A stretch of DNA of 64,000 nucleotides. Origin: Paracoccaceae bacterium (GTDB lineage Bacteria > Pseudomonadota > Alphaproteobacteria > Rhodobacterales > Rhodobacteraceae). Shown here piece by piece: positions 1 through 64,000 of this stretch; the stretch's first letter is position 1; every line of letters begins with the position of its first letter. The DNA is taken from NCBI GenBank assembly GCA_022448925.1, contig JAKVCP010000013.1:1-64000 (forward strand). Reading direction: 5' to 3'. Position numbers and translations under genes: made by a program. Under the pieces are notes generated by a model, which made no database searches, was not told the DNA's origin, and saw nothing but the letters and a program-made list of their open reading frames with translations.

Positions 1-397
1 ACACCAAGCTGCATGCGATCTGTGATAGCCAAGGACGCCCTCTCAACCTGTTTGTCACCGCAGGTCAGGTCAGCGACTACATCGGGGCACGGGCGTTGGT
101 GAGCAGATTGCCCAAAGTGGACTGGCTGCTTGGAGATCGGGGTTATGACGCCGATTGGTTCAGAGACGCTTTGAAAGACAAAGGGATACGCGCATGCATC
201 CCTGGTCGAAAGCGGCGCAAAAAGACTGTAAAGTACGACAAGCGTCGCTACAAACGGCGCAACCGCATTGAAATCATGTTCGGCAGGTTGAAGGACTGGC
301 GGCGGGTGGCAACTCGATACGACAGGTGCCCGAAAGTATTCCTGTCTGCCATCGCCCTCGCAGCAACCGTCATCTATTGGTTATGAGTCCTGAGCCT
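1..397 (+). mobile_element. Right end of an IS5-family insertion sequence
   Basis: The window opens inside an insertion sequence. The transposase C-terminus is followed at once by a stop and the sequence GAGTCCTGAGCC (about 386-397), which I take as the right terminal inverted repeat. That boundary is inferred, because the left end lies outside the window. Base composition falls sharply to AT-rich right after this point, consistent with an insertion boundary. The element appears to have landed against, or inside, the AT-rich minus-strand ORF that follows, since the last codons of that ORF lie in IS sequence. Confidence 0.75.
3..386 (+). CDS. IS5-family (IS427-type) transposase, C-terminal part
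   Basis: This is the C-terminal half of a DDE transposase that catalyses movement of its own IS. The frame is open from base 3, so the gene starts before the window. Two family signatures are visible: the segment GDRGYDADWFR, holding the second catalytic Asp, and the Y-x2-R-x3-E-x6-K box (YKRRNRIEIMFGRLK) with the catalytic Glu. The C-terminus IALAATVIYWL is also typical of the family. IS427-type elements usually make the enzyme from two ORFs by frameshifting, so this is probably the ORFB part. Nothing visible inactivates this half; whether the element is intact cannot be judged. The related remnant at 49383-49940 is clearly dead. Confidence 0.85.
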   Translation, partial: TKLHAICDSQGRPLNLFVTAGQVSDYIGARALVSRLPKVDWLLGDRGYDADWFRDALKDKGIRACIPGRKRRKKTVKYDKRRYKRRNRIEIMFGRLKDWRRVATRYDRCPKVFLSAIALAATVIYWL

Positions 398-781
398 AGC
401 TCTCCAAAAATAATAAAGGATTCCAACAAGTTGAAAAAAACAGAACGCCAAAAATGAGCCAAAAAACACATTGAAAAAGTAAAATATGGGCCACGTTGAA
501 ATCCTCCGAAATCGTATTACTTGACCGAGAGCATCCGCTACGGGGAAAGAAAAAAGAACAACGGCGCAAACAACAGACGCAGCAAATAAAGCAATAGTTG
601 GAAGCACTCGTTTCCTGGCGTCTGTTGGAATCTCCCAATCACTTAACCTGTAAAAACGAAGAAAAATCAACAAACAGAGAAACACATAAAAAGGGAAGAC
701 AAGAACGCTGCCAACATAGTAGGGAAGGTCGGCAGATGATACATGCTCAATTGTTTGCACCCTCAAAGACAGGAAGGGCAA
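374..781 (-). CDS. Orphan AT-rich membrane-protein ORF, probably truncated
   Basis: I do not recognise this protein. The frame encodes about 135 residues from a TTG with three to four hydrophobic segments (about residues 22-42, 62-82 and 98-125) and an Arg-rich tail. The last residues are encoded by the end of the adjacent IS, so the natural C-terminus was probably lost when the element inserted. The frame stays open upstream of the TTG to about base 911 without an ATG, so the true start is unclear. Codon use and base composition are much more AT-rich than the rest of the window, which suggests recent acquisition. It may be a gene remnant rather than a functional gene. Confidence 0.35.
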   Translation of the reverse strand: MPFLSLRVQTIEHVSSADLPYYVGSVLVFPFYVFLCLLIFLRFYRLSDWEIPTDARKRVLPTIALFAASVVCAVVLFSFPVADALGQVIRFRRISTWPIFYFFNVFFGSFLAFCFFQLVGILYYFWRARLRTHNQ

Positions 782-955
782 ATCCGCGACGGAATTTGAC
801 AGTTCTTTGGAGTAATGAAACCTTGCAAGATATTCGACTAGAATAAACGTAAATATTGACAGAAGGAGCCAAAAAAATTCAGAATCCGAGTGTTCGGTTT
901 CTTGAAGTTCTTAGGTTCCAGAATTAGTGTCGCCAAGTACTTGGAGTTCCTTTTT

Positions 956-1204
956 CTATTCCGGCCCCGTAAGCACTCCTAGATCAGGGGTCAATGTGGA
1001 AATTGGAGGAGTCGATGGTGAATTTGCACTGCTGCCCATCGTTGCGCCGCTGAGTGGTGGATTTTTCAGGCTTTCATCTTGATGACGGGGTAGTGGCGCC
1101 ATGGGAATGCCATAGGAATAGAGCATGGCAATCGGGCCGTTGAGTCCGATCGCGCTGTGGGGCCTGTCTTTGTTGTAATATCTGCACCACAACTTGGTGC
1201 ACAA
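956..1204 (-). pseudogene. IS3-type transposase, C-terminal fragment
   Basis: The minus-strand reading around 1120-1190 contains YYNKDRPHSAIGLNGPIAML. This is the characteristic end of the rve integrase core of IS3-family ORFB transposases (pattern YN-x-x-RPHSA-x-G). Nothing upstream in the same frame resembles the rest of the catalytic core, and the family Asp residues are absent, so this is only a tail. It lies between the AT-rich ORF and the WGR gene and looks like a scar of recombination. The exact fragment limits are approximate. Confidence 0.6.
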
Positions 1205-1247
1205 CGTCTGTGTTGTGCATGCGTTGCTCCGGCGTGGCTGCCTTGCT

Positions 1248-1463
1248 TCACACGTAGCTGCGTTTCGCCCTTTCCGTGTGCAGCTCAATCCGAGCGTTTT
1301 GGGCCTCCGTTTCGGTTCCAAACCAATCCGTGCGTGTCTGACTACCCCGACCGATCCTGCCCCACTCTCGCACGAGCCCCCAATCGCCGAACAAACCCGG
1401 CACGATCTCCATGCGATAATACCGATACAGATTCGCGCCACGGTCGATCCGTGTGAGATACAT
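1248..1463 (-). CDS. Small WGR-domain protein
   Basis: The 71-residue product is essentially one WGR domain. Residues 1-30 carry the YRYYRMEIVP and FGDWGL motifs, followed by VREWGRIGR with the defining Trp-Gly-Arg at about 34-36, and a helical tail rich in charged residues ends in SYV. WGR domains occur in poly(ADP-ribose) polymerases and in MolR-type bacterial proteins and are thought to bind nucleic acid; stand-alone versions have no assigned function. The ATG at 1463 is chosen because AGGGAG sits just upstream and because the motif begins immediately. It directly follows the decayed integrase on the same strand, so the pair was probably one mobile unit. Confidence 0.75.
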   Translation of the reverse strand: MYLTRIDRGANLYRYYRMEIVPGLFGDWGLVREWGRIGRGSQTRTDWFGTETEAQNARIELHTERAKRSYV

Positions 1464-1473
1464 GCTCCCTACC

Positions 1474-1782
1474 CCACATCCTGGTGGCGATGTCTTGCTC
1501 TTCCTTGCCGACGGCGTCCGCATAGATCGCGGTCGCTGTAAGCTGAGCGTGACCCATCCACTTTTGCAGCATGTGCAGAGGGATGCCGTTCACAGTGGCA
1601 TTGATCCCAAACCCATGACAGAGCCCTTTCGGACTGCGATGCGGAGCATCTGGCAGGCCTGCCTCGATCATGATGCGTTTGACGATCTGCCAGACGCGCG
1701 CACGGCTCAGTGGCCAGATCGGAGACCTTGCTTTCTTGCGGGACTTTTGGCCTCTCGGGTTCCATGGGCTGTGTTCAGCGAC
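1474..1782 (-). pseudogene. Tyrosine recombinase (integrase), decayed C-terminal part
   Basis: The frame reads the C-terminal catalytic region of a phage-type tyrosine recombinase. It includes a helix with RVWQIVKRIMIEAGL, then SPKGLCHGFGINATVNGIPL, QKWMGHAQLTATAIYAD (catalytic His and nucleophile Tyr) and the terminal IATRMW. In active relatives the second catalytic Arg follows Leu in the LRH box; here the box reads LCH, so that Arg is replaced by Cys. A TGA at 1783-1785 cuts off the N-terminal part. After MW the frame continues into unrelated residues, whereas removing one G would give an immediate TAG, so a one-base insertion is likely. It is almost certainly non-functional. Confidence 0.75.
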
Positions 1783-1909
1783 TCACATGCCATTTGGCCA
1801 CAGTCAGGCCGCTTCATCGCTGACAATGGTTGGTGGAACACCAGCGGCGGTGCCCAGAAGCTTTCGAAAACACTCGACCTCAGCGCTGCATCAAGGCAAG
1901 ACAGCACTC

Positions 1910-3130
1910 ATGCAGCGCTTTTTCATTGAACGACTGGGCCATCAGGGCGATGGCATCGCCAAGGGTCCGGTTTACGTCCCCGGTACCCTTCCTGGCGAGG
2001 AAATCGAAGGTCAGGCCACCGCAGGCGTGATCACCACCCCTAAGATCGTGACCCCCAGCGACGACCGCGTTCGTCCACCGTGCAGCCATGCCAAGGCCTG
2101 CGGCGGATGCCAATTACAGCATGCCTCTGACAGCTTCGTTTCACACTGGAAAGTCGAGGTGGTGCGCAATGCCCTGTCCGCGCATGGTCTGACGCCTTCG
2201 ATCGACGGGCCGGTCACCTCAGAGCCACGCTCAAGACGTCGCGCAAGCTTTTCGGCACGGCGTACCAAAAAGGGCGCGTTGGCCGGTTTTCACCAAAAGC
2301 GCTCTGATATTGTGGTCAGCGTGCCGAATTGCCAATTGGTGCATCCCCAAATCGCGACGGCCTTGCCGTTGGTCGAACAGCTTGCGATTACATCCGCAAG
2401 CCGCAAAGGCGAATTGTCCGTGCTTGTCACCCGCAGTGAGGGTGGGCTTGATGTCAGCGTAACTGGCGGCAAACCACTGAACGACGAGTTGCGTCAAGCG
2501 CTGCCAGAGCTTGCAAATGCCTATGACCTGCCACGGTTGACCTGGGATGGCGAAACCGTAGCCCTGCGCCATCCACCTGCGCAGCGCTTTGGCCCGGCGC
2601 GGGTGGTGCCGCCGGCAGGTGCCTTTCTGCAAGCGACGGAAGAGGGACAACGGGCCCTGCAGGACGCTGTTTCGCGAATCACCAAGGGGGCCGCCCGTAT
2701 CGCGGATCTGTTTGCGGGCTGTGGCACGTTTGCGTTGCCGCTGGCCCAAGGCGCGGAAGTTCATGCGGTCGAGGGAGATCGGCACATGTTGCGCGCATTG
2801 GATCAGGGCTGGCGCCAGGCGCAGGGGCTGAAACGAGTCACAACCGAGACACGCGATCTGTTCCGCACCCCTTTGCTGCCCGATGAGCTGCGCAGCTTCG
2901 GCGCTGTGGTGATTGATCCCCCGCGCGCAGGAGCACAGGCCCAAGTGGCCGAGATCGCCCGGTCCGAAGTGCCCCGGATTGCCTATGTCTCGTGCAATCC
3001 CGTGACCTTTGCGCGTGATGCCGCGCACCTTCAGGCAAATGGGTTTGACCTGCGCGGTATCGTGGTTATTGACCAGTTCCGCTGGTCCACCCATGTGGAA
3101 CTGGTGGCAGAGTTTATACGGCAGGATTGA
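1910..3130 (+). CDS. RlmD/TrmA-type RNA (uracil-C5) methyltransferase
   Basis: A 406-residue SAM-dependent RNA methyltransferase of the RlmD/RumA/TrmA family, which methylates C5 of a uridine in rRNA or tRNA. An N-terminal TRAM-like segment is followed by four iron-sulfur ligands (Cys58, 64, 67, 141). The Rossmann domain holds motif I LFAGCGTFALPL (about 268-279), DPPRAG (336-341), the nucleophile in SCNP (Cys362) and the Glu of HVELV (about 397). ATG 1910 is chosen because the preceding 240 bases of the open frame overlap the integrase remnant and resemble nothing. Which uridine is methylated cannot be told from sequence. The sodium channel gene begins four bases after its stop. Confidence 0.88.
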   Translation: MQRFFIERLGHQGDGIAKGPVYVPGTLPGEEIEGQATAGVITTPKIVTPSDDRVRPPCSHAKACGGCQLQHASDSFVSHWKVEVVRNALSAHGLTPSIDGPVTSEPRSRRRASFSARRTKKGALAGFHQKRSDIVVSVPNCQLVHPQIATALPLVEQLAITSASRKGELSVLVTRSEGGLDVSVTGGKPLNDELRQALPELANAYDLPRLTWDGETVALRHPPAQRFGPARVVPPAGAFLQATEEGQRALQDAVSRITKGAARIADLFAGCGTFALPLAQGAEVHAVEGDRHMLRALDQGWRQAQGLKRVTTETRDLFRTPLLPDELRSFGAVVIDPPRAGAQAQVAEIARSEVPRIAYVSCNPVTFARDAAHLQANGFDLRGIVVIDQFRWSTHVELVAEFIRQD

Positions 3131-3134
3131 ACAC

Positions 3135-3920
3135 ATGAATTGGCGCAGCCAGCTTGACGCTTTTCTGGAGATGCCCGCGATCCGGAACGGGATCATTGGG
3201 GTGATCATTCTGAATGCGGTGATTTTGGGGTTGGAAACCTCTGACACAGTCATGCACGCAGTCGGACCGCTGATCACCACACTGGATAAGGTCTGCCTTG
3301 CAATTTTTGTGGCTGAAATCGTGGCGAAACTTGCTGCCCGCGGCGGGCGGTTCTTTCGCAACGGTTGGAACCTTTTTGATTTTGTCATCGTTGGTGTCGC
3401 CCTTCTACCGGGCACTCAGGGGTTGTCAGTGCTGCGCGCCCTGCGCATCCTGAGGGTCCTGCGCGTGATATCGGTGGCGCCGCGCCTGCGCCGTGTGGTC
3501 GAAGGGTTCATCACCGCTTTGCCCGGCATGGGCAGTGTCTTCCTGCTGATGGCCATCATTTTTTATATCGGTGCGGTGATGGCGACAAAGCTGTTCTCGA
3601 CAAGCTTCCCGGACTGGTTTGGATCTTTGGGCCTGTCCGCCTACTCGCTTTTTCAAATCATGACACTGGAAAGCTGGTCAATGGGAATTGTCCGGCCCGT
3701 GATGGAAATCTATCCCTATGCCTGGGCCTTCTTTGTGCCCTTTATCATGGTCACGACCTTCGCCGTCGTAAACCTTTTGGTCGGTTTGATTGTGAACTCC
3801 ATGCAGGACGCACACGCCGAAGAGGAAAACCAGGCGACAGACGCATATCGCGATCAGGTTCTGGCCCGGCTTGAGGCAATCGAGAAACGGCTGGCAGATC
3901 AGGCCGGGTCAGAATCGTGA
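3135..3920 (+). CDS. Voltage-gated sodium channel, NaChBac family
   Basis: A 261-residue single-domain ion channel that would assemble as a tetramer in the inner membrane. Segments S1-S3 (about 14-34, 45-68, 78-93) precede an S4 voltage sensor with Arg at every third position (Arg101, 104, 107, 110). S5 is about 133-152, the pore helix and selectivity filter TLESWSM are at 177-183, and S6 is about 195-224. LESWS is the signature filter of bacterial Nav channels and points to sodium rather than calcium selectivity. Residues 237-257 have the heptad pattern of the C-terminal coiled coil. ATG 3135 follows the methyltransferase stop directly, so co-transcription is likely. Relatives in marine bacteria are linked to motility and pH homeostasis. 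Confidence 0.92.
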   Translation: MNWRSQLDAFLEMPAIRNGIIGVIILNAVILGLETSDTVMHAVGPLITTLDKVCLAIFVAEIVAKLAARGGRFFRNGWNLFDFVIVGVALLPGTQGLSVLRALRILRVLRVISVAPRLRRVVEGFITALPGMGSVFLLMAIIFYIGAVMATKLFSTSFPDWFGSLGLSAYSLFQIMTLESWSMGIVRPVMEIYPYAWAFFVPFIMVTTFAVVNLLVGLIVNSMQDAHAEEENQATDAYRDQVLARLEAIEKRLADQAGSES

Positions 3921-3990
3921 TGACAAATTCGCTATCGTCGCTGTTTGCTTTGTCATAAGCTGGCTCAAAAAAATGAGCAGGTTGCAACAT

Positions 3991-4485
3991 ATGCGTATCG
4001 TTCCGATTTTTCTTCTGGTCCTGGTCTCGGCAGTGGCAACGGGATGCAGCAGCAAGTTCAAACGCTATGACGGCCCAGAGGTGACCCGAATCATTGTCCA
4101 GAAAGAGGCGCGACGGATGTATCTTCTGCACCACGGCGAGGTGCTCGAGACCTACGATATCGACCTGGGGTTCACGCCATCAGGTGACAAACAGATCGAG
4201 GGCGACGGAAAAACGCCAGAGGGCGAATATACCATCGATCGGCGCAACCCAAATAGTGCCTTTCACCTGTCTCTGGGCATTTCCTATCCCAATGAGGCCG
4301 ATCTTGCTGAAGCCGAGGCCCTGGGCGAACATCCAGGCGGCGATATTTTTATTCACGGCCGCCCCAGGCAGTTTCGTGTTGGCGACAAGGATTGGACTTG
4401 GGGCTGTATCGCTGTCAAAAACCGCGAGATTGAACAGATCTACGCCATGGTTCGCAACGGCACGCCGATCCTTATCGCGCCCTAG
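3991..4485 (+). CDS. L,D-transpeptidase-type (YkuD) lipoprotein
   Basis: A 164-residue predicted lipoprotein. The signal peptide ends in the lipobox VATGC with Cys19. The YkuD fold follows, with IHGRPRQF (His122) and TWGCIAV (Cys139), where the usual Ser before Gly-Cys is Trp. Family members cross-link peptidoglycan 3-3, attach proteins to it, or cleave such bonds. This small Cys-anchored class also resembles the murein peptide amidase-like group, so the precise reaction is uncertain. I prefer ATG 3991 over ATG 3973 because it gives a clean signal peptide. It ends tail-to-tail with the CAP lipoprotein, sharing the bases of a CTAG palindrome that provides both stop codons. Confidence 0.85.
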   Translation: MRIVPIFLLVLVSAVATGCSSKFKRYDGPEVTRIIVQKEARRMYLLHHGEVLETYDIDLGFTPSGDKQIEGDGKTPEGEYTIDRRNPNSAFHLSLGISYPNEADLAEAEALGEHPGGDIFIHGRPRQFRVGDKDWTWGCIAVKNREIEQIYAMVRNGTPILIAP

Positions 4486-5030
4486 CTGTCAAAACCAAGG
4501 GGCTCGGCCATGGCCGGTTTGCCCATCACCATGACCCACCAGATCTTTCCGTTTTGCTCTTGGTACCATGCAAAGCCCATGTCACGCGCCTCTGGTCCAA
4601 GGATGATGCGACGGGTGTTTTCATCTTCCATCCAGGCGCCCAGTGTCTCCATCTCGGTCTCATAGGTCTCTGAGATGTTTTCACCCATCAAGACCCCCCG
4701 GTAGCCCACGCGTGCTGCCCGGTCGATCGGCGAAGACCCGTCAGAGCCGAAATGCCAGGGGCGGTTCTGCAAAGACATGTCCCGCGCATGCGTCGCCGCA
4801 GCGGCGTTGAGTTGGGCGTTGAAGGCCACAGGGTCAGCGCCAGCAGCGCCGCGCAGGGCGTTCACGGAGTCAAGCACTCGAAACTGGATTCGGCCCGAGT
4901 TTGCCGACGAAATCCTGTAAAGTTTCGGCAGCGGCTTGCCATCAGCCGCCAGGACCTGGGGCTGTTGCGTTGTCGTTGTGCATCCAGCAACCGACACAAG
5001 AATCAAGAAAAGTCCAAGAATTACACGCAT
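4482..5030 (-). CDS. CAP (SCP/PR1)-domain lipoprotein
   Basis: A 182-residue predicted lipoprotein with lipobox SVAGC (Cys17). Residues 50-175 form a bacterial CAP/SCP domain: THARDMSLQNRPWHFG near 87-102 supplies the first conserved His, GENISETY near 124 is the GEN motif, and the end reads GFAWYQEQNGKIWWVMVMG. Bacterial CAP proteins are secreted and some bind lipids or peptidoglycan, but no common enzymatic activity is known. Its convergence with the YkuD lipoprotein and its head-to-head position with the second L,D-transpeptidase suggest a role in envelope maintenance; that is inference. Confidence 0.82.
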   Translation of the reverse strand: MRVILGLFLILVSVAGCTTTTQQPQVLAADGKPLPKLYRISSANSGRIQFRVLDSVNALRGAAGADPVAFNAQLNAAAATHARDMSLQNRPWHFGSDGSSPIDRAARVGYRGVLMGENISETYETEMETLGAWMEDENTRRIILGPEARDMGFAWYQEQNGKIWWVMVMGKPAMAEPLGFDS

Positions 5031-5197
5031 GTTCGCCCGCTAGCCAATGGTCATCTCCCTGTCTGTAGCCTGCAAGCCGTTGCCTTTCAAACCCACATGC
5101 GCGTGAGTTGCCCAGATGACAGGTGTTTGATTTGCGACTGCGACTTTCGCGCCATAATGTCGTCGCATCACAAATTCCGCCCGAGGGAGCCATAGCC

Positions 5198-5791
5198 ATG
5201 CGTCGAAAGACATATTTGAGCCGCCGCAATTTTTTGGCCAGCAGTGCGGCCACATTGGCAGCACCTGCGCTGGCGCAGGAAACCTTTGACCCGGACACCA
5301 CGGAAGTGGAACGCGATCTGTCAAAGGTTGTGCGCCGCAATATCAGCAGTTTTCGCGCATTGGATTGGCAGCCCTATTTTGCCAGCCTGAAGAAAGGTGC
5401 CATTCTGGTTGATATCGATTCGCGGGCGCTGCACTACTGGCAAGCCGACGGTCAGTATCATCTTTACCCCTCGTCGGTACCCTTGACCGAAGACCTGACA
5501 CGCCGCGGTCGAACCAGCGTGATCCGCAAGGTCGAGGGACCGTCCTGGGCCCCGACACCCGCCATGAAGGTCCGCAACCCAGAATGGCCCGACTTTGTAG
5601 GCCCCGGCCCTGACAACCCCCTTGGCACGCATGCGCTTTATCTGGGTTGGAAATATTACAGGATCCACGGCACCCATGATACGCGCAAAATTGGCCGCAG
5701 ATCGTCAAACGGGTGCATCGGCCTTTACAACGAGCACATTGCGCAGCTGTTCGGGATGGCAAAAGTTGGCACGCAGGTGTTGCTAATTTGA
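5198..5791 (+). CDS. Tat-exported L,D-transpeptidase (YkuD family)
   Basis: A 197-residue periplasmic enzyme that would make or remodel L,D cross-links in peptidoglycan. It begins with a twin-arginine signal (SRRNFLASSAATLAAPALAQ, residues 8-27), less usual for this family, which is mostly Sec-exported. The YkuD domain spans about 65-197 and contains YRIHGTHD (His157 and His160) and RSSNGCIGLYN with nucleophile Cys173. The DNPLGTHALYLG segment before it is also typical. ATG 5198 is chosen because GAGGGAG precedes it by about nine bases and the twin-arginine signal starts here. About 165 bases separate it from the divergent CAP gene. Confidence 0.9.
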   Translation: MRRKTYLSRRNFLASSAATLAAPALAQETFDPDTTEVERDLSKVVRRNISSFRALDWQPYFASLKKGAILVDIDSRALHYWQADGQYHLYPSSVPLTEDLTRRGRTSVIRKVEGPSWAPTPAMKVRNPEWPDFVGPGPDNPLGTHALYLGWKYYRIHGTHDTRKIGRRSSNGCIGLYNEHIAQLFGMAKVGTQVLLI

Positions 5792-5942
5792 CGACATTTC
5801 GGCGATCCTCAGAGGCGCGCAAGAAACTTAAGTTTGCATTCTCAGGGATTTGCTGATTAAAAAATCTCACGAGGTAAGTCTTGGGTGCTTGTCGTATTTT
5901 TCCACCATGGGGGAACGGCAGGCGTAATACTGGAGGATAGTT

Positions 5943-6134
5943 ATGAAGAAACTCGCTCTCGCCGCCGTGCTAACAGCCGCTGCTTCGACCGCATTTGCCG
6001 GTTCGTATGCAAAAGATGATGTTGTTATGGAACCTGCCGTTGTTGAAGTAGAAACCGCCGCTTCGTCGTCGGCTGCAGGCATCGTGATCCCGCTGGTCAT
6101 GCTGGCGCTGGTTCTGGCAGTTGCGTCAGACTAA
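5943..6134 (+). CDS. Small exported protein with C-terminal membrane segment
   Basis: A 63-residue protein with a textbook signal peptide (MKKLALAAVLTAAASTAFAG), a short acidic linker, and a hydrophobic C-terminal stretch (about 43-60) of Ile, Val, Leu and Ala. GGAGG sits just before the ATG, and a strong intrinsic terminator follows the stop, so it is a complete monocistronic unit. I cannot name a family; similar small proteins next to hemH are, to my recollection, common in Rhodobacteraceae. After cleavage it would be roughly 44 residues with one membrane span. Function unknown. Confidence 0.75.
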   Translation: MKKLALAAVLTAAASTAFAGSYAKDDVVMEPAVVEVETAASSSAAGIVIPLVMLALVLAVASD

Positions 6135-6154
6135 GGTCTATCGGCCTTCCGAAC

Positions 6155-6190
6155 AAAAAAAAGGCAGTGCTTTAGCGCTGCCTTTTTTAT
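6155..6190. terminator. Bidirectional intrinsic terminator
   Basis: An A-run, GGCAGTGC, a TTTA loop, GCGCTGCC and a T-run form a GC-rich hairpin with one wobble pair. It is flanked by A on the left and T on the right, so it can end transcription from both the small exported gene and the convergent hemH. Confidence 0.85.
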
Positions 6191-6212
6191 TGTCACGTCA
6201 CTTGGGTGACTG

Positions 6213-7283
6213 TCACACATCTGCGATCCAGCCTTGCAAATTCTGTGCGATTACAGCCGTAAGCGCGGTAACATGCGCAGGGTCATCATTCAGGCATGGA
6301 ATATATGTAAAGGTTTCCCCGCCACCTTCCTCAAAACTTTCAAAGATTTCTTCGTTGATCTCTTCAAGCGTTTCGATGCAATCAGCTGAAAAAGCCGGCG
6401 CAATCACCGCGATGTTTGTCTTGCCCTCTTCCTTGGCAAGGCGCGCAACTTCTTCGACCGTATAGGGGCGCAACCACTCTTCTGGACCGAAAACCGATTG
6501 GAAAGTTGTCTTAATTTCGGTCTGATCCCAACCCAGCCTTTCGCGCAACAGGCGCGTCGTTTTCTGGCACTGGCAATGATAGGGGTCCCCTTGCTTGAGA
6601 TAGCGGATCGGCATGCCGTGGTAAGAACACACAAGGATATCAGGTTTTTTATCCAACTCGGCGTATTTGCGTTCAACCGACTGTGCCAGCGCCTCGATAT
6701 AAAGAGGATGTTCAAAATAGGGTTCTACGACCCGCGCAGTGGGCTGCCATGTTTCCTTCATCAAGGCGCGGAAAAATTGGTCGTTGGCCGTCGCCGATGT
6801 TGCACCGGCATAATGAGGGTACAGCGGGAAGAACAGAATTTTGCGGCATCCTGCCTCAACCATCTTGCGGACTTTAGATTCCGTCGACGGGTTGCCGTAG
6901 CGCATGCAGAAATCCACCATGACCTGATCGCCAAACTGGGCCTGGACAGCGGATTCAACCGCTGCTGACTGGTCCCGCGTGATGGTCATCAGCGGGCTTT
7001 CCCCTTTTTCGGTGTTCCAGATCGACTTGTATGCCTCACCCGAGGAAAACGGTCGTTTGGTCAGAATGATAAGCTGCAACAGAGGTTGCCATTTCCAGGA
7101 CGGATAATCGATCACGCGCTTGTCCGACAGGAACTCGTTCAGATATCGCCGCATGGACCAATAGTCCGTGGCATCCGGAGTCCCAAGGTTTGCAAGTAGC
7201 ACGCCAACCTTGGGTTTGCGCACTTTTGGATGATCCGCCTCTGCATGGGTCGGGCGTTCGGATTGGGCGGTGGCGTCAAGCAT
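6213..7283 (-). CDS. hemH: Ferrochelatase
   Basis: A 356-residue ferrochelatase that inserts Fe2+ into protoporphyrin IX in the last step of haem synthesis, at the cytoplasmic membrane face. The N-terminal GVLLANLGTPDA, central FFPLYPHYAGAT (about 151-162), CSYHGMP with catalytic His222, and DCIETLEEI (about 301-309, conserved Glu residues) are all family signatures. It is slightly longer than the roughly 320-residue enterobacterial enzyme because of about 25 polar residues before GVLLANLGTP. The region HCQCQKTTRLL could supply cysteines but is not clearly an iron-sulfur site. It shares a terminator with the small exported gene. Confidence 0.95.
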   Translation of the reverse strand: MLDATAQSERPTHAEADHPKVRKPKVGVLLANLGTPDATDYWSMRRYLNEFLSDKRVIDYPSWKWQPLLQLIILTKRPFSSGEAYKSIWNTEKGESPLMTITRDQSAAVESAVQAQFGDQVMVDFCMRYGNPSTESKVRKMVEAGCRKILFFPLYPHYAGATSATANDQFFRALMKETWQPTARVVEPYFEHPLYIEALAQSVERKYAELDKKPDILVCSYHGMPIRYLKQGDPYHCQCQKTTRLLRERLGWDQTEIKTTFQSVFGPEEWLRPYTVEEVARLAKEEGKTNIAVIAPAFSADCIETLEEINEEIFESFEEGGGETFTYIPCLNDDPAHVTALTAVIAQNLQGWIADV

Positions 7284-7339
7284 GATGGCATTCCGAAATT
7301 GGCTCTAACATGCCTTACCTAACCTGCCAGCGTCAGGGG

Positions 7340-8161
7340 TCAATCTTTGAACTTGGTTTCCTGCGTGCCCAGCGCCTCGGCCAGTCGATGTGCTGCGGAC
7401 CCGGGCCTGAGAGGTTGTTGCTGGCTGCCATCAGGAGCCCAGCCGGTCAGGGTGATCACCTCAAAGGTCGCAGGCAACCGGCCGTCCTGCGCAGCATAGC
7501 CCTGCGCGTAAAGATCAGCCGCACGCAGCAGAACCTCTCGGCGGGTGGGGGTCCGCAGCCGGCCCTGCAAGGCGTTCGCCTCTCCCATGGCGCGAAGATC
7601 ATGCGCCAGATGGAAAAGCGATTGATAGGCCACTGTCAGCGGCGCGGCATCAGCAACCGGCAGGGCAAAGCCTGCACGTTGCAAAAGGGCGCCAAGGTCG
7701 CGGATTTCGGCCATAGGGACGACCCGCGGGGATAGGCCTCCGGTAACTGCGGCCTCGGCCTGTGCAACAGCGCTGCGCAGTTCGTGCAGGGTTTGCCCGC
7801 CAAAAAGAACTGACAGGCAAAGGCCGTCCGGCCGCAAGGCGCGGCGCATCTGGATCAGCTGACCGAGGGGGTCATTGGACCAATGCAAGGCAAGCGCATG
7901 GATAATCAGATCATGCGCACCCTCGCGGAGGTCCAGAATCTCATCGTCCGCAATGACCACTGCATTTTCCAGGACACCTTCCCAGATTTGCGGAAAGGGC
8001 GTCACCACGGCTGGCGCTGTAAACACTCTGTTAACCGAGATCAGACGATCCTGCAGATCGTCACGAGCGATCTCGTGCAGGAACAGGGCCGGCGCGTTGG
8101 CAGCCCGGGCGCGGTTGCGCGCAAGTGCGGTCCGGTCAGTCAAAAGAGGTGTGTCAGACAT
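7340..8161 (-). CDS. Atypical SAM-dependent methyltransferase-like protein
   Basis: A 273-residue protein related to the BioC/NDUFAF5-like group of class I methyltransferases. The C-terminal two thirds is typical: AHDLIIHALALHWSNDPLG (about 83-101), RRALRPDGLCLSVLFGG, HELRSA, then SPRVVPMAEIRDLGALLQRAGF. The glycine-rich motif I that binds SAM is not evident; the expected position reads VVTPFPQIWEGV. ATG 8161 is used because the frame upstream runs into comF. Its start lies only 14 bases from that of the divergent comF. NDUFAF5 relatives act in complex I assembly, but nothing here proves that role, and loss of motif I raises doubt about methyl transfer. Confidence 0.72.
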   Translation of the reverse strand: MSDTPLLTDRTALARNRARAANAPALFLHEIARDDLQDRLISVNRVFTAPAVVTPFPQIWEGVLENAVVIADDEILDLREGAHDLIIHALALHWSNDPLGQLIQMRRALRPDGLCLSVLFGGQTLHELRSAVAQAEAAVTGGLSPRVVPMAEIRDLGALLQRAGFALPVADAAPLTVAYQSLFHLAHDLRAMGEANALQGRLRTPTRREVLLRAADLYAQGYAAQDGRLPATFEVITLTGWAPDGSQQQPLRPGSAAHRLAEALGTQETKFKD

Positions 8162-8175
8162 TGGCGACACATAGG

Positions 8176-8919
8176 ATGCTGAGCAAAGCAATGCAAACGG
8201 CCGTGCGGCTGGTCTATCCGCCACGGTGTATTTCCTGCGGTGGTTTGGTCGATAGCGACACCGGCCTTTGTGGCACGTGCTGGCGCGACACCCCATTTAT
8301 CAGCGGCTTGACCTGCGATTTATGTGGCGTCCCCCTGCCCGGAGATCCCGATGACACGCCCGGTGACGATCCGATCCACTGCGACGACTGCCTGACAACT
8401 GCCCGCCCCTGGGACCGGGGCCGGGCGGCGTTGCTTTACAAGGACAACGGGCGCAAGCTGGTGCTAAAGCTCAAGCATGCAGACCGGCATGACATTGCAC
8501 CGCCTGCCGCCCAATGGATGGCCCGCAGCCTGGCCGACATCGATCTGTCAGATGCGCTTGTTGTGCCGATCCCCTTGCACTTTCGCCGCCTGTTGAAGCG
8601 CCGTTTCAATCAATCCGCCCTACTCGCCAAGAACTTGGCCAAACACATGGATCTGGACTGGTGTCCGGACGCCTTGCTGCGCAAACGTTACACGCCAGTT
8701 CTTGACGGCAAAACCAAGGACGATCGCTTTGCCACGGTTCTGGACAGCATCAAGGTCAACCCGGTACATTCCGACAAGATCTCAGGCCGGCCAATTCTTC
8801 TGGTTGATGACGTCATGACCACCGGCGCCACGTTTACAGCAGCGTCCGAAGCGCTTCGTGAGGCCGGCGCGCGACATCTCTTCACGGTCGCACTGGCACG
8901 CGTTGCAAAGGATACCTAA
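8176..8919 (+). CDS. comF: ComF-type phosphoribosyltransferase-domain protein
   Basis: A 247-residue ComF-family protein. It starts with two zinc-ribbon-like Cys pairs sets (CISC and CGTC at 18-35; CDLC and CDDC at 47-72), followed by a phosphoribosyltransferase domain with the PRPP motif ILLVDDVMTTGAT (207-219). The Arg/Lys-rich stretch LLKRRFNQSALLAKNLA before it is also typical. ComF supports natural transformation and interacts with replication or recombination proteins in some species; here it may equally be a general DNA-related factor. ATG 8176 is preferred over the upstream start, which would overlap the divergent gene. Glutaredoxin begins 35 bases after its stop. Confidence 0.88.
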   Translation: MLSKAMQTAVRLVYPPRCISCGGLVDSDTGLCGTCWRDTPFISGLTCDLCGVPLPGDPDDTPGDDPIHCDDCLTTARPWDRGRAALLYKDNGRKLVLKLKHADRHDIAPPAAQWMARSLADIDLSDALVVPIPLHFRRLLKRRFNQSALLAKNLAKHMDLDWCPDALLRKRYTPVLDGKTKDDRFATVLDSIKVNPVHSDKISGRPILLVDDVMTTGATFTAASEALREAGARHLFTVALARVAKDT

Positions 8920-8954
8920 ATCCCGGACAAACAATCAGTCTAAGGGATTCCAAA

Positions 8955-9212
8955 ATGAAACAGGTTGACATCTACACCTCGCCTCTTTGCGGCTTCTGTC
9001 ATGCTGCCAAACGTCTTCTGACGCAAAAAGGCGTGGCCTTCACTGAAATCGACGTCTGGGCTGATCCGGATCGCAAGCCAGAAATGATACAGCGCGCAAA
9101 TGGTGGCCGAACCGTGCCGCAGATTTTCATTGGCGAGGATCATGTCGGCGGTTGTGATGATCTGTATGCGTTAGAGCGCGCTGGCAAGCTTGATCCACTT
9201 TTGGCCACCTGA
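8955..9212 (+). CDS. grxC: Glutaredoxin 3
   Basis: An 85-residue class I glutaredoxin. The active site reads CGFC (Cys12, Cys15) instead of the usual CPYC. The cis-Pro motif TVPQIF (about 53-58) and GGCDDL at 66-71 bind glutathione. It reduces disulfides and glutathione-mixed disulfides with electrons from GSH. Its TGA overlaps the ATG of the next gene, so comF, grxC, the nitrilase and marR probably form one transcript. The Gly for Pro change between the cysteines may alter redox potential. Confidence 0.92.
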   Translation: MKQVDIYTSPLCGFCHAAKRLLTQKGVAFTEIDVWADPDRKPEMIQRANGGRTVPQIFIGEDHVGGCDDLYALERAGKLDPLLAT

Positions 9213-10045
9213 TGCGCGCAGCCCTTTTGCAAATGACATCTGGCGACGATCCCGAAGCGAACCTGCGGACCGTCTGCCAGATGTTGGCCGAGGCAAAAAT
9301 ACAGGGTGCCGAGTTTGCTTTGACACCTGAAGTCACGAATTGCGTCTCTTTCAGCCGGACACATCAGGCCAGGGTTCTGCAGAGTGAGGCAGATGACATC
9401 GTGCTGCGTGGCACGCGCAAAGCGGCCCAAGAGCTTGGTATCTGGGTGCTTCTGGGGTCAATCGCTGTAAAATCGGCCGCCCCGGAAACTCGGTTTGCCA
9501 ATCGGTCGGTTCTGATATCGGCTGATGGGGTGGTCGTTGCGACCTATGACAAGACGCACATGTTCGATGTCACTGTTTCAGACACCGAAACCTATCGCGA
9601 AAGCGCCGGCTATGCCCCGGGTGACAGGGCCGTTGTTGCAAAAATGATGTCGGCCAAGATTGGCTTGTCGATCTGCTATGATATCCGGTTTGCCTACCTG
9701 TACCGCAAGCTTGCACAGGCTGGGGCGCATATCCTGACGGCACCGGCCGCCTTTTCGCCGACAACCGGACCAGCGCACTGGGAACCACTGTTGCGCGCAC
9801 GCGCCATCGAGACCGGGAGCTTTGTGCTGGCACCCGCCCAGACCGGTGATCATCCTGTGTCCCGTGGTCGGCCGCGCCGCACCTATGGGCACTCGATGGT
9901 GGTTTCCCCCTGGGGTGAGGTTTTGCTGGACGCGGGTCGCGATCCGGGTGTCTATACGGTGGACCTGGATTTAAGCACCGTAAACGAGGCGCGCCGCAAG
10001 ATCCCGGCACTGACCCATGACCGCGACATCACCGGACCCCAATGA
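9212..10045 (+). CDS. Carbon-nitrogen hydrolase (nitrilase superfamily, Nit-like)
   Basis: A 277-residue amidase of the nitrilase superfamily with the complete catalytic triad: Glu40 (LTPEVTN), Lys114 (YDKTHMFDV) and Cys155 (LSICYDIRF). The close match of YDKTHMFDV and CYDIRF to Nit1/Nit2-type enzymes suggests omega-amidase or deaminated-glutathione amidase activity. A housekeeping repair role would fit its overlap with glutaredoxin, but the substrate is inferred. Start and stop overlap the neighbours on both sides (TGATG with grxC, ATGA with marR), so translation is probably coupled. Confidence 0.88.
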   Translation: MRAALLQMTSGDDPEANLRTVCQMLAEAKIQGAEFALTPEVTNCVSFSRTHQARVLQSEADDIVLRGTRKAAQELGIWVLLGSIAVKSAAPETRFANRSVLISADGVVVATYDKTHMFDVTVSDTETYRESAGYAPGDRAVVAKMMSAKIGLSICYDIRFAYLYRKLAQAGAHILTAPAAFSPTTGPAHWEPLLRARAIETGSFVLAPAQTGDHPVSRGRPRRTYGHSMVVSPWGEVLLDAGRDPGVYTVDLDLSTVNEARRKIPALTHDRDITGPQ

Positions 10046-10485
10046 CCGAAACTGATTCCCTTGCCATCTCGTTGTTCAGCGAACTTCTGACAGCCGACCA
10101 GTTGTTGAGAAATCGGCTGACGCGCGTGCTGCCCAACAAGATGGAGATCTCACATTTTTCGGTTCTCAACCATCTTGCCCGGGTCTCGGGTGAACGGACA
10201 CCCGCGCAATTGGCACGCAGCTTCCACGTGACACGTGGTGCGATGACAAACACACTGACCAAGCTGGAGATGGCGGGCCATATCCACATCCGTCCCGATT
10301 GGGATGATGCGCGGCGAAAATTGGTGGCAATCAGTCCGTCCGGACTATCGGCACGAGATGCGGCCATCGCGGCGATCATGCCCCTGATCACTGAACTTGT
10401 TTCTGACTTGGGATTGAACAACATACGGGCTGCCCTGCCCGTGCTGCGCGAACTTCGGGTCAAGCTTGAGGACGACACAGGTTAA
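10042..10485 (+). CDS. MarR-family transcriptional regulator
   Basis: A 147-residue winged-helix regulator. The recognition region TPAQLARSFHVTRGAMTNTL (about 52-71) is followed by the wing DWDDARRKLVAIS (about 87-99), whose Asp-x-Arg is the MarR signature. Helices at both ends would form the dimer interface. It sits at the end of the comF-grxC-nitrilase group with a four-base overlap. Its ligand and targets are not visible; relatives respond to phenolic compounds or oxidants. Confidence 0.88.
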   Translation: MTETDSLAISLFSELLTADQLLRNRLTRVLPNKMEISHFSVLNHLARVSGERTPAQLARSFHVTRGAMTNTLTKLEMAGHIHIRPDWDDARRKLVAISPSGLSARDAAIAAIMPLITELVSDLGLNNIRAALPVLRELRVKLEDDTG

Positions 10486-10514
10486 GCGAACCGGCCTCAA
10501 GAGACTGTCTTTTG

Positions 10515-10532
10515 GCAGGCCAAGCGGCCTGC
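10515..10532. other. Perfect hairpin between convergent marR and ubiG
   Basis: GCAGGCC and GGCCTGC are separated by four bases. There is no clear T-run on either strand, so it is only a possible transcription end for the two convergent genes. Confidence 0.4.
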
Positions 10533-10593
10533 GCGGCGTTAGCACGGATCCGACCAATCGGACCCTCGGAACCGCCCAGTCGCCGGCGCGCGA

Positions 10594-11334
10594 TCAAGCC
10601 GTGGGTTTCAGCGCCGATGTCACGTAGTTCACGCTTAGATCCCGATCCGAGAGGCGCCATTGCCAGGTCACCGGATTGAACTGGAACCCCGTGCGGTCCA
10701 CCGGCTGCAAGCCGGCCGCCTCGAGCAGCGCAAAAAGTTCATCTGGAGTGATAAACTTGGACCATTCATGCGTGCCCTTGGGCAACCAACGCATCACATA
10801 TTCCGCCCCGACAATTGCCATGGCAAAACTTTTGGGGTTGCGGTTGATGGTGGAACAGATGTGCAGGCCGCCGGGTTTCAAAACGGTTCGGCACGCCGTC
10901 AAATAGGCGGCCGGGTCGGCAACGTGCTCAATCACTTCCATGTTCAGCACCACATCAAATGTGGCTCCGGTCGCTGCCAAATCCTCGGCCGTGGTGTGAC
11001 GATAGTCGATCTCAAGCCCTGAGTGCCGCGCATGCGCCTGCGCCACGGGAATATTGCGTTCTGCGGCGTCAACGCCGACCACGCTGGCGCCAAGCCGGGC
11101 CATGGGTTCACACAGCAATCCTCCGCCGCAGCCGATATCCAGGATATGCAACCCTTCGAAAGGCAAAGGCGCATCCAGATCACGCCCAAACTCTTCAGCA
11201 ATCTGAGTCGTGATATAATCGAGCCGGCAGGGATTGAGCATGTGCAATGGCTTGAATTTCCCGGTGGGATCCCACCATTCGGCGGCCATCGCCTCGAACT
11301 TTGCAATCTCACTGGGATCAACAGTGGTGGTCAT
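10594..11334 (-). CDS. ubiG: Ubiquinone O-methyltransferase UbiG
   Basis: A 246-residue SAM-dependent enzyme that performs both O-methylation steps of ubiquinone synthesis on membrane-bound intermediates. The N-terminus [19 protein letters not shown] (13-31) is diagnostic of UbiG. Motif [11 protein letters not shown] is at 65-74, [13 protein letters not shown] follows near 136-148, and [13 protein letters not shown] and GTHEWSKFI are in the C-terminal half. ATG 11334 is chosen instead of a TTG seven codons upstream because it begins the conserved region and has GGGAAAA before it. It is divergent from pip, with about 50 bases between the starts. Confidence 0.94.
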
Positions 11335-11384
11335 CGGTGATTTTCCCGTGGTCAATGGTCATTGACCTCCAATATAGAGGTGTC

Positions 11385-12362
11385 ATGGACAAATACCCGG
11401 GCCAAAAGCGCGCAGTGCATTATCTGCATCCCCCGACCGAACCGTTCGACCAACGGATGCTCGAGGTCGGCGGAGGACACAGGATCTATGTCGAGCAATG
11501 TGGCAACCCCAAGGGCATCCCTGTGATTGTCCTGCATGGTGGCCCCGGTGGCGGCTGCAGTCCGGCAATGCGGCGGTACTTTGATGCCAGCAGATACCGG
11601 ATGATTCTATTTGATCAGAGGGGATGCGGACGGTCCGAACCGCATGCGGGGGTGAACCGCAATACCACCTGGGATCTGGTTGCAGACATAGAAGAGATTC
11701 GCGCAACGCTCGGCATCGACAAGTTCATTGTCTTCGGTGGCAGTTGGGGGGCAACGCTGTCGTTGATTTACGCGATCAGCCATCCAGATGCGGTCGCCCA
11801 TCTTGTGCTGCGCGGTGTATTCCTGATGACGCAGGCAGAGCTTGACTGGTTTTACGGCGGCGGCGCCGGACAGTTCTGGCCGGAGCCCTGGGCGCACTTT
11901 CGCGACATGATCCCGGTTGCCGAACAGTCGAACCTCATCGAGGCCTATAACAAGCGGCTGTTCTGTGGCGACCCCTCAACCGAAATCCGCTTTGCCCGCG
12001 CCTGGTCATCATGGGAAAACGCCTTGGCCTCGATTTCATCGAACGGCCATGGCGGCGAGGCGCCAGGCAACTATGCCCGCGCCTTTGCCCGGCTGGAAAA
12101 CCACTATTTCATCAATGGGGGGTTTCTGGAAACAGACGGTTGGATCCTGGAAAATGTCGACCGGATTTCACAGATTCCCGGGGTCATCGTTCAAGGACGC
12201 TACGACATGATCTGCCCGCCGCATTCTGCGTGGACTCTGGCGCAGGCCTGGCCAATGGGTGAGCTGCGCATGATCCCGAATGCGGGGCATGCCCTGTCGG
12301 AACCCGGGATAAGCGCCGAGTTGGTCAAGATCATGAATGGGCTTGCCGCTGACCAATTTTGA
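11385..12362 (+). CDS. pip: Proline iminopeptidase
   Basis: A 325-residue alpha/beta hydrolase that removes N-terminal proline from peptides. The oxyanion motif HGGPGGG (51-57), DQRGCGRS (77-84), and nucleophile Ser120 in GGSWGATL are clear. The acid is in GRYDMICPP and the His in NAGHALSEPG near the C-terminus. Length and motifs match the Xanthomonas/Serratia-type enzyme (MEROPS S33). ATG 11385 is used because the conserved YLHPPTEPFD follows it and upstream residues overlap the divergent ubiG. The next operon imports peptides or related compounds, but 107 bases separate them. Confidence 0.93.
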   Translation: MDKYPGQKRAVHYLHPPTEPFDQRMLEVGGGHRIYVEQCGNPKGIPVIVLHGGPGGGCSPAMRRYFDASRYRMILFDQRGCGRSEPHAGVNRNTTWDLVADIEEIRATLGIDKFIVFGGSWGATLSLIYAISHPDAVAHLVLRGVFLMTQAELDWFYGGGAGQFWPEPWAHFRDMIPVAEQSNLIEAYNKRLFCGDPSTEIRFARAWSSWENALASISSNGHGGEAPGNYARAFARLENHYFINGGFLETDGWILENVDRISQIPGVIVQGRYDMICPPHSAWTLAQAWPMGELRMIPNAGHALSEPGISAELVKIMNGLAADQF

Positions 12363-12468
12363 CGCAACTTATTGGGGCCAGAGACTAATGTCGTTGAAAC
12401 AAGACCTTTACACGCACCTGACATCCGGTAACCATTGCGGTCAAAAGTAACGGGGGGTCCGGGAAAAC

Positions 12469-13467
12469 GTGTCGTCAGTCTCTAGAATTATTCTGCAACG
12501 TCTCGGATTGGGTATTCTCACCCTGTTCATTGTCTCAATCGTCATTTTCATCGCTGTGAACCTGCTGCCCGGAGATTTTGCGCAATTGGTCCTGGGGCAG
12601 GGCGCAACACCCGAAGCCGTAGAAGCGATCCGCAAAGATCTTGGTCTTGATCAAGGGCTGATCCCTCGGTATTTCCAATGGCTCGGCGGCGTCCTTGTTG
12701 GTGACCTTGGGAATTCTTTCGCCAACGCGAATTTTGCCAGCTTTGTCGGAACAAATGCCAATGTCACGGCACCGACGGTCGCAGAGCAAATCGCACCTCG
12801 GTTCGAAGCCACGCTGTTCCTTGCCGGTGTGACAGCAGCCATCGCCGTGCCTCTCTCGTTGACCCTTGGCATCCTGGCCGCACTGTACCGCAATTCAATC
12901 TTCGACCGCGTCACCAATGTCTTTACGCTAAGCTCGATCTCATCTCCGGAATTCTTCCTGGCTTACATCCTGATCTTGTTTCTGGCGGTGATGAACCCGC
13001 TGTTGCCAAGCCTGTCAAATATCCATGATGGCTTGCCCTTTGGCGAACGCCTGACGCGCACATTGTTGCCTGCGCTGACACTGACATTGGCCGTGACCGC
13101 GCAGATGATGCGCATGACACGGGCCGCGATCATCAATCTGTTGGCCTCTCCCTACATTGAAATGGCGCGTCTGAAGGGGCTGTCTCCTCTCAGGGTTATT
13201 GTTACCCACGCCCTGCCCAATGCCTTGGCGCCAATCATCACGGTGATCGCGCTGAACCTTGCCTATCTGATCACCGGCGTGGTCGTGGTCGAGGTGGTCT
13301 TTGTATATCCGGGCATCGGGCAGTTGTTCGTGGACAGCGTCAAAATCCGGGATATCCCGCTGGTTCAGGCCTGCTGTTTGATCTTTGCGGCCGCCTACAT
13401 CCTGCTGAACCTGACGGCAGACGTGTTGTCGATTCTGTCAAACCCGCGTCTGAGGCATCCAAAATGA
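12469..13467 (+). CDS. Peptide-type ABC transporter permease (DppB/OppB family)
   Basis: A 332-residue inner-membrane permease of an importer for peptides, opines or nickel-like substrates. It has the family's N-terminal segment with VIFIAVNLLPGD, five further membrane spans and the coupling motif EMARLKGLSPLRVIVTHALPNAL (about 225-247; EAA loop). The GTG start at 12469 is preceded by a G-rich Shine-Dalgarno sequence (CGGGGGG). Residues of about 75-100, between the first spans, form a periplasmic loop. Its stop overlaps the ATG of the second permease by four bases. It is the first gene of a four-gene importer operon. Confidence 0.9.
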   Translation: MSSVSRIILQRLGLGILTLFIVSIVIFIAVNLLPGDFAQLVLGQGATPEAVEAIRKDLGLDQGLIPRYFQWLGGVLVGDLGNSFANANFASFVGTNANVTAPTVAEQIAPRFEATLFLAGVTAAIAVPLSLTLGILAALYRNSIFDRVTNVFTLSSISSPEFFLAYILILFLAVMNPLLPSLSNIHDGLPFGERLTRTLLPALTLTLAVTAQMMRMTRAAIINLLASPYIEMARLKGLSPLRVIVTHALPNALAPIITVIALNLAYLITGVVVVEVVFVYPGIGQLFVDSVKIRDIPLVQACCLIFAAAYILLNLTADVLSILSNPRLRHPK

Positions 13468-14813
13468 CAGTACTTTACATTGCGCTTATGATCGTTGGCT
13501 GCGTTGGCCTTGGTTGGGTGTTTCGATTTACAGGCCAGCGTATCAGCGACAACGCGCCTTATTTCAGGGACATGGGGCTTGGCAGCGCCTTTGGCTTCGC
13601 CCTTGGTATGGTGGTTCTGCTTTGGGTTGTCGTCACTTACTACCGAGGCATCACTGCAGAAGGCCAAGACGCCAACAAGTACTTCTTTTTCCTTGTCGCG
13701 GTACATGGGCTGATCGCTTTCAGCGTTCTTGCCTACTTCTTTCGAGTTCTGGGCACGTTGATCGGGTCCGAGGGATCAAAAAAGGTGTTCCGGAACATGC
13801 CTCTGACAGCGTCTTTCGGAATTGTAATCATCCTCGCCTATGCTTTCGTTTCGCTGTTTGCAGGGCAGATTTCAGTCACCACCATCGTGATCGTTGGTGT
13901 GATCGGACTGATCATCGCCGAGATCGTGCGCGCCGGCGGAGATGGCGATGCCGCAAAAGGCATCGGCGCCGCATTCGGCATCGCGATCGTCATCATGATC
14001 GTGATGTTTTTTGTCGGCCCGCTTGCGCCTTATGGTCAAGAAGAGGTGCTTGCCAAGGCCAATGTGGTTCCGGGGGGCAATCCAGCCATGGGCGGCGATC
14101 CTGAGTTCCCACTGGGCACCGACCAGATCGGTCGAGACATCCTGAGCCGCCTGATTTACGGTGCGCAAAACACCGTGGGGATCGCTTTTGCCACAACAGT
14201 CCTCAGCTTTCTGATTGGGGGGTCACTTGGACTTCTGGCCGCAACGCTAGGGGGATGGCTTGATCAGGTGGTCAGCCGTGCCGTCGATGTTCTGATGGCC
14301 ATTCCTGCTCTGATCTTTGCTCTTCTGCTGATGACAATCGCCAGTGCTTGGGCCGGGTCTGAAAAATGGCTGCTGACCGTTTTCATGGTGATCATCATTG
14401 CGGTCATCGACAGCACGCGCGTTTTCCGTCTGTCCCGCGCCGTTGGTCTGAACATCGTGGTGATGGACTATATCGAGGCCGCAAAGCTGCGAGGCGAAGG
14501 TCTGTCTTACCTGATTTTCCGCGAGATCCTTCCGAACGCAACAGCCCCATTGCTGGCCGAATTCGGACTGCGTTTTTGCTTTGTTTTCCTGACGATCGCC
14601 TCGCTCAGTTTTCTGGGTGTCGGCATCCAGCCACCGCTGGCGGACTGGGGAACAATGGTGAAAGACCTTGCACAGTTCATCAACTTCGCAGCCTTTGCGC
14701 CACAGGTTGCATCCGCGCCTCTGTTGGCCGCGGGCGCCATTGCACTGCTGACCGTTGCCGTAAACTTCGTGGTCGACTGGATGCTTCACAAATCTTCCGG
14801 CCTGAAGGAGTAA
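13464..14813 (+). CDS. Peptide-type ABC transporter permease (DppC/OppC family), N-terminally extended
   Basis: A 449-residue permease, well beyond the roughly 300 residues usual for DppC. The C-terminal 230 residues are standard: GTDQIGRDILSRLIYGAQNT (about 213-232), then the EAA loop AAKLRGEGLSYLIFREILPN and SFLGVGIQPPLADWG. The first 185 residues add several extra membrane spans (about 4-22, 42-63, 75-93, 112-130, 137-155, 165-185). The ABC-importer fold does not require them. They may tune substrate or partner interactions, but that is unknown. It overlaps the first permease and precedes the ATPase by four bases. Confidence 0.9.
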   Translation: MTVLYIALMIVGCVGLGWVFRFTGQRISDNAPYFRDMGLGSAFGFALGMVVLLWVVVTYYRGITAEGQDANKYFFFLVAVHGLIAFSVLAYFFRVLGTLIGSEGSKKVFRNMPLTASFGIVIILAYAFVSLFAGQISVTTIVIVGVIGLIIAEIVRAGGDGDAAKGIGAAFGIAIVIMIVMFFVGPLAPYGQEEVLAKANVVPGGNPAMGGDPEFPLGTDQIGRDILSRLIYGAQNTVGIAFATTVLSFLIGGSLGLLAATLGGWLDQVVSRAVDVLMAIPALIFALLLMTIASAWAGSEKWLLTVFMVIIIAVIDSTRVFRLSRAVGLNIVVMDYIEAAKLRGEGLSYLIFREILPNATAPLLAEFGLRFCFVFLTIASLSFLGVGIQPPLADWGTMVKDLAQFINFAAFAPQVASAPLLAAGAIALLTVAVNFVVDWMLHKSSGLKE

Positions 14814-14817
14814 GATC

Positions 14818-16467
14818 ATGAGTGACCTTCTGGTAAAAATTCGCGATCTCAAGATCGAAGGCCGCAGTGACGAGATCTGGAACCCGATCATCAATGGCAT
14901 CGACCTTGATCTGCACAAAGGCGAAGTGCTGGGCCTGATCGGTGAATCCGGGGCTGGCAAATCGACTGTTGGCCTGGCCTCGATGGGGTTTACCCGAGAC
15001 GGCGTGCGCATCTCGGGCGGATCGGTGGAGTTCGACGGAATTGATTTGCTGACCGCCAGTGCTGCGGTCAAACGCGGGCTGCTGGGCAAGCGCATCGCCT
15101 ATGTGGCGCAATCTGCGGCAGCCAGTTTCAACCCCGCCCACAAGCTGCTTGACCAACATACAGAAGGCCCCGTGCAGCATGGGGTCATGTCCAAGGGCGA
15201 CAGCGAAAAAGACGGAATGGAACTGTATCGCAAGCTGCGCCTTCCAGATCCGGATTCGATAGGATTTCGCTATCCGCACCAGGTGTCAGGCGGGCAGTTG
15301 CAACGCGCGATGACCGCAATGGCCATGGCCTGTCGCCCTGACCTGATCATCTTTGACGAACCGACGACGGCGCTTGATGTGACCACCCAGATCGAGGTCC
15401 TGGCCTCAATCCGGGAAATTGTCGAGGAGTACAACACCGCAGCGATTTACATCACCCATGATTTGGCGGTCGTGGCGCAGATGGCAGACCGGATCAAAGT
15501 CTTGTTGAAGGGTGATGAGGTCGAAGAGGCCGACACCCGCACCATGCTGTCTGATCCGCAAGAGGACTATACCAAGTCGCTTTGGGCGGTCCGCGAATTC
15601 CAGCGCCCTGCAAAACCCGCCGTGATCACGGGTGCGACTCCTGTTGTGGCGGTCAAGAACGTGACTGCTGCATATGGCAAGATACCCGTCCTGCATGATG
15701 TCAGCTTTGATATCCACGAAGGCCGCACGGTCGCTGTGGTTGGCGAATCCGGTTCGGGAAAATCAACGACCGCACGCTGTATTACGGGCCTTTTGCCGCC
15801 CAAGCAGGGTGTGATCGAGTTTGATGGCACACCGATGCCACTGGATTATCGCAAGCGTACAAAGGATCAGTTGCGCCAGGCGCAAATGATTTATCAAATG
15901 GCGGACACGGCCTTGAACCCCCGCAAAAGTATCGGAGAGATCATCGGCCGACCGGTTCAATTCTACGGCGGCCTCAGCGGCAAGGCAAAGCGCCGCCGCG
16001 TGGACGAATTGCTTGATCAGATCGAATTGCCCGGTGATCAGTACCATGACCGTTTGCCCTCAGAGCTTTCAGGCGGTCAGAAACAGCGCATTGGGATTGC
16101 CCGTGCACTTGCCGCTGAACCCAAGTTCATCATCTGCGATGAAGTGACCTCGGCGTTGGACCAACTTGTCGCCGAAGGCATACTGCGGCTTCTGGCACGG
16201 CTGCAGGACGAGCTGAAGCTGAGTTACATGTTCATTACACATGATCTGGCCACTGTCCGTTCAATCGCCGACGAGGTGGTGGTCATGAAGGATGGCAAGG
16301 TGGTTGAACAGGGGCCAAAGAACGAAATGTTTACGCCCCCGCATCATCCATATACCGATCTTTTGCTGAGTTCGGTTCCGGAAATGGATCCGGATTGGCT
16401 CGACAAGGTGCTTGCAGACCGCGGAGTTGATAACATTGGTGACGCAGCTGTGGGTAAAATGAATTGA
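14818..16467 (+). CDS. Double-domain peptide-type ABC transporter ATPase (DppD-DppF fusion)
   Basis: A 549-residue protein carrying two complete nucleotide-binding domains, equivalent to fused DppD and DppF. Domain 1 has Walker [10 protein letters not shown] (42-50), a signature SGGQLQRA near 157 and Walker [12 protein letters not shown]. Domain 2 has Walker [10 protein letters not shown] near 309, [14 protein letters not shown] near 417 and Walker [12 protein letters not shown]. The C-terminal [17 protein letters not shown] is the family's oligopeptide-type tail. It energises the two permeases just upstream. In domain 2 Walker B, DEV replaces the usual DEP, a conservative variation. Confidence 0.93.
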
Positions 16468-16537
16468 CGAATCGCCTGACGAAACGGGCGACGCAATCGG
16501 GGGACCCCCGGAAAATGGAAAGACAGGGAGATACTTT

Positions 16538-18082
16538 ATGACAAGAATCAGCAGACGCGGACTTCTTAAGTCCGGGGCAGCCGCCGGTGTTCTGGCTGCC
16601 ACAGGTATGCCGTCGTTTGCCATGGGCAAGCGAGGAGGCACACTGCGCCTTGGCCTGGCAGGCGCCAACACCAGCGACAGCTGGGACAGCCGGACCCATT
16701 CCGACAGCTTCATGATCATGGCAGCGCATGGTGCGGTGTTCGACACTCTGACCGAAGTTTCAGCAAGCGGCGAACTGGTCGGTGAACTGGCCGAAAGCTG
16801 GGAAGCATCTCCTGATGCTGTGACCTGGACTTTCAAGCTGCGCAAGGGCGTGACGTTCCACAACGGAAAGTCTTTTGGCGCCGACGATGTGATCGCCTCG
16901 TTGAACATGCACACTGCAGAGGGTGCAAAATCAGCCGCCAAGCCAATCGTTTCGGCCATCACCGAAATGACCAAACTGGGCGAGCACGAAGTGCAGATGA
17001 CACTGCAGGCAGGCAACGCGGACTTCCCGTTCCTGTTGTCCGACTACCACATCTGCATGTTCCCTGCCGGCCAGATCGAAGAAGCGATTGCCCAGGGTAT
17101 CGGGACTGGCCTGTACAAGGTCGAAAGCTTCGATCCGGGCGTGCGCACGTTGCTCAGCCGCGTTGATTCTCACTACAAAGATGGCAAAGCCGGCTGGTTT
17201 GACTCGGTCGAGATGATTGCCATCAACGACGCATCTGCCCGTATGAACGCGCTGATGACCGGTCAGGTTGACGCTGTGAACCGCGTTGATTTCAAGACCG
17301 AGCCGCTGATGAAGGCCAACCCGATGATCAACATCTTCGAGGTGACCGGCAACCAGCACTTCACCTTCCCGATGCTGACCAACCTGTCGCCGTTTGACAA
17401 TGTCAACGTGCGCAAGGCTTTGAAGCATGCAATCAACCGTCAGGAAATGGTCGACAAGATCCTGCTGGGTCACGGCGCAGTCGCGAATGACATTCCGATC
17501 GGGCCTGCGAACCAGTACTTTGCCGCAGATCTTCCGATGAACGAATACGATCCGGACAAGGCCAAATCTCTGCTGAAGTCAGCTGGGCTGGACGGTCTGT
17601 CGGTTGACCTTTCGGCTTCTGACGCGGCCTTCCCAGGCGCAGTTGATGCAGCGCAGCTCTATCAGGCCTCGGCCAAGGCGGCAGGGATTAACCTGAACGT
17701 GGTTCAGGAACCAGCAGACGGCTATTGGTCAAATGTCTGGCTGAAAAAGCCTTGGTGTGCCTGCTACTGGTCGGGCCGCGCGACCGAGGACTGGATGTTC
17801 TCGACTGCCTATGAAAGCGGTGTGCCGTGGAATGACACCGGCTGGGAAAACGCTCGCTTCCAAGAGCTTTTGCTGACAGCACGGGCCGAACTCGACGCCA
17901 CAAAACGTCGCGACATGTACACCGAAATGCAGGCGCTCATGTCTTCCGAGGGTGGTACGGTCATCCCGATGTATGCCAACTACGTGGACGCGCATTCTGT
18001 CAAGCTGACCAACTCCGGCACGATCGGCAACGTTTTCCAGATGGACAGCTCGCGCTTGATCGAACGCTGGTGGTTCGCCTGA
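16538..18082 (+). CDS. Tat-exported peptide-type substrate-binding protein (SBP family 5)
   Basis: A 514-residue periplasmic binding protein of SBP_bac_5. Residues 1-28 form a twin-arginine signal (SRRGLLKSGAAAGVLAATG). Typical motifs follow: GELAESWEASPDAVTWTFKL (about 80-99), RKGVTFHNGKSFGADDV (100-116) and NVRKALKHAINRQEMVDKIL near 289-308. It would deliver peptides or a similar solute to the permeases upstream. It is last in the operon, unusual because binding-protein genes more often come first, and it has its own 70-base leader with GGGAGA before the ATG. Tat export suggests folding or cofactor binding before export. Confidence 0.92.
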   Translation: MTRISRRGLLKSGAAAGVLAATGMPSFAMGKRGGTLRLGLAGANTSDSWDSRTHSDSFMIMAAHGAVFDTLTEVSASGELVGELAESWEASPDAVTWTFKLRKGVTFHNGKSFGADDVIASLNMHTAEGAKSAAKPIVSAITEMTKLGEHEVQMTLQAGNADFPFLLSDYHICMFPAGQIEEAIAQGIGTGLYKVESFDPGVRTLLSRVDSHYKDGKAGWFDSVEMIAINDASARMNALMTGQVDAVNRVDFKTEPLMKANPMINIFEVTGNQHFTFPMLTNLSPFDNVNVRKALKHAINRQEMVDKILLGHGAVANDIPIGPANQYFAADLPMNEYDPDKAKSLLKSAGLDGLSVDLSASDAAFPGAVDAAQLYQASAKAAGINLNVVQEPADGYWSNVWLKKPWCACYWSGRATEDWMFSTAYESGVPWNDTGWENARFQELLLTARAELDATKRRDMYTEMQALMSSEGGTVIPMYANYVDAHSVKLTNSGTIGNVFQMDSSRLIERWWFA

Positions 18083-18107
18083 TCCACAGGCCTTTACACA
18101 TCCAAAG

Positions 18108-18141
18108 AAGTGCCCCGGAATTTTCCGGGGCACTTTCGTTT
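18108..18141 (+). terminator. Intrinsic terminator of the ABC importer operon
   Basis: AAGTGCCCCGG and CCGGGGCACTT pair perfectly over 11 bases around a six-base loop, followed by a T-rich stretch. It separates the importer operon from dnaK. Confidence 0.88.
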
Positions 18142-18289
18142 TGACCCAAGCGTACCAAGACACAAGCCCAGGGCCAGAACGCACCGCGCCAGAGGCATGA
18201 AAAATTGCATGCCGCCCGCACTGTCGGGAAACTCGACAAATCTGGCCCAAAAAACCTGAAAAATTTGTCAAAAGACGGAGCGCGGGCCG

Positions 18290-18318
18290 CTTGCAGGCCT
18301 CCACCCCCCTCCTTATAT
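18290..18318 (+). promoter_or_regulatory. Candidate RpoH (sigma-32) promoter of dnaK
   Basis: CTTGCAG starts at 18290 and CCTTATAT at 18311, giving a 17-base gap between CTTG and CCTTAT. This fits the alphaproteobacterial heat-shock promoter pattern CTTG-N17-CYTAT. It lies about 120 bases before the dnaK ATG. Assignment is by pattern only. Confidence 0.6.
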
Positions 18319-18439
18319 ACCCGTCAGACTGTGCAACAGCCGCAGACCCGGCTGTCGTGCTTGCTAATCCGGGGCTGGATGCCGTAACGGGTCCCATCGC
18401 CTCGGGACATCGCCTTGAAGACAAGAAGGGATCGAAAAC

Positions 18440-20353
18440 ATGGCCAAAGTGATTGGTATCGACCTTGGTACAACAAACAGCTGCGTCGCCATCATGGATG
18501 GATCGCAACCGCGTGTCATTGAAAATGCCGAAGGCGCGCGCACCACACCCTCGATCGTCGGTTTTACCGATGAAGAACGCCTGGTCGGTCAGCCCGCCAA
18601 GCGTCAGGCCGTCACCAACCCGTCGAACACAGTGTTCGGCGTAAAGCGTTTGATTGGTCGCCGGTTCGACGACGAGCATCTGGCAAAAGACAAGAAGAAC
18701 CTTCCCTATTCCGTCATCAACGGCGGCAATGGAGACGCATGGGTCGAGGCAAAGGACGAGAAGTATTCGCCCAGCCAAATCTCGGCCTTTATCCTTCAGA
18801 AGATGAAGGAAACTGCTGAAAGCTACCTGGGCGAAGATGTGACCCAGGCGGTCATTACAGTTCCGGCCTATTTCAACGATGCTCAGCGTCAGGCCACCAA
18901 GGACGCGGGCAAGATTGCCGGCCTCGAAGTGTTGCGGATCATCAACGAGCCGACAGCCGCTGCTCTTGCCTATGGCCTGGACAAGGACGAGACCAAGACC
19001 ATCGCGGTCTATGACCTTGGCGGCGGTACATTCGACGTGACAATCCTGGAAATCGATGACGGTCTGTTTGAGGTCAAATCGACCAATGGCGACACCTTCC
19101 TGGGTGGTGAAGACTTTGACATGCGCATCGTCAACTATCTGGCGGGTGAATTCCAAAAAGAGCATGGTGTCGATCTGACCTCGGACAAAATGGCTCTGCA
19201 GCGTCTGAAAGAAGCTGCCGAAAAAGCCAAAATCGAATTGAGCTCGGCCAACCAGACAGAGATCAACCAGCCGTTTATCTCGATGGATCCGAAGTCGGGC
19301 ACACCGCTGCACATGGTGATGAAATTGACCCGCGCCAAGCTGGAGAGCTTGGTAGGTGACCTGATCAAAAGCTCGCTGAAGCCTTGTCAGGCGGCCATGA
19401 AGGACGCCGGCCTGTCAGCCAGCGACATCGATGAAATTGTTCTGGTTGGTGGTATGACCCGCATGCCGCGCGTCATGGAGGAAGTCACGAAGTTCTTTGG
19501 CAAAGAGCCGCACAAGGGTGTGAACCCCGATGAGGTTGTCGCCATGGGCGCTGCCATCCAGGCCGGTGTTCTGCAGGGTGACGTCAAAGACGTTGTTCTT
19601 CTGGACGTGACGCCATTGTCGTTGGGCATCGAAACGCTTGGCGGTGTCTTCACTCGTCTGATCGATCGCAATACAACCATTCCGACCAAGAAATCGCAGA
19701 TCTTCTCGACTGCCGAGGACAACCAGAATGCGGTGACCATCCGGGTGTTCCAGGGTGAACGTGAGATGGCTGCTGACAACAAAATACTTGGCCAGTTCAA
19801 CCTAGAAGAGATCCCCCCCGCGCCGCGTGGCATGCCGCAGATCGAAGTGACGTTTGACATCGATGCCAACGGCATCGTTTCGGTCGGCGCGGCTGACAAG
19901 GGCACTGGAAAAGAGCAAAAAATCACGATCCAGGCCTCGGGCGGTTTGTCGGATGCAGACATCGAAAAGATGGTTCAAGACGCCGAGGAAAATGCCGAAG
20001 CTGACAAGGCCCGCAAGGATCTGGTCGAAGCCAAGAACCAGGCGGAAAGCTTGATCCATTCGACCGAAAAGTCGATGGAAGATCACAGCGACAAGGTCGA
20101 CCCAACCACAATCGAGGCCATCGAACTGGCCATTGCCGCCCTGAAGGACGAGTTGGAAACCGAAAATGCGGACAAGATCCGCGGCGGCATCCAGAACGTC
20201 ACCGAAGCCGCAATGAAGCTGGGTGAAGCCATCTACAAGGCAAGCCAGGAAGATGGTGGCGACGCAGAGCCTCAGGCCGCAGATGCAGGCTCTCAGGATG
20301 ATGACATCCTGGACGCCGACTTCGAGGATCTTGACGATAACAAGCGAGCTTGA
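18440..20353 (+). CDS. dnaK: Molecular chaperone DnaK (Hsp70)
   Basis: A 637-residue Hsp70 that binds unfolded polypeptides in an ATP-dependent cycle with DnaJ and GrpE. It opens with [19 protein letters not shown], carries the family motifs [17 protein letters not shown] (about 138-154) and [16 protein letters not shown] (191-206), and [12 protein letters not shown] near 335-346. The [14 protein letters not shown] linker and substrate-binding segment follow near 390-403. The acidic tail ends [13 protein letters not shown], whereas many homologues end EEVDDK-like. dnaJ follows after 77 bases. The candidate heat-shock promoter upstream fits stress induction. Confidence 0.97.
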
Positions 20354-20374
20354 TCGCCAAGCTTGGAACACCTT

Positions 20375-20403
20375 GGGGCCGATCCGGACATCGGGCCGGC
20401 CCC
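20375..20403 (+). other. Hairpin between dnaK and dnaJ
   Basis: GGGGCC and GGCCCC flank an internal, imperfectly paired segment, followed by TATTGTT. It could attenuate transcription or shape mRNA decay so that DnaJ is made in lower amounts than DnaK. The loop is long and the T-run is weak. Confidence 0.4.
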
Positions 20404-20430
20404 TATTGTTCCGTTGCCAGGAGGACGTAG

Positions 20431-21582
20431 ATGTCCAAACGTGACTATTACGAAGTTCTCGGCCTGTCCAAGGGCGCCTCGGCGGACGAAATCAAAAAAG
20501 CCTATCGCAAGAAAGCGAAAGAGCTTCACCCCGACCGCAACGCGGACAATCCCGAAGCAGAATCACAATTCAAAGAGGCCAACGAGGCCTATGAAGTCCT
20601 GAAAGACGGCGACAAGAAAGCGGCATATGACCGCTATGGTCATGCTGCCTTTGAGGGCGGTATGGGCGGCGGCGGCCCGCGGGCGGGCGGCTTCGGCCAG
20701 CAGGGCGATTTTGCCAGTGCCTTCTCGGATGTGTTTGACGATCTGTTTGGCGACATGATGGGCGGTGGTGGCCGAGGGGGTCGTCAACGCGCGGCACGGG
20801 GCGCTGATCTGAGATACAACCTGCGAATTTCGCTGGAAGAAGCGCACTCCGGGATTCAGAAATCCATCCAGGTGCCGACCTCTGTTCAATGTGATGCCTG
20901 TGACGGCACGGGGGCCGAGGGTGGCGCTGAACCCACCACATGCCCAACATGCTCTGGCATGGGAAAGGTGCGCGCGCAGCAGGGCTTTTTCACTGTTGAA
21001 CGCACCTGTCCAACCTGTTCCGGTCTTGGTCAGATCATCAAGAACCCTTGCACGTCCTGTGGCGGCAGCGGTCGGGTGAACAAAGAGCGGGCTTTGTCTG
21101 TCAACATTCCTTCGGGTGTGGAGACAGGCACACGCATTCGCCTTGCCGGAGAAGGCGAGGCAGGAATGCGGGGTGGTCCTCCGGGCGATCTTTACATCTT
21201 TATCGAGGTTGAGCGGCACAGTCTGTTTGAGAGAGACGAAATGAACCTCTATTGCCGCGTGCCGGTCTCTATGACTGCTGCGGCACTTGGTGGCGACATC
21301 GAGGTGCCCACAATTGATGGTGGTCGCAGCCGGGTCAAGATACCATCTGGCAGTCAGTCCGGTCGCCAGATGCGTCTGCGCGGAAAGGGTATGCCAGCGC
21401 TACGAGGCGCAGGAACCGGCGACATGTTCATCGAACTCGCGGTAGAGACACCTGTGAACCTGACAGCCCGGCAGAAAGAGTTGATGCGGGAGTTCGAAGA
21501 CCTGTCTGAACACAACAACAATCCCGAATCCTCAAGCTTTTTCTCCTCGGTCAAGAATTTCTGGGACAGCATGAAAAGCTAA
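20431..21582 (+). CDS. dnaJ: Co-chaperone DnaJ (Hsp40, class A)
   Basis: A 383-residue class A Hsp40 that delivers substrates to DnaK and stimulates its ATPase. The J domain holds the HPD tripeptide (ELHPDRN, about 31-37), followed by a Gly-rich linker (about 75-115) with repeated Gly-Gly. Four CxxCxGxG zinc motifs follow between about 150 and 215 ([32 protein letters not shown]). The C-terminal substrate-binding beta domains end near 350. GGAGG precedes the ATG. Its terminator is shared with the convergent SH3 gene. Confidence 0.97.
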
Positions 21583-21588
21583 AGCTGA

Positions 21589-21617
21589 AAGGGCCGGATT
21601 TCCGGCCCTTCTTATTT
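21589..21617. terminator. Terminator between dnaJ and the convergent SH3 gene
   Basis: AAGGGCCGGA and TCCGGCCCTT form a near-perfect hairpin with flanking A and T residues; CTTATTT follows on the plus strand and AAA lies on the other side, so it may act in both directions. Confidence 0.8.
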
Positions 21618-22211
21618 AAGAGAACAACACCCTGACCACAGGTGTATCTCACTCCCCAGCTGCATCAGTTGCAGATCCAACCCATAAATCCGGTCCGACA
21701 TGCCATCATTGCAAGTTGCACGCCGCACAGTACCTGACAGTGTTACACTGCCCTGAGCAACAAACCCGAAAACATCAGATCGATTTGCAGATCGACCAAA
21801 CTGGAAAAGGGTCAGCGCCAACATCGGGTCCGTGAAGCGGTCAAAATGAACCTCGTTGTCGGGTTTCAGATCCAGTGTCCAGAATGGCTCGGTTGCAAAA
21901 CAACTCAGAGGCAAGGGCAGAACCGCACCTTCTGTCCCCTCGCGCCGGACCAGGAATTTCATCGACACCCAGCCGCTACGTTCGGCTGAGTTCACCTGGC
22001 CCCATGTGCCGCGCGCATTCAGGGCAATCACTTCTACCATCTTGTCGGTTGGCAGCAGCTCTCCCACTTTTTCAGAGCCCGCATCGGGAGCAGCACGGAT
22101 GTTCAAAACATCATCTGCAGCCACGCCGATCACATCATAAAGTGCGGGGAACACGTCAGCTCTGGCGGCAGTCGCAGTCAGGGTCAAAACGATCAGAAAC
22201 GCTCGGATCAT
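21612..22211 (-). CDS. Exported SH3b-domain protein with COG3650-like C-terminal domain
   Basis: A 199-residue exported protein. A signal peptide (MIRAFLIVLTLTATAARA) precedes a bacterial SH3 domain (about 26-90) with VLNIRAAPDAGSEKVGEL and GWVSMKFL, a fold that usually binds peptidoglycan. The C-terminal half (SCFATEPFWTLDL near 104, then GTVRRATCNDGMSD) resembles the small COG3650 beta-barrel domain of periplasmic proteins. ATG 22211 is used because it starts the signal peptide. It overlaps the upstream ABC-2 permease gene by four bases, so they are probably co-translated. Function unknown. Confidence 0.78.
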   Translation of the reverse strand: MIRAFLIVLTLTATAARADVFPALYDVIGVAADDVLNIRAAPDAGSEKVGELLPTDKMVEVIALNARGTWGQVNSAERSGWVSMKFLVRREGTEGAVLPLPLSCFATEPFWTLDLKPDNEVHFDRFTDPMLALTLFQFGRSANRSDVFGFVAQGSVTLSGTVRRATCNDGMSDRIYGLDLQLMQLGSEIHLWSGCCSLK

Positions 22212-23029
22212 CTGCGTGCACTCCAAGAGGCAGAGGCATGTTTGCGGGTATAGAACTCTGCCATAAGGCCAACCATGAACAGCACGATCCCCAACACCAA
22301 AGGATATTCCCAGTTGCTCTTGTGTGGGTTGTAATCAACAAATGCGTAGCCGCGACATTGATCAATGGCATGAAACAGCGGGTTCCAGACAAAGAACGGC
22401 AGCATGAAACCGGGCAATTGATTTGCAACAAACATCTTGCCAGAGGCAATCATGTTGGCGCGTTGATAGATGGTCGACACGATATTGACGACTGTTGGAA
22501 ACCAGGGCTTGGCAGCGAGAAGCACAACACCAATGGCTGCGCCGGTAAACCAACTGAGCAGCACCATCGCCAAACTGCCAACCGGATCCTGAATCGAAAT
22601 CGGCGTGATCGCCGCGTGGTAGACAAACAGGATCACCACCAGCGACAGCACTTGGATGTAAAGAGAACTGATCATCGCCGAGGCAATGGAAATCGCCGTA
22701 TTCATGGGCGCATGCTGCATCATTGGGCTGGCTGGCCCCTCAGATCCGACAACAGCGCTTAGGGTCTTTACATGGGTCATGTAAAGAAAGATCCCGGTCA
22801 TGATGTATACCATGAAATCGCCACGCAATGCCGCGCCGCGCAGACCAAGGATAGAGAACAAAAGATAGAAAGCCAGAACGAAAATAATGGTCTGCAGCAT
22901 GTTCATCAGGATCGACATCGCGGCATTGCCATGTGTCTTGCGAATGGCCCGAACCGAATTGTGATAGATCAATTCGAGTATATAGAGCGCAGATTCAAGA
23001 CGCGTCTTCGGTGCCGAAGGTTGAAACAT
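22208..23029 (-). CDS. ABC-2 type polysaccharide-export permease (KpsM/Wzm-like)
   Basis: A 273-residue membrane protein with about six spans, of the ABC-2 permease family that exports capsule, O-antigen or teichoic-type glycans. The N-terminal TRLESALYILELIYHNSVRAIRKTHGN amphipathic region, the FVYHAAITPI segment and the end HAIDQCRGYAFVDYNPHKSNW (KpsM-like) support this. The partner ATPase (KpsT/Wzt) is not adjacent. The only ABC-2-type ATPase here is at 44894-45823, over 20 kb away, and it looks like a drug-type subunit. It overlaps the SH3b gene by four bases, and the divergent cysQ starts about 130 bases away. Confidence 0.8.
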   Translation of the reverse strand: MFQPSAPKTRLESALYILELIYHNSVRAIRKTHGNAAMSILMNMLQTIIFVLAFYLLFSILGLRGAALRGDFMVYIMTGIFLYMTHVKTLSAVVGSEGPASPMMQHAPMNTAISIASAMISSLYIQVLSLVVILFVYHAAITPISIQDPVGSLAMVLLSWFTGAAIGVVLLAAKPWFPTVVNIVSTIYQRANMIASGKMFVANQLPGFMLPFFVWNPLFHAIDQCRGYAFVDYNPHKSNWEYPLVLGIVLFMVGLMAEFYTRKHASASWSARR

Positions 23030-23158
23030 GCCGTTGCTGCTCCGGATCTGCGGCGCTTGTCTGGCGGGGCCGCTTGCCGTTCTGAGATGTCGATATCATA
23101 AGGTGCACAACACGTTTAATCAATGAAACTGCGCGGGCGCAGGTCAAAGGAGACAACA

Positions 23159-23956
23159 TTGGACTATCAGAAATTAACCCACGTAATGCGAACCCTGGCC
23201 CTGGAAGCCGGCGACAAGATCATGGAGATCTACAATTCGAACGATTTCGAAGTAAAGTCCAAGTCTGATGACAGTCCCGTTACAGCTGCGGATGAAGCGG
23301 CAGATGCGTTGATTTCCACTGGGCTGCGTCTGGCCTTTCCCGACATCGCTTTGGTTACGGAAGAGCAAGCCGACAGCCATGACATCAGCGCCAAGACGTT
23401 TTTGATTGTGGATCCGCTTGATGGAACCAAGGAATTTGTGCACCGGCGGGGTGACTTCACTGTCAATATCGCACTCGTCGAAGACGGCGTTCCGACCCGT
23501 GGCGTCGTCTACGCCCCGGCCAAGGACCGAATGTTTTATACAAACAGCGACGGCGCCGCACTCGAAGAGTTGGGCCCGTTCGACAAAGAGACGGTTGGGC
23601 AAACCAAAAAGATCCGGGTTGCCGACAGTGACAATTCCGCGCTTATGGTCGTTGCGTCGAAATCACACCGCGATCAAGCGACCGATACCTACATCGGAAA
23701 ATATCAGGTCAAGGACATGAAAAGCGCAGGATCTTCGTTAAAATTCTGTCTTGTGGCGACGGGCGAGGCGGACATTTATCCGCGTGTTGGTCGCACCATG
23801 GAATGGGACACTGCGGCCGGCCATGCGGTCTTGGCCGGTGCCGGTGGCGCAGTGGTTCGGTTTGACGACCACAGCCCGCTTGTCTATGGCAAGGAGGGTT
23901 TCGCCAATCCTTTCTTTATTGCCCATGCACCATCGGTTGATCTGAAGACAGCCTGA
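23159..23956 (+). CDS. cysQ: 3'(2'),5'-bisphosphate nucleotidase CysQ
   Basis: A 265-residue inositol-monophosphatase-superfamily enzyme that converts PAP (3'-phosphoadenosine 5'-phosphate) to AMP. PAP is the by-product of sulfation by PAPS-dependent sulfotransferases and of assimilatory sulfate reduction. The metal-binding motifs are TEEQ with Glu69 (66-69), DPLDGTKEF (85-93) and WDTAAGHAV near 217. I choose TTG 23159 rather than the ATG 36 bases upstream because AAAGGAG lies six to seven bases before it and the result is the normal family length. Placement beside galU and not far from two sulfotransferase genes suits disposal of PAP. Confidence 0.9.
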   Translation: MDYQKLTHVMRTLALEAGDKIMEIYNSNDFEVKSKSDDSPVTAADEAADALISTGLRLAFPDIALVTEEQADSHDISAKTFLIVDPLDGTKEFVHRRGDFTVNIALVEDGVPTRGVVYAPAKDRMFYTNSDGAALEELGPFDKETVGQTKKIRVADSDNSALMVVASKSHRDQATDTYIGKYQVKDMKSAGSSLKFCLVATGEADIYPRVGRTMEWDTAAGHAVLAGAGGAVVRFDDHSPLVYGKEGFANPFFIAHAPSVDLKTA

Positions 23957-23960
23957 AAAC

Positions 23961-24000
23961 CGGGCGCCGGGCCTGTCCCGGCTGACCCGCTTGGCGCCCG
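23961..24000 (+). other. GC-rich hairpin after cysQ, possible terminator
   Basis: CGGGCGCC (23961-23968) and GGCGCCCG (23993-24000) can pair over eight bases with further pairing inside the loop. Only a weak T-rich stretch follows. It begins five bases after the cysQ stop. Confidence 0.45.
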
Positions 24001-24106
24001 TCTCGTAATTGTTCCATCATTCAGCCTTATTGTTGTTCCCATTTTGGAAGCAGACTGTTTCCAGGGGGCATGTCGGTGACGGGGTGTGCTCGTAAGAAAT
24101 CTGAAC

Positions 24107-24135
24107 CTTGGTCACTCCTCCCGGCACTGACCAAG
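24107..24135. promoter_or_regulatory. Inverted repeat upstream of galU
   Basis: CTTGGTCA (24107-24114) and TGACCAAG (24128-24135) form a perfect eight-base inverted repeat with a 13-base spacer. CCAAGG is repeated directly afterwards (24131-24136, 24139-24144). It lies 53 bases before the galU start and could be a regulator-binding site. A transcription start overlapping it is possible but not shown. Confidence 0.4.
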
Positions 24136-24187
24136 GGCCAAGGTTTATGTTAGACATGTTGTATGCGTGAACGAACGGAGCAAGGGT

Positions 24188-25078
24188 ATGAGTAACAAGG
24201 TGACCAAGGCTGTCTTTCCAGTGGCTGGATTGGGCACACGGTTCTTGCCGGCGACAAAATCTGTTCCAAAAGAAATCATGACCCTCGTCGATCGCCCTTT
24301 GGTGCAATACGCCATTGACGAAGCACGCGCGGCTGGCATCACAGAGTTCATCTTTGTGACGGCGCGCGGGAAAAGCGCGCTTGAAGATTATTTCGACAAC
24401 ATGCCAGCCTTGGAAGACGAGTTGCGCAGAAAGGGCAAGACCGACCTTCTGGAAACGCTGCAAGCCACCAACATGGAAAGCGGAACGATTGCCTATATTC
24501 GGCAACACAGAGCGCTTGGATTGGGCCATGCAGTCTGGTGTGCGCGGCGGCTGATTGGCGATGAACCCTTTGCAGTGATGCTGCCAGATGACGTGATCGC
24601 CGCTGAAAAACCCTGTCTTGCCCAGATGGTAGAGGCCTACCAAGAGACCGGCGGAAGCATGGTCGCTGCAATGGAAGTGCCCCATGATCAAACCTCTGCA
24701 TATGGTATTCTGGATGTGCAAGAAGACATGGACGCGTTGGTGTCTGTGCGGGGGATGGTCGAAAAACCTGCCGAGGGACGCGCGCCCTCAAACCTTGCCG
24801 TTATTGGTCGCTACATCCTTAATCCCTCGGTTCTGGAAAATCTGAATGCGATGAAGCAAGGGGCCGGCGGTGAAATCCAATTGACCGACGCCATCGCCCA
24901 GGACATTCGCGGCCCAAACAATGTCTATGGCTATCGTTTTCGTGGCCAGCGCTTTGACTGCGGCTCAAAGGCGGGTTTCCTGCAAGCCACGGTGGCCTTT
25001 GGGCTGGCCCGCGCTGATCTGAGGGACGATCTGACATCCTTTTTGCAAGAGATCATGATCGCACAGGCTGCGGAGTGA
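24188..25078 (+). CDS. galU: UTP-glucose-1-phosphate uridylyltransferase
   Basis: A 296-residue nucleotidyltransferase that makes UDP-glucose from UTP and glucose-1-phosphate. The N-terminal KAVFPVAGLGTRFLPATKS (6-24) and IPKEM-like VPKEIMTLVDRPLVQYAID (25-43) are signatures. The active-site region includes VMLPDDVIAAEKP near 132-144 and AYGILDV; the C-terminal RFDCGSKAGFLQATVAFGL is also typical. ATG 24188 follows AAGGG. galE starts about six bases after the stop, so galU and galE supply UDP-glucose and UDP-galactose to the glycosyltransferases that follow. Confidence 0.96.
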   Translation: MSNKVTKAVFPVAGLGTRFLPATKSVPKEIMTLVDRPLVQYAIDEARAAGITEFIFVTARGKSALEDYFDNMPALEDELRRKGKTDLLETLQATNMESGTIAYIRQHRALGLGHAVWCARRLIGDEPFAVMLPDDVIAAEKPCLAQMVEAYQETGGSMVAAMEVPHDQTSAYGILDVQEDMDALVSVRGMVEKPAEGRAPSNLAVIGRYILNPSVLENLNAMKQGAGGEIQLTDAIAQDIRGPNNVYGYRFRGQRFDCGSKAGFLQATVAFGLARADLRDDLTSFLQEIMIAQAAE

Positions 25079-25084
25079 TCGTCA

Positions 25085-26068
25085 GTGGCGCATGTTCTTG
25101 TCACCGGCGGTGCAGGCTATATCGGCTCGCATGCGTGCAAGGCTCTGGCACGGGCCGGGTTCACACCCGTCACCTTTGACAGCCTTGTCACCGGCTGGAG
25201 AGACGCAGTCAAGTTCGGCCCACTGGTCGAGGGCGATTTGACCGACCGCGCCCTGCTTGACCGGGTGTTTGCAGATTATCGCCCGGTTGCTGTCATGCAT
25301 TTTGCCGCGCTCAGTCTTGTCGGCGAAGCCATGGCCGAACCCGGAAAATACTGGCGCAACAACGTGATGGGTTCTTTGACCCTGATCGAGGCGGCAGCGG
25401 CGGCAGGGTGCAGGAATATTGTCTTTTCATCAACATGTGCAACCTACGGTGACCACGACAGTGTGGTTCTGGATGAGAATACGACCCAACGGCCGTTGAA
25501 CGCATACGGGGCCAGCAAACGGGCGATAGAAGACATTCTTCAAGACTTCGACGCCGCGTATGACCTGCGCCATGTCATTTTTCGCTACTTCAACGTCGCC
25601 GGCGCCGACCCCGATGCCGAAGTAGGTGAACATCATCGTCCTGAAACGCATCTGATCCCGGTCATTTTCGAGGTCATCGAAGGTCGCCGCAACACGTTGA
25701 CGATTAACGGCGAAGATTATGACACGCCCGATGGCACCTGCATTCGGGACTACGTGCATGTGTGTGACCTGGTGGATGCCCATATCCTGGGCCTGAATTG
25801 GTTGCAGGAGGGCAATTCAAGCCGGGTGTTCAACCTGGGCACTGGGCAAGGCTTTTCCAACCGCGAGGTGGTCGAGACCACGCAGACAGTCACAAACCGC
25901 AACCTGCCTTGGACTATCGGCCCACGTCGAATGGGAGATGCAACCAAGCTGGTCTCGGGATCTTTGCGCGCACAGACAGAGCTTGGGTGGACGCCGAAGC
26001 GATCTGATCTGCGACAGATGATCGGTGACGCCTGGCGCTGGCACCAGACGGGACATTACGATAGCTAG
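25085..26068 (+). CDS. galE: UDP-glucose 4-epimerase
   Basis: A 327-residue NAD-dependent epimerase that interconverts UDP-glucose and UDP-galactose. The NAD motif is TGGAGYIGS (7-15). The catalytic residues are visible as Ser115/116 in FSSTCATYG and the YGASK motif with Tyr141 and Lys145. FRYFNVAGADPD (about 160-171) and GTCIRDYVHVCDL (218-230) mark a GalE of the extended SDR family. GTG 25085 is the only start that includes the Rossmann motif fully; it lies seven bases after the galU stop. The next gene starts six bases after its stop, so a single operon is likely. Confidence 0.95.
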   Translation: MAHVLVTGGAGYIGSHACKALARAGFTPVTFDSLVTGWRDAVKFGPLVEGDLTDRALLDRVFADYRPVAVMHFAALSLVGEAMAEPGKYWRNNVMGSLTLIEAAAAAGCRNIVFSSTCATYGDHDSVVLDENTTQRPLNAYGASKRAIEDILQDFDAAYDLRHVIFRYFNVAGADPDAEVGEHHRPETHLIPVIFEVIEGRRNTLTINGEDYDTPDGTCIRDYVHVCDLVDAHILGLNWLQEGNSSRVFNLGTGQGFSNREVVETTQTVTNRNLPWTIGPRRMGDATKLVSGSLRAQTELGWTPKRSDLRQMIGDAWRWHQTGHYDS

Positions 26069-26074
26069 GTCGGT

Positions 26075-27088
26075 ATGACGCGGACGGGGTATTGGGTGGC
26101 CTATAAACTGCGGTGGCAACGCCGCAAACTTCTTTGGCGCGCGCTGCGCAGCAGGCATGCCCTCAAGGCGATCAACATCCGCACGGATTGCATTGGCAGA
26201 AATGATATCCTTTGCGTGATGACCCTGCGCAACGAAATGCTGCGTCTGCCCTATTTCCTAAAGCACCACCGCGCATTGGGCGTCGATCACTTCCTGATCG
26301 TGGACAACGGCAGCACCGATGGCACCACCGATTGGCTGGCGCATCAGACCGATGTTTCTTTGTGGGGCACGACCGCCAGTTATCGCGCTGCGCGCTTTGG
26401 GGTAGATTGGACGACGTGGTTGCAAATGCGGTTTGCTCATGGACACTGGTGTCTTGTTCTGGATGCAGACGAATTGCTGGTTTACGACGGCTGCAGCAGT
26501 CGCGACCTGCACGGATTGACCGCCGCGCTTGACACACGGCGGATCGAAGGGTTTGGCGCCTTGATGGTTGATTTGTACCCCAAAGGTCCGGTGAGCAACG
26601 CAACTTATACCAGCGGCAGCGATCCGACCCACTGCCTGCACTGGTTTGATCCGGGCCCCTTCCGGGTTGTGCGACAATGGCCAAAACAGAACCTGTGGGT
26701 GCAGGGCGGTGTCCGTGACCGGGTGTTCTTTGCCTCTGAGGCCAGCAAGGCGCCCACTTTGAACAAGCTGCCGCTGATGCGATGGCACCGGCGTTATGCC
26801 TGGCTCAACTCTTGTCATTCCGCCCTGCCTGCCCGTTTGAACCTGCTTTATGAAGGACCGGACAGCACAGGGCCCGCGGGCGCCCTTCTACATACAAAGT
26901 TTCTGCCGGACGTGACCAAGCGCGCCCGCGAAGAAAAGGTACGTCGACAACATTTCAACAGGCCGCGCGCATTCGACGGCTACTATGACGAAGTCGCGAG
27001 AGGACCGGATCTGTGGTGGGACGGTGCTCAGCGTTATACCGGTCCTGAAAGTCTGGTGCAGGCAGGACTCATGCCTCGACTTGACTGA
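26075..27088 (+). CDS. Glycosyltransferase, family 2-like (first of tandem pair)
   Basis: A 337-residue GT-A-type enzyme of the Glyco_tranf_2_4-like group. The N-terminal part is basic (KLRWQRRKLLWRALRSR), and the fold begins near residue 45 with CVMTLRNEMLRLPYFLKHH. FLIVDNGSTDGT (73-84) is the nucleotide-binding motif, and LDADELLVY (129-137) supplies the DxD-like acid residues. Other conserved segments are ASYRAARFGVDW, LYPKGPVSN and LPLMRWHRR. No membrane span is present. The donor and acceptor cannot be deduced. The next gene is a clear paralogue, indicating tandem duplication. Confidence 0.85.
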   Translation: MTRTGYWVAYKLRWQRRKLLWRALRSRHALKAINIRTDCIGRNDILCVMTLRNEMLRLPYFLKHHRALGVDHFLIVDNGSTDGTTDWLAHQTDVSLWGTTASYRAARFGVDWTTWLQMRFAHGHWCLVLDADELLVYDGCSSRDLHGLTAALDTRRIEGFGALMVDLYPKGPVSNATYTSGSDPTHCLHWFDPGPFRVVRQWPKQNLWVQGGVRDRVFFASEASKAPTLNKLPLMRWHRRYAWLNSCHSALPARLNLLYEGPDSTGPAGALLHTKFLPDVTKRAREEKVRRQHFNRPRAFDGYYDEVARGPDLWWDGAQRYTGPESLVQAGLMPRLD

Positions 27089-27172
27089 AAGGGCCCAGAC
27101 ATCTTTCGCTTTCCTTCAGGTCCTTGTGGCTTAGACTGTGGCACACCACGCAGAGGGACCTGAGCAGGCAGA

Positions 27173-28183
27173 ATGGGCATACTACAGTCATATCACATGC
27201 GTTTGCGCCGCAAGAGACTGTTGTTTCGCGCGCTGCGCAAAGACAGAGAGTTGCGCCCGGTCACCAACCGGACGGAACTTGTCCGCCCAGGTGATGTGTT
27301 GCTGTTCTCCACTCAGCGCAACGAACTGCTGCGTCTGCCATTTTTCCTGAAATACTACCGCGACATGGGTGTGAACCACTTCTTTATCGTGGACAACGAC
27401 AGCACCGATGGCGCCACAGCCTATCTGGAGGCACAGCCGGACGTGTCGCTTTGGTCAACGCAAGCCAGCTACAAGCGGTCACGGTTCGGCGTGGACTGGT
27501 TGAATGGCCTGCAACGCAGGTACGGCGACGGGCATTGGTGCCTGGTTGCGGACCCAGACGAGTTCTTTGTTTACCCTTTTTGTGACAGCCGCCCGATCCG
27601 CGCTTTGACCGACTGGCTGGACACCTGCGGCATCCGGTCGTTCGGGGCAATGCTTCTTGATATGTATCCCAAGGGCGGGATCAACGATGAACCGTACCGC
27701 GCTGGACAGGATCCGCTTGAAATTGCGCATTGGTTCGATGCCGGCAACTATTCGATCACTCGCAACCACCAATATGGCAACCTATGGATCCAAGGCGGCC
27801 CAAGAGCGCGCACCTTCTTTGCCGATAAACCCAAGTCCGCGCCCGCCTTGAACAAGATCCCTTTGGTAAAATGGAGCAGACATTACGCCTACGTCAGTTC
27901 AACCCACAATCTGTTGCCGCGCGGACTGAACCAGGTTTATGAGATCAGTGGAGGTGAAAAGGCGTCTGGTCTGATGCTGCACATGAAGTTTCTCAACACT
28001 CTCGGCGAGAAGGCCAACGAAGAGTTGGCCCGCGGACAACACTATGGCGACGGGCGAGAGTATGCGGCCTATGCCGAGGGCGCGCGCCACAACCCAGATC
28101 TGTGGTGCAAATGGTCCGAGCGCTACATCAATTGGCGCCAACTGGAAATTCTGGGCCTTATGTCCAAGGGGAATTGGGCATGA
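27173..28183 (+). CDS. Glycosyltransferase, family 2-like (second of tandem pair)
   Basis: A 336-residue paralogue of the preceding enzyme: MRLRRKRLLFRALRKD matches its basic N-terminus, and RNELLRLPFFLKYYR, FFIVDNDSTDGAT (70-82), ADPDEFFVY (126-134), ASYKRSRFGVDWL and KIPLVKWSRHYAY repeat the same pattern. In the acidic motif Pro replaces Ala (DPDE against DADE), and the C-terminal tails differ, suggesting different acceptors or linkages. An 84-base gap precedes it, holding no obvious terminator. Its stop overlaps the ATG of the Core-2-type gene by four bases (ATGA), so expression is probably coupled. Confidence 0.85.
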   Translation: MGILQSYHMRLRRKRLLFRALRKDRELRPVTNRTELVRPGDVLLFSTQRNELLRLPFFLKYYRDMGVNHFFIVDNDSTDGATAYLEAQPDVSLWSTQASYKRSRFGVDWLNGLQRRYGDGHWCLVADPDEFFVYPFCDSRPIRALTDWLDTCGIRSFGAMLLDMYPKGGINDEPYRAGQDPLEIAHWFDAGNYSITRNHQYGNLWIQGGPRARTFFADKPKSAPALNKIPLVKWSRHYAYVSSTHNLLPRGLNQVYEISGGEKASGLMLHMKFLNTLGEKANEELARGQHYGDGREYAAYAEGARHNPDLWCKWSERYINWRQLEILGLMSKGNWA

Positions 28184-29880
28184 CGGTGGGAATTGTGATG
28201 TTGGTGCACACCGCTTTTGATCGCGCCGAGCAAGTTGCGCGGTATTGGGCAGCGGGGGGCTGCCCTGTGGTGGTGCACGTCGACAGCAACGTCTCTGTCA
28301 AGGTGTATCAGGCGTTTCAGCAGGCACTGTCAGATGTGCCCGGACTGAAGTTTTCCCGACGCCATCGGTGCGAATGGGGCAGTTGGGGCCTGGTTGCGGC
28401 CAGTCAAGATGCAGCCGGATTGATGCTACGTCAGTATCCTCAGGTCTCTCATGTGTACCTGAGTTCGGGATCCTGTCTGCCGCTTCGCCCGGTCAAAGAA
28501 CTACAAGACTATCTTGCCGACCGACCAGAAACAGACTTTATCGAAAGCGCCACGACTGCGGATGTACCGTGGACGGTTGGGGGACTGGATCAGGAACGGT
28601 TTACACTGCGCTTTCCATTTTCCTGGCGGCGACAACGCAAGTTATTTGACGCCTATGTGGCGCTGCAACGACGCCTGCGGGTAAAGCGGCGGATTCCCAA
28701 GGGTCTGGTTCCACATATGGGCAGCCAGTGGTGGTGCCTGACGCGCCGAACGCTCGAAGCGATTCTGACTGATCCCGACCGCAGTGTTCACGATCGCTAT
28801 TTCAAACGGGTCTGGATTCCCGATGAAAGCTATTTCCAGACGCTTGTGCGCCATGTTTCGCACACCATTGAAAGCCGCTCTCTGACGCTGTCAAAATTCG
28901 ATTTCCAAGGCAAACCTCATACTTTCTACGACGATCATCTTCAACTTCTGCGCCGGTCAGACTGCTTTGTTGCCCGCAAAATCTGGCCTCATGCCGATCG
29001 CCTGTACGAGACCTTTCTGACACACCCCAACCAGCTTCAGGACCGAAATGAGCCAAACCCGGGCAAGATCGACCGTATCTTTGCCAAGGCGGTGCACCGC
29101 CGCACCCGCGGGCGGCCCGGTTTGATCATGCAAAGCCGCCTGCCCAAGCAAGATTGGAACGGCGCTGTGACTGCCGCCCCCTATTCTGTTCTGCAGGGGT
29201 TTGACGATCTCTTTGTTGATTTCAAGAGCTGGCTTGAAACCGCGACCAATGCGCGTGTCCATGGCAGACTTTTTGCGCCTGACCGAGCCCGGTTTGCGGG
29301 GGCGGAAAACACCTTTAACGGGGCGCTGTCAGACAACGCCACGCTCAGGGATTACAACCCGCGCGCCTTTTTGACCAACTTGATCTGGAACACCCGAGGC
29401 GAGCCACAGTGTTTTCAACACGGACCCGGCGATACTCCACAGATCCTAGAGGTGATGGCCTATGACAGCAATGCGCGCATTTCGGTCATATCGGGTGCTT
29501 GGGCAGTGCCCTTGTTTCAATCCGGCACTGGTTTCATCGACATCCGCGATACTGCCGCACACTTGCAAAAGCTTGAAACAAAGCAACTGAGCCTTCTACG
29601 ATCACAGTGGGTCCGTGCCCATGTACGGATTTGGACCATGGCCGATTTCATCGAAGCGCCGATGGACATGCTAAAGCAGATTGTGGATGATGTCGGGCGA
29701 CGTCCAGGTCAGCGCCTGACCGAAGCACCGCAGATGGTCGATTTGAAGGGCTTTTCGGCGTTTCTGCAACGGCTGAAAAACGAGGGAATGCATCCGCATC
29801 TGATGGGCGATTTCTCGGTCAATCAGATGCCGCAGGGGACAAACCCTTCGTCCTTACGTCCCTATCTGGTGAAACGCTGA
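28180..29880 (+). CDS. Core-2/I-branching-type glycosyltransferase with long C-terminal domain (first copy)
   Basis: A 566-residue two-part protein. Residues 1-290 match the Core-2/I-branching (GT14, Branch) family: CEWGSWGLVAASQ (64-76), YLSSGSCLPLRP (93-104), MGSQWWCLTRR near 183, WIPDESYFQTLV near 213, FYDDHLQLL and ARKIWPHA. The second part (about 300-566) matches, by my recollection, the DUF5927 type of extension seen in Rhodobacteraceae; its role is unknown. Eukaryotic relatives add beta-1,6-GlcNAc branches and some bacterial ones add xylose. The copy at 42818 shares the motif order, so this is a paralogue pair. ATG 28180 overlaps the previous stop. The sulfotransferase follows three bases after its stop. 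Confidence 0.85.
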   Translation: MTVGIVMLVHTAFDRAEQVARYWAAGGCPVVVHVDSNVSVKVYQAFQQALSDVPGLKFSRRHRCEWGSWGLVAASQDAAGLMLRQYPQVSHVYLSSGSCLPLRPVKELQDYLADRPETDFIESATTADVPWTVGGLDQERFTLRFPFSWRRQRKLFDAYVALQRRLRVKRRIPKGLVPHMGSQWWCLTRRTLEAILTDPDRSVHDRYFKRVWIPDESYFQTLVRHVSHTIESRSLTLSKFDFQGKPHTFYDDHLQLLRRSDCFVARKIWPHADRLYETFLTHPNQLQDRNEPNPGKIDRIFAKAVHRRTRGRPGLIMQSRLPKQDWNGAVTAAPYSVLQGFDDLFVDFKSWLETATNARVHGRLFAPDRARFAGAENTFNGALSDNATLRDYNPRAFLTNLIWNTRGEPQCFQHGPGDTPQILEVMAYDSNARISVISGAWAVPLFQSGTGFIDIRDTAAHLQKLETKQLSLLRSQWVRAHVRIWTMADFIEAPMDMLKQIVDDVGRRPGQRLTEAPQMVDLKGFSAFLQRLKNEGMHPHLMGDFSVNQMPQGTNPSSLRPYLVKR

Positions 29881-29883
29881 CCA

Positions 29884-31323
29884 ATGCCACACTTCCGGAC
29901 ATTCGTGATCTTCGCAGAAATGCGCACCGGCTCAAACTTTCTCGAAGCAAATCTGAACGCGATCGAGGGCGTGTCTTGTCACGGCGAAGCGTTCAACCCA
30001 GCCTTTATCGGGCAGCCGAACAGATCGGAACTTTTGGGTGTGACAGAATCGGCGCGCAACAAGGACGCCCACCAACTGCTGAAAGAAATCAGAAAGGCGC
30101 CGGGACTGAACGGATTTCGCTTTTTTCATGATCATGATGCGCGGGTTCTGGATGATCTTTTGCAGGACCGGAAATGTGCCAAGATCATCCTGACACGCAA
30201 TCCGGCGGAAAGCTATGTCAGTTGGAAAATCGCACGCGAGACAGGTCAGTGGAAACTGACCAACATCCGCAACCGCCGGGACAGCACCGCCGAGTTTGAC
30301 GCTGAAGAATTCGAATCGCATCTGGCAACCTTGCAGGGATTTCAAATCAGATTGCTGACTGCGCTGCAGACCAGCGGTCAAACGGCTTTTTACATCGACA
30401 ACGAAGATCTCTCCAATGTTGACGTGATGAATGGCCTCGCCAAATGGCTTGGTGTGTCGGGCCGGCTGTCCAGTCTGAACACGGCAATCAAGCGGCAAAA
30501 TCCAAAGCCGCTGGATCACAAGGTGACCGAGCCCGAAAAGATGGCCGAAGCTCTGGCTCGCCTGGATCGCTTCAATCTGAGCCGGACACCCAATTTTGAA
30601 CCGAGGCGCGGGCCAATGGTGCCCAGCTATATTGCCGCCGCACAGGCGCCTTTGCTTTACATGCCGATTCAATCCGGGCCAGATGGATGCGTTTTGAAAT
30701 GGTTGGCTGCGCTTGACGGCTGTCCGCAAGCCGCGCTGAAAACCCGGTTCAGTCAAAAGAGCCTGCGCACCTGGATGGCGGAGCACCCAGGTCACAGGTC
30801 ATTTACCGTGGTGCGTCATCCTCTGGCCCGGGCGCATGCGGCATTCTGTAATCATATTCTGCCCACAGGTCCCGGTGCGATGATACGCATCCGTCGCACT
30901 CTTTGCCGAGCGCATGACCTGCAGCTTCCCAAGGATGGGCCGGACACAGACTATGACCGTGCAGCACACAGGGCAGCGTTTGCCCAGTGGCTGAAGTTTC
31001 TCAAAGCCAATCTTTCGGGTCAGACAGGTGTCCGTGTAGACGGGCATTGGGCATCACAGGTCCAGTTTCTGCAAGGCCTGTCGGATTTCAAACTGCCAGA
31101 TCTGATTTTGAGAGAAGGCGAAATCTCAGATGCTTTGCCCGCGCTGGCATTAAAAATCGGTGTGAATGACGCACCATTGCCAGGCAGTGACGATCCGGAA
31201 ACGCCCTTTTCGCTGGATGAGATCTACGATGATGAACTAGAGGATCTCGCGCGCGACGCATATTCACGCGATTATGTGATGTTTGGATTTTCCACTTGGC
31301 GTGCGGCCAATCAGGCGGCCTGA
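29884..31323 (+). CDS. Bimodular sulfotransferase-like protein
   Basis: A 479-residue protein with two sulfotransferase-like halves. The N-terminal half has the PAPS 5'-phosphosulfate loop AEMRTGSNFLE (11-21) and a 3'-phosphate motif LTRNPAESYVSWK (about 101-113), as in NodH-type enzymes. The C-terminal half starts with YMPIQSGPDGCVLKWLA (259-275) and continues with FTVVRHPLARAHAAFCNHIL (about 305-324), resembling the Sulfotransfer_2 fold. In that second loop the Lys that normally contacts the sulfate is replaced by Gln (PIQSG), so it may be inactive or altered. It ends tail-to-tail with ptsN, overlapping 13 bases. Confidence 0.8.
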   Translation: MPHFRTFVIFAEMRTGSNFLEANLNAIEGVSCHGEAFNPAFIGQPNRSELLGVTESARNKDAHQLLKEIRKAPGLNGFRFFHDHDARVLDDLLQDRKCAKIILTRNPAESYVSWKIARETGQWKLTNIRNRRDSTAEFDAEEFESHLATLQGFQIRLLTALQTSGQTAFYIDNEDLSNVDVMNGLAKWLGVSGRLSSLNTAIKRQNPKPLDHKVTEPEKMAEALARLDRFNLSRTPNFEPRRGPMVPSYIAAAQAPLLYMPIQSGPDGCVLKWLAALDGCPQAALKTRFSQKSLRTWMAEHPGHRSFTVVRHPLARAHAAFCNHILPTGPGAMIRIRRTLCRAHDLQLPKDGPDTDYDRAAHRAAFAQWLKFLKANLSGQTGVRVDGHWASQVQFLQGLSDFKLPDLILREGEISDALPALALKIGVNDAPLPGSDDPETPFSLDEIYDDELEDLARDAYSRDYVMFGFSTWRAANQAA

Positions 31324-31775
31324 ACCGATTGCGCCTCTGTCAGCACAGCGTACAACGTGGCCGGGTCAGGGTTTGCCCTCAACTTTGAGCAAACGGACGC
31401 TTCGCGCAGCGTGCGAGACACCAAGGCAAGTGCCTTAAGATGTTCAACACCTGCATCTTCGGGGGCAAACAAAGAAAAGACCACGTCAACCGGCTCACGA
31501 TCGACCGAACCAAAATCAATTGGTTTTTCCAACAGAATAAAGGTTCCAAGCACCCTGTCGAGGTTCGGCAGTCGCGCGTGCGGCAACGCGACGCCACGGC
31601 CCACACCCGTTGGGCCAAGGCTTTCACGTTCCATCAAGGCTTCGACGACCACGCCATGATCCAAGCCGTAGGACACATGCACCAGGTCCGCGATGTCGTG
31701 CATCAAGCGCTTTTTGCTTGATGCTGCTGCAACGACCTTCACAGCTTCTGGCTTAAGAAGTTCAAGAAACGTCAT
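31311..31775 (-). CDS. ptsN: Nitrogen-PTS EIIA component PtsN
   Basis: A 154-residue EIIA-Ntr regulator phosphorylated on His66 (GVALPHARLP, 61-70) by the nitrogen phosphotransferase chain. It adjusts potassium, nitrogen or carbon-related functions by binding partner proteins. The N-terminal TFLELLKPEAVKVVAAASSKKRLMHDIADL and the FSLFAPEDAGVEHLKALALVSR region are typical. It follows hpf on the same strand, as in many proteobacteria; rpoN, usually nearby, is absent here. The last 13 bases overlap the convergent sulfotransferase gene. Confidence 0.93.
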   Translation of the reverse strand: MTFLELLKPEAVKVVAAASSKKRLMHDIADLVHVSYGLDHGVVVEALMERESLGPTGVGRGVALPHARLPNLDRVLGTFILLEKPIDFGSVDREPVDVVFSLFAPEDAGVEHLKALALVSRTLREASVCSKLRANPDPATLYAVLTEAQSVQAA

Positions 31776-31832
31776 GTCCTGTCCGTCCGTGCGGTCAATG
31801 TCTCAAGGGAACAACGCGTCAGAGCGGTGTTA

Positions 31833-32396
31833 TCAGGGATCAATCCACCCGATATTACCGTCGTCTCGGCGGTAAACCACATTGAGGCCATCCTTTTTGT
31901 CATTGCGGAACACAAGCACGGGGGCTCCCGCAAGTTCCATCTGCATCACTGCTTCACCAACTGACAAAGAGGGGATCGTTGTCTCCATCTCGGCCACAAT
32001 CATCGGCGTAAGCGTTTCAGGCTCTGTCTCGTCAGTGCCCTCTCCTCCGGCGAGGATATATGAGCTTGCGCCAAAGAGTTCAACGGGTTCCGAACGGTCC
32101 TTGTGATGATCTTTCAGTCTTCGCTTATATCGTCTTAGCTGTTTGTCCATCTTTTCGGCGCATGCGTCAAAAGCTGCATAAATCTCAGTCGCATGCGCCT
32201 TGGCTGCAGCGTTCAGCCCGGTCGAGAGGTGGACAGTGGTTTCACAGACGAATTCGTGCCCACTTTTTGAAAAGATCACGGTCGCATCAGTCGGGCGCTG
32301 CGAATACTTTTCGACCACAGTGCCAAGTTCGGTCTTGACGTGAGTCTGAAGTGCAGCACCGATGTCGATTTGTTTGCCAGTGATCTGATAACGCAT
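31833..32396 (-). CDS. hpf: Ribosome hibernation promoting factor, long form
   Basis: A 187-residue long-form HPF (RaiA/YfiA family) that promotes 100S ribosome dimers in stationary phase. The N-terminal domain begins MRYQITGKQIDIGAALQTH and ends near 105 with the KRRLKDHHKD helix; the C-terminal dimerisation domain spans about 130-187 (AGAPVLVFRNDKKDGLNVVYRRDDGNIGW). ATG 32396 is chosen over a longer reading because AAAGGAG lies just upstream. It lies between lptB and ptsN. Confidence 0.93.
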   Translation of the reverse strand: MRYQITGKQIDIGAALQTHVKTELGTVVEKYSQRPTDATVIFSKSGHEFVCETTVHLSTGLNAAAKAHATEIYAAFDACAEKMDKQLRRYKRRLKDHHKDRSEPVELFGASSYILAGGEGTDETEPETLTPMIVAEMETTIPSLSVGEAVMQMELAGAPVLVFRNDKKDGLNVVYRRDDGNIGWIDP

Positions 32397-32429
32397 AGTT
32401 TCTCCTTTACTTGGGCGCGGATCTGCAGG

Positions 32430-32455
32430 GGTCATGAGCCTCAATTCCCATGACC
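32430..32455. other. Inverted repeat upstream of hpf
   Basis: GGTCATG (32430-32436) and CATGACC (32449-32455) form a perfect seven-base inverted repeat with a 12-base spacer. It lies 34 bases before the hpf start, in the leader between hpf and lptB (about 246 bases). It could be an operator or an mRNA structure. Confidence 0.35.
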
Positions 32456-32642
32456 TTGAGGTCTGCATGTCCGAAAATCAGCGCAGATGCTGTCAGGTTT
32501 CATCCTGCTCTGCCCACAGGTGGGACAGACCGAATTTATACCTGCGAACAAACCGTGCGCCATGCCTCTATTTGAGGCGATAGCCCCCCACGCTGTCAAT
32601 CGAATCTGTTACTGACAGAGCATATTTTGAGCTAACCAGAAG

Positions 32643-33404
32643 TTACGAAATACGAAAATTGTCGCCAAGGTAAACACGACGAACGTTTTCGTTCTGCACA
32701 ACTTCATCAGGCGTGCCGGACATCAGAACGCCGCCGTCATGCAAAATATAGGCCCGATCAACGATCTCTAGCGTCTCTCGCACATTGTGATCAGTGATCA
32801 GCACCCCGATACCGCGTTTCTTCAGATCTGCCACAAGGTGTCGAATATCGCCGACCGAGATCGGGTCGACACCTGCAAAGGGTTCATCCAATAACAGATA
32901 TTTTGGATCGGCTGCCAGACAGCGCGCGATCTCAACGCGGCGACGCTCTCCACCAGACAGGGCAAGAGCAGGCGCACGGCGCAGATGCTCTATGGAAAAC
33001 TCGCTCAGGAGTTCTTCAAGACGTTCGCGCCGACTTTGACGATCAGCATAGGTGATGTCGAGCACAGCCATGATGTTGTCTTCAACCGACATGCCTCGGA
33101 AAATGGACATTTCCTGCGGCAGATATCCAATGCCAAGCTTTGCCCGACGATACATCGGCAGCATGGTGGCATCCCGACCGTCGATCGTCACCAATCCGGC
33201 TTCGGGGTATACCAATCCGGCAATCGCATAAAAGGTTGTCGTCTTGCCTGAACCATTTGGTCCAAGCAGAGCGGCAACTTCGCCGCGCTGCACTGTCATA
33301 GACACATCGCGGATCACCACTTTCTTGCGATAGCTTTTGCGCAGGTGATCGATCTTCAGTCCACTGCCGCCGTCCGTGACTGTCAAATTCAGACGGCTCA
33401 TCAA
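32643..33404 (-). CDS. lptB: LPS-export ABC transporter ATPase LptB
   Basis: A 253-residue ATPase that drives LPS extraction from the inner membrane with LptFG. Walker [17 protein letters not shown] begins near 49, the signature [17 protein letters not shown] is near 148 and Walker [20 protein letters not shown] near 168. The LptB-specific motifs [21 protein letters not shown] and [10 protein letters not shown] are present. It is last in an lptC-lptA-lptB series with a four-base overlap with lptA. The 246-base gap to hpf, where rpoN would often be, holds only a leader. Confidence 0.95.
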
Positions 33405-33889
33405 TCGCCGCCAGTCTGAAGCAGCGTGCGGACGCGACCGCTCATCTCGGCCGTGCCTGTCTTGAGGTTCACAACCATACGCTCAGCCGTAAGCGCATTC
33501 TGTCCCTGGGTCAGCAGCACACTGCCAACCATGGTTATGGTTCCCCGATCAATGCTATAGATCGCCTGATTGGCCTCTGCAGCTTCGGCACCATTCACAA
33601 GGGTCACGCCGCCAGACGCTTCGAGCCGATCGATGCGCCCGGCTTTTGAGCTGTAGACAACCATCACCCTTGGCGCGGCCAACCGCATATCGCCCTGACC
33701 GATCACCACGTTGCCGGCGTAGGTTGCGGTCCCGTCCTGCTGATCCACCGATAGACTGTCCGCTGCAATTTCAACCGGAGCAGAGATATCTTGCTGGATA
33801 CCGCCAAATGCCACCTTTGCCCCCTGCGACAGGCTGATCGAGGGCATAAGAGCAACGGCCGCAAGGGCCAGGACACGGATCGGGTTCAT
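33401..33889 (-). CDS. lptA: LPS-transport periplasmic protein LptA
   Basis: A 162-residue periplasmic bridge protein carrying LPS from the inner to the outer membrane. A signal peptide ([23 protein letters not shown]) precedes an OstA domain rich in beta-strands: [53 protein letters not shown], and [19 protein letters not shown]. It overlaps lptB by four bases and sits 12 bases downstream of lptC, so the three are co-transcribed. Confidence 0.9.
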
Positions 33890-33901
33890 TCGGCAGACTT
33901 T

Positions 33902-34501
33902 CTATTTTCGCGGATCGTATACCAGCTTTACGCCTTCAGTGAAAAGCATTTGCACACGATTGTCGTTGGATATGACGATTTCCAGCCGGCCGGCGGTGAA
34001 GCGTCCGGCAGGCCCCAGCGCTTCGACCGGGCCCCGACTGCGCAGGTCGATCCGCGAAAGAGCCGCATCAAGCCCCGGGGTCGTTATGCGATATCCTGTC
34101 GAACTGACGATTTTGACATTCCCCGAAAAATAGGCGCTGTCACCGGACAAATCGAATTCAGCACTGTCAGCCCGCATGGTCAAAGTGCCACCGGATGTCA
34201 CAGAGATTCTGGCCTGCAAGCCGTCAATCAGCGCGGCGTTTTCAGCCGCGGCATCCGGCCGGGCACTGCGCGCCTGAATTGACAGGGTAGACCCGTCCGC
34301 AGTGGTCCCGGAAAAAAAAGGTTGGGTTATGACCTGTTGTTCAGCTCTGTCGATCATCCGATCCGAAAACGGAATGGCCTCAGTGGGGTCAGAGTTTCGC
34401 GAGAACAGAAAGATCGTCGACAAGAGTGCCAAGGCGCACAGGGGTAGCACTATTTTTAGTGCTGTCACAATTCGTGAATGTGTTCTGTCCTGCAGCGCCA
34501 T
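33902..34501 (-). CDS. lptC: LPS-transport protein LptC
   Basis: A 199-residue membrane-anchored periplasmic protein that hands LPS from LptBFG to LptA. One N-terminal membrane span (about 12-29, IVLPLCALALLSTIFLFSR) precedes a periplasmic domain with LTMRADSAEFDLSGDSAYFSGNVKI and LEIVISNDNRVQMLFTEGVKLVYD. Low sequence conservation is normal for the family; the neighbourhood secures the call. It is the first of lptC-lptA-lptB and starts about 18 bases after rnd ends. Confidence 0.86.
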   Translation of the reverse strand: MALQDRTHSRIVTALKIVLPLCALALLSTIFLFSRNSDPTEAIPFSDRMIDRAEQQVITQPFFSGTTADGSTLSIQARSARPDAAAENAALIDGLQARISVTSGGTLTMRADSAEFDLSGDSAYFSGNVKIVSSTGYRITTPGLDAALSRIDLRSRGPVEALGPAGRFTAGRLEIVISNDNRVQMLFTEGVKLVYDPRK

Positions 34502-34519
34502 GGTGCCCTGTATCAGTCA

Positions 34520-35131
34520 TTAGTGCGCGAAGATGTCGATCTCGGACCATCCTGCAAGATCCAGCTTGGCACGCATTGGCAGAAAATCAAAACAGGCCTG
34601 CGCCATATCGGTCCGGCCTTCACGTTCAAGCATCTGATCAAGCACCTCTTTCACGCGGTGCAAATACAGGACATCAGATGCGGCGTAATCGAGTTGCGCT
34701 GAACTCAGGTCGGCGGCACCCCAATCACTGGACTGCTGCTGCTTTGAGATATCGACCCCAATCAGTTCCTGAAGCAGATTCTTGAGCCCATGCCGATCCG
34801 TATATGTGCGCACCAGCTTGCTGGCGATTTTGGTACAGTAGACCGGGGCAGTCGCAACACCGAATGCATGCTCAAGCGCGGCAATGTCGAAACGCCCAAA
34901 GTGAAACAGCTTCAAGCGTTCCGGATCACACAGCAACGCCTCAAGATTTGGGGCCTGCGTCTGGCCCTTGGCAATTTGCACAAGATGCGCGTGGCCGTCC
35001 CCATCTGAGATTTGTACGACACAAAGGCGGTCACGATGGGTTTTCAATCCCATGGTTTCACAGTCGATCGCCACAATCGGCCCGAGTGTCAGATCGTCGG
35101 GCAGATCACCCTTGTATAGAAAATTGGCCAC
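34520..35131 (-). CDS. rnd: Ribonuclease D, short form
   Basis: A 203-residue DEDD 3'-5' exoribonuclease for tRNA 3'-end processing. The catalytic acids are Asp23 and Glu25 in AIDCETMGL, Asp82 in GRFDIAAL, and Asp153 in the SAQLDYAASDVLYL box. The HRDC domains of E. coli RNase D (about 375 residues) are absent, as is usual for this short alphaproteobacterial form. GTG 35131 is chosen because AAAGG lies nine bases before it; the ATG three codons earlier sits directly against that AAAGG. The upstream open frame to 35422 has no family similarity. lptC follows. Confidence 0.9.
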   Translation of the reverse strand: MANFLYKGDLPDDLTLGPIVAIDCETMGLKTHRDRLCVVQISDGDGHAHLVQIAKGQTQAPNLEALLCDPERLKLFHFGRFDIAALEHAFGVATAPVYCTKIASKLVRTYTDRHGLKNLLQELIGVDISKQQQSSDWGAADLSSAQLDYAASDVLYLHRVKEVLDQMLEREGRTDMAQACFDFLPMRAKLDLAGWSEIDIFAH

Positions 35132-36048
35132 GCCAGGCATCCTTTCTGAAATCCACGCTCGGGGCTTAATCTCAACGCGGTCCTTACGCAACTGAACCGG
35201 AGGGCAGCCTGCAGTGGTTTCGTTTTGGAAAGCGGGCAAGAGATTCGGCCAAATTGGACAAAATTTAGATATTTTCGAAACTTCATTCTGCGCAGAAGTT
35301 GCGTTTATCTCTCTTTTTATTTCATTTTGAAATATTTCGTTATTTTCGTCCGACCGGCCTTTATCATGCGTGGGTTTCGCCTCACTAGGGACAACGCACA
35401 GCGGATTTTTTGCCAAATTCACTGCGCTGTTTCAAAGAATTCGGGCCCGAGCAAACCGGCTATTGTTTCCATACTTCAGATAGCTCTGTGGGCGGCATTT
35501 CAGATCTGATCGATCAGAGTGTTCAAAAGCGCGAACGTTGTCCCGCCACAAAGGGTATTGTTTCAACCCGATCAACACTCTTTGACCGGCTGTTTCCAAT
35601 AAACAACTCATGAAACAGGGCCCACTCCGAATTTTGGTGTCGCTTACTGGGATTGAATGAACACAAAGGCCACTGTTCAAATATCCCAAGTGACACTGAA
35701 GACTCAACATCTCACCACACGTTAAGGTGCTAAATTGCTTATATTTTTCTTCCTTAAGTTGAACAATCCTTGGCCATATTGACTAAAAATCGCCTCAATT
35801 GCATAACGTATTGTGTAACGATTATGGCATGAAAGTGTCGACGTTCTCATCTGCACTGGGGCTGGTGCGTTTTTATTGAGGAGCCTGGTAAAGAGTTTCT
35901 GCGGTTCTCCGCAAGTTCCAAAGATTTCGCCGCGGGATCAAAGCGCAATCACACCCGAAACGGTTTCGAGTGAGTGGGACCTTGCGGCTGACGAACAGCA
36001 TACCTTTTGCCAAGCCTCATCAACGCGACCTCGAGGGGGGGCACAGTG
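35132..36048. other. AT-rich non-coding stretch of 0.9 kb
   Basis: I see no convincing gene here. A 92-codon minus-strand reading at 35432-35710 has no recognisable domain or good start. The stretch is markedly AT-rich, especially 35240-35350 and 35710-35830. The last 300 bases before the sugar-transferase gene could hold its promoter and operator; the sequence contains CTTAAG and repeated TAACG elements (35802-35820). This region separates the lpt/rnd block from the glycan gene. Confidence 0.5.
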
Positions 36049-36738
36049 ATGACACTGCATATGCGAAACTCAATGACGCACGCTGAGTTTGACAATCTCA
36101 TCGCAGATGCGCTGGCTCCTAAGCGCAAAGCAGCCATTTACCGGGACTACGCAAAACGGGCGTTGGATATCACTTTTGTACTTGCTGCTGCTGTGCCGGT
36201 TGTGATGATCCTGCTTGTGCTTGCCGCAATCATCTCCCTTGACGGAAAATCACCGTTTTATTTGCAAAAACGCGTCGGTCAGGGTGGGCGCATCTTCAAA
36301 ATGTGGAAACTGCGCAGCATGGTGCACAATGCCGATACGCTGCTCCAGGATTTTCTGGCCAGCAACCCAACGGCACGCACAGAGTGGGAGCGTACCCAGA
36401 AACTGCGGCACGATCCGCGCATCACCCGCGTTGGGCAGATGATCCGCAAGACCTCATTGGATGAACTTCCGCAACTCTGGAACGTGTTGCGTGGCGATAT
36501 GTCCTTGGTTGGTCCCCGCCCCATGATGATCGAACAGCAAAAGATCTATCCCGGCACAGCCTATTACGCCCTGCGCCCAGGCATCACGGGGTTCTGGCAA
36601 ACCTCTGTTCGCAACGACTCCAGTTTCGATGAGCGCGCGTTCTTTGACACGAACTACCTTCGCGAAGTGTCGTTGATCACTGACCTGCGGGTGCTTGCAC
36701 GGACAGTGATGGTTGTGGTGAACGGAACGGGTGTTTAA
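36049..36738 (+). CDS. ExoY-like undecaprenyl-phosphate sugar transferase
   Basis: A 229-residue membrane-anchored priming enzyme that transfers a sugar phosphate (often galactose or glucose) to undecaprenyl phosphate, the first step of many exopolysaccharides. An N-terminal span (about 41-64) is followed by FYLQKRVGQGGRIFKMWKLRSM, DPRITRVGQMIRKTSLDELPQLWNVL and MSLVGPRPMM, all of the bacterial sugar transferase (PF02397) fold. ATG 36049 (or GTG 36046) is used because of an upstream G-rich Shine-Dalgarno; the TTG at 36007 is unsupported. This enzyme is shorter than WbaP and lacks a polytopic N-terminal domain. A second such enzyme is at 58966. Confidence 0.9.
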   Translation: MTLHMRNSMTHAEFDNLIADALAPKRKAAIYRDYAKRALDITFVLAAAVPVVMILLVLAAIISLDGKSPFYLQKRVGQGGRIFKMWKLRSMVHNADTLLQDFLASNPTARTEWERTQKLRHDPRITRVGQMIRKTSLDELPQLWNVLRGDMSLVGPRPMMIEQQKIYPGTAYYALRPGITGFWQTSVRNDSSFDERAFFDTNYLREVSLITDLRVLARTVMVVVNGTGV

Positions 36739-36759
36739 TCCTCTACCGCCCTTGATTTA

Positions 36760-36788
36760 TGCAGCTGCGACATGGTCGCGGCGCTGCA
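36760..36788. other. Imperfect hairpin between convergent genes
   Basis: TGCAG/CTGCA and GCGAC/GTCGC pair around a three-base loop with an internal asymmetric bulge. It lies 22 bases after the sugar-transferase stop and may mark transcription end, but no T-run follows. Confidence 0.4.
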
Positions 36789-36800
36789 GGGAAGGGTCCA

Positions 36801-37580
36801 TTATTTGTAAGCAACCTGCGCCTGCATGCAGCGCCGCCCATCTGGCCCGGCGATCCAGAGATCCTTGTCATTCTGGCAGACCAGGGCCGCTTCGAAGTGC
36901 AGCAAAGGCGCCGTGGCGCGGAACTCAAAGCTGGCAAGGCATCCGCCTTCTGCGGCCAGCAACATCAAAAGTTGCGCCAAAAGTGGGCCATGCACCACAA
37001 GGCCATCGTAGCCCTCTACCTCCCGCGCATAGGCCAGATCATAATGAATGCGGTGCCCGTTGAAAGTCAGCGCCGAGTACCGGAAAAGCATCGTCGAATC
37101 GAAAGAAATGTGTCGCTGAACGACCGAGTCCCTGCGCGCCTCAGGACTGCTTGGTTTGGGCGCAGTGGGGTCATGGTCCATACGATAGACCAAGTCCTGT
37201 CGTTCCGTCACGCAAAGCACACCGTTTTGATGGATCTGATGTTCCAAGGTGACAAAACCCAAGGGACCAGAGCGGCCGGTCTTGCGCTCTGATTTCAGAC
37301 AGCGGCTGATCTTTTCAGCCTTGGCACCAACCTGCAACGGGACATGGAATGTCAACGCACCGCCCGCCCACATGCGGCGTGGCAGTCCCATATCCGGGAT
37401 CAGGCCGCCAACCCTGGGGTGGCCATCACGGCCCAGCGCCTGGGGCGGTTCGGGATCCCAGAAATAGATTTGATGGTAGAACGGCGGTAGTCCGTCATCG
37501 CCACGCCGATGGCCCAGGATGACATCAAGCGCCGTGGCCCGAGCCGGGTCCAAAACATCGGTTTGACGCAATGTGGCCAT
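36801..37580 (-). CDS. Hot-dog-fold acyl-CoA hydratase-like (mesaconyl-C4-CoA hydratase family)
   Basis: A 259-residue double hot-dog protein related to HTD2/FAS1-like dehydratases and mesaconyl-C4-CoA or itaconyl-CoA hydratases. The N-terminal half carries FYHQIYFWDPEPP and LIPDMGLPRRMWAGGALTFH (a family segment); the C-terminal half has FNGHRIHYDLAYAREVEGYDGLVVHGPLLAQLL with the conserved Asp and His of the active site. ATG 37580 is chosen over a longer reading because AGGTGA precedes it. The exact substrate (mesaconyl, itaconyl or beta-hydroxyacyl-CoA) cannot be told. The gene appears monocistronic. Confidence 0.78.
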   Translation of the reverse strand: MATLRQTDVLDPARATALDVILGHRRGDDGLPPFYHQIYFWDPEPPQALGRDGHPRVGGLIPDMGLPRRMWAGGALTFHVPLQVGAKAEKISRCLKSERKTGRSGPLGFVTLEHQIHQNGVLCVTERQDLVYRMDHDPTAPKPSSPEARRDSVVQRHISFDSTMLFRYSALTFNGHRIHYDLAYAREVEGYDGLVVHGPLLAQLLMLLAAEGGCLASFEFRATAPLLHFEAALVCQNDKDLWIAGPDGRRCMQAQVAYK

Positions 37581-37755
37581 TTCTTCACCTTTCCAACATG
37601 TGGCCCAGGATACCTTCGAAATCAGCCATCTGGAAACACCTTGCCAGATCACATGATCTGCAGATGGAACAGATCGCCCGGAGTGGCCAAGTCCAAACCA
37701 CGCCCGACGCTATGCCAGACCACCGCATGAGATCGCTATCGCGGCAAAGCTGGCC

Positions 37756-38304
37756 TCAGCTTTTGCGCAGAAGCACAACTTCGTTTCGCAGAGCCTGCAT
37801 CTGGGTTGTCAGAGATGCGTCGTACCGTTCACTTGTCAGATTGCCCTCGGCATCAAACTCATTTGCTGCTGCTCCCAGGTGAAATTCGTGACTCAGCAAA
37901 CGGGGCCGGAACGGGCTAAGGCATGACCGTAGCATCAGTTGGGCCCGTTCACCGCCTGCTCGGCCCGCGGCAGCCGACATGACGGCCACCGGTTTATCAG
38001 GCCACGGTCCTGGCTTGGTGCGGCTGACCCAATCCAACGCATTCTTGAGAACTCCGGACAGACCTTTGTTGTATTCAGGCGTCACAACCACCACAGCGTC
38101 GGCGACACGAATCTGATCTGACAATCGCTGAACCGATGCAGGCATGCCTTGATCTTCGAGGTCGCCATTGTACAGCGGCAAGTTCAGATCGCCCTCAACT
38201 AACTGTGCCGGACCAAAGCGATCGGCCGCCGCAAGCATCAACTTTCGATTCAGCGATGCTGCGCGCAAGGACCCGCACAAACCAAGAAGTGTAAGCTCGG
38301 ACAT
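37756..38304 (-). CDS. NADPH-dependent FMN reductase (quinone/chromate-reductase type)
   Basis: A 182-residue flavodoxin-fold reductase. The phosphate-binding loop GLCGSLRAASLNRKLM (8-23) and the VVVTPEYNKGLSGVLKNALDWVSR segment (about 72-95) mark the ChrR/YieF group, which reduces quinones or metals with NAD(P)H. The following KPVAVMSAAAGRAGG fits too. The family uses FMN. Specific substrate unknown. The gene is not obviously part of an operon; 91 bases separate it from the OmpA-family gene upstream. Confidence 0.88.
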   Translation of the reverse strand: MSELTLLGLCGSLRAASLNRKLMLAAADRFGPAQLVEGDLNLPLYNGDLEDQGMPASVQRLSDQIRVADAVVVVTPEYNKGLSGVLKNALDWVSRTKPGPWPDKPVAVMSAAAGRAGGERAQLMLRSCLSPFRPRLLSHEFHLGAAANEFDAEGNLTSERYDASLTTQMQALRNEVVLLRKS

Positions 38305-38395
38305 ATGTGCCCCCCCCGTTTCATGTCACAGATGTGACCGGACACGCGCCACGGCAAGGCGTGGCGCGTCAAGAAGATCTCTGGTCTGCTGTGAC

Positions 38396-39040
38396 TCAGG
38401 CGTTGGGCAGGATCACGATTTCAACCCGGCGGTTCTGCGCGCGGCCTTCGGCTGTCAAATTGCTGGCGATCGGCTGATCTTCCCCGCGACCAATCGTCTG
38501 CATCCGACCAGAGGGCACGCCTTCGGTGATCAGGACAGACGCGACAGATGTCGCCCGACGCTTCGACAAATCAAGGTTATGCGCCGCCGAGCCGGTGTTG
38601 TCCGTGTGCCCAACAACTTGAACCGTGGTGTTCGGATAGGCCAGCAAGCTCTGGCCAACTGTGCGCAAATCACGCTGAAGGTCAGGGCGCAAAGTGGCGC
38701 TGTCGGTTGCAAACAGGATGTCTTGTGACATCGTCACGATCAATCGGTCGCCTGTGTTCTGGATCGTGACATCATTGCCCAGTTGCTTGCGCAAATCGGC
38801 TTCTTGCTTGTCCAGCTCGTTGCCAACCAAAGCACCGCCCGCAGCGCCGATGGCAGCACCGCGAAGCGCGCCTTCGGCCCCATCCCCGCGCAACAGACCC
38901 ACGCCTGCGCCCAACATCGCGCCGATTGCCGCTCCCGAGCGGGTCTTGTCAAACGACCTGTTGGGATCAGAGGTGGTGCAGGCGGTGACAGTCAGCAGCG
39001 AAATCGCAGCCAGAATGGGAAGGGTTCTTTGTCGGATCAT
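38396..39040 (-). CDS. OmpA-family lipoprotein with glycine-zipper segment (YiaD-like)
   Basis: A 214-residue outer-membrane lipoprotein that would tether the outer membrane to peptidoglycan. The lipobox LTVTAC gives Cys21. A glycine-rich helix pair follows (GAAIGAMLGAGVGLLRGDG and GAAIGAAGGALVGNEL, about 35-76). The C-terminal OmpA domain (about 100-214) has ILFATDSATLRPDLQRDL, GHTDNTGSAAHNLDLSKRR (peptidoglycan-binding Asp and Arg) and GRGEDQPIASN. The glycine zipper may oligomerise in the membrane. Function is structural by family knowledge. Confidence 0.92.
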   Translation of the reverse strand: MIRQRTLPILAAISLLTVTACTTSDPNRSFDKTRSGAAIGAMLGAGVGLLRGDGAEGALRGAAIGAAGGALVGNELDKQEADLRKQLGNDVTIQNTGDRLIVTMSQDILFATDSATLRPDLQRDLRTVGQSLLAYPNTTVQVVGHTDNTGSAAHNLDLSKRRATSVASVLITEGVPSGRMQTIGRGEDQPIASNLTAEGRAQNRRVEIVILPNA

Positions 39041-39156
39041 GTTTTGCCTCTTGGAAATTGCCCCGGTCGACGGGGCCGGAGTGTTGATCTGGGTCCGGTA
39101 TACCCATCATGCCCCCAGTCCCCAATTTTGTCAGCGGCAAATCGGCGGCAAATCGC

Positions 39157-40005
39157 TCAGGCGTCGGCGCGCGCGGCTTCCCACGCCAGAATGGCGCGTT
39201 TGACCGGAAGGCCCCAGTGATACCCGCCAAGGCCGCCGGACTTGCGCAGGGCGCGATGGCACGGGATCAGCAGACTGATCGGGTTGCGACCCACCGCAGT
39301 TCCCACCGCCCGCACCGCTTTTGGATGACCAATGCAGTGTGCGATTTCGGAATAGGTTGTCACCTTGCCTGTTGGCACGTTCAGCAATGCCTCCCAGACT
39401 TTGATCTGAAACGGAGCCCCAATCAGGTAGATCGGTGTGCCATCTTCGGACTTGCTTGCGCCAAAAGCACTCGACACCCATGGGAGCAACACCTCAGGGT
39501 TGTTCACATAGTGCGCCTTGGGCCATCGTCCGGCAAGATCCTGGAATGTTTCCTCTGGTGTGGTTTCGGACGAAAAGCCGATGCCACAGATTCCCTTGTC
39601 TGTGCCCATCACAAGGCTGGGACCGAAGGGGCTGTCAAACCAGCCCCAATGGATGGTTAGCCCCGCTCCACCGCGCGCATAGTCACCCGGGCTCATTGCT
39701 TCCCAACGCAAGAACATGTCATGCAAACGGCTGGTCCCCGACAACCCGGTGGACAAGGCCGTTTCCAGCGTTGTGAAGCGCTCTTGCAGCAATGTACGCG
39801 CATGATCCATTTGCAAATATTGTTGGTAACGCTTGGGGCTGACACCGGCCCAGCGCGAAAATATGCGCTGGAAATGCGCAGGGCTCATGTCCATCTTTGC
39901 TGCCAATTGATCCAGGCTCAATCTTTGGTCAGCGCCATCAATCAAATCGATCGCGCGACGCATGAGCTGAAAGTGATAGCCCGTCTCATCTGTGGCTTCA
40001 GTCAT
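39157..40005 (-). CDS. AraC-type HTH fused to O6-alkylguanine-DNA alkyltransferase (Ada-like)
   Basis: A 282-residue fusion. Residues 13-110 are an AraC-type double HTH (LDQLAAKMDMSPAHFQRIFSRW), and residues 118-280 an Ogt/AdaB methyltransferase with acceptor Cys249 in IPCHR and the preceding VPTGKVTTYSEIAHCIG and AVRAVGTAVGRNP motifs. It removes alkyl groups from O6-guanine in DNA and may regulate genes. The N-terminal Ada domain (the phosphotriester-repairing Cys) is absent, so the regulatory trigger must differ from E. coli Ada. It is divergent from nth by about 190 bases; the pairing of two DNA repair genes fits. Confidence 0.92.
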   Translation of the reverse strand: MTEATDETGYHFQLMRRAIDLIDGADQRLSLDQLAAKMDMSPAHFQRIFSRWAGVSPKRYQQYLQMDHARTLLQERFTTLETALSTGLSGTSRLHDMFLRWEAMSPGDYARGGAGLTIHWGWFDSPFGPSLVMGTDKGICGIGFSSETTPEETFQDLAGRWPKAHYVNNPEVLLPWVSSAFGASKSEDGTPIYLIGAPFQIKVWEALLNVPTGKVTTYSEIAHCIGHPKAVRAVGTAVGRNPISLLIPCHRALRKSGGLGGYHWGLPVKRAILAWEAARADA

Positions 40006-40195
40006 CTGTTCATCCTTTTGAGAGGCGTTCTAGGCCCTGGTCTGTCTTTGCGCGAACCGTTTCTTGCGAAAAAAGCCCCCATCAGTCATGCATCGGCGAG
40101 CACCTTGCTGCATATAGGTCGTCATCCAGCCTGCCCATCTTTGGGGTGAATGTGCAGGGTTGATGCGGCCGGGTCATGCGGGCATACCCACATGC

Positions 40196-40840
40196 ATGGC
40201 CAAGCAACTCCCATATCAGACACTGCGCGAGATCTTCACGCGCTTTCATGAGGCCGAGCCCGAGCCGAAGGGTGAGCTGGATCATGTGAACGTATACACC
40301 CTGGTTGTCGCTGTGGCGCTTTCGGCGCAAGCGACAGACGCCGGGGTGAACAAGGCAACAAAAGAGTTGTTCAAAGTCGCTGATACCCCCCAGAAAATGC
40401 TGGATCTTGGCGAAGATGCGCTGATTGGGCACATCAAGACCATTGGCCTTTATCGCAACAAGGCCAAGAACGTCATGAAGCTGTCGAAGATCCTGGTTGA
40501 AAACTACGGAGGAGAGGTGCCGAACTCTCGGGCTGCCTTGCAATCGCTGCCTGGCGTCGGGCGCAAGACCGCCAATGTGGTTCTGAACATGTGGTGGCGA
40601 TATCCAGCTCAGGCCGTCGATACCCATATCTTTCGCGTTGGCAATCGGTCCGGCATTGCACCGGGCAAGAACGTCGACGTGGTTGAACGCGCCATCGAGG
40701 ACAATGTACCCGCAGATTTCCAGCTGCACGCACACCACTGGCTGATCTTGCATGGGCGCTATCATTGCAAGGCACGCAAACCGTTGTGTGCCACCTGTAT
40801 CATCCGCGATCTCTGCGAGTTTGAGGAAAAAACCCTATGA
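40196..40840 (+). CDS. nth: Endonuclease III
   Basis: A 214-residue DNA glycosylase/AP-lyase that removes oxidised pyrimidines. The helix-hairpin-helix segment LPGVGRKTANVVL (118-130) carries catalytic Lys124; the catalytic Asp142 lies in AVDTHIFRV. Four Cys at 191, 198, 201 and 207 (C-x6-C-x2-C-x5-C) ligate the [4Fe-4S] cluster. ATG 40196 is chosen because upstream in-frame starts add residues the family lacks. Its stop overlaps the ATG of the adenosine-kinase-like gene by four bases. Confidence 0.95.
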   Translation: MAKQLPYQTLREIFTRFHEAEPEPKGELDHVNVYTLVVAVALSAQATDAGVNKATKELFKVADTPQKMLDLGEDALIGHIKTIGLYRNKAKNVMKLSKILVENYGGEVPNSRAALQSLPGVGRKTANVVLNMWWRYPAQAVDTHIFRVGNRSGIAPGKNVDVVERAIEDNVPADFQLHAHHWLILHGRYHCKARKPLCATCIIRDLCEFEEKTL

Positions 40841-41826
40841 AAAAATATCAGGTTGTCGGAATCGGTAATGCCATCGTCGACGTTCTTAGCCGTGCAGATG
40901 ACAGCTTTCTTGAACATATGAGCATTGAAAAGGGCATTATGCAGCTGGTTGAAAAAGACCGGGCCGAGCTGCTTTATGCCGCAATGGATGATCGCGTCCA
41001 GGCGCCGGGTGGCTCTGTGGCCAACACCCTTGCCGGTCTGGGCAACCTGGGTTTGCGAACGGCCTTTATCGGGCGCGTTCATGACGACGCGCTGGGCCAC
41101 TTCTATGCCGCCTCTATGGCAAAGGATGGGACGGATTTCGTCAATCCGCCCGTGACCACGGGGGACCTTCCGACCTCGCGCTCGATGATTTTCGTTTCGC
41201 CCGATGGTGAGCGATCGATGAACACCTACCTGGGAATTTCGGCCGAGCTTGGCCCAGATGACGTAGACGAGGCGGTCGCAGGAGACGCTGAACTGGTGTT
41301 CCTCGAAGGGTACCTCTTTGACAAAGACAAAGGCAAAGAGGCATTCATCCGCACAGCGCGGGCCTGTCGCAGGAATGGCGGTAAGGCGGGAATTGCGATT
41401 TCTGACCCGTTTTGCGTAGAGCGCCACCGAGACGACTTTCTGACACTCATCGAGAACGAACTGGACTATGTGATCGGCAACGAAGCAGAGATCCGTTCGC
41501 TCTATCAAATGGGCGATCTGGATGCGGATCTGGCGGCGGTGGCAGCCATTTGCCCGCTGGTTGTGTGCACCCGGTCTGGAGATGGTGTCTCGATCCTGCG
41601 CGACGGGGTGCGGACAGATGTATCTGTGACCACAGTGATCCCTGTTGATGCGACCGGGGCCGGTGATCAGTTTGCAGCTGGCTTTCTTTACGGGCTGGCC
41701 AAGGGGTCAGACATGAAAACCGCCGGCAGAATGGGGTGTGTTTGCGCAGGTGAGGTGATCGGCCACATGGGTCCCAGACCCGAGGCAAACCTGACGGCGC
41801 TGTTCCGCGACGCCGGTCTTTTGTAA
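40837..41826 (+). CDS. PfkB-family carbohydrate kinase, adenosine-kinase-like
   Basis: A 329-residue PfkB-family sugar/nucleoside kinase. The N-terminal YQVVGIGNAIVDVLSRADD and APGGSVANTLAGLGNLG (about 56-72) bind substrate, and the C-terminal VDATGAGDQFAAGFLYGL (about 269-286) carries the anion hole and catalytic Asp. Similar proteobacterial proteins are annotated as adenosine kinase. The overlap with nth suggests translational coupling, though a functional link is not evident. Confidence 0.86.
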   Translation: MKKYQVVGIGNAIVDVLSRADDSFLEHMSIEKGIMQLVEKDRAELLYAAMDDRVQAPGGSVANTLAGLGNLGLRTAFIGRVHDDALGHFYAASMAKDGTDFVNPPVTTGDLPTSRSMIFVSPDGERSMNTYLGISAELGPDDVDEAVAGDAELVFLEGYLFDKDKGKEAFIRTARACRRNGGKAGIAISDPFCVERHRDDFLTLIENELDYVIGNEAEIRSLYQMGDLDADLAAVAAICPLVVCTRSGDGVSILRDGVRTDVSVTTVIPVDATGAGDQFAAGFLYGLAKGSDMKTAGRMGCVCAGEVIGHMGPRPEANLTALFRDAGLL

Positions 41827-41878
41827 CAGATTACGCCACAACGCAGACCATCTTTTGAGGCTTCAGCACACCGCAATG

Positions 41879-42697
41879 TCAGCCCCCCAGTTTTGCATGC
41901 ACCTCATCAAGATCGATCTCTCCCGTGGGCATCTTGTTGGCGGGGTTTTCGAAATCATATTTGAAGAGGCGAAAGTCGCGTTTGTAGATTTCATAGACCA
42001 GATGCATCGAGAGATCGTCGAAATAGTCTTCAACCGGGTGGGCGCGTTTCGGACCATGACCCTCGGACTCATTGAAACGGGGGATCTGTGTCAGGTCAAC
42101 CTTGTGCGCAGGGGTGACAGCATCCAGAACCGTCTGCATGCCTTCGTTGAATTCTTCGGTCCAGATGATCCGATCATAGCGTCCACCGTTGGCCACGAAC
42201 GTTCCGACGTGACCTGACACCGCCGACCAATGAATGTCCGGATCCATCGGACGGCGCCAGCGAATGGTATCGCGCGCAAACAGCAGAAAGCGACGAAAGC
42301 TCTGGACCTGATCGAACTCTGCCGCGCCATCCTCGCCGCCAACATCGATCCCGTATTTTTGCATCAACATTGGCACGAGATTGCCGCGATAGCGGCGGCC
42401 GTTGCGCTGAATTCCGCAAATCTTGTCAAAAAATGCGCTAAGGATCCGGGTGTAGGGATTTCTCACACAGGTAAAGGCATAAGACAGATGCGACTCTACG
42501 TTTGAGGTGATGGCACCCTTGCTGGCGTCGATGCCCCATTTGTGCAGACCCTCTTGCGCGTCATGAATATCACCGTCGAAAAACCGCCCGTGATCCGAGT
42601 AGTACATGATCTGGCCAATGGTCGAACACGCGCATTTGGGAACAACGCGATACACCATGCTTTGGCTTTTGGTCATCCAGGTGCCGGGAAAGCCCAT
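41879..42697 (-). CDS. Sulfotransferase family 2 protein
   Basis: A 272-residue cytoplasmic sulfotransferase-like protein that would transfer sulfate from PAPS to a carbohydrate. The PAPS loop is VVPKCACSTIGQIMYY (about 17-32), with Lys; the 3'-phosphate motif is AFTCVRNPYTRILSAFFDKI (about 73-92). Such Sulfotransfer_2 proteins in bacteria act on capsules or exopolysaccharides; the acceptor here is inferred to be a glycan because a Core-2-type gene starts 120 bases away in the other direction. It ends tail-to-tail with the kinase gene. A Lys is intact, unlike the second half of the bimodular protein. Confidence 0.86.
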   Translation of the reverse strand: MGFPGTWMTKSQSMVYRVVPKCACSTIGQIMYYSDHGRFFDGDIHDAQEGLHKWGIDASKGAITSNVESHLSYAFTCVRNPYTRILSAFFDKICGIQRNGRRYRGNLVPMLMQKYGIDVGGEDGAAEFDQVQSFRRFLLFARDTIRWRRPMDPDIHWSAVSGHVGTFVANGGRYDRIIWTEEFNEGMQTVLDAVTPAHKVDLTQIPRFNESEGHGPKRAHPVEDYFDDLSMHLVYEIYKRDFRLFKYDFENPANKMPTGEIDLDEVHAKLGG

Positions 42698-42817
42698 GTC
42701 ACTGCCCTTTCGCTTAGTTGCCTGTTGCGGTGTTTTTCAGGTTACCCCTGTTTATTCACTGCGCAATCAGCAGTATCAAACAAACTACTCCGGCGAAATT
42801 AAGGCGGGTCCATTCAG

Positions 42818-44395
42818 TTGGCAAAGATCGCGTTCATACTGCTGTGTCACAAGGATCCTGAGGCGATTGTCAAACAGGCACAAAGCCTGACGTCTGCGGG
42901 AGATTATATTGCCATTCACTTTGATGCGCGCGCCAGCAGGGCCGCCTATGCACAGATCAGGGCCGCGCTGAAGACCAACCCCAATGTCACCTTCACAACA
43001 CCGCGGTGCAAATGCGGCTGGGGTGAATGGTCACTGGTGCAGGCAACGCTGCACACTTTGAAAGCCGCCGTTTCTGCCTTTCCAAGGGCCAGTCACTTTT
43101 ACATGCTGTCTGGTGACTGCATGGCGATCAAGTCTGCCGAATACGCAAAGGCCTTTCTTGATGACCGTGACATGGATTACATTGAAAACCATGACTATTT
43201 CCAAAGCGACTGGATCAAGACAGGTTGGAAAGAAGAACGGCTGATCTATCGTCACTGGTTCAATGAACGCACTCAGAAACGCCGTTTCTATGCCATGTTC
43301 AATCTGCAGAAACGACTGGGCCTGACACGCGCAATTCCGGCTGACATCACCGTCAGGATTGGCAGTCAATGGTGGTGTCTCAGACGGCGGACAGTAGAAG
43401 CCATTTTGAACTTTGCCCGCAACCGGCCCGATGTGACCCGCTTTTTTGCAACCACCTGGATTCCAGATGAAACGTTTTTTCAAACACTGGTGCATCACAT
43501 GATCCCAACATCTGAGATCGAGAACCGCACGCTGACTTTCCTGATGTTTTCCGATTACGGAATGCCCGTTACCTTTTATAACGACCATTATGGTTTGCTG
43601 TTGGGCCAGGATTTTCTGTTTGCCCGCAAAATCAGCCCCGAGGCAACCGATCTGAAACGGCGGCTTTCGGTACTTTTTGCCTCCGAGGGCACGGATTTCC
43701 CGATCTCCAACGAAGGCCACGCCCTTTATCACTTTCTCACCAATCGCGGACGCGTTGGGCGACGGTTTGCGCAACCGTTCTGGAAACAGGAATCGAGCCT
43801 TGGCCGCGATCGCGAACTGATGATCGTTGCTTCCAAGAAATGGGATGTCGCCAAACGTCTGATCGCGCGCATCCGCGAAATGACCAACCTGCCGTGCATC
43901 GAATATCTGTTCAACGAAGAGGCCACCGTCCTGCCCGACCTGGGCGGCATTCAAACGTCGATGATCAAGCGCAACCGGCATCGAAGAGCATTGATGCGGA
44001 TGCTGTTTGATTTCCACCGAACCAACCGTTTGGTCATCTGCATCGATCCCAGCAGCCTTGACCTGATCGAGGATTTTGCCGCTGACCGGTCGACCACGCG
44101 GATCCTTGAAATCGACACACAGTTCTCTGACGCGTATCTGGCCGGCCATGCCACCCGCATCGGACTTGCAGGGGATCAGACCTCGGCCGAGGCACTGAGC
44201 CGTTTACTGCCAACTATTCGCAGGGACATCACGCATGATTCTGATCAGCTGCGGGACAGAGAGTTCAAATATTTCAACCGCTTGCGCGAAGGTGCAGATC
44301 CTGCCGAAAACGCCCGCCACCTGGCTGCATTTTTGGCCCTCTCACTGGACCAGGCCGCGGAAATTGCCGAAACACCCAACCTTTTCAACGACTAA
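42818..44395 (+). CDS. Core-2/I-branching-type glycosyltransferase with long C-terminal domain (second copy)
   Basis: A 525-residue paralogue of the protein at 28180. The glycosyltransferase part has CGWGEWSLVQATL (65-77), MLSGDCMAIKS near 95, IGSQWWCLRRRT near 181, WIPDETFFQTLV and ARKISPEA, in the same order. The C-terminal part (about 285-525) differs and matches, by recollection, the DUF5928-type extension. It starts with a TTG (42818) behind a weak purine-rich site. It opens AFILLCHKDPEA, typical of the Branch family N-terminus. It is divergent from a sulfotransferase, reproducing the pairing at 28-31 kb. The HIT gene follows. Confidence 0.85.
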   Translation: MAKIAFILLCHKDPEAIVKQAQSLTSAGDYIAIHFDARASRAAYAQIRAALKTNPNVTFTTPRCKCGWGEWSLVQATLHTLKAAVSAFPRASHFYMLSGDCMAIKSAEYAKAFLDDRDMDYIENHDYFQSDWIKTGWKEERLIYRHWFNERTQKRRFYAMFNLQKRLGLTRAIPADITVRIGSQWWCLRRRTVEAILNFARNRPDVTRFFATTWIPDETFFQTLVHHMIPTSEIENRTLTFLMFSDYGMPVTFYNDHYGLLLGQDFLFARKISPEATDLKRRLSVLFASEGTDFPISNEGHALYHFLTNRGRVGRRFAQPFWKQESSLGRDRELMIVASKKWDVAKRLIARIREMTNLPCIEYLFNEEATVLPDLGGIQTSMIKRNRHRRALMRMLFDFHRTNRLVICIDPSSLDLIEDFAADRSTTRILEIDTQFSDAYLAGHATRIGLAGDQTSAEALSRLLPTIRRDITHDSDQLRDREFKYFNRLREGADPAENARHLAAFLALSLDQAAEIAETPNLFND

Positions 44396-44407
44396 GGACG
44401 CCTGACA

Positions 44408-44782
44408 ATGGCCTACGCCTATGACGATCAGAACATCTTTGCCAAGATCCTTCGCGGCGAAATTCCCAACAAGACGGTGCTGGAAACAGACCACAGTCTT
44501 GCGTTTTTTGACATCTATCCCCAGGCGCCAGTCCATGTGCTGGTGATCCCCAAAGGCGCCTACGTCTGTTTTGATCACTTCGCGCAAGAGGCCTCTGATG
44601 CAGAGATCATCGACTACACGCGAGCGGTGGGCGAGGTCTGCAAGATGCAGGGGGTCAAGGATGGCGGCTGGCGGTTGATTTCCAACGCCGGAGAGGCGGC
44701 AATCCAAGAGGTACCGCATCTACATGTCCATATTCTGGCGGGCCGTCCACTGGGGCCAATGTTGTCGAAGGGCCCAACTTAA
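44408..44782 (+). CDS. HIT-family nucleotide hydrolase
   Basis: A 124-residue Hint-type HIT protein that cleaves nucleoside phosphoramidates and similar compounds. The motif HLHVHIL (104-110) supplies the His triad, and N-terminal IFAKILRGEIPNKTV, PQAPVHVLVIPK and the GEAAIQEVPHLHVHI segment are typical. It follows the Core-2-type gene by 12 bases and is probably on the same transcript, though HIT proteins are housekeeping enzymes. The intergenic region after it holds a TGGGAC/GTCCCA hairpin (44843-44857). Confidence 0.93.
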   Translation: MAYAYDDQNIFAKILRGEIPNKTVLETDHSLAFFDIYPQAPVHVLVIPKGAYVCFDHFAQEASDAEIIDYTRAVGEVCKMQGVKDGGWRLISNAGEAAIQEVPHLHVHILAGRPLGPMLSKGPT

Positions 44783-44893
44783 ACCCGCGGTGGGGACACG
44801 ATCCACCAGTCGTTGCCACATCTGGGTGTCGCGCTGAAACATTGGGACCGCGTCCCACCAACAGGGCTGCGATTCTGGTGCCCCGCCTGCAGA

Positions 44894-45823
44894 TCAGGGC
44901 GTCTGATTGGACTGGCTCGTCAGGGCCAGAAAGACATCCTCCAGATCCGCTTGCTCGGTCCGTACATCGCGGATCGAGATCCCCGCAGCCCGCACAGCAT
45001 CAATCACCTGATCGGCCGTCACCTGCCCTGACCGATAGCTGCAGGAAAATGTTCCATCCGCACGTCGGATCGTGGTGATCCCGTCCAATTGAGGCAATGC
45101 AACCGGATCTGAGGCCGGCTCGATCACCATGGTTCGGCCATCCAGCTGGCCCAGCAAGTTTGCAGTGCTGTCTTGGGCAACCAGCTCTCCGTGATTGATG
45201 ATGGCGATCTCGTCGCACATCTCTTCTGCTTCCTCAAGATAATGCGTCGTCAGAATGATCGTCATACCGCGGTCCCGGTTCAACCTGCGCACGTTTTCCC
45301 ACAGCATCTGGCGCAATTCGATATCAACCCCAGCGGTGGGCTCATCAAGCACCAGAACATGCGGATGATGGACCAACGCCTTGCCCAGCAACAGACGTCG
45401 CCGCATCCCACCTGACAGCGTGCGTGCGTAAGCCTCGGCCTTGTCGGTCAAACCGATCATCGCGAGGATTTCATCGCTTTTTCGCTGAGCCTTGGGAACG
45501 CCATAGAGCCCGGCCTGAACCTCAAGCGCGCCCCGAGGCGTAAAAAACGGATCGAGGTTCAATTCTTGTGGCATCACCCCAATTGAGGCGCGGCTCTGGC
45601 GCGGGTTCACATCCTGATCCCACCCGCAGATATCAACCCGCCCTGCGGTTTTAACCACCAGGCCCGCCAGAATGTTGATCAGTGTCGATTTGCCTGCGCC
45701 GTTTGGGCCCAAAAGGCCAAAAATCGCGCCTTGCGGCACGGTCAGATCGACACCTTTCAACGCTTCCTTGTTGCCTGCATATATCTTGCGAAGTCCCTCG
45801 ATCCGAATTGCCGGATGTGTCAT
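44894..45823 (-). CDS. ABC-2-type ABC transporter ATPase (DrrA-like)
   Basis: A 309-residue ATPase subunit. Walker A GLLGPNGAGKSTLINILAG begins near 35, the signature LSGGMRRRLLLGKALVHHP near 136 and Walker B LVLDEPTAGVDIELRQ near 157. The C-terminal extension (DGRTMVIEPASDPVALPQ, DVRTEQADLEDVFLALTSQ) marks the DrrA/CcmA-like drug or antibiotic exporter group. No permease gene is adjacent in this window; the divergent neighbour is the zinc-finger gene, 75 bases away. It may pair with a distant permease. I see no evidence that it serves the KpsM-like permease at 22 kb. Confidence 0.85.
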   Translation of the reverse strand: MTHPAIRIEGLRKIYAGNKEALKGVDLTVPQGAIFGLLGPNGAGKSTLINILAGLVVKTAGRVDICGWDQDVNPRQSRASIGVMPQELNLDPFFTPRGALEVQAGLYGVPKAQRKSDEILAMIGLTDKAEAYARTLSGGMRRRLLLGKALVHHPHVLVLDEPTAGVDIELRQMLWENVRRLNRDRGMTIILTTHYLEEAEEMCDEIAIINHGELVAQDSTANLLGQLDGRTMVIEPASDPVALPQLDGITTIRRADGTFSCSYRSGQVTADQVIDAVRAAGISIRDVRTEQADLEDVFLALTSQSNQTP

Positions 45824-45898
45824 TGCAGCGCTTGCCCCTTGGTCTTGGATCGCTCATAACGCGTTTAGTGCACCGCCAGCCAAAAGGGAACGGACCCT

Positions 45899-46078
45899 AT
45901 GACCAAGCAAGCGCCTGAAAGCATCATCGTCGACACGTACCGTGTTGCCTGCGACGGCGGAGAAGGCGCTTTGGGCCACCCGCGCGTCTGGCTGCAAATC
46001 CCCGAAGACATCGGCTATGTGATCTGCCCCTATTGCGACACGAAATACGTGCATCGCGATTTTGCGGGCAAAGTCTGA
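45899..46078 (+). CDS. Short zinc-finger protein (CHCC type)
   Basis: A 59-residue protein below the usual ORF cut-off. It carries Cys18 (VACDGG), His27 (LGHPRVWL), and Cys43 and Cys46 in ICPYCDTKY, giving the C-x8-H-x15-C-x2-C zinc site of the zf-CHCC family. The mitochondrial relative is complex I subunit NDUFS6. Gly-His-Pro-Arg-Val-Trp and the CPYC segment are the diagnostic strings. ATG 45899 has GGA seven to eight bases upstream. It is divergent from the ABC ATPase and lies about 360 bases before polA. A role in complex I assembly is possible but not proven. Confidence 0.82.
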   Translation: MTKQAPESIIVDTYRVACDGGEGALGHPRVWLQIPEDIGYVICPYCDTKYVHRDFAGKV

Positions 46079-46437
46079 CACCCATGAGACCACGACCGGG
46101 CGACCCAGACAGGGCAGCTCGGCTTTGACTTTGTCGTCGTCTGTCACAGACTTTGGCACGTTCAACCCGGCCGAAATCTTGATCTTGCGGCCCGGATTTC
46201 AAACCCGGGGACTCATCACTGATCCGGTTTCGCTGTCTCTCCTGTGAAAGATCGCCTTCCTGCACTGCCCGTCAAACCACAGGGCCTCTGACCCGACGCA
46301 GACCGCCAGATCCCGTTTTAGCGGTGTGCCCGGTGCAAACTCGGGGATACGCGGCTCTTGAAATCAAAAGAGCGGCTGGCAGCAGGGCACGGAACATGTC
46401 AAAACGCATCTCAACCATGATGCGGAGGCGATACAAC
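46079..46437. other. Intergenic region before polA
   Basis: No gene is recognised in 360 bases. A hairpin made of CCCGG and CCGGG around ATTTCAAA lies near 46192-46210; it resembles a tRNA T-arm but no tRNA surrounds it. The polA promoter probably lies in the last 150 bases. In-frame ATG codons at 46324 and 46396 upstream of the chosen polA start could give a longer protein. Confidence 0.4.
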
Positions 46438-49245
46438 ATGGACGCGAGTTTTGGCAAAGGTTCACACCTGCACCTGATCGACGGATCAGCCTTCATCTTT
46501 CGCGCCTATCACGCGCTTCCACCTCTCACCCGGAAATCTGACGGCCTTCCGGTCGGGGCCGTCGCTGGGTTCTGTAACATGCTGCACCGCTACGTCGAGA
46601 CCAACACCGGTGCAGATGCACCCACCCATGTGGCCGTGATTTTCGACTATTCGGGAAAATCCTTTCGCAATGACATGTACGACCAGTACAAGGCCAACCG
46701 GCCCCCAGCCCCCGAAGACCTGGTTCCCCAGTTTCCCCTGACCCGCGAAGCAACCCGTGCCTTCAACATCGCTTGCCATGAAATTGAGGGCTTTGAGGCG
46801 GACGACATCATTGCCACACTGGCCTGTCAGGCAAGGGATGCCGGCGGGCGGGTGACAATCATCAGTTCCGACAAGGATCTGATGCAACTGGTTGGTGGCG
46901 GGGTCGAGATGCTGGACGCCATGAAAAATCGCCGGATTGATCATGATGGCGTTGTTGAGAAATTTGGCGTTGGACCGGACCGGGTGGTCGATGTTCAGGC
47001 GCTCGCTGGGGACTCGGTTGACAACGTACCCGGCGCGCCGGGCATCGGGATCAAGACAGCCGCCCTGTTGATCAACGAGTATGGGTCCCTCGAAGCTCTT
47101 TTGGATCGCGCTGGGGACATCAAACAGCCAAAGCGACGTCAGACGCTGATCGAGAACCGGGATCAGATCGAATTGTCAAAACGTCTGGTGCAACTCGACT
47201 GCGAGATGACGTTGGATTTTACACTTGAATCCCTCGAAGTCACGCCACCCGAGCCCGATGCCTTGCTGGGTTTCCTGGCCGAGATGGAGTTCCGCACCCT
47301 GACGAAACGGATCTCAGATCAGCTGGGTGTGGAGGCACCAACCATCGAAGAGACCCCGGTTGGTGCAGACAATGCGGATCTGGTGGCCCATGAGGCGCCT
47401 CCGATCGATCCCACGAAATACGAATGTATCCGCGACATGGCCTCTCTCGAGCGCTGGATCGCGTTGATCAACGAACGTGGCTATGTTGCCATCGACACCG
47501 AAACCACAGGTCTGAACGAAATGCGTGCCGATCTTGTGGGCATTTCGCTCTGTGTTCACGCAGGTGAGGCCTGCTATATTCCACTCACGCACCGCGCGGT
47601 CAGCAGCGATGACTTGTTTGCGTCGGATCAACTGGCAGAAGGGCAGTTGGACCTCGACGCGACACTGGCCGCCTTGAAGCCGGTTCTAGAAGATCCGGCA
47701 GTGATGAAAATTGGCCAGAACATGAAGTACGATGCCAAGATCCTTGCCCGGGTCGGCATCACCGTTGCACCGATCGACGACACCATGCTGATGTCGTATG
47801 CCTTGCATGGCGGGATGCATGGGCACGGGATGGACCAACTGTCCGAACGATACCTGCAACACAACCCGATCCCGATCAAGACGCTCTTGGGCAGCGGCAA
47901 AAGCCAGATTACCTTTGATCGCGTGCCCATCGATGACGCTGTCAGATATGCCGCCGAAGATGCCGACATCACCCTTCGTCTGTGGGAACTGTTCAAACCG
48001 CAACTTCACCGCGCACAGGTCACCCGTGTCTACGAAGGCCTGGAACGTCCGCTTGTCCCTGTGCTTGCGCAGATGGAGATGCAGGGCATCAAGGTCAACC
48101 GCGACACGCTGAGTCGCATGTCCAACGCCTTCGCGCAGAAGATGGCACAACTCGAAGCCGAAATTCACGAAGCGGCCGGACAAAGTTTCAATGTCGGCAG
48201 CCCAGCGCAATTGGGCGAGATCCTGTTTGACAAGATGTCCCTTCCAGGGGGCAAGAAAGGAAAGACGGGGAAATATTCGACCGGCGCAGATGTGCTTGAG
48301 GATCTGGCAACCGAACATGATCTGCCGAAGTTGGTGCTGGACTGGCGGCAACTTTCCAAGCTCAAGTCGACTTATACAGATGCGTTGCAGGACCACGTGA
48401 ATCCTGACACTGGGCGTGTTCACACATCGTATTCCATCGCTGGGGCAAACACTGGGCGTTTGGCCTCGACCGACCCAAACCTGCAAAACATCCCCGTGCG
48501 TTCCGAAGAAGGGCGCCGCATCCGGGAGGCATTCATCGCAGAGCAGGGCAACCTGCTGGTCAGTCTTGACTATTCACAAATCGAACTGCGCATCCTCGCC
48601 CATATCGCCGGGATCGACACGTTGAAACAGGCTTTTCGGGACGGATTGGACATTCATGCCATGACGGCATCCGAAATGTTCAACGTACCGCTGGACGAAA
48701 TGACACCAGACGTCCGACGGCAAGCCAAGGCAATCAATTTTGGCGTCATCTATGGCATTTCGGGTTTCGGCTTGGCCCGCAATCTGCGCATTCCACGGGC
48801 CGAGGCACAGGGCTTCATCGACCGCTATTTTGAACGCTTCCCCGGCATCCGGTCGTACATGGACGAAACCGTGGCCTTTGCAAAGGAACATGGTCGGGTT
48901 GAGACGCTCTTTGGCCGCCGCATTCACACCCCTGAAATCGGCGCCAAAGGTCCAAAGGCCGGGTTCGCAAAACGGGCAGCGATCAATGCCCCAATTCAAG
49001 GCACAGCGGCAGACATCATCCGGCGCGCAATGATCAGAATGCCCGATGCGATCGCCGGTCTGCCTGCCAGAATGTTGTTGCAGGTCCACGATGAACTTTT
49101 GTTCGAAGTGGCCGAAGACAGCGTCGACACCCTGATCACCACGGCACGCGAGGTCATGGAGGCTGCTTGCAATCCGGTGGCACACCTGGATGTGCCACTG
49201 GTCGTTGATGCAGGACGCGGCGTACATTGGGCCGAGGCGCACTGA
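46438..49245 (+). CDS. polA: DNA polymerase I
   Basis: A 935-residue family A polymerase used in Okazaki-fragment processing and repair. The N-terminal 5'-3' nuclease starts HLHLIDGSAFIFRAYHALPP and includes EGFEADDIIATLA and VQALAGDSVDNVPGAPGIGIKTA. The proofreading domain is active by motif: DTETTGL near 350 and the later DAVRYAAEDADIT. Polymerase motifs are SLDYSQIELRILAHI (motif A), RRQAKAINFGVIYGISGFGLA (B) and MLLQVHDELLFEV (C). I prefer ATG 46438 because GGAGG lies ten bases upstream and it begins just before the conserved region; longer starts add about 38 residues. Confidence 0.96.
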   Translation: MDASFGKGSHLHLIDGSAFIFRAYHALPPLTRKSDGLPVGAVAGFCNMLHRYVETNTGADAPTHVAVIFDYSGKSFRNDMYDQYKANRPPAPEDLVPQFPLTREATRAFNIACHEIEGFEADDIIATLACQARDAGGRVTIISSDKDLMQLVGGGVEMLDAMKNRRIDHDGVVEKFGVGPDRVVDVQALAGDSVDNVPGAPGIGIKTAALLINEYGSLEALLDRAGDIKQPKRRQTLIENRDQIELSKRLVQLDCEMTLDFTLESLEVTPPEPDALLGFLAEMEFRTLTKRISDQLGVEAPTIEETPVGADNADLVAHEAPPIDPTKYECIRDMASLERWIALINERGYVAIDTETTGLNEMRADLVGISLCVHAGEACYIPLTHRAVSSDDLFASDQLAEGQLDLDATLAALKPVLEDPAVMKIGQNMKYDAKILARVGITVAPIDDTMLMSYALHGGMHGHGMDQLSERYLQHNPIPIKTLLGSGKSQITFDRVPIDDAVRYAAEDADITLRLWELFKPQLHRAQVTRVYEGLERPLVPVLAQMEMQGIKVNRDTLSRMSNAFAQKMAQLEAEIHEAAGQSFNVGSPAQLGEILFDKMSLPGGKKGKTGKYSTGADVLEDLATEHDLPKLVLDWRQLSKLKSTYTDALQDHVNPDTGRVHTSYSIAGANTGRLASTDPNLQNIPVRSEEGRRIREAFIAEQGNLLVSLDYSQIELRILAHIAGIDTLKQAFRDGLDIHAMTASEMFNVPLDEMTPDVRRQAKAINFGVIYGISGFGLARNLRIPRAEAQGFIDRYFERFPGIRSYMDETVAFAKEHGRVETLFGRRIHTPEIGAKGPKAGFAKRAAINAPIQGTAADIIRRAMIRMPDAIAGLPARMLLQVHDELLFEVAEDSVDTLITTAREVMEAACNPVAHLDVPLVVDAGRGVHWAEAH

Positions 49246-49382
49246 TCAAATCGTCAAGGGGCGCCAAACAGCCTCTGAAACTTGGAAGGGTTCCATGACG
49301 GCTTCGCCGTCGATCAAGACCGAAACGGGAGGCGACCCAAGACAAACCGACAGCGGGCGATCATCGCGCCCCGGTTCATAGC

Positions 49383-49940
49383 AACGAAGGTGATCGCGGG
49401 CGTAGGGATTCTGATAACCGGTTCTCCTTCGATGATTTCCATTGAATGGGTCGAAGCGCATCGTTGTAGCGCGACCTGCCGCCAGACTTGAAGAACTGGC
49501 GCACCGGGCATAGCCACTTCCGGCGATGAACGACGATAGGTTTTTTAACGTGTCTTTCTGGGGTTAAAGGCCAAGACACAGACTTTGAATATGTTGTGGT
49601 CGGTGCGACCGTCGGCAAGACAAACGCGGGCGCCACACGCACAAAGGGGCTTGAAGCTGCCGGTATCTGCCAATCCAACGAAAGCCTGACGACAAAGGTT
49701 CAAACTGCAGGTGATGCGCCGGGCCCACTGATCGGGACCATGATTACACTCGGTCAAAGAGGTGAAATCCCGCAGGCAAGAGGGCTGACTAAACGACTGA
49801 CCGACGTGCGGGACGTCATCATGAACGCCGTCTATAATTCAGACCACCTGCGCAGTTTCCTTGCAGATGATCTGTGGTTGACCACGCATATAAACCGCTT
49901 CCTCCGGATCGCTCCTAGCGGAGAAATACCCGTCAGCTGA
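49383..49940 (+). pseudogene. IS5-family transposase, decayed
   Basis: One continuous frame aligns with IS427-type IS5 transposases from the N-terminal DNR segment to past the first catalytic residues: RDLPPDLKNWRTGHSHFRR, then GQDTDFEYVVVGATVGK and GATRTKGLEAAG, then LTTKVQTAGDAPG. Three in-frame stops interrupt it, at 49443 (TGA), 49467 (TAG) and 49527 (TGA). Each falls where relatives have Trp, so each is a TGG codon changed by a single G-to-A change. The first catalytic Asp of the VDATV motif is Gly (VGATV). Parts upstream (49290-49383) show frame-shifted similarity. The right end and inverted repeats are unclear. It is dead and older than the element at 1-397. Confidence 0.75.
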
Positions 49941-50084
49941 TTCAAGGCCATTTTCGATCTTGCCTGTTCGATGGTGTGGATCGGCGAAATGCAGACATCC
50001 CTTAAAGGTCGGGGGCGTTCCCAAGATACCTTTTGCGACAAACAAGGGCGTGGTCCAACGGGTTTCCCAATGGGGACAGACGCT

Positions 50085-51185
50085 TTACCGCACCACAAAC
50101 TCGGCATGTAAAGCACCGGCCGCCTTGATTGATTTCAAGATATCAATCATGTCACGCGGCGCGACACCAAGGGCGTTCAGCCCTGCGACCACCTCGGACA
50201 ATGAGGTTCCTGCAGGCACCTCTGCAAGGCCGATCCCCTCTTCCTCTTCAATGGCAGCATTCGTGCGTGGCACGACAACCGTCTCGCCTTCGCTGAAGGG
50301 GTTTGGCTGAATTGCCAAAGGCGTCTCCTCAATACGCAAAGTCAAGTTGCCCTGCGAAACAGCCACACGGGATATCCGCACGTCTTCCCCCATCACAATC
50401 GTGCCCGACCTTTGATCAACCACAACCCGTGCCCGCCGCTCGGGTGCGATGCCAATGTTTTCGATCCTTGCAATGACATGCGCTGGCGAGCGGGCACCCG
50501 TGGCTGCCAAATCCACCACAACAGTGCCGGAATCCTGCATGGCGGCCGCAGCTCTACCAAACGCTTCGTTCAAGCGGCGTTCAATACGCACAGCAGTCGT
50601 GAAATCAGGTTCTCGCAATGCAAGCTGTAGTACTTTCAAGGAGTTCAGGTTAAACGCAACTTCGCGTTCAACCCGGGCGCCGGCTGGAACAACACCAGCA
50701 GTTGGCACACCTTGCACTACCCGGGCGCCTTCGCCCTCTGCCTCTGCGCCTCCTGCGATAACAGTACCTTGAGCGACCGCGTAGATTTGTCCATCTGCCG
50801 CGTTAAGAGGTGTCATGATCAACGTTCCGCCCAAAAGACTTTTGGCATCACCGATCGCGGAAACAGTCACATCAATTTGCCCGCCTGCACGTGCAAACGC
50901 AGGCAAAGATGCTGTAACAAAAACTGCTGCTACATTTTTTGGGCGAAACTGCTCTCCGGTTACGTTGACACCGAGACGTTCAAGAATGTTGGCCATGATC
51001 TCTTCGGTATAGGGAGCGTTTCGAATCCCATCGCCGGTGCCGTTCAAGCCCACGACCAACCCATATCCGACCAAATCGTTGCCACGGACGCCGCCAAATT
51101 CGACAAGGTCCTTTATGCGGACGGTCTGTGCCTGTGCAGCAAGGCCAGACATCAAAATGAGCGAAGCAATAAATATCCGTATCAT
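50085..51185 (-). CDS. flgI: Flagellar P-ring protein FlgI
   Basis: A 366-residue secreted protein that forms the periplasmic P ring around the flagellar rod. A signal peptide (MIRIFIASLILMSGLAAQA) precedes VRIKDLVEFGGVRGNDLVGYGLVVGLNGTGDG, a family-defining start, and AFARAGGQIDVTVSAIGDAKSL. The C-terminus EGIGLAEVPAGTSLSEVVAGLNALGV and DMIDILKSIKAAGALHAEFVV is also typical. FlgH and FlgA, its usual partners, are not in the window. It overlaps flgL by four bases, so flgL and flgI are co-translated. The 840-base gap upstream of polA's side holds the decayed IS5. Confidence 0.95.
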   Translation of the reverse strand: MIRIFIASLILMSGLAAQAQTVRIKDLVEFGGVRGNDLVGYGLVVGLNGTGDGIRNAPYTEEIMANILERLGVNVTGEQFRPKNVAAVFVTASLPAFARAGGQIDVTVSAIGDAKSLLGGTLIMTPLNAADGQIYAVAQGTVIAGGAEAEGEGARVVQGVPTAGVVPAGARVEREVAFNLNSLKVLQLALREPDFTTAVRIERRLNEAFGRAAAAMQDSGTVVVDLAATGARSPAHVIARIENIGIAPERRARVVVDQRSGTIVMGEDVRISRVAVSQGNLTLRIEETPLAIQPNPFSEGETVVVPRTNAAIEEEEGIGLAEVPAGTSLSEVVAGLNALGVAPRDMIDILKSIKAAGALHAEFVVR

Positions 51186-52183
51186 CTCAGGAAATCCATC
51201 AGAGTCAGTCGTGATTGCCGCGCAGTCACTGCATAAATGCTTTCCAATTGAAATTGTGCGTCCTCTAACGCCGTTGCAGCGGCGAACGGATCGACCCCGA
51301 TCAAATTTGACCGAGCCATTTCAAGCGATGTCTTTCGCGAACCCGCCTGGCTGATTGTCGCATCGATCAGGCTTTCCTTTGCGCCCAATTCGGCTTGCAT
51401 GTCCGTCAAGGCGGATCCGGCTGAAAGCAGGTTTGTCCCCGCAATATTCATCACGGTTTGCTGGTCGACCGAAGACAATGAAAGAGTGTCCTGTGTAGCA
51501 AAATACGCCAAGGCAAGGCCTTTCATGACCTCTCGAAAAGCTGGATCGTCCGCTCGCGCGGTCAGCGAGACCTCTGTGTTTTTGTCAATCATCAATGGCG
51601 CCAAGTTATCGGCACCGCCTTGATACCCAACCCTGTCAAAGCGCGCGCCGGGTCGAAACCATCTGTCAACAGCCGTTACCAAGTCGGCAACAGTTGTGGC
51701 GCTGGAAACGCGGGCTTCGATGTCTGACAGCATGTCTTCCGCCCCTAGCAAAGCGGGGCCCTTAGTCTCTGTGCCTGCAAACAATGATCGTCCAGCAACC
51801 TGAACATTCAACCGATCCACTGTGGACATAAACATCTGTTTGGCGGTTTCGCCCAGCGCATTTAATCCAGGGCCATTGCCGTTCATGTGTGACGCGACCA
51901 TGTCTGTCGCCAGCTCGGAAACCTGTGTTTGCGTTTGTCCAAGAACTGACTGCATGGTCGAGGCAGCAAGACGCGTTTCAAGTGCGACGGAACGGTATCT
52001 TTCCAGTGCGTTCAACGACGTTTCGATGGATGACACCGCGCCAAGATCACCGGACACATGACGCGGGATGTCCGAAGCAATCCCATTGGTCATCTCTTTT
52101 GAATGTGCTTGGATCTGCGACTTAATCTGTGCTTGCCTTGCCCGAAGCATAAAATCCAGGGACATATCTCCTATCGAGTTCAT
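51182..52183 (-). CDS. flgL: Flagellar hook-filament junction protein FlgL
   Basis: A 333-residue axial protein that joins the hook to the filament with FlgK. The N-terminus MNSIGDMSLDFMLRARQAQIKSQIQAHSKEM and the C-terminal coiled helix ALEDAQFQLESIYAVTARQSRLTLMDFLR fit the flagellin-like fold of FlgL, and its position between flgK and flgI supports the call. Sequence conservation in the middle is low, as is normal. It overlaps flgI by four bases and lies 11 bases after flgK. Confidence 0.85.
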   Translation of the reverse strand: MNSIGDMSLDFMLRARQAQIKSQIQAHSKEMTNGIASDIPRHVSGDLGAVSSIETSLNALERYRSVALETRLAASTMQSVLGQTQTQVSELATDMVASHMNGNGPGLNALGETAKQMFMSTVDRLNVQVAGRSLFAGTETKGPALLGAEDMLSDIEARVSSATTVADLVTAVDRWFRPGARFDRVGYQGGADNLAPLMIDKNTEVSLTARADDPAFREVMKGLALAYFATQDTLSLSSVDQQTVMNIAGTNLLSAGSALTDMQAELGAKESLIDATISQAGSRKTSLEMARSNLIGVDPFAAATALEDAQFQLESIYAVTARQSRLTLMDFLR

Positions 52184-52194
52184 TGGCCGACTCC

Positions 52195-53643
52195 TCAGAT
52201 TGCCAGAATGCGTTGCAGCATTTCATCCACTGTTGTGATCACACGTGCGTTTGCAGCATAACTCTGTTCGATCAAAATAAGAGTTTGGAGCTCTGCATCG
52301 GTATCCACACCCTCAGCCAATTCAAGTTCGACCAAAGCAGCGCGGCGTGTTTCTGAAACGCCCTGACTTGCTTCTGCCCCAAGCCGAAGAGCGGCAGCGT
52401 CTGATAGCAGCCCATCGCTCAGGTCAGACAATCGATGATTGCCAGGAGGCAGCGAAGTTGAAGCGCCCGGTATAGACGAATGAAGGGCTTTCTTAAGGCT
52501 GCCAATCAAGCTTCCATCACCCGGCGCGCCGGGGAGGTTGGCGCCGAGTCCATCACGCCACTTCCACAAAGTGGACGCACCCGGTTCCAGATCAGAGTTC
52601 AGCGAAAGACGGCTGGAGAGCCCGACTTCATCAACGGCATTAACCAGTGAACCCCCATCTGTAAAAATGCCAGGATCCGTAGCGCCAAGAGTTGCGTCCG
52701 GACCATTCGAGCCAAACCTGTCTGACAAATCGAGCGCGATGGCATCGAGTGTTTGTTGCAATGCAGGCGCATCTTGATCACGAATTGCAAAGTTCGCCAT
52801 CAAGGTACCGCCCGCAAATGCACCACCATCACGCGCTGTGTGTGCGATGCCATTCATGGCAAGACCAGATAGAGAGCCCCCATTCAATGTGGACCCTGCA
52901 TCAATTGCCTGCGCGGCAGTAAATTGAACCTCGCTTGGCGCGCCATCGAGCAGCGCGGCCCCGCCCATGGTGAATAGCGCAACTTCACCACGATCCCTCG
53001 CGATCACTTGTAGCGGCACAATACCGGAAATTTGATCAATCTGATTGTGACGTTGGTCCTCAAGCGAAGATGTGTCTTGGCCCAGAACCTGGGCCTTCAC
53101 GATTTGCTTGTTGAGGCGATCGATGTTTTGCAACCCCGCATTCAAAGTTGTCACGTCTTGTGCAATCGCCGTGTCAGCTTGCAGTCGAGCGCTTTGAATG
53201 CCATCAGACATATCGTTGAATTTCTGGGTCATGGCATGCGCGGAAGCAGAGAGCGCCGCAAGACGGGTCTGCGAAGATGGATCTGCCGCCGCCATGATCA
53301 AGGCACCGTCAAAATTCGATATTGCGGAACTGAGCGTATCGCCGGTCACCGCATCTCCGAACACTCGCTCCATCTCTTTGGCAAAAGCCACCATGGCGCC
53401 CGCGCCTTCGGCTGCGGCGTCGGCACCGCGCCGGTCTGCAATCAAAGCTGGGTTTGATCGGCGTACAACCCCGTTGATCTGAACACCCCCCATATCTGAA
53501 CGGGAGCTGGACGACACCGACAATGTGCGTTGACCATAGCCCGGGGTCAACGCGTTGGAAATGTTGGACGACACCAAGGCGGCTGAGCGGGATGCAACCG
53601 CAAGGCCACCCAGTGCGTTGGACATGGCTCCGTTCAAGCTCAT
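52195..53643 (-). CDS. flgK: Flagellar hook-associated protein FlgK
   Basis: A 482-residue hook-filament junction protein. The N-terminus MSLNGAMSNALGGLAVASRSAALVSSNISNALTPGYGQ carries the axial-protein motif (SNISNALTPGY), and the C-terminus VDTDAELQTLILIEQSYAANARVITTVDEMLQRILAI matches the EALLI-like C-terminal helix. The core is variable. It lies 11 bases upstream of flgL and 25 bases downstream of flgE. Codon use resembles the neighbours. Confidence 0.92.
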   Translation of the reverse strand: MSLNGAMSNALGGLAVASRSAALVSSNISNALTPGYGQRTLSVSSSSRSDMGGVQINGVVRRSNPALIADRRGADAAAEGAGAMVAFAKEMERVFGDAVTGDTLSSAISNFDGALIMAAADPSSQTRLAALSASAHAMTQKFNDMSDGIQSARLQADTAIAQDVTTLNAGLQNIDRLNKQIVKAQVLGQDTSSLEDQRHNQIDQISGIVPLQVIARDRGEVALFTMGGAALLDGAPSEVQFTAAQAIDAGSTLNGGSLSGLAMNGIAHTARDGGAFAGGTLMANFAIRDQDAPALQQTLDAIALDLSDRFGSNGPDATLGATDPGIFTDGGSLVNAVDEVGLSSRLSLNSDLEPGASTLWKWRDGLGANLPGAPGDGSLIGSLKKALHSSIPGASTSLPPGNHRLSDLSDGLLSDAAALRLGAEASQGVSETRRAALVELELAEGVDTDAELQTLILIEQSYAANARVITTVDEMLQRILAI

Positions 53644-53668
53644 CCCTAGGCTCCTTTTGGATCAATGA

Positions 53669-54982
53669 TCAGCGTTTGATGTTGGTGGTTTCCTGCAGCA
53701 TTTCATCCACTGTCTGGATGACCTTGGCATTCGAGGAGTATGCGCGCTGCGTGGTGATCATGTCTGTCAGTTCACCCGCTACGTCAGTGGCAGATTCTTC
53801 TCGGGAAAATGCAAGCACCTCTCCCGTTGGACCCTCACCAGCATTCCAAAGGAAATAGCTCCCGCTGTTCAACGAAGGCATGAACGTCTGATTGTCCATG
53901 GGGATCATGCCATTGGGGTTTGGAAGATTTACCAACGGGATCTGAAAGATTGTTCGGGTGACCCCTGTGTCAAAGAATGCATGTACAAAGCCTTTTTCAT
54001 CCACCTCGACGGAGGCCATGGTCCCGACGGGTGTCCCATTCTTGGCGATATTCAGAGGCGCAAACCGATCTGACAGCTGTGTCAGTCCTCCGGGTTGACC
54101 CGGAACACCGATATTTATTTCAATCGGGCCCGAAGCGACATCGACAATCAGATTGCCAGTCGAGGCATCAAAGGTGCCGCCCGACAGGGTTGTAACCGAA
54201 TCGATGGTGCCCCGGCTTGCGCCGCGACCGTCCTGAAAGGTCACTGTGTATTCACCAATGACAGCGCCGTTTTGGGCACTGTCAGTCAAGACCATCGTCC
54301 ACTCGTTGGAATTTGCATTGCCTGCCACCGGAACAGTGGGTGTAAAGCTGATCTGGATACTCTCTGACTGACCGATATTGTCCTGGTATTCGACTGATGT
54401 GGCGTGCGAGGCCCCATCTGCACCAACCGCCGTACCCGTAGCAGGCAGGTTGATACCCAGTGTCATTTCAGTTGTTGGTTCTCCTTGCAGCTGCGTCTTG
54501 TTGAGCCGCACAGGTTCCAGCGCGTCACTGGTATCCCGAGGATAGGGCGGGATGTTCCCGTCACGATCGGCGGGAAAACCCATCAGCATCAGTCCCGATT
54601 CGGACCGGAGATACCCATTTGAATCAGGACGGAACGAGCCCGTGCTGGTCAGCAACATTTGCGGTGTTCCATTCCCTGCTTCTACCTGGGTTGCACTGGC
54701 GACGGGAAGAAATCCATCGCCACGAACGGCCAGATCAGTTGCATTGGTGCTGGATACGATCGGCCCCCCTTGGCTGACCAACCGTTGGGTCGACACTCGG
54801 ACACCGCCGGCAGAATAGCTGGCCGCCCCGTTGGGAGTAGCCACCAAGGCGTGGAATTCAGTTTCCGCGCGCCGATACCCGTAGGTTGAGGAGTTGGCAA
54901 TATTGTCAGAGATTGCGGCAAGTCGGCTTGCATTTGCGGTCAAACCGGCCACCCCGGCATTCAGCGATGAGGAAATCGTCAT
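53669..54982 (-). CDS. flgE: Flagellar hook protein FlgE
   Basis: A 437-residue axial protein forming the universal joint of the flagellum. The N-terminal motif ISDNIANSSTYGYRRAETEF (about 27-46) and C-terminal DMITTQRAYSSNAKVIQTVDEMLQE are conserved. DGFLPVAS and FRPDSNGYLRSESGLMLMGFPAD are typical for FlgE. ATG 54982 is chosen because AAAGG lies seven bases upstream; the earlier ATG adds eight residues. It is upstream of flgK, completing flgE-flgK-flgL-flgI. Length is in the normal range for alphaproteobacterial hooks. Confidence 0.93.
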   Translation of the reverse strand: MTISSSLNAGVAGLTANASRLAAISDNIANSSTYGYRRAETEFHALVATPNGAASYSAGGVRVSTQRLVSQGGPIVSSTNATDLAVRGDGFLPVASATQVEAGNGTPQMLLTSTGSFRPDSNGYLRSESGLMLMGFPADRDGNIPPYPRDTSDALEPVRLNKTQLQGEPTTEMTLGINLPATGTAVGADGASHATSVEYQDNIGQSESIQISFTPTVPVAGNANSNEWTMVLTDSAQNGAVIGEYTVTFQDGRGASRGTIDSVTTLSGGTFDASTGNLIVDVASGPIEINIGVPGQPGGLTQLSDRFAPLNIAKNGTPVGTMASVEVDEKGFVHAFFDTGVTRTIFQIPLVNLPNPNGMIPMDNQTFMPSLNSGSYFLWNAGEGPTGEVLAFSREESATDVAGELTDMITTQRAYSSNAKVIQTVDEMLQETTNIKR

Positions 54983-55057
54983 GGACACGCCTTTCTGCTG
55001 TATCAAGTGCTGTTGACGTCAACAGATACGGCCCATGACTTAAGAGCAGGCTAACAT

Positions 55058-55924
55058 CTAAAATTCTCGTGATGTTCCAACCCTTCGCAAAAAGATCATC
55101 TCAAAGCGGTTGTTGCGCACATGCAGAGGGTTTGCGCTTACTGGTTCACGGTCTGCATGACTGGTGACCCGGTTGAACCGCTCTGGGGCGATCCCGGATT
55201 GCTCCAATATATCGCGCATCACCTGACCACGATATGCTGCTTCATCCCAAACCGTGTTGTCAGCAACAACCACTGGCAAAGATCGAACGTGAGACTCAAC
55301 GGAAAGATTGTTGGTCACGATCTGTGCCGCCGTCGCAATGGACTTGGCAAGTCCTCTCAGAAGGTCAGTTGGTTCATTTTGAACTGTAAGCAGCGCCCGC
55401 TCGGGCAGATCAAAAAGCTCAATCACAAGACCTTCATCGGTTAGACGCGTCACGATATGGCGCAGCTGGTTGTCATCCAGCATCGTCTCGCCACCGCGGC
55501 CTAGAAGCATGGCCTCCACTTCTTTGAAAGCCTTGTCTTGCTTTGCCCTTTCATCCTCATCACCGTCTTCAAACTGATGAGGAATGCCCCCAGACGAGGA
55601 CCGTTGGGCTGTGGGTCTCAGACTTGTCGCGCCCGTCCCAACCCGAGGCAGGGTATTTTCTGCAAAAATGGAGCTGCCTCCAAACATGCCATCACTGCCG
55701 CCAGATACACGATTGATCGGAACCGTGGGGCTAAAATAGTCCGCAATCCCCTTGCGTTGTTTTTCAGTTGTTGCGTTCAACAGCCACATCAACATGAAAA
55801 AAGCCATCATGGCGGTCACGAAGTCGGCATAGGCCACCTTCCATGCGCCACCGTGGTGTGCATCACCACTGACAACTTTCTTGCGTTTGATGATGACTGG
55901 CGCGACATTGCTGCCGACACTCAT
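55058..55924 (-). CDS. motB: Flagellar motor protein MotB
   Basis: A 288-residue stator protein that anchors the motor to peptidoglycan and conducts ions with MotA. The single membrane span, about 33-50, contains the essential Asp34 in YADFVTAMMAFFMLMWLL. The rest includes a long linker and an OmpA-like domain with SVESHVRSLPVVVADNTVWD and SGIAPERFNRVTSHADREPV; its key Asp/Arg pattern is only partly visible. MotA is not in the window. ATG 55924 is chosen over GTG 55945 because GGTGG precedes it. It is head-to-head with the YjbH gene, about 200 bases apart. Confidence 0.93.
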   Translation of the reverse strand: MSVGSNVAPVIIKRKKVVSGDAHHGGAWKVAYADFVTAMMAFFMLMWLLNATTEKQRKGIADYFSPTVPINRVSGGSDGMFGGSSIFAENTLPRVGTGATSLRPTAQRSSSGGIPHQFEDGDEDERAKQDKAFKEVEAMLLGRGGETMLDDNQLRHIVTRLTDEGLVIELFDLPERALLTVQNEPTDLLRGLAKSIATAAQIVTNNLSVESHVRSLPVVVADNTVWDEAAYRGQVMRDILEQSGIAPERFNRVTSHADREPVSANPLHVRNNRFEMIFLRRVGTSREF

Positions 55925-56129
55925 CCCATCCACCTTTCGCCCCACGGGTCAGGGTTTAAACGGCAGAGGTTTCCGCCGGGTTAAACACTGCATTCAACAG
56001 AAAATGACCACGTCTTTCCTTGCGTGTTGAAATTCACACAAAAAAAGCTTCCACAACCCTCATTTCGTGGACTTGCTGTGGTTTGTCGCGTAGCAAGTGT
56101 TGGAACAAGTTGTTTTACAGGACGAAACA

Positions 56130-58289
56130 ATGGCACAGGTGGATAGATGTCGACCTCGCGGAATTATGCGCGGCCTTGCCAGGACATCAACGGCTTTTGC
56201 GGCTGGTGCGACGTGCTTTCTGTTTACAAGTCTTGCCGAGGCACGTGACCGGGACCCGATCCCCAATTTCAATCTGTACGGCCTGACAGGCCTCATTGAC
56301 ATGCCCACAGCAGAGGTACCTTCGGACGGAACTCTGTCACTGACGTATTCAAGTTTTGGCGACAACGCCCGTGGCACGCTGAGCTTTCAGATCACACCAC
56401 GCTTGTCCGGAAGCTTTCGCTATGCGGGCATTTCGAACTTTGTCCATCCTGCCTCGGTCGATGGCATCTATTATGACAGATCCTTTGACCTGCGGTACCA
56501 GCTGATCAAGGAGTCGCGCTATTTGCCGTCGGTGGTGGTCGGTCTTCAGGATTTCATCGGAACGGGCCTGTACGGAGGCGAATATGTGGTTGCAACGAAG
56601 GAGCTTTTCCCGGGGCTGAAAGTGACAGGCGGGCTGGGTTGGGGGCGTTTGGGCAGCCGCAAACCGATTGGATCGATCGGCGTGCGTCCGACCGAGATCT
56701 TAGGCGAAGGCGGCATTCCGACCTACGACCGCTGGTTCCGCGGCGATTTCTCTGCCTTTGGTGGCCTCAGCTATCAGGTCAATGACCGGCTGCAGTTCCA
56801 AGTTGAATACTCCTCAGACAATTATGACCTTGAAACCACATCAGGGGCATTTGATCACGGGTCACCGTTCAACTTTGGCGCCAGCTATTTTTTCAAGAAC
56901 GGCACACAGGTGTCCCTGTACCACGCTTACGGAAATGAAATCGGGGCACAGGTCACGATCCACACGAACCCGCGCACAGCGCAAATTCCCGGCGGCAACG
57001 AAGAGGCGCCAGTACCCATCAAGCTTCGGAACCCCCAGGGCGCTTATGACCTGGGCTGGACCAAGAATGCGACGGTGATCGCCTCGGCAGAGGCCAATCT
57101 GACAGCAGCCCTTGAACGGGACGGATTGCGCTTGGAAGGTTTAGAGCTAGGTGCGACCAAGGCCTCTGTCAGGGTGCGCAACGAACGCTATGGCATATTC
57201 TCTCAAGCCATCGGGCGAACTGTTCGGGCAATGACACGCGCCTTGCCAGACTCGGTTGAAACCTTTGTCATCATTCCGGTGTCAAACGGCGCAGCGGCAG
57301 CGGCATTCGAGTTCTCGCGCAGTGACATCGAAGCGCTGGAACATGAAGCGGCCGTCGAAATTCTTGAAAAAGCGCAGATCACTGATGCCTTTGGCAAAAC
57401 GCCGCGACCAAATTCGGCCGCCTTTCCGGATTTCAAGTGGAGCCTGGCGCCATACATCGACACGAGTTTCTTTGACCCGAACCAGCCCGTTCGCGCCGAT
57501 CTGAGCCTGAGGCTGAAGGCAGATTACTGGCTGACAAGCAATCTTGCCCTGTCCGGTTCGATGACCAAACGGATTGGCGGCAATCTGACGGGAATCACAC
57601 GTGAAGACCCAACAGGGCTGCCTGCGGTGCGCACGGACTACGGCAAATTCATCAACGAAGGGGACCCTGCGATCGAGCACTTGACCCTGGCCCATTACGG
57701 ACGCCTTTCAAAGGATCTCTACTCACGTGTGACTGTTGGCTATCTAGAACAGATGTACGCCGGTGTCTCGGCAGAGGTGTTATGGAAGCCGGTGACAAGT
57801 CGCCTGGCACTGGGGGCAGAGGTCAACTATGTCCAGCGACGCGATTTTGACCAGATGTTCGGCATTCAGGGCAACACGACGCGCACCGGGATCATTCCAG
57901 ATTTCAACGGTCACATCTCGGCCTACTACGACTTTGGGCGTGGTTTTCATGGCCAACTGGATGTCGGACGTTATCTTGCCGGAGATCTTGGCGCAACGAT
58001 CTCTGTGGACCGGGAATTTGCCAACGGATGGACAGTGGGGGCCTATGCTACCTTCACGGACACGCCATTCGAAGCTTTTGGCGAAGGGTCATTCGACAAG
58101 GGAATCCGAATTTCCATTCCAATTGGCGCAGCTTTGAACACGCCCAACACAGACGATACCGAATTGACCATCCGCTCGCTGACGCGGGATGGGGGTGCGC
58201 GGTTGGTTGTGAATCATCGGCTCTATGAACATCTGCGTGGATACCACAAACCTGAAATTGCAAAATCCTGGGGTAAGTTCTGGCGATGA
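56130..58289 (+). CDS. YjbH-type outer-membrane lipoprotein/beta-barrel of exopolysaccharide export
   Basis: A 719-residue exported protein of the YjbH family (exopolysaccharide formation gene group yjbEFGH). A signal peptide (about 20-39) leads to FNLYGLTGLIDMPTAEVPSDGTLSLTYS, diagnostic of YjbH, and repeated strand patterns such as FRGDFSAFGGLSYQVNDRLQFQVEYSSDNY. The C-terminal DNPVSDP-like half contains RADLSLRLKADYWLTSNLALSGS and ends KSWGKFWR. ATG 56130 has AGGA eight bases upstream; another candidate ATG at 56166 would shorten the signal. It overlaps the YjbF gene by four bases. Confidence 0.85.
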   Translation: MAQVDRCRPRGIMRGLARTSTAFAAGATCFLFTSLAEARDRDPIPNFNLYGLTGLIDMPTAEVPSDGTLSLTYSSFGDNARGTLSFQITPRLSGSFRYAGISNFVHPASVDGIYYDRSFDLRYQLIKESRYLPSVVVGLQDFIGTGLYGGEYVVATKELFPGLKVTGGLGWGRLGSRKPIGSIGVRPTEILGEGGIPTYDRWFRGDFSAFGGLSYQVNDRLQFQVEYSSDNYDLETTSGAFDHGSPFNFGASYFFKNGTQVSLYHAYGNEIGAQVTIHTNPRTAQIPGGNEEAPVPIKLRNPQGAYDLGWTKNATVIASAEANLTAALERDGLRLEGLELGATKASVRVRNERYGIFSQAIGRTVRAMTRALPDSVETFVIIPVSNGAAAAAFEFSRSDIEALEHEAAVEILEKAQITDAFGKTPRPNSAAFPDFKWSLAPYIDTSFFDPNQPVRADLSLRLKADYWLTSNLALSGSMTKRIGGNLTGITREDPTGLPAVRTDYGKFINEGDPAIEHLTLAHYGRLSKDLYSRVTVGYLEQMYAGVSAEVLWKPVTSRLALGAEVNYVQRRDFDQMFGIQGNTTRTGIIPDFNGHISAYYDFGRGFHGQLDVGRYLAGDLGATISVDREFANGWTVGAYATFTDTPFEAFGEGSFDKGIRISIPIGAALNTPNTDDTELTIRSLTRDGGARLVVNHRLYEHLRGYHKPEIAKSWGKFWR

Positions 58290-58963
58290 TCCAACGTTTG
58301 GCAAGACCCGCGCTTTTGGTGATGCTGGCTGGATCCTTGGGTCTGGCAGGCTGTGGCAACACTGCGAATGACATGGGTACGGCGATTTCGATTGCCATAA
58401 AGTCCAATGTTGCGCAGCGGCGCGGCACTGAGTCAAAAATAACTCAGGACCAGGTTGTGCGGACGCTCTCCAGGAACCCAAATCCAATCGCACTGATCGA
58501 TTTGGAGACGCGAAAATCACAGTCTTTGATGGCGCAGATCCAGAACAACCGGGGATACCGAACTTATGCAACGCCTCAGCGCCAGACAGTGACTGTGCGG
58601 GGCGGCATGATCACGGCAAGCCGCGGGTTGGGCGGTGACTTGATGTCATCGAACGTGAAAAGCTTGCTTCCCGTTGTGCAAAGCCGCAGTCGCGGTATCG
58701 CAGACTATGAGATGCGGTTTCTCAACAGCGAAGACAAAACCTATACACTTCACTATACCTGTGCCGTTCACGAAGGCGCGCCTGTTCAAGTCGTGTCTGG
58801 ACTGATCAATGAATCTGGCAAGGCAATGCAGGCCATATGTACCGGAGATGGGCCAAGCTTTACCAACACCTATGTTGTTGCACCCGATGGCGAGATTCTG
58901 AGCACACGCCAATGGATGGGTCCGTTCAACAAATACATCGCCTTCCAGCAGCTACGTCGCTGA
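58286..58963 (+). CDS. YjbF-family lipoprotein of exopolysaccharide formation
   Basis: A 225-residue predicted lipoprotein of the GfcB/YmcC/YjbF family. Lipobox GLAGC gives Cys23. Typical features are SRNPNPIALIDLETRKSQ-like segments near 62-79, a YATPQRQTVTVRGGMITASRG stretch, and the C-terminal SLINESGKAM. It acts with YjbH in a poorly understood polysaccharide secretion step of Enterobacteriaceae and others. It overlaps the YjbH gene by four bases, giving tightly coupled translation. It is convergent with the sugar-transferase gene; stops are two bases apart. Confidence 0.85.
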   Translation: MIQRLARPALLVMLAGSLGLAGCGNTANDMGTAISIAIKSNVAQRRGTESKITQDQVVRTLSRNPNPIALIDLETRKSQSLMAQIQNNRGYRTYATPQRQTVTVRGGMITASRGLGGDLMSSNVKSLLPVVQSRSRGIADYEMRFLNSEDKTYTLHYTCAVHEGAPVQVVSGLINESGKAMQAICTGDGPSFTNTYVVAPDGEILSTRQWMGPFNKYIAFQQLRR

Positions 58964-58965
58964 CA

Positions 58966-59577
58966 TCAGTGTAGTGAAATGCGGCGCACAACGGTCGCAA
59001 ACATCAGTTTGACGTCATAACACACAGAGCGCTTTTCTGCGTAGATCAGATCAAGCCGGGCCTTGCGTGGAACACAACGGCGGCAATAGACCGCCTCGGT
59101 TTCGTCTGCTGTCCTGCATGGTGCGATCAGACGTTCTTCGGTTTTGTGATAGGCCAGCGTCGCAAGACCAGTAACGCCAGGTCGTGACGTCAGCACCTTG
59201 CTATAAAGGTCGGGAAACATCTCTACGTATCGACGCAAGGGAGGACGCGGGCCGACAAAGCTGATGTCACCGCGCAGAATATTCCAAAGCTGCGGTATCT
59301 CATCCATTCGAAAGCGCCGAAGAAACGCGCCTGATCGCGTGACGCGTGCGGTTTTGTCTCCGCCTGACACGCCGCGATCTTGCGCATCTGGCGTCATGGT
59401 GCGGAATTTCCACAGCATGAACGCCTGATCCGTCGTTCTCATCCGTTCCGAAACGTAGAAGACAGGCCCGCCATCCAGTATCAGGATGACCAACAGGATG
59501 ATCAAACCTAGCGGCAGCAAGAGCGTCAGCAAAAGGCAGGCGCAAACAATGTCCAACAGTCGTTTTGTCGAGGTCAT
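58966..59577 (-). CDS. Undecaprenyl-phosphate sugar transferase (short PglC/WcaJ-type)
   Basis: A 203-residue membrane-associated priming transferase. One span (about 6-29, LLDIVCACLLLTLLLPLGLIILLVI) precedes the catalytic domain with SERMRTTDQAFMLWKFRTM, FRMDEIPQLWNILRGDISFVGPRPPL and SRPGVTGLATL. The PRP motif DISFVGPRP and conserved Glu of DEIPQ mark PF02397. It is shorter than the enzyme at 36049 and keeps only one span, so they likely prime different glycans. ATG 59577 is used because GGAGAG is upstream. It overlaps the epimerase by four bases. Confidence 0.9.
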   Translation of the reverse strand: MTSTKRLLDIVCACLLLTLLLPLGLIILLVILILDGGPVFYVSERMRTTDQAFMLWKFRTMTPDAQDRGVSGGDKTARVTRSGAFLRRFRMDEIPQLWNILRGDISFVGPRPPLRRYVEMFPDLYSKVLTSRPGVTGLATLAYHKTEERLIAPCRTADETEAVYCRRCVPRKARLDLIYAEKRSVCYDVKLMFATVVRRISLH

Positions 59578-60467
59578 GGCGTGTCTCTCCATTTGCGCCA
59601 CTGGCTGACAAGAGTGTCCGCCGCCGCCGCCGTGTCGTCCAGCGGAAGAATTTGATCAAGCCGTGTCGTATCCAAATGCACCGTTTGTATTGCAGTTGTC
59701 GGCGCGGGTCGCCAAATCACCTGCTTGCCCGCTGCCCGTGCAAGAGAGGCCATGGCCGTTGGCCGAGGTGCCGCGATATTGACGACATCGGGAAGGCAAT
59801 CCAGCCCAGATTGAAGCAACGCCTGGCATGCGCGGGCCAGGTCTTCGGGGCCGATGTAGCTGCGCTGCGGCCCCAGACCGTCCGAAAACCTGTCCAGTGT
59901 GACTGGCCCGTCTCGCTTGAGCGCGGCGAACAGGCTTTCCGCGCCTGAGACATTGCCGATACGCAAAAAACACGCGCGCGGTGCCCGGGGTGTTTGATCT
60001 TGCCATTGTCGCACCGCCTGTTCCCTCTGCAACTTTGCAATACCGTAGGGATGTGCCGGGGCGCAGGGGCTGGATTCCCGCAAGGGTGAAGCGCCATTGC
60101 CGTAAACAGCGCCGGACGAACAATGTAAAACCCGATCAGCGCCCAACGCCTTGGCAAGCTCCATTGCTGCGACAGCCAAGTGGGCGTTGTCCTGCAAAAT
60201 TCGTCCTGGTCCAGGTGTGACGCCCCAAAACGCAACAATTGTCTGGATCCCGTCAAGTTGGGGCACCGCGTGACCGGGTTGCCAAATCACCCCAGCTCCG
60301 GTCGTGGAGCCACGCCGAAAAACCGGTATGATCCCTGAGTGCTGGCCCGCCATACTCTGCCACACCCTCAGAGCCATCCGGCCCAGTTTCCCAGACGCGC
60401 CCAACACCAAAACGCCGTCTTTCTGCGCCTTTATCGCCACGCTTTCAGGTCCCATTGCAAAAATCAT
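59574..60467 (-). CDS. NAD-dependent epimerase/dehydratase (extended SDR)
   Basis: A 297-residue Rossmann enzyme acting on nucleotide sugars. GVLVLGASGKLGRMALRVW gives the NAD-binding loop (about 20-30 from this start), and VLHCSSGAVYG, then HPYGIAKLQREQ (YxxxK) supply the catalytic Ser, Tyr and Lys. The active-site order is the family norm. The exact sugar is unknown. A TTG at 60488 and ATG at 60455 are alternative starts; ATG 60467 has AGG nine bases upstream. It overlaps the sugar-transferase gene downstream, so the two probably form a unit that prepares and primes a sugar. Confidence 0.84.
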   Translation of the reverse strand: MIFAMGPESVAIKAQKDGVLVLGASGKLGRMALRVWQSMAGQHSGIIPVFRRGSTTGAGVIWQPGHAVPQLDGIQTIVAFWGVTPGPGRILQDNAHLAVAAMELAKALGADRVLHCSSGAVYGNGASPLRESSPCAPAHPYGIAKLQREQAVRQWQDQTPRAPRACFLRIGNVSGAESLFAALKRDGPVTLDRFSDGLGPQRSYIGPEDLARACQALLQSGLDCLPDVVNIAAPRPTAMASLARAAGKQVIWRPAPTTAIQTVHLDTTRLDQILPLDDTAAAADTLVSQWRKWRDTP

Positions 60468-60550
60468 CAAACGCAGCCTGTCTATCAACCTTCCAACCCG
60501 CTAGAAAGACGCGTAAATGAAGGGCAAATTAGAAGCCGGGGACGCGGACC

Positions 60551-61654
60551 TTGATAACGACCACGCGACTAGTTTTTTTATTGGTGTGCGGAATGCTTGT
60601 GGGGGCATGCACTTTGCCTCGTGGGGCTGCACTTCAATCAGAAATCGTTTCAGAAAGCAGCGCCGAAGAACCAAGCTTTGATGTGGTTCCGGTCACCCGC
60701 GCCAACCTGAAATCAATTGCCACATGGTCCGCTTCTGGCGATCAGGACAGGTACCATTGGATTGGATATGCGCGGGGCTCGACCTCCAACATCATAAAAC
60801 CAGGCGACCTGGTCGATTTGATCATCTGGGACAATCAGGAAAACTCATTGCTGACACCGCTTGGCCAGAAATCGGTTATGATGAACGGCCTTCGGGTAAG
60901 CCCGGGTGGCGCTATTTTCGTGCCCTATGTGGAAAACGTACGTATTGCCGGCCTGTCTCCCTCTGCGGCTCGCGCACGTGTCCAAAGTGAACTTGAGGTC
61001 ATTGTGCCTTCGGCGCAGGTGCAACTGACATTGCAACAGGGCAGCCACAACTCGGTCGACTTGGTCAGTGGCGTGATCAGCCCCGGAACCTACCCGTTGC
61101 CTGGCCGCGATTACACAATCCTCAGCCTGATAAGTGCCGGCGGTGGCATCAGTACGTCCATGCGCAGTCCCGTTGTCCGGTTGATACGGGGCGGTCACTC
61201 ATACCAGGTACGGGCAAACGACCTGTTCGCTGATGGAAAGTTGAACACCACCCTGCGCGGCGGAGACAAGGTCGTTGTCGAAGAGGACCAGCGCTCTTTC
61301 ACAGCCGTTGGTGCCTCTGGGCGTGAAGATTTGATCTACTTTCCCAAGGACAACCTGACCGCGATGGAGGCCGTTGCTCTTATGGGTGGGCTGTCAGACA
61401 GCCGCGCCAACCCCGAGGGCGTTCTGATCTTGCGGGAATATTCGCCCTATGACGTGCGACTGGACGGCACCGGCCCGTCGCGGGCGCAGGTCGTGTTCAC
61501 CATGGATTTGACGTCAGCCGACGGATTGTTTGCAGCGCGTAAATTTCAGATCCGCCCACAAGACACCGTCATGGCAACAGAGTCGCCGGTCACTGCGGCA
61601 CAGACCGTTTTTGGCCTGATCGGAAGTGCCGTGGGCTTGGCCTCTCGTTTCTGA
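60551..61654 (+). CDS. Polysaccharide export lipoprotein (Wza/GfcE-type)
   Basis: A 367-residue outer-membrane auxiliary lipoprotein. Lipobox LVGAC gives Cys20. The Poly_export domain includes IIKPGDLVDLIIWDNQENSLLTP (about 80-102), then VSPGGAIFVPYVENVRIAGLSP and SLB-type repeats (GAIQQGS-like, VSGVISPGTYPLPGRDYTILSLISAGGG, GGDKVVVEEDQRSF). Such proteins form the secretion channel for polysaccharides. TTG 60551 is the likely start. It is divergent from the epimerase. No Wzc tyrosine kinase or polymerase is in the window. Confidence 0.88.
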   Translation: MITTTRLVFLLVCGMLVGACTLPRGAALQSEIVSESSAEEPSFDVVPVTRANLKSIATWSASGDQDRYHWIGYARGSTSNIIKPGDLVDLIIWDNQENSLLTPLGQKSVMMNGLRVSPGGAIFVPYVENVRIAGLSPSAARARVQSELEVIVPSAQVQLTLQQGSHNSVDLVSGVISPGTYPLPGRDYTILSLISAGGGISTSMRSPVVRLIRGGHSYQVRANDLFADGKLNTTLRGGDKVVVEEDQRSFTAVGASGREDLIYFPKDNLTAMEAVALMGGLSDSRANPEGVLILREYSPYDVRLDGTGPSRAQVVFTMDLTSADGLFAARKFQIRPQDTVMATESPVTAAQTVFGLIGSAVGLASRF

Positions 61655-61681
61655 AGCAGATCACGGCAGAATGAAACGCAC

Positions 61682-61712
61682 AGGCGCGCTTCTTTGCGCG
61701 CCTATCTTTTTT
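61682..61712. terminator. Bidirectional terminator after the export gene
   Basis: AGGCGCGC and GCGCGCCT form a perfect eight-base stem around TTCTTT, followed by ATCTTTTTTG. It serves the plus-strand export gene; the convergent cytochrome gene is on its other side. Confidence 0.85.
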
Positions 61713-61729
61713 GCCTGACCGGCTGGTCG

Positions 61730-62197
61730 TCAATTGGTTACATCTGCTTCGCCCGCGGCGTCGGTATCGATGTCAGGGCTCACAGAAACCAGATAGGCCC
61801 AAATGTTCTCACCGCCCTTTTTCAGTTTGAAGGACATCTTTGACTTGGCCTTGCTGTCGTCGAGATATGTCTGAAGATAGGCCTTGGGGTCTTTGACGTA
61901 GACCACGAATTCCGTCTCATCCCAAACCAGACCAGCTTCGCCTGCCTGGACCAGCGACTTCCCATAGCGGAACCCCTCGACAGTCCCGGCTTGCCGGCCA
62001 ACCAATCCGTACAGATTTGGTCCAGCCTTGCCACCCTTGACGATATTGTTGCCCTCGTCGTCCTGAATCATATGGCAGGACTTACAGTTGCGAAAATCCT
62101 TTTCACCCTTCGCTGCATCGCCAGTGGCATGGCCGTCGGCCAGTGCAGCATTGGCCAAAAAGGCCGCTGCGAAAGCTGCTGTGATCTTGAGCGTCAT
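61730..62197 (-). CDS. Secreted class I cytochrome c (c2/c550-type)
   Basis: A 155-residue periplasmic electron carrier. A signal peptide (MTLKITAAFAAAFLANAALA) precedes the haem motif CKSCH (38-42), followed by GKAGPNLYGLVGRQAGTVEGF (a c2-like segment, about 58-78). The methionine axial ligand is probably in KSKMSFKLKKG near 120. An acidic tail (DIDTDAAGEADVTN) is longer than usual. It would carry electrons between cytochrome bc1 and an oxidase or other partner. Its position next to the export gene appears incidental. Confidence 0.9.
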   Translation of the reverse strand: MTLKITAAFAAAFLANAALADGHATGDAAKGEKDFRNCKSCHMIQDDEGNNIVKGGKAGPNLYGLVGRQAGTVEGFRYGKSLVQAGEAGLVWDETEFVVYVKDPKAYLQTYLDDSKAKSKMSFKLKKGGENIWAYLVSVSPDIDTDAAGEADVTN

Positions 62198-62469
62198 AGT
62201 TTATCTTCTCCACGCTTGACGTTTCGTGACGCAAAGGTAGCTTGAGGTCTGGTGATGCTCAAATATTGTGTCAAACTTCTTTCACGGGCCTCTCGACAGA
62301 CCTCTGCGGCGGCCTGTTCAATCTTTTGTCGATCACGCGTTTTATCCACATTGGACAAGGCAACTGCAGGTGCTTGTCCAAACAGCCCCGTCAGTCACGA
62401 CATTCACGACGAAAAAATCTGCGGCGAAACATGATCGCATCTGCGCGGCACATCATTGCGTCGTGGGTG

Positions 62470-63114
62470 CTATTTCTGGCGCCAGCTATCAAGCCACCTG
62501 CGGAACCGGCCCCGTCCTTCTGCCAAAGAATCTCCTGCGGCTTCGAAGCTGTCAGAGACATCTTCCAGCACCGGGTCGATGCGGGTCCGGCGAAACCGTC
62601 GCCAACGCACCCAAACCGCCCAGACCAAAGCGGCCAGAGCCGTCAGAATGATAATGTTCAACCAGGGCACAATCTGCACATCGGGTCCATCGACAGGTCG
62701 AATGCTGACCGCATTGGGGAAAATTGTCAGGAATTCGTTTCGCCAACCATAGTGGCGTATCACCACCCATTGCGGGTTGTCCTTGGTTGACTTGAGGTCT
62801 GCAGCCTCGGTCTGAAGATTGGTGGTGTCGAACTTGAAATAGGGTGGCCACCCCCAGCTGGTGTCTTCATTGCGATAGACCATGGGTTTGCCGTTGCTGC
62901 GTACAGTCTGGATGAACAGGACATCTCGGTTAACCACCAAGTCTGCGTTGCCACTATCAGGAGCGGCCCAGAACAATGAATTTTCACCAAAATCCTGACG
63001 CTTTTCAAATGTGTCTACCACGCGCGCCACATCATTTTGCGGAAGCGTGTAGTGAAGAAAGGCCCCGACGCAGAGCCAGAACAAGATAAATACCGTCCAA
63101 CGCACATAGTTCAT
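62470..63114 (-). CDS. DUF1523-family membrane protein
   Basis: A 214-residue protein I recognise as the DUF1523 type. An N-terminal span (about 4-24) and a second near 150-170 (LNIIILTALAALVWAVWVRW) bracket a soluble domain with FEKRQDFGENSLFWAAPDSGNADLVVNRDVLFIQTVRSNGKPMVYRNEDTSWGWPPYFKFDT in overall pattern. The C-terminus is basic. No function has been assigned to the family. The 63127 and 63399 genes lie on the same strand with gaps of 12 and 5 bases, so the three probably form one operon. Confidence 0.8.
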   Translation of the reverse strand: MNYVRWTVFILFWLCVGAFLHYTLPQNDVARVVDTFEKRQDFGENSLFWAAPDSGNADLVVNRDVLFIQTVRSNGKPMVYRNEDTSWGWPPYFKFDTTNLQTEAADLKSTKDNPQWVVIRHYGWRNEFLTIFPNAVSIRPVDGPDVQIVPWLNIIILTALAALVWAVWVRWRRFRRTRIDPVLEDVSDSFEAAGDSLAEGRGRFRRWLDSWRQK

Positions 63115-63126
63115 CCCAGCATCCCT

Positions 63127-63393
63127 TTATGCAAAATTCGTCAGGTAAATGATCACAACGACCACCAAAGTTGGAACAACGTAGACCCCCAGAAGCAACT
63201 TGCGCCGCAGCGAACCGTCATAGTCCTTCAATCCCTGCTCGACCCAGCTGTCTTGATCGCCAGTCATGCCTTCCTCAACCCACTCTTCGTTCAACTTGCG
63301 GCGCCTGACACTGCGCGAATAGAATGACAAGGCGACATAAATGATGCTGAGCACCACAAATCCAATCACGATCAAACGTCCAAGCGCAAACAT
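63127..63393 (-). CDS. Small protein with two membrane spans
   Basis: An 88-residue protein with a hydrophobic segment at each end: about 5-23 (ALGRLIVIGFVVLSIIYVALS) and about 66-85 (LLLGVYVVPTLVVVVIIYL). A charged middle, ending in EEWVEEGMTGDQDSWVEQGLKDYDG, lies between them. No known domain is evident; it is conserved beside DUF1523 genes in my recollection of Rhodobacterales. ATG 63393 is chosen because the hydrophobic segment begins there; the earlier ATG would overlap the next gene. Function unknown. Confidence 0.7.
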   Translation of the reverse strand: MFALGRLIVIGFVVLSIIYVALSFYSRSVRRRKLNEEWVEEGMTGDQDSWVEQGLKDYDGSLRRKLLLGVYVVPTLVVVVIIYLTNFA

Positions 63394-63398
63394 CCCTG

Positions 63399-64000
63399 TT
63401 ATCTCCGAACAGCGCCCCAAGGGCCAACGCGAGCGATCATATCTTGCTTCGGCGCAGCCGGTTCTGACATCGGCGCATCATGGCCGAACAGCGCATCGCG
63501 GGCGCCCGCCTTATCCACCTGATACTCTCGCTCCAGAAAATCAACCACGAAGCTGCGTTTCGTATCGCTCCACCCACGGTACAACCGGTAAAACAGTTGC
63601 TTGTGGCAGATGAACAACTGCCGAACGTCACTGGGCGCCAGTTCGGCGAGCAGCATGTTCACAAGATCCCGATCCGGGTGATCGGCGGCGCGCAGCGTCA
63701 GAAAATAGGCTGGGTGCTCACTGGTGATCGCTGGCCAGGGTCCTGCGCCCTCAGACCATTGCACAAGACGATTGAGACCATGCCAGGCCTCGGGCAAAGC
63801 GCCGATATGGCGCCGGGCCAACCGCTGAATGTCGCGTCGCGAGGCTCCGGTCAGATCAACGCCCGCCTCCTGCGCCGCATCGACAACGATGAAATCCATT
63901 TTCTGCCGCAAGATGGCGGTGGCATCGACACCACGGGCCTTAACTATCGGTTCCACCAGGCCATTCATATCCAGGAACGTCGCGATCCAGTTCCGATCCG
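63399..64000 (-). CDS. Uncharacterised protein, 5' end beyond the window
   Basis: The frame is open to the window edge, so at least 200 residues of C-terminal sequence are visible and the start lies outside. I do not recognise a family. The visible part is mostly helical and charged: RRDIQRLARRHIG, SDVRQLFICHKQLFYRLYRGW and FVVDFLEREYQVDKAGARDALFGH are striking segments. It ends five bases before the small two-span gene, suggesting it leads that operon. An ATG at 63968 is internal, since upstream codons (DRNWIATFLD) continue the same pattern. Confidence 0.65.
   Translation of the reverse strand, partial: DRNWIATFLDMNGLVEPIVKARGVDATAILRQKMDFIVVDAAQEAGVDLTGASRRDIQRLARRHIGALPEAWHGLNRLVQWSEGAGPWPAITSEHPAYFLTLRAADHPDRDLVNMLLAELAPSDVRQLFICHKQLFYRLYRGWSDTKRSFVVDFLEREYQVDKAGARDALFGHDAPMSEPAAPKQDMIARVGPWGAVRR

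Follow-up and report, generated by a model that had tools for sequence, protein, structure and literature searches.

Does the run of six genes from galU to a sulfotransferase in this 64-kb stretch of DNA, referred to here as the window, represent a glycan system of its own, as supposed in the original prediction, or does it belong to a pathway of a known kind? Capsule genes are usually variable, and the capsules of pathogens are hypervariable. The family concerned, the Rhodobacteraceae, includes the roseobacters, which are among the commonest surface-attached marine bacteria.

Gene content, order and conservation of the operon

The six genes all lie on the plus strand in the predicted order (Table 1), and the coordinates agree with their description as codirectional and overlapping or closely spaced, the intergenic distances being 6, 6, 84, -4 and 3 bases. 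The placement of cysQ upstream was also correct: its profile match is above the cut-off and the gene ends 231 bases before galU. The two glycosyltransferases GT-A1 and GT-A2 are 46% identical, and in the Core-2/I-branching (Branch) protein PF02485 covers residues 31-247, followed by PF19349. Three features of the window were not mentioned in the earlier account, namely the divergent KpsM-like permease, a second Branch gene with DUF5928, and a divergent second sulfotransferase (Sulf2).

Table 1. Features of the window, with their profile matches and, where counted, their occurrence in the fetched loci of relatives.
Feature	Position	Strand	Evidence
KpsM-like ABC-2 permease, divergent from cysQ	22208-23029	-	VexB/KpsM profile matches; 98/106 loci
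cysQ, 3'(2'),5'-bisphosphate nucleotidase (removes PAP)	23123-23956	+	TIGR01331 269.4 bits (cut-off 228.8); 99/106 loci
galU, UTP-glucose-1-phosphate uridylyltransferase	24188-25078	+	TIGR01099 334.8 bits (cut-off 326.8); 96/106 loci
galE, UDP-glucose 4-epimerase	25085-26068	+	TIGR01179 403.7 bits (cut-off 262.3); 57/106 loci
GT-A1, PF13704 glycosyltransferase, variable slot	26075-27088	+	PF13704 110.9 bits
GT-A2, PF13704 glycosyltransferase, conserved	27173-28183	+	PF13704 113.8 bits; 104/106 loci
GT14 (Branch) glycosyltransferase with C-terminal DUF5927	28180-29880	+	PF02485 66.4 bits; PF19349 483.8 bits
DUF5927 domain (residues 266-565)	28975-29874	+	PF19349
Bimodular sulfotransferase (Sulf)	29884-31323	+	PF03567 residues 302-470; PF00685 residues 7-114
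Second sulfotransferase (Sulf2), divergent from DUF5928 gene	41879-42697	-	PF03567 124.5 bits
Second GT14 (Branch) enzyme with C-terminal DUF5928	42818-44395	+	PF02485 80.1 bits; PF19350 403.9 bits

The Branch-DUF5927 gene was matched in 283 of 292 sampled Rhodobacteraceae genomes and is intact in 282 (approximately 97%), which is unusual for a capsule set across a family, while PF19349 was found in none of 284 other alphaproteobacteria sampled. In the 106 fetched 20-kb loci the usual set is kpsM-cysQ-galU-GT-Branch-sulfotransferase, which is complete in 90, so the linkage expected across the Rhodobacterales is confirmed for this family. Because the genes are linked family-wide, the computable outcome that was to count against the original prediction, genes unlinked elsewhere, did not occur. 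The content varies mainly in galE and some of the glycosyltransferase slots; GT-A1 is the best match in 23 loci, and a GT4-type gene of about 409 amino acids lies near its position in 56. GT-A2 and Branch overlap by exactly 4 bases in 82 of 103 loci, and a median of 3 bases (102 loci) separates Branch from the sulfotransferase, a conservation that places the gene order beyond chance. Since Sulf is missing from two of the 104 Branch-bearing loci (L116 and L139), sulfation is not universal; it would be expected in most lineages with the operon.

Domains of the glycosyltransferases and sulfotransferases

The Branch protein has a GT14 fold (PF02485 cut-off 23.4), a family that also includes xylosyltransferases, and its best sequence match among solved structures is human xylosyltransferase 1 (1.1e-9). 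Its model superposes on murine C2GnT-L (3otk; Z 27.0, 271 residues, rmsd 3.0), and residues 1-289 match the fold of human xylosyltransferase 1 (Z 23.5-24.4); the fold-search rows span residues 1-296 only, with the C-terminal domain outside them. The fold is common to all three, the difference being that here the enzyme is bacterial and fused to DUF5927 or DUF5928. In an alignment of the window protein with 66 of 104 Branch orthologs, P214, D215, E216, R266 and K267 are invariant in all 67 sequences; we take the first three to supply the PDE acid and the last two to be basic UDP-binding residues. The branched nature of the putative glycan, part of the original prediction, is derived from the family name only.

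The C-terminal domain, which had been called uncharacterised, carries the Pfam name DUF5927 (PF19349) and is weakly similar to the N-module of Sulf (hhalign probability 41%, score 34.8). In a control, none of 160 shuffled profiles reached 34.8, the highest score being 27.1, and the similarity suggests that DUF5927 may be related to sulfotransferases. The DUF5927 profile gave no signal to the Sulf C-module or to Sulf2 (0.3% each), and the DUF5928 profile showed no similarity to sulfotransferases or to DUF5927.

The sulfotransferase of the operon is bimodular, with an N-module bearing intact PAPS motifs and a C-module with a degenerate loop. The PF00685 match of the N-module, at 17.2 bits, is under the cut-off of 22; its closest PDB match is 9vki (NodH, 8.3e-14) and its fold matches Stf0 (1tex, Z 13.2, 192 residues), the fold-search rows spanning residues 3-235 only. 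The window sequence was aligned with 63 of 103 Sulf orthologs, and MRTGSN (residues 13-18), R105 and S113 are invariant in 64/64; presumably these are the 5'-phosphosulfate loop and the 3'-phosphate site of a PAPS sulfotransferase. The N-module is thus like the Stf0/NodH-type enzymes in fold and PAPS motifs, from which the protein differs by the added degenerate-loop module. This C-module is of the Sulfotransfer_2 type and resembles the stand-alone Sulf2 of the window, which keeps PKCACS in 79 of 80 rows, the remaining row having a gap. In the C-module P261 is retained in 64/64, the lysine position is replaced by I, V, L or M at 262 in 63/64, and in the remainder of the loop G264 (44/64), G265 (46/64) and P266 (49/64) are partly kept and the rest is variable. 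Its 3'-phosphate site is mostly retained (H312 and P313 64/64, R316 63/64, R311 51/64), and the C-module may therefore bind PAP.

Kps genes and coordinated absence

The permease gene beside cysQ matches the NCBIfam profiles VexB (1.6e-10) and KpsM (2.2e-7), both under the equivalog cut-offs, and PF01061 with only 0.086. The Kps parts are scattered over at least three loci, with the copies of the window's own genome on contigs C35, C58 and C118, and the matches to KpsM, KpsS, KpsE and KpsT are distant, all under the NCBIfam equivalog or subfamily cut-offs. KpsC, KpsD and KpsS form one group flanked by rib genes in all 16 genomes with intact DUF5927 whose locus was read (own copy in G000 on C118); kpsD or kpsS was identified by tblastn in L153, L162, L165 and L170, kpsC is split into two open reading frames in L157, and L169 is a different KpsC/S locus of genome G251 only. 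The protein between KpsC and KpsS is a KpsD-like outer-membrane protein of the Poly_export/SLBB type. In the own genome KpsC has 674 amino acids with four PF05159-matched stretches, PF05159 also being present in KpsS, which reaches 231.8 bits against NF050054 (cut-off 600). In the roseobacter Ruegeria pomeroyi DSS-3, the gene SPO1757 bears the name kpsS (PMC10041152). KpsE (TIGR01010 164.4 bits, cut-off 437.5) lies beside the conserved KpsT-like ATPase, and the two are adjacent in 8/8 genomes read, with KdsA adjoining in seven, the own genome excepted. In 72 of 106 loci Branch is preceded, at a distance of about 5.2 kb, by a codirectional KdsB gene, identified in one representative.

The YjbH, Poly_export/Wza and sugar-transferase genes that the window carries at 56.1-61.7 kb would fit another proposal, in which the operon feeds a Wza/YjbH-type exopolysaccharide. 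KpsM and often KdsB within the 20-kb loci speak against it. These loci have no recurrent gene of the exopolysaccharide type around the operon, an observation of little weight because they are too short to reach 25 kb. We rejected this proposal as the main reading, regarding it as extremely improbable.

The presence of the partner genes follows that of the operon. KpsM, GT-A2 and Sulf orthologs were sought in 19 genomes chosen from the 292, including all ten without intact DUF5927: KpsM and GT-A2 orthologs each occur in 9/9 genomes with intact DUF5927 and Sulf in 7/9, as opposed to 0/10 without for all three. Further chosen subsets, also including these ten, served for KpsM/KpsT-like pairs (n=18) and Sulf2 (n=24). 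KpsC/KpsS at E <= 1e-40 was found in 282/282 genomes with intact DUF5927 versus 3/10 without (Fisher 3.6e-12, kinship ignored). Three operon-less genomes carry other KpsC/S genes, and G174 has a lone KpsC at the rib locus without KpsS or KpsD. The intact DUF5928 gene is present in 276 of the 282 genomes and in 0/10 of those lacking intact DUF5927, where intact Sulf2 is likewise found in 0/10; Sulf2 occurs in 79 of 80 DUF5928 loci, divergent within 600 bases in 63. Because its loss pattern follows that of the operon, this second pair of DUF5928 enzyme and Sulf2 is assigned to the same putative pathway.

What the analysis shows directly is the identity of the genes by similarity, their order, their conservation across the family and their coordinated absence, and these results could be read as nothing more than adjacency, the linkage and co-presence being without meaning and the co-losses due to genome reduction or assembly gaps. 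In favour of this, much of the surrounding gene content is near-universal in the family, genomes that are related do not count as independent, and losses were seen in only 10 genomes from 9 genera (kinship ignored). However, the ten genomes are listed as 99-100% complete, and the 4-base overlap is retained in most loci. In G075, the operon's housekeeping genes cysQ, galU and galE persist while the glycan genes decay: the glycosyltransferase, Branch, DUF5928 and Sulf2 are left as fragments only, and there is no kpsM, no Sulf and no proper KpsC/S match. Mere adjacency was rejected as the main reading and is, in our estimation, highly improbable.

A second alternative is that a sulfated glycan made by the operon is attached to lipopolysaccharide, at its O-antigen or core, that either a Wzx flippase or the other ABC exporter is used, and that the connection with Kps is indirect. 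It would fit the deposition of 9vki, nearest to the N-module, as "LPS sulfotransferase NodH", the lptA/B/C-like genes (named by eye) downstream of the operon in about 90 of 106 loci, and the second KpsM/KpsT-like pair on contig C117 of the own genome. However, the genes co-absent with the operon are KpsM and KpsC/KpsS, a KpsM gene lies within the locus itself, and an lptC-like neighbour persists where the operon has decayed (L142). We consider this reading unlikely and rejected it as the main one.

Instead, we find it quite probable that the operon builds and modifies the chain of a capsule of the group 2 (Kps) kind, ABC-exported and Kdo-primed, whose genes are dispersed in the Rhodobacteraceae, because KpsM adjoins it and the set is co-present and co-absent with KpsC/KpsS. 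Of the sulfated surface glycan unit originally proposed, the conserved glycan-assembly set with sulfotransferase and cysQ, linked family-wide, is upheld, the glycan itself being predicted. The designation as an undescribed system is not: the set is not free-standing, and with its KpsM neighbour and KpsC/KpsS co-occurrence it would be a form of the known Kps capsule kind rather than a separate new kind.

Candidate pathway and relation to described capsules

The scattered pathway probably makes a sulfated, outer-membrane-anchored sugar coat. KdsA and KdsB, the latter at the operon locus in many relatives, would supply CMP-Kdo, from which KpsS and KpsC would make the Kdo primer on a phospholipid. 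GalU and GalE would provide UDP-Glc and UDP-Gal, and the PF13704 glycosyltransferases and the two GT14 enzymes (DUF5927, DUF5928) would lengthen the chain. The bimodular sulfotransferase and Sulf2 are predicted to transfer sulfate from PAPS, with CysQ clearing PAP, and export would proceed through KpsM with KpsT, KpsE and the outer-membrane KpsD-like protein. Reactions, sugars, linkages, sulfation sites and export by this KpsM/KpsT pair are all inferred from gene similarity; the pairing in particular stays presumptive because of the second pair on C117.

In group 2/3 capsules, KpsS begins and KpsC extends the Kdo linker (PMC12220298). The likeness to these capsules of E. coli and other Gram-negatives consists in the homologs of KpsM, T, E, D-like, C and S, with KdsA and often KdsB nearby. 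The present system differs in being split between at least three loci, where those capsules have a single cluster with conserved outer regions, in the distant Kps matches, and in the family-conserved GT14 enzymes and bimodular sulfotransferase. Sulfated capsules with kps and sulfotransferase genes are described for Cobetia marina KMM 1449, where cysQ adjoins kpsSC and the genes for PAPS synthesis (PMC11766843), and for Vibrio sp. KMM 8419 (PMC11641403). Export genes are paired with sulfotransferase genes there as here; however, the clusters described there vary between strains and comprise about 70-80 genes, among them a rhamnose operon and genes for PAPS synthesis, as opposed to a small near-invariant operon with GT14. 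The RcGTA capsule receptor cluster rcc01081-01086 of Rhodobacter capsulatus, likewise a rhodobacterial capsule locus, is reported as missing from strain 37b4, with wzc/wzb/wza listed as its export genes (PMC10218006). Identity with this strain-variable cluster was rejected by its description alone, since its export partners differ, whereas the operon is near-universal and Kps-linked.

A sulfated capsule with assembly genes in about 97% of the sampled genomes would be a surface trait of the family at large, in contrast to the hypervariable capsules of pathogens. A further proposal, which we put forward tentatively and hold to be rather doubtful, is that one nearly invariant sulfated Kdo-anchored glycan, which would be a conserved core or linker as opposed to a capsule varying by serotype, is built family-wide by GT-A2 and the two GT14 enzymes, with variable glycosyltransferases adding strain-specific parts. 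DUF5927 and DUF5928 would then be special to the pathway, and at least DUF5927 a worn-down sulfotransferase for acceptor recognition. Such a glycan would be a family-defining surface molecule and, in principle, a shared receptor layer for adhesion, phages and gene-transfer agents. The analysis offers a candidate function for the Pfam families DUF5927 and DUF5928, and these two families, the bimodular sulfotransferase and kpsM/C/S are gene targets for asking whether the coat plays a part in attachment to algae or in the binding of phages and gene-transfer agents, and whether it is a marine source of sulfated organic matter. In the open-licence PMC literature searched, the names DUF5927 and DUF5928 were found in no paper, and no title among the matches listed (best 40 of 81 and 20 of 91) describes the operon. 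A plasmid search with the Branch protein returned 14 records, including a Rhizobium tropici plasmid with 31% identity over residues 1-402 and three Shinella plasmids with 36%, whose alignments run from residue 61 to 437-449; by these alignments, distant relatives extending into the DUF5927 region occur outside the Rhodobacteraceae.

Conservation and distribution of the operon

The operon is real and conserved. Its gene content and order are as originally predicted, with galU, galE, two glycosyltransferase genes, the gene of the GT14 enzyme Branch and the sulfotransferase gene Sulf all on the plus strand, and the gaps from galU to Sulf amount, in order, to 6, 6, 84, -4 and 3 bases. The neighbourhood comparison proposed with that prediction used 106 fetched loci (L037-L142), for the most part a single locus from each genus and with weak matches among them, in which a gene was counted at a coverage of at least 75%. 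It bore out a conserved unit, since kpsM, cysQ, galU, GT-A2, Branch and Sulf occur all together in 90 of the 106 loci across the family. Taken singly, kpsM, cysQ, galU and galE were found in 98, 99, 96 and 57 loci, GT-A1, GT-A2, Branch and Sulf in 23, 104, 104 and 103, and ptsN in 91. Apart from the decayed locus L142, seven loci lack kpsM, three of which are cut by contig ends (L047, L079, L107); in L037, L065, L131 and L135 the GT-A2-Branch-Sulf part is separate from kpsM-cysQ. Branch is present without Sulf in L116 and L139. GT-A2 and Branch overlap by 4 bases in 82 of 103 loci, and the median gap between Branch and Sulf is 3 bases (102 loci). Recurring neighbours on the same strand are kdsB, encoding the CMP-Kdo synthetase (72 loci; one representative scored 341.9 bits against a cut-off of 234), a GT2 gene (55 loci) and a GT4-type gene (56 loci). 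The operon thus combines a fixed core with variable slots.

Features of the operon and related loci (window coordinates unless a contig or locus is named)
Feature	Position	Strand or orientation	Remark
PF13704 glycosyltransferases GT-A1, GT-A2		+	mutual identity 46%
GT14 enzyme (Branch)	28180-29880	+	566 residues
DUF5927 (Pfam)	C-terminal 300 residues of Branch		483.8 bits
Sulfotransferase Sulf	29884-31323	+	479 residues
cysQ	231 bases upstream of operon
KpsM-like ABC-2 permease		divergent from cysQ	VexB 1.6e-10, KpsM 2.2e-7, both under curated cut-offs
Second Branch gene, with DUF5928	42818-44395
Second sulfotransferase (Sulf2)	41879-42697	divergent from DUF5928 gene
kpsC-kpsD-kpsS of source genome	G000 C118:480-5063
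Lone KpsC-like gene of G174	L166, 8492-10333		between rib genes, 41% identical
Exopolysaccharide genes	56097-61654
Sugar transferase PF02397	36007-36738
Second KpsT-like and KpsM-like pair of source genome	G000 C117:2563-5868

DUF5927 (PF19349) matched in 283 of the 292 genomes sampled from the order, every one in a single family, and in 107 of 113 genera, with a single match per genome except in three. A wider search of 288 alphaproteobacterial genomes gave four matches, the source genome and three relatives, and none among the 284 outside the family. One of the 283 matches is a fragment (G075, 1e-8); the copies defined as intact by an E-value of at most 1e-40 (282 genomes) include some divergent ones and one shortened copy (G117). 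The best 80 of 589 relatives of the DUF5928 protein carry names including Sulfitobacter, Roseovarius, Salipiger, Ruegeria and Roseivivax, and one record among them titled Rhodopirellula is a metagenome bin.

Branch and the sulfotransferase modules

The predicted model of Branch (pLDDT 85.1, pTM 0.75) fits C2GnT-L with Z 27.0 across 271 residues. It also resembles xylosyltransferase 1 (Z 23.5-24.4), which gives the best sequence match among solved proteins (1.1e-9), so that UDP-GlcNAc and UDP-Xyl are both candidates and either may be the donor. The PDE and RK residues, which we take to have catalytic roles, are invariant in 67 sequences. Outside Rhodobacteraceae, Branch-type proteins with 31-36% similarity extending into the DUF5927 region are encoded on Shinella sp. 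and Rhizobium tropici plasmids (hits H1-H4).

In the model of Sulf (pLDDT 93.2, pTM 0.57), the N-module is similar to Stf0 (Z 13.2, 192 residues, rmsd 3.6); it matches NodH at 8.3e-14, and MRTGSN, R105 and S113 are invariant (64/64). The C-module shows a relationship with the stand-alone sulfotransferase (hhalign 94.6%), but the lysine position is missing from its loop; the 3'-site is mostly retained (H312 and P313 in 64/64, R316 in 63), from which we infer that it would bind without catalysis. Profile alignment of DUF5927 with the N-module was weak (41%, score 34.8), the controls reaching at most 27.1 (100 column shuffles, 60 block shuffles, reversed profile), and profile comparison gave no similarity of DUF5927 to the C-module or Sulf2. 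The weak alignment is taken as a lead that DUF5927 may derive from a sulfotransferase domain that has since degenerated. DUF5928 gave no sulfotransferase-like signal by profile comparison.

Co-occurrence with the Kps machinery

The reading that fits the operon best is that of an assembly arm for a predicted Kps-type capsule, which would occur throughout the family and would usually be sulfated. The profile of the KpsC/KpsS family, PF05159, was run on the same 292 genomes and matched in all 282 with intact DUF5927 (E 2.4e-42 or better). Among the ten without it, matches were strong in three (G110, G227, G141, about 1e-66), weaker in G174 (1.9e-12), weak in G060 and G075 and absent in G085, G094, G156 and G232. 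At 1e-40, presence and absence thus stand at 282/0 versus 3/7 (Fisher 3.6e-12, a value that ignores relatedness). G141 and G110, the two exceptions whose loci were read, carry KpsS-like genes sharing 28-33% identity with KpsS of G002, KpsC of G110 is 40% identical, and the stretches read from both genomes gave no kpsD-like match; these KpsC/S genes probably belong to another capsule. G174 has a lone KpsC-like gene, with neither KpsS nor KpsD at its rib locus, and represents either partial loss or a counter-example.

All of the intact-DUF5927 genomes read (16/16) carry kpsC and kpsS grouped with a KpsD-like gene (Poly_export/SLBB) beside rib genes (assigned by eye); identity of kpsC to the G002 copy ranges from 47 to 100%, and in L157 this gene is split in two. 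A KpsT-like gene neighbours a KpsE-like one in 8/8 genomes read and KdsA adjoins in 7/8; the fetched KpsT-KpsE stretch of the source genome gave no KdsA match. With a KpsT query from G141, itself without intact DUF5927, no KpsT at E ≤ 1e-20 was found in G060, G085, G094, G156, G174 and G075; those of G110 and G227 are 34-35% identical to the query, and G232 has one of another class (55%).

The other components are absent in the same genomes. In an ortholog check of 19 genomes, nine with and ten without intact DUF5927, KpsM and GT-A2 were each found in 9/9 and 0/10 (best matches in the latter 2.1e-8, and 1.8e-21 with 30% identity, respectively) and Sulf in 7/9 and 0/10. The DUF5928 gene and Sulf2 are likewise missing where the operon is missing: DUF5928 is intact in 276/282 and 0/10 genomes (Fisher 7.5e-15), and intact Sulf2 occurs in none of the ten. 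Sulf2 was found in 8/8 tested genomes with intact DUF5928 and in 79/80 DUF5928 loci, 63 of which were scored divergent within 600 bases; in the six genomes with intact DUF5927 only (G098, G134, G187, G198, G258, G291), it is absent in four and divergent in sequence in two (43% and 46% identity). G075 (L142) shows a decayed operon, in which cysQ, galU and galE are retained at 72-77% identity and the glycosyltransferase and Branch genes are short fragments; DUF5928 and Sulf2 are also fragments, KpsM and Sulf are gone, and PF05159 is reduced to a weak match (1.7e-6). Other members of its genus (g24), and of those of G060 (g37) and G094 (g52), have DUF5927, KpsC/S and DUF5928.

Known capsules and other glycan genes

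In known systems, KpsS places the first Kdo on phosphatidylglycerol for extension by KpsC (PMC12220298), export proceeds through KpsMT, KpsE and KpsD (PMC11041684), and sulfated capsules occur with kps, sulfotransferase, cysQ and PAPS genes in Cobetia (PMC11766843) and with kps and sulfotransferase genes in Vibrio (PMC11641403). The operon system would act like these systems. However, its genes are dispersed, include GT14 enzymes and are near-invariant across the family; the kind of capsule is already known and the form seen here is new. For kpsS of Ruegeria pomeroyi (SPO1757), the fitness effect in one of the co-cultures is reported as slight (-0.18; PMC10041152), which is compatible with a role or with none.

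The source genome also carries a second KpsT-like and KpsM-like pair, whose permease is only 23% identical to KpsM of the window, possibly serving a separate ABC-exported glycan. The exopolysaccharide genes of the window, comprising YjbH, a sugar transferase and a Wza-type export protein (Pfam) as well as lipoprotein and epimerase genes (assigned by eye), are a polysaccharide system distinct from the operon. A bacterial sugar transferase (PF02397) lies remote from the other glycan genes of the window and was found in one of 80 DUF5928 loci (L179).
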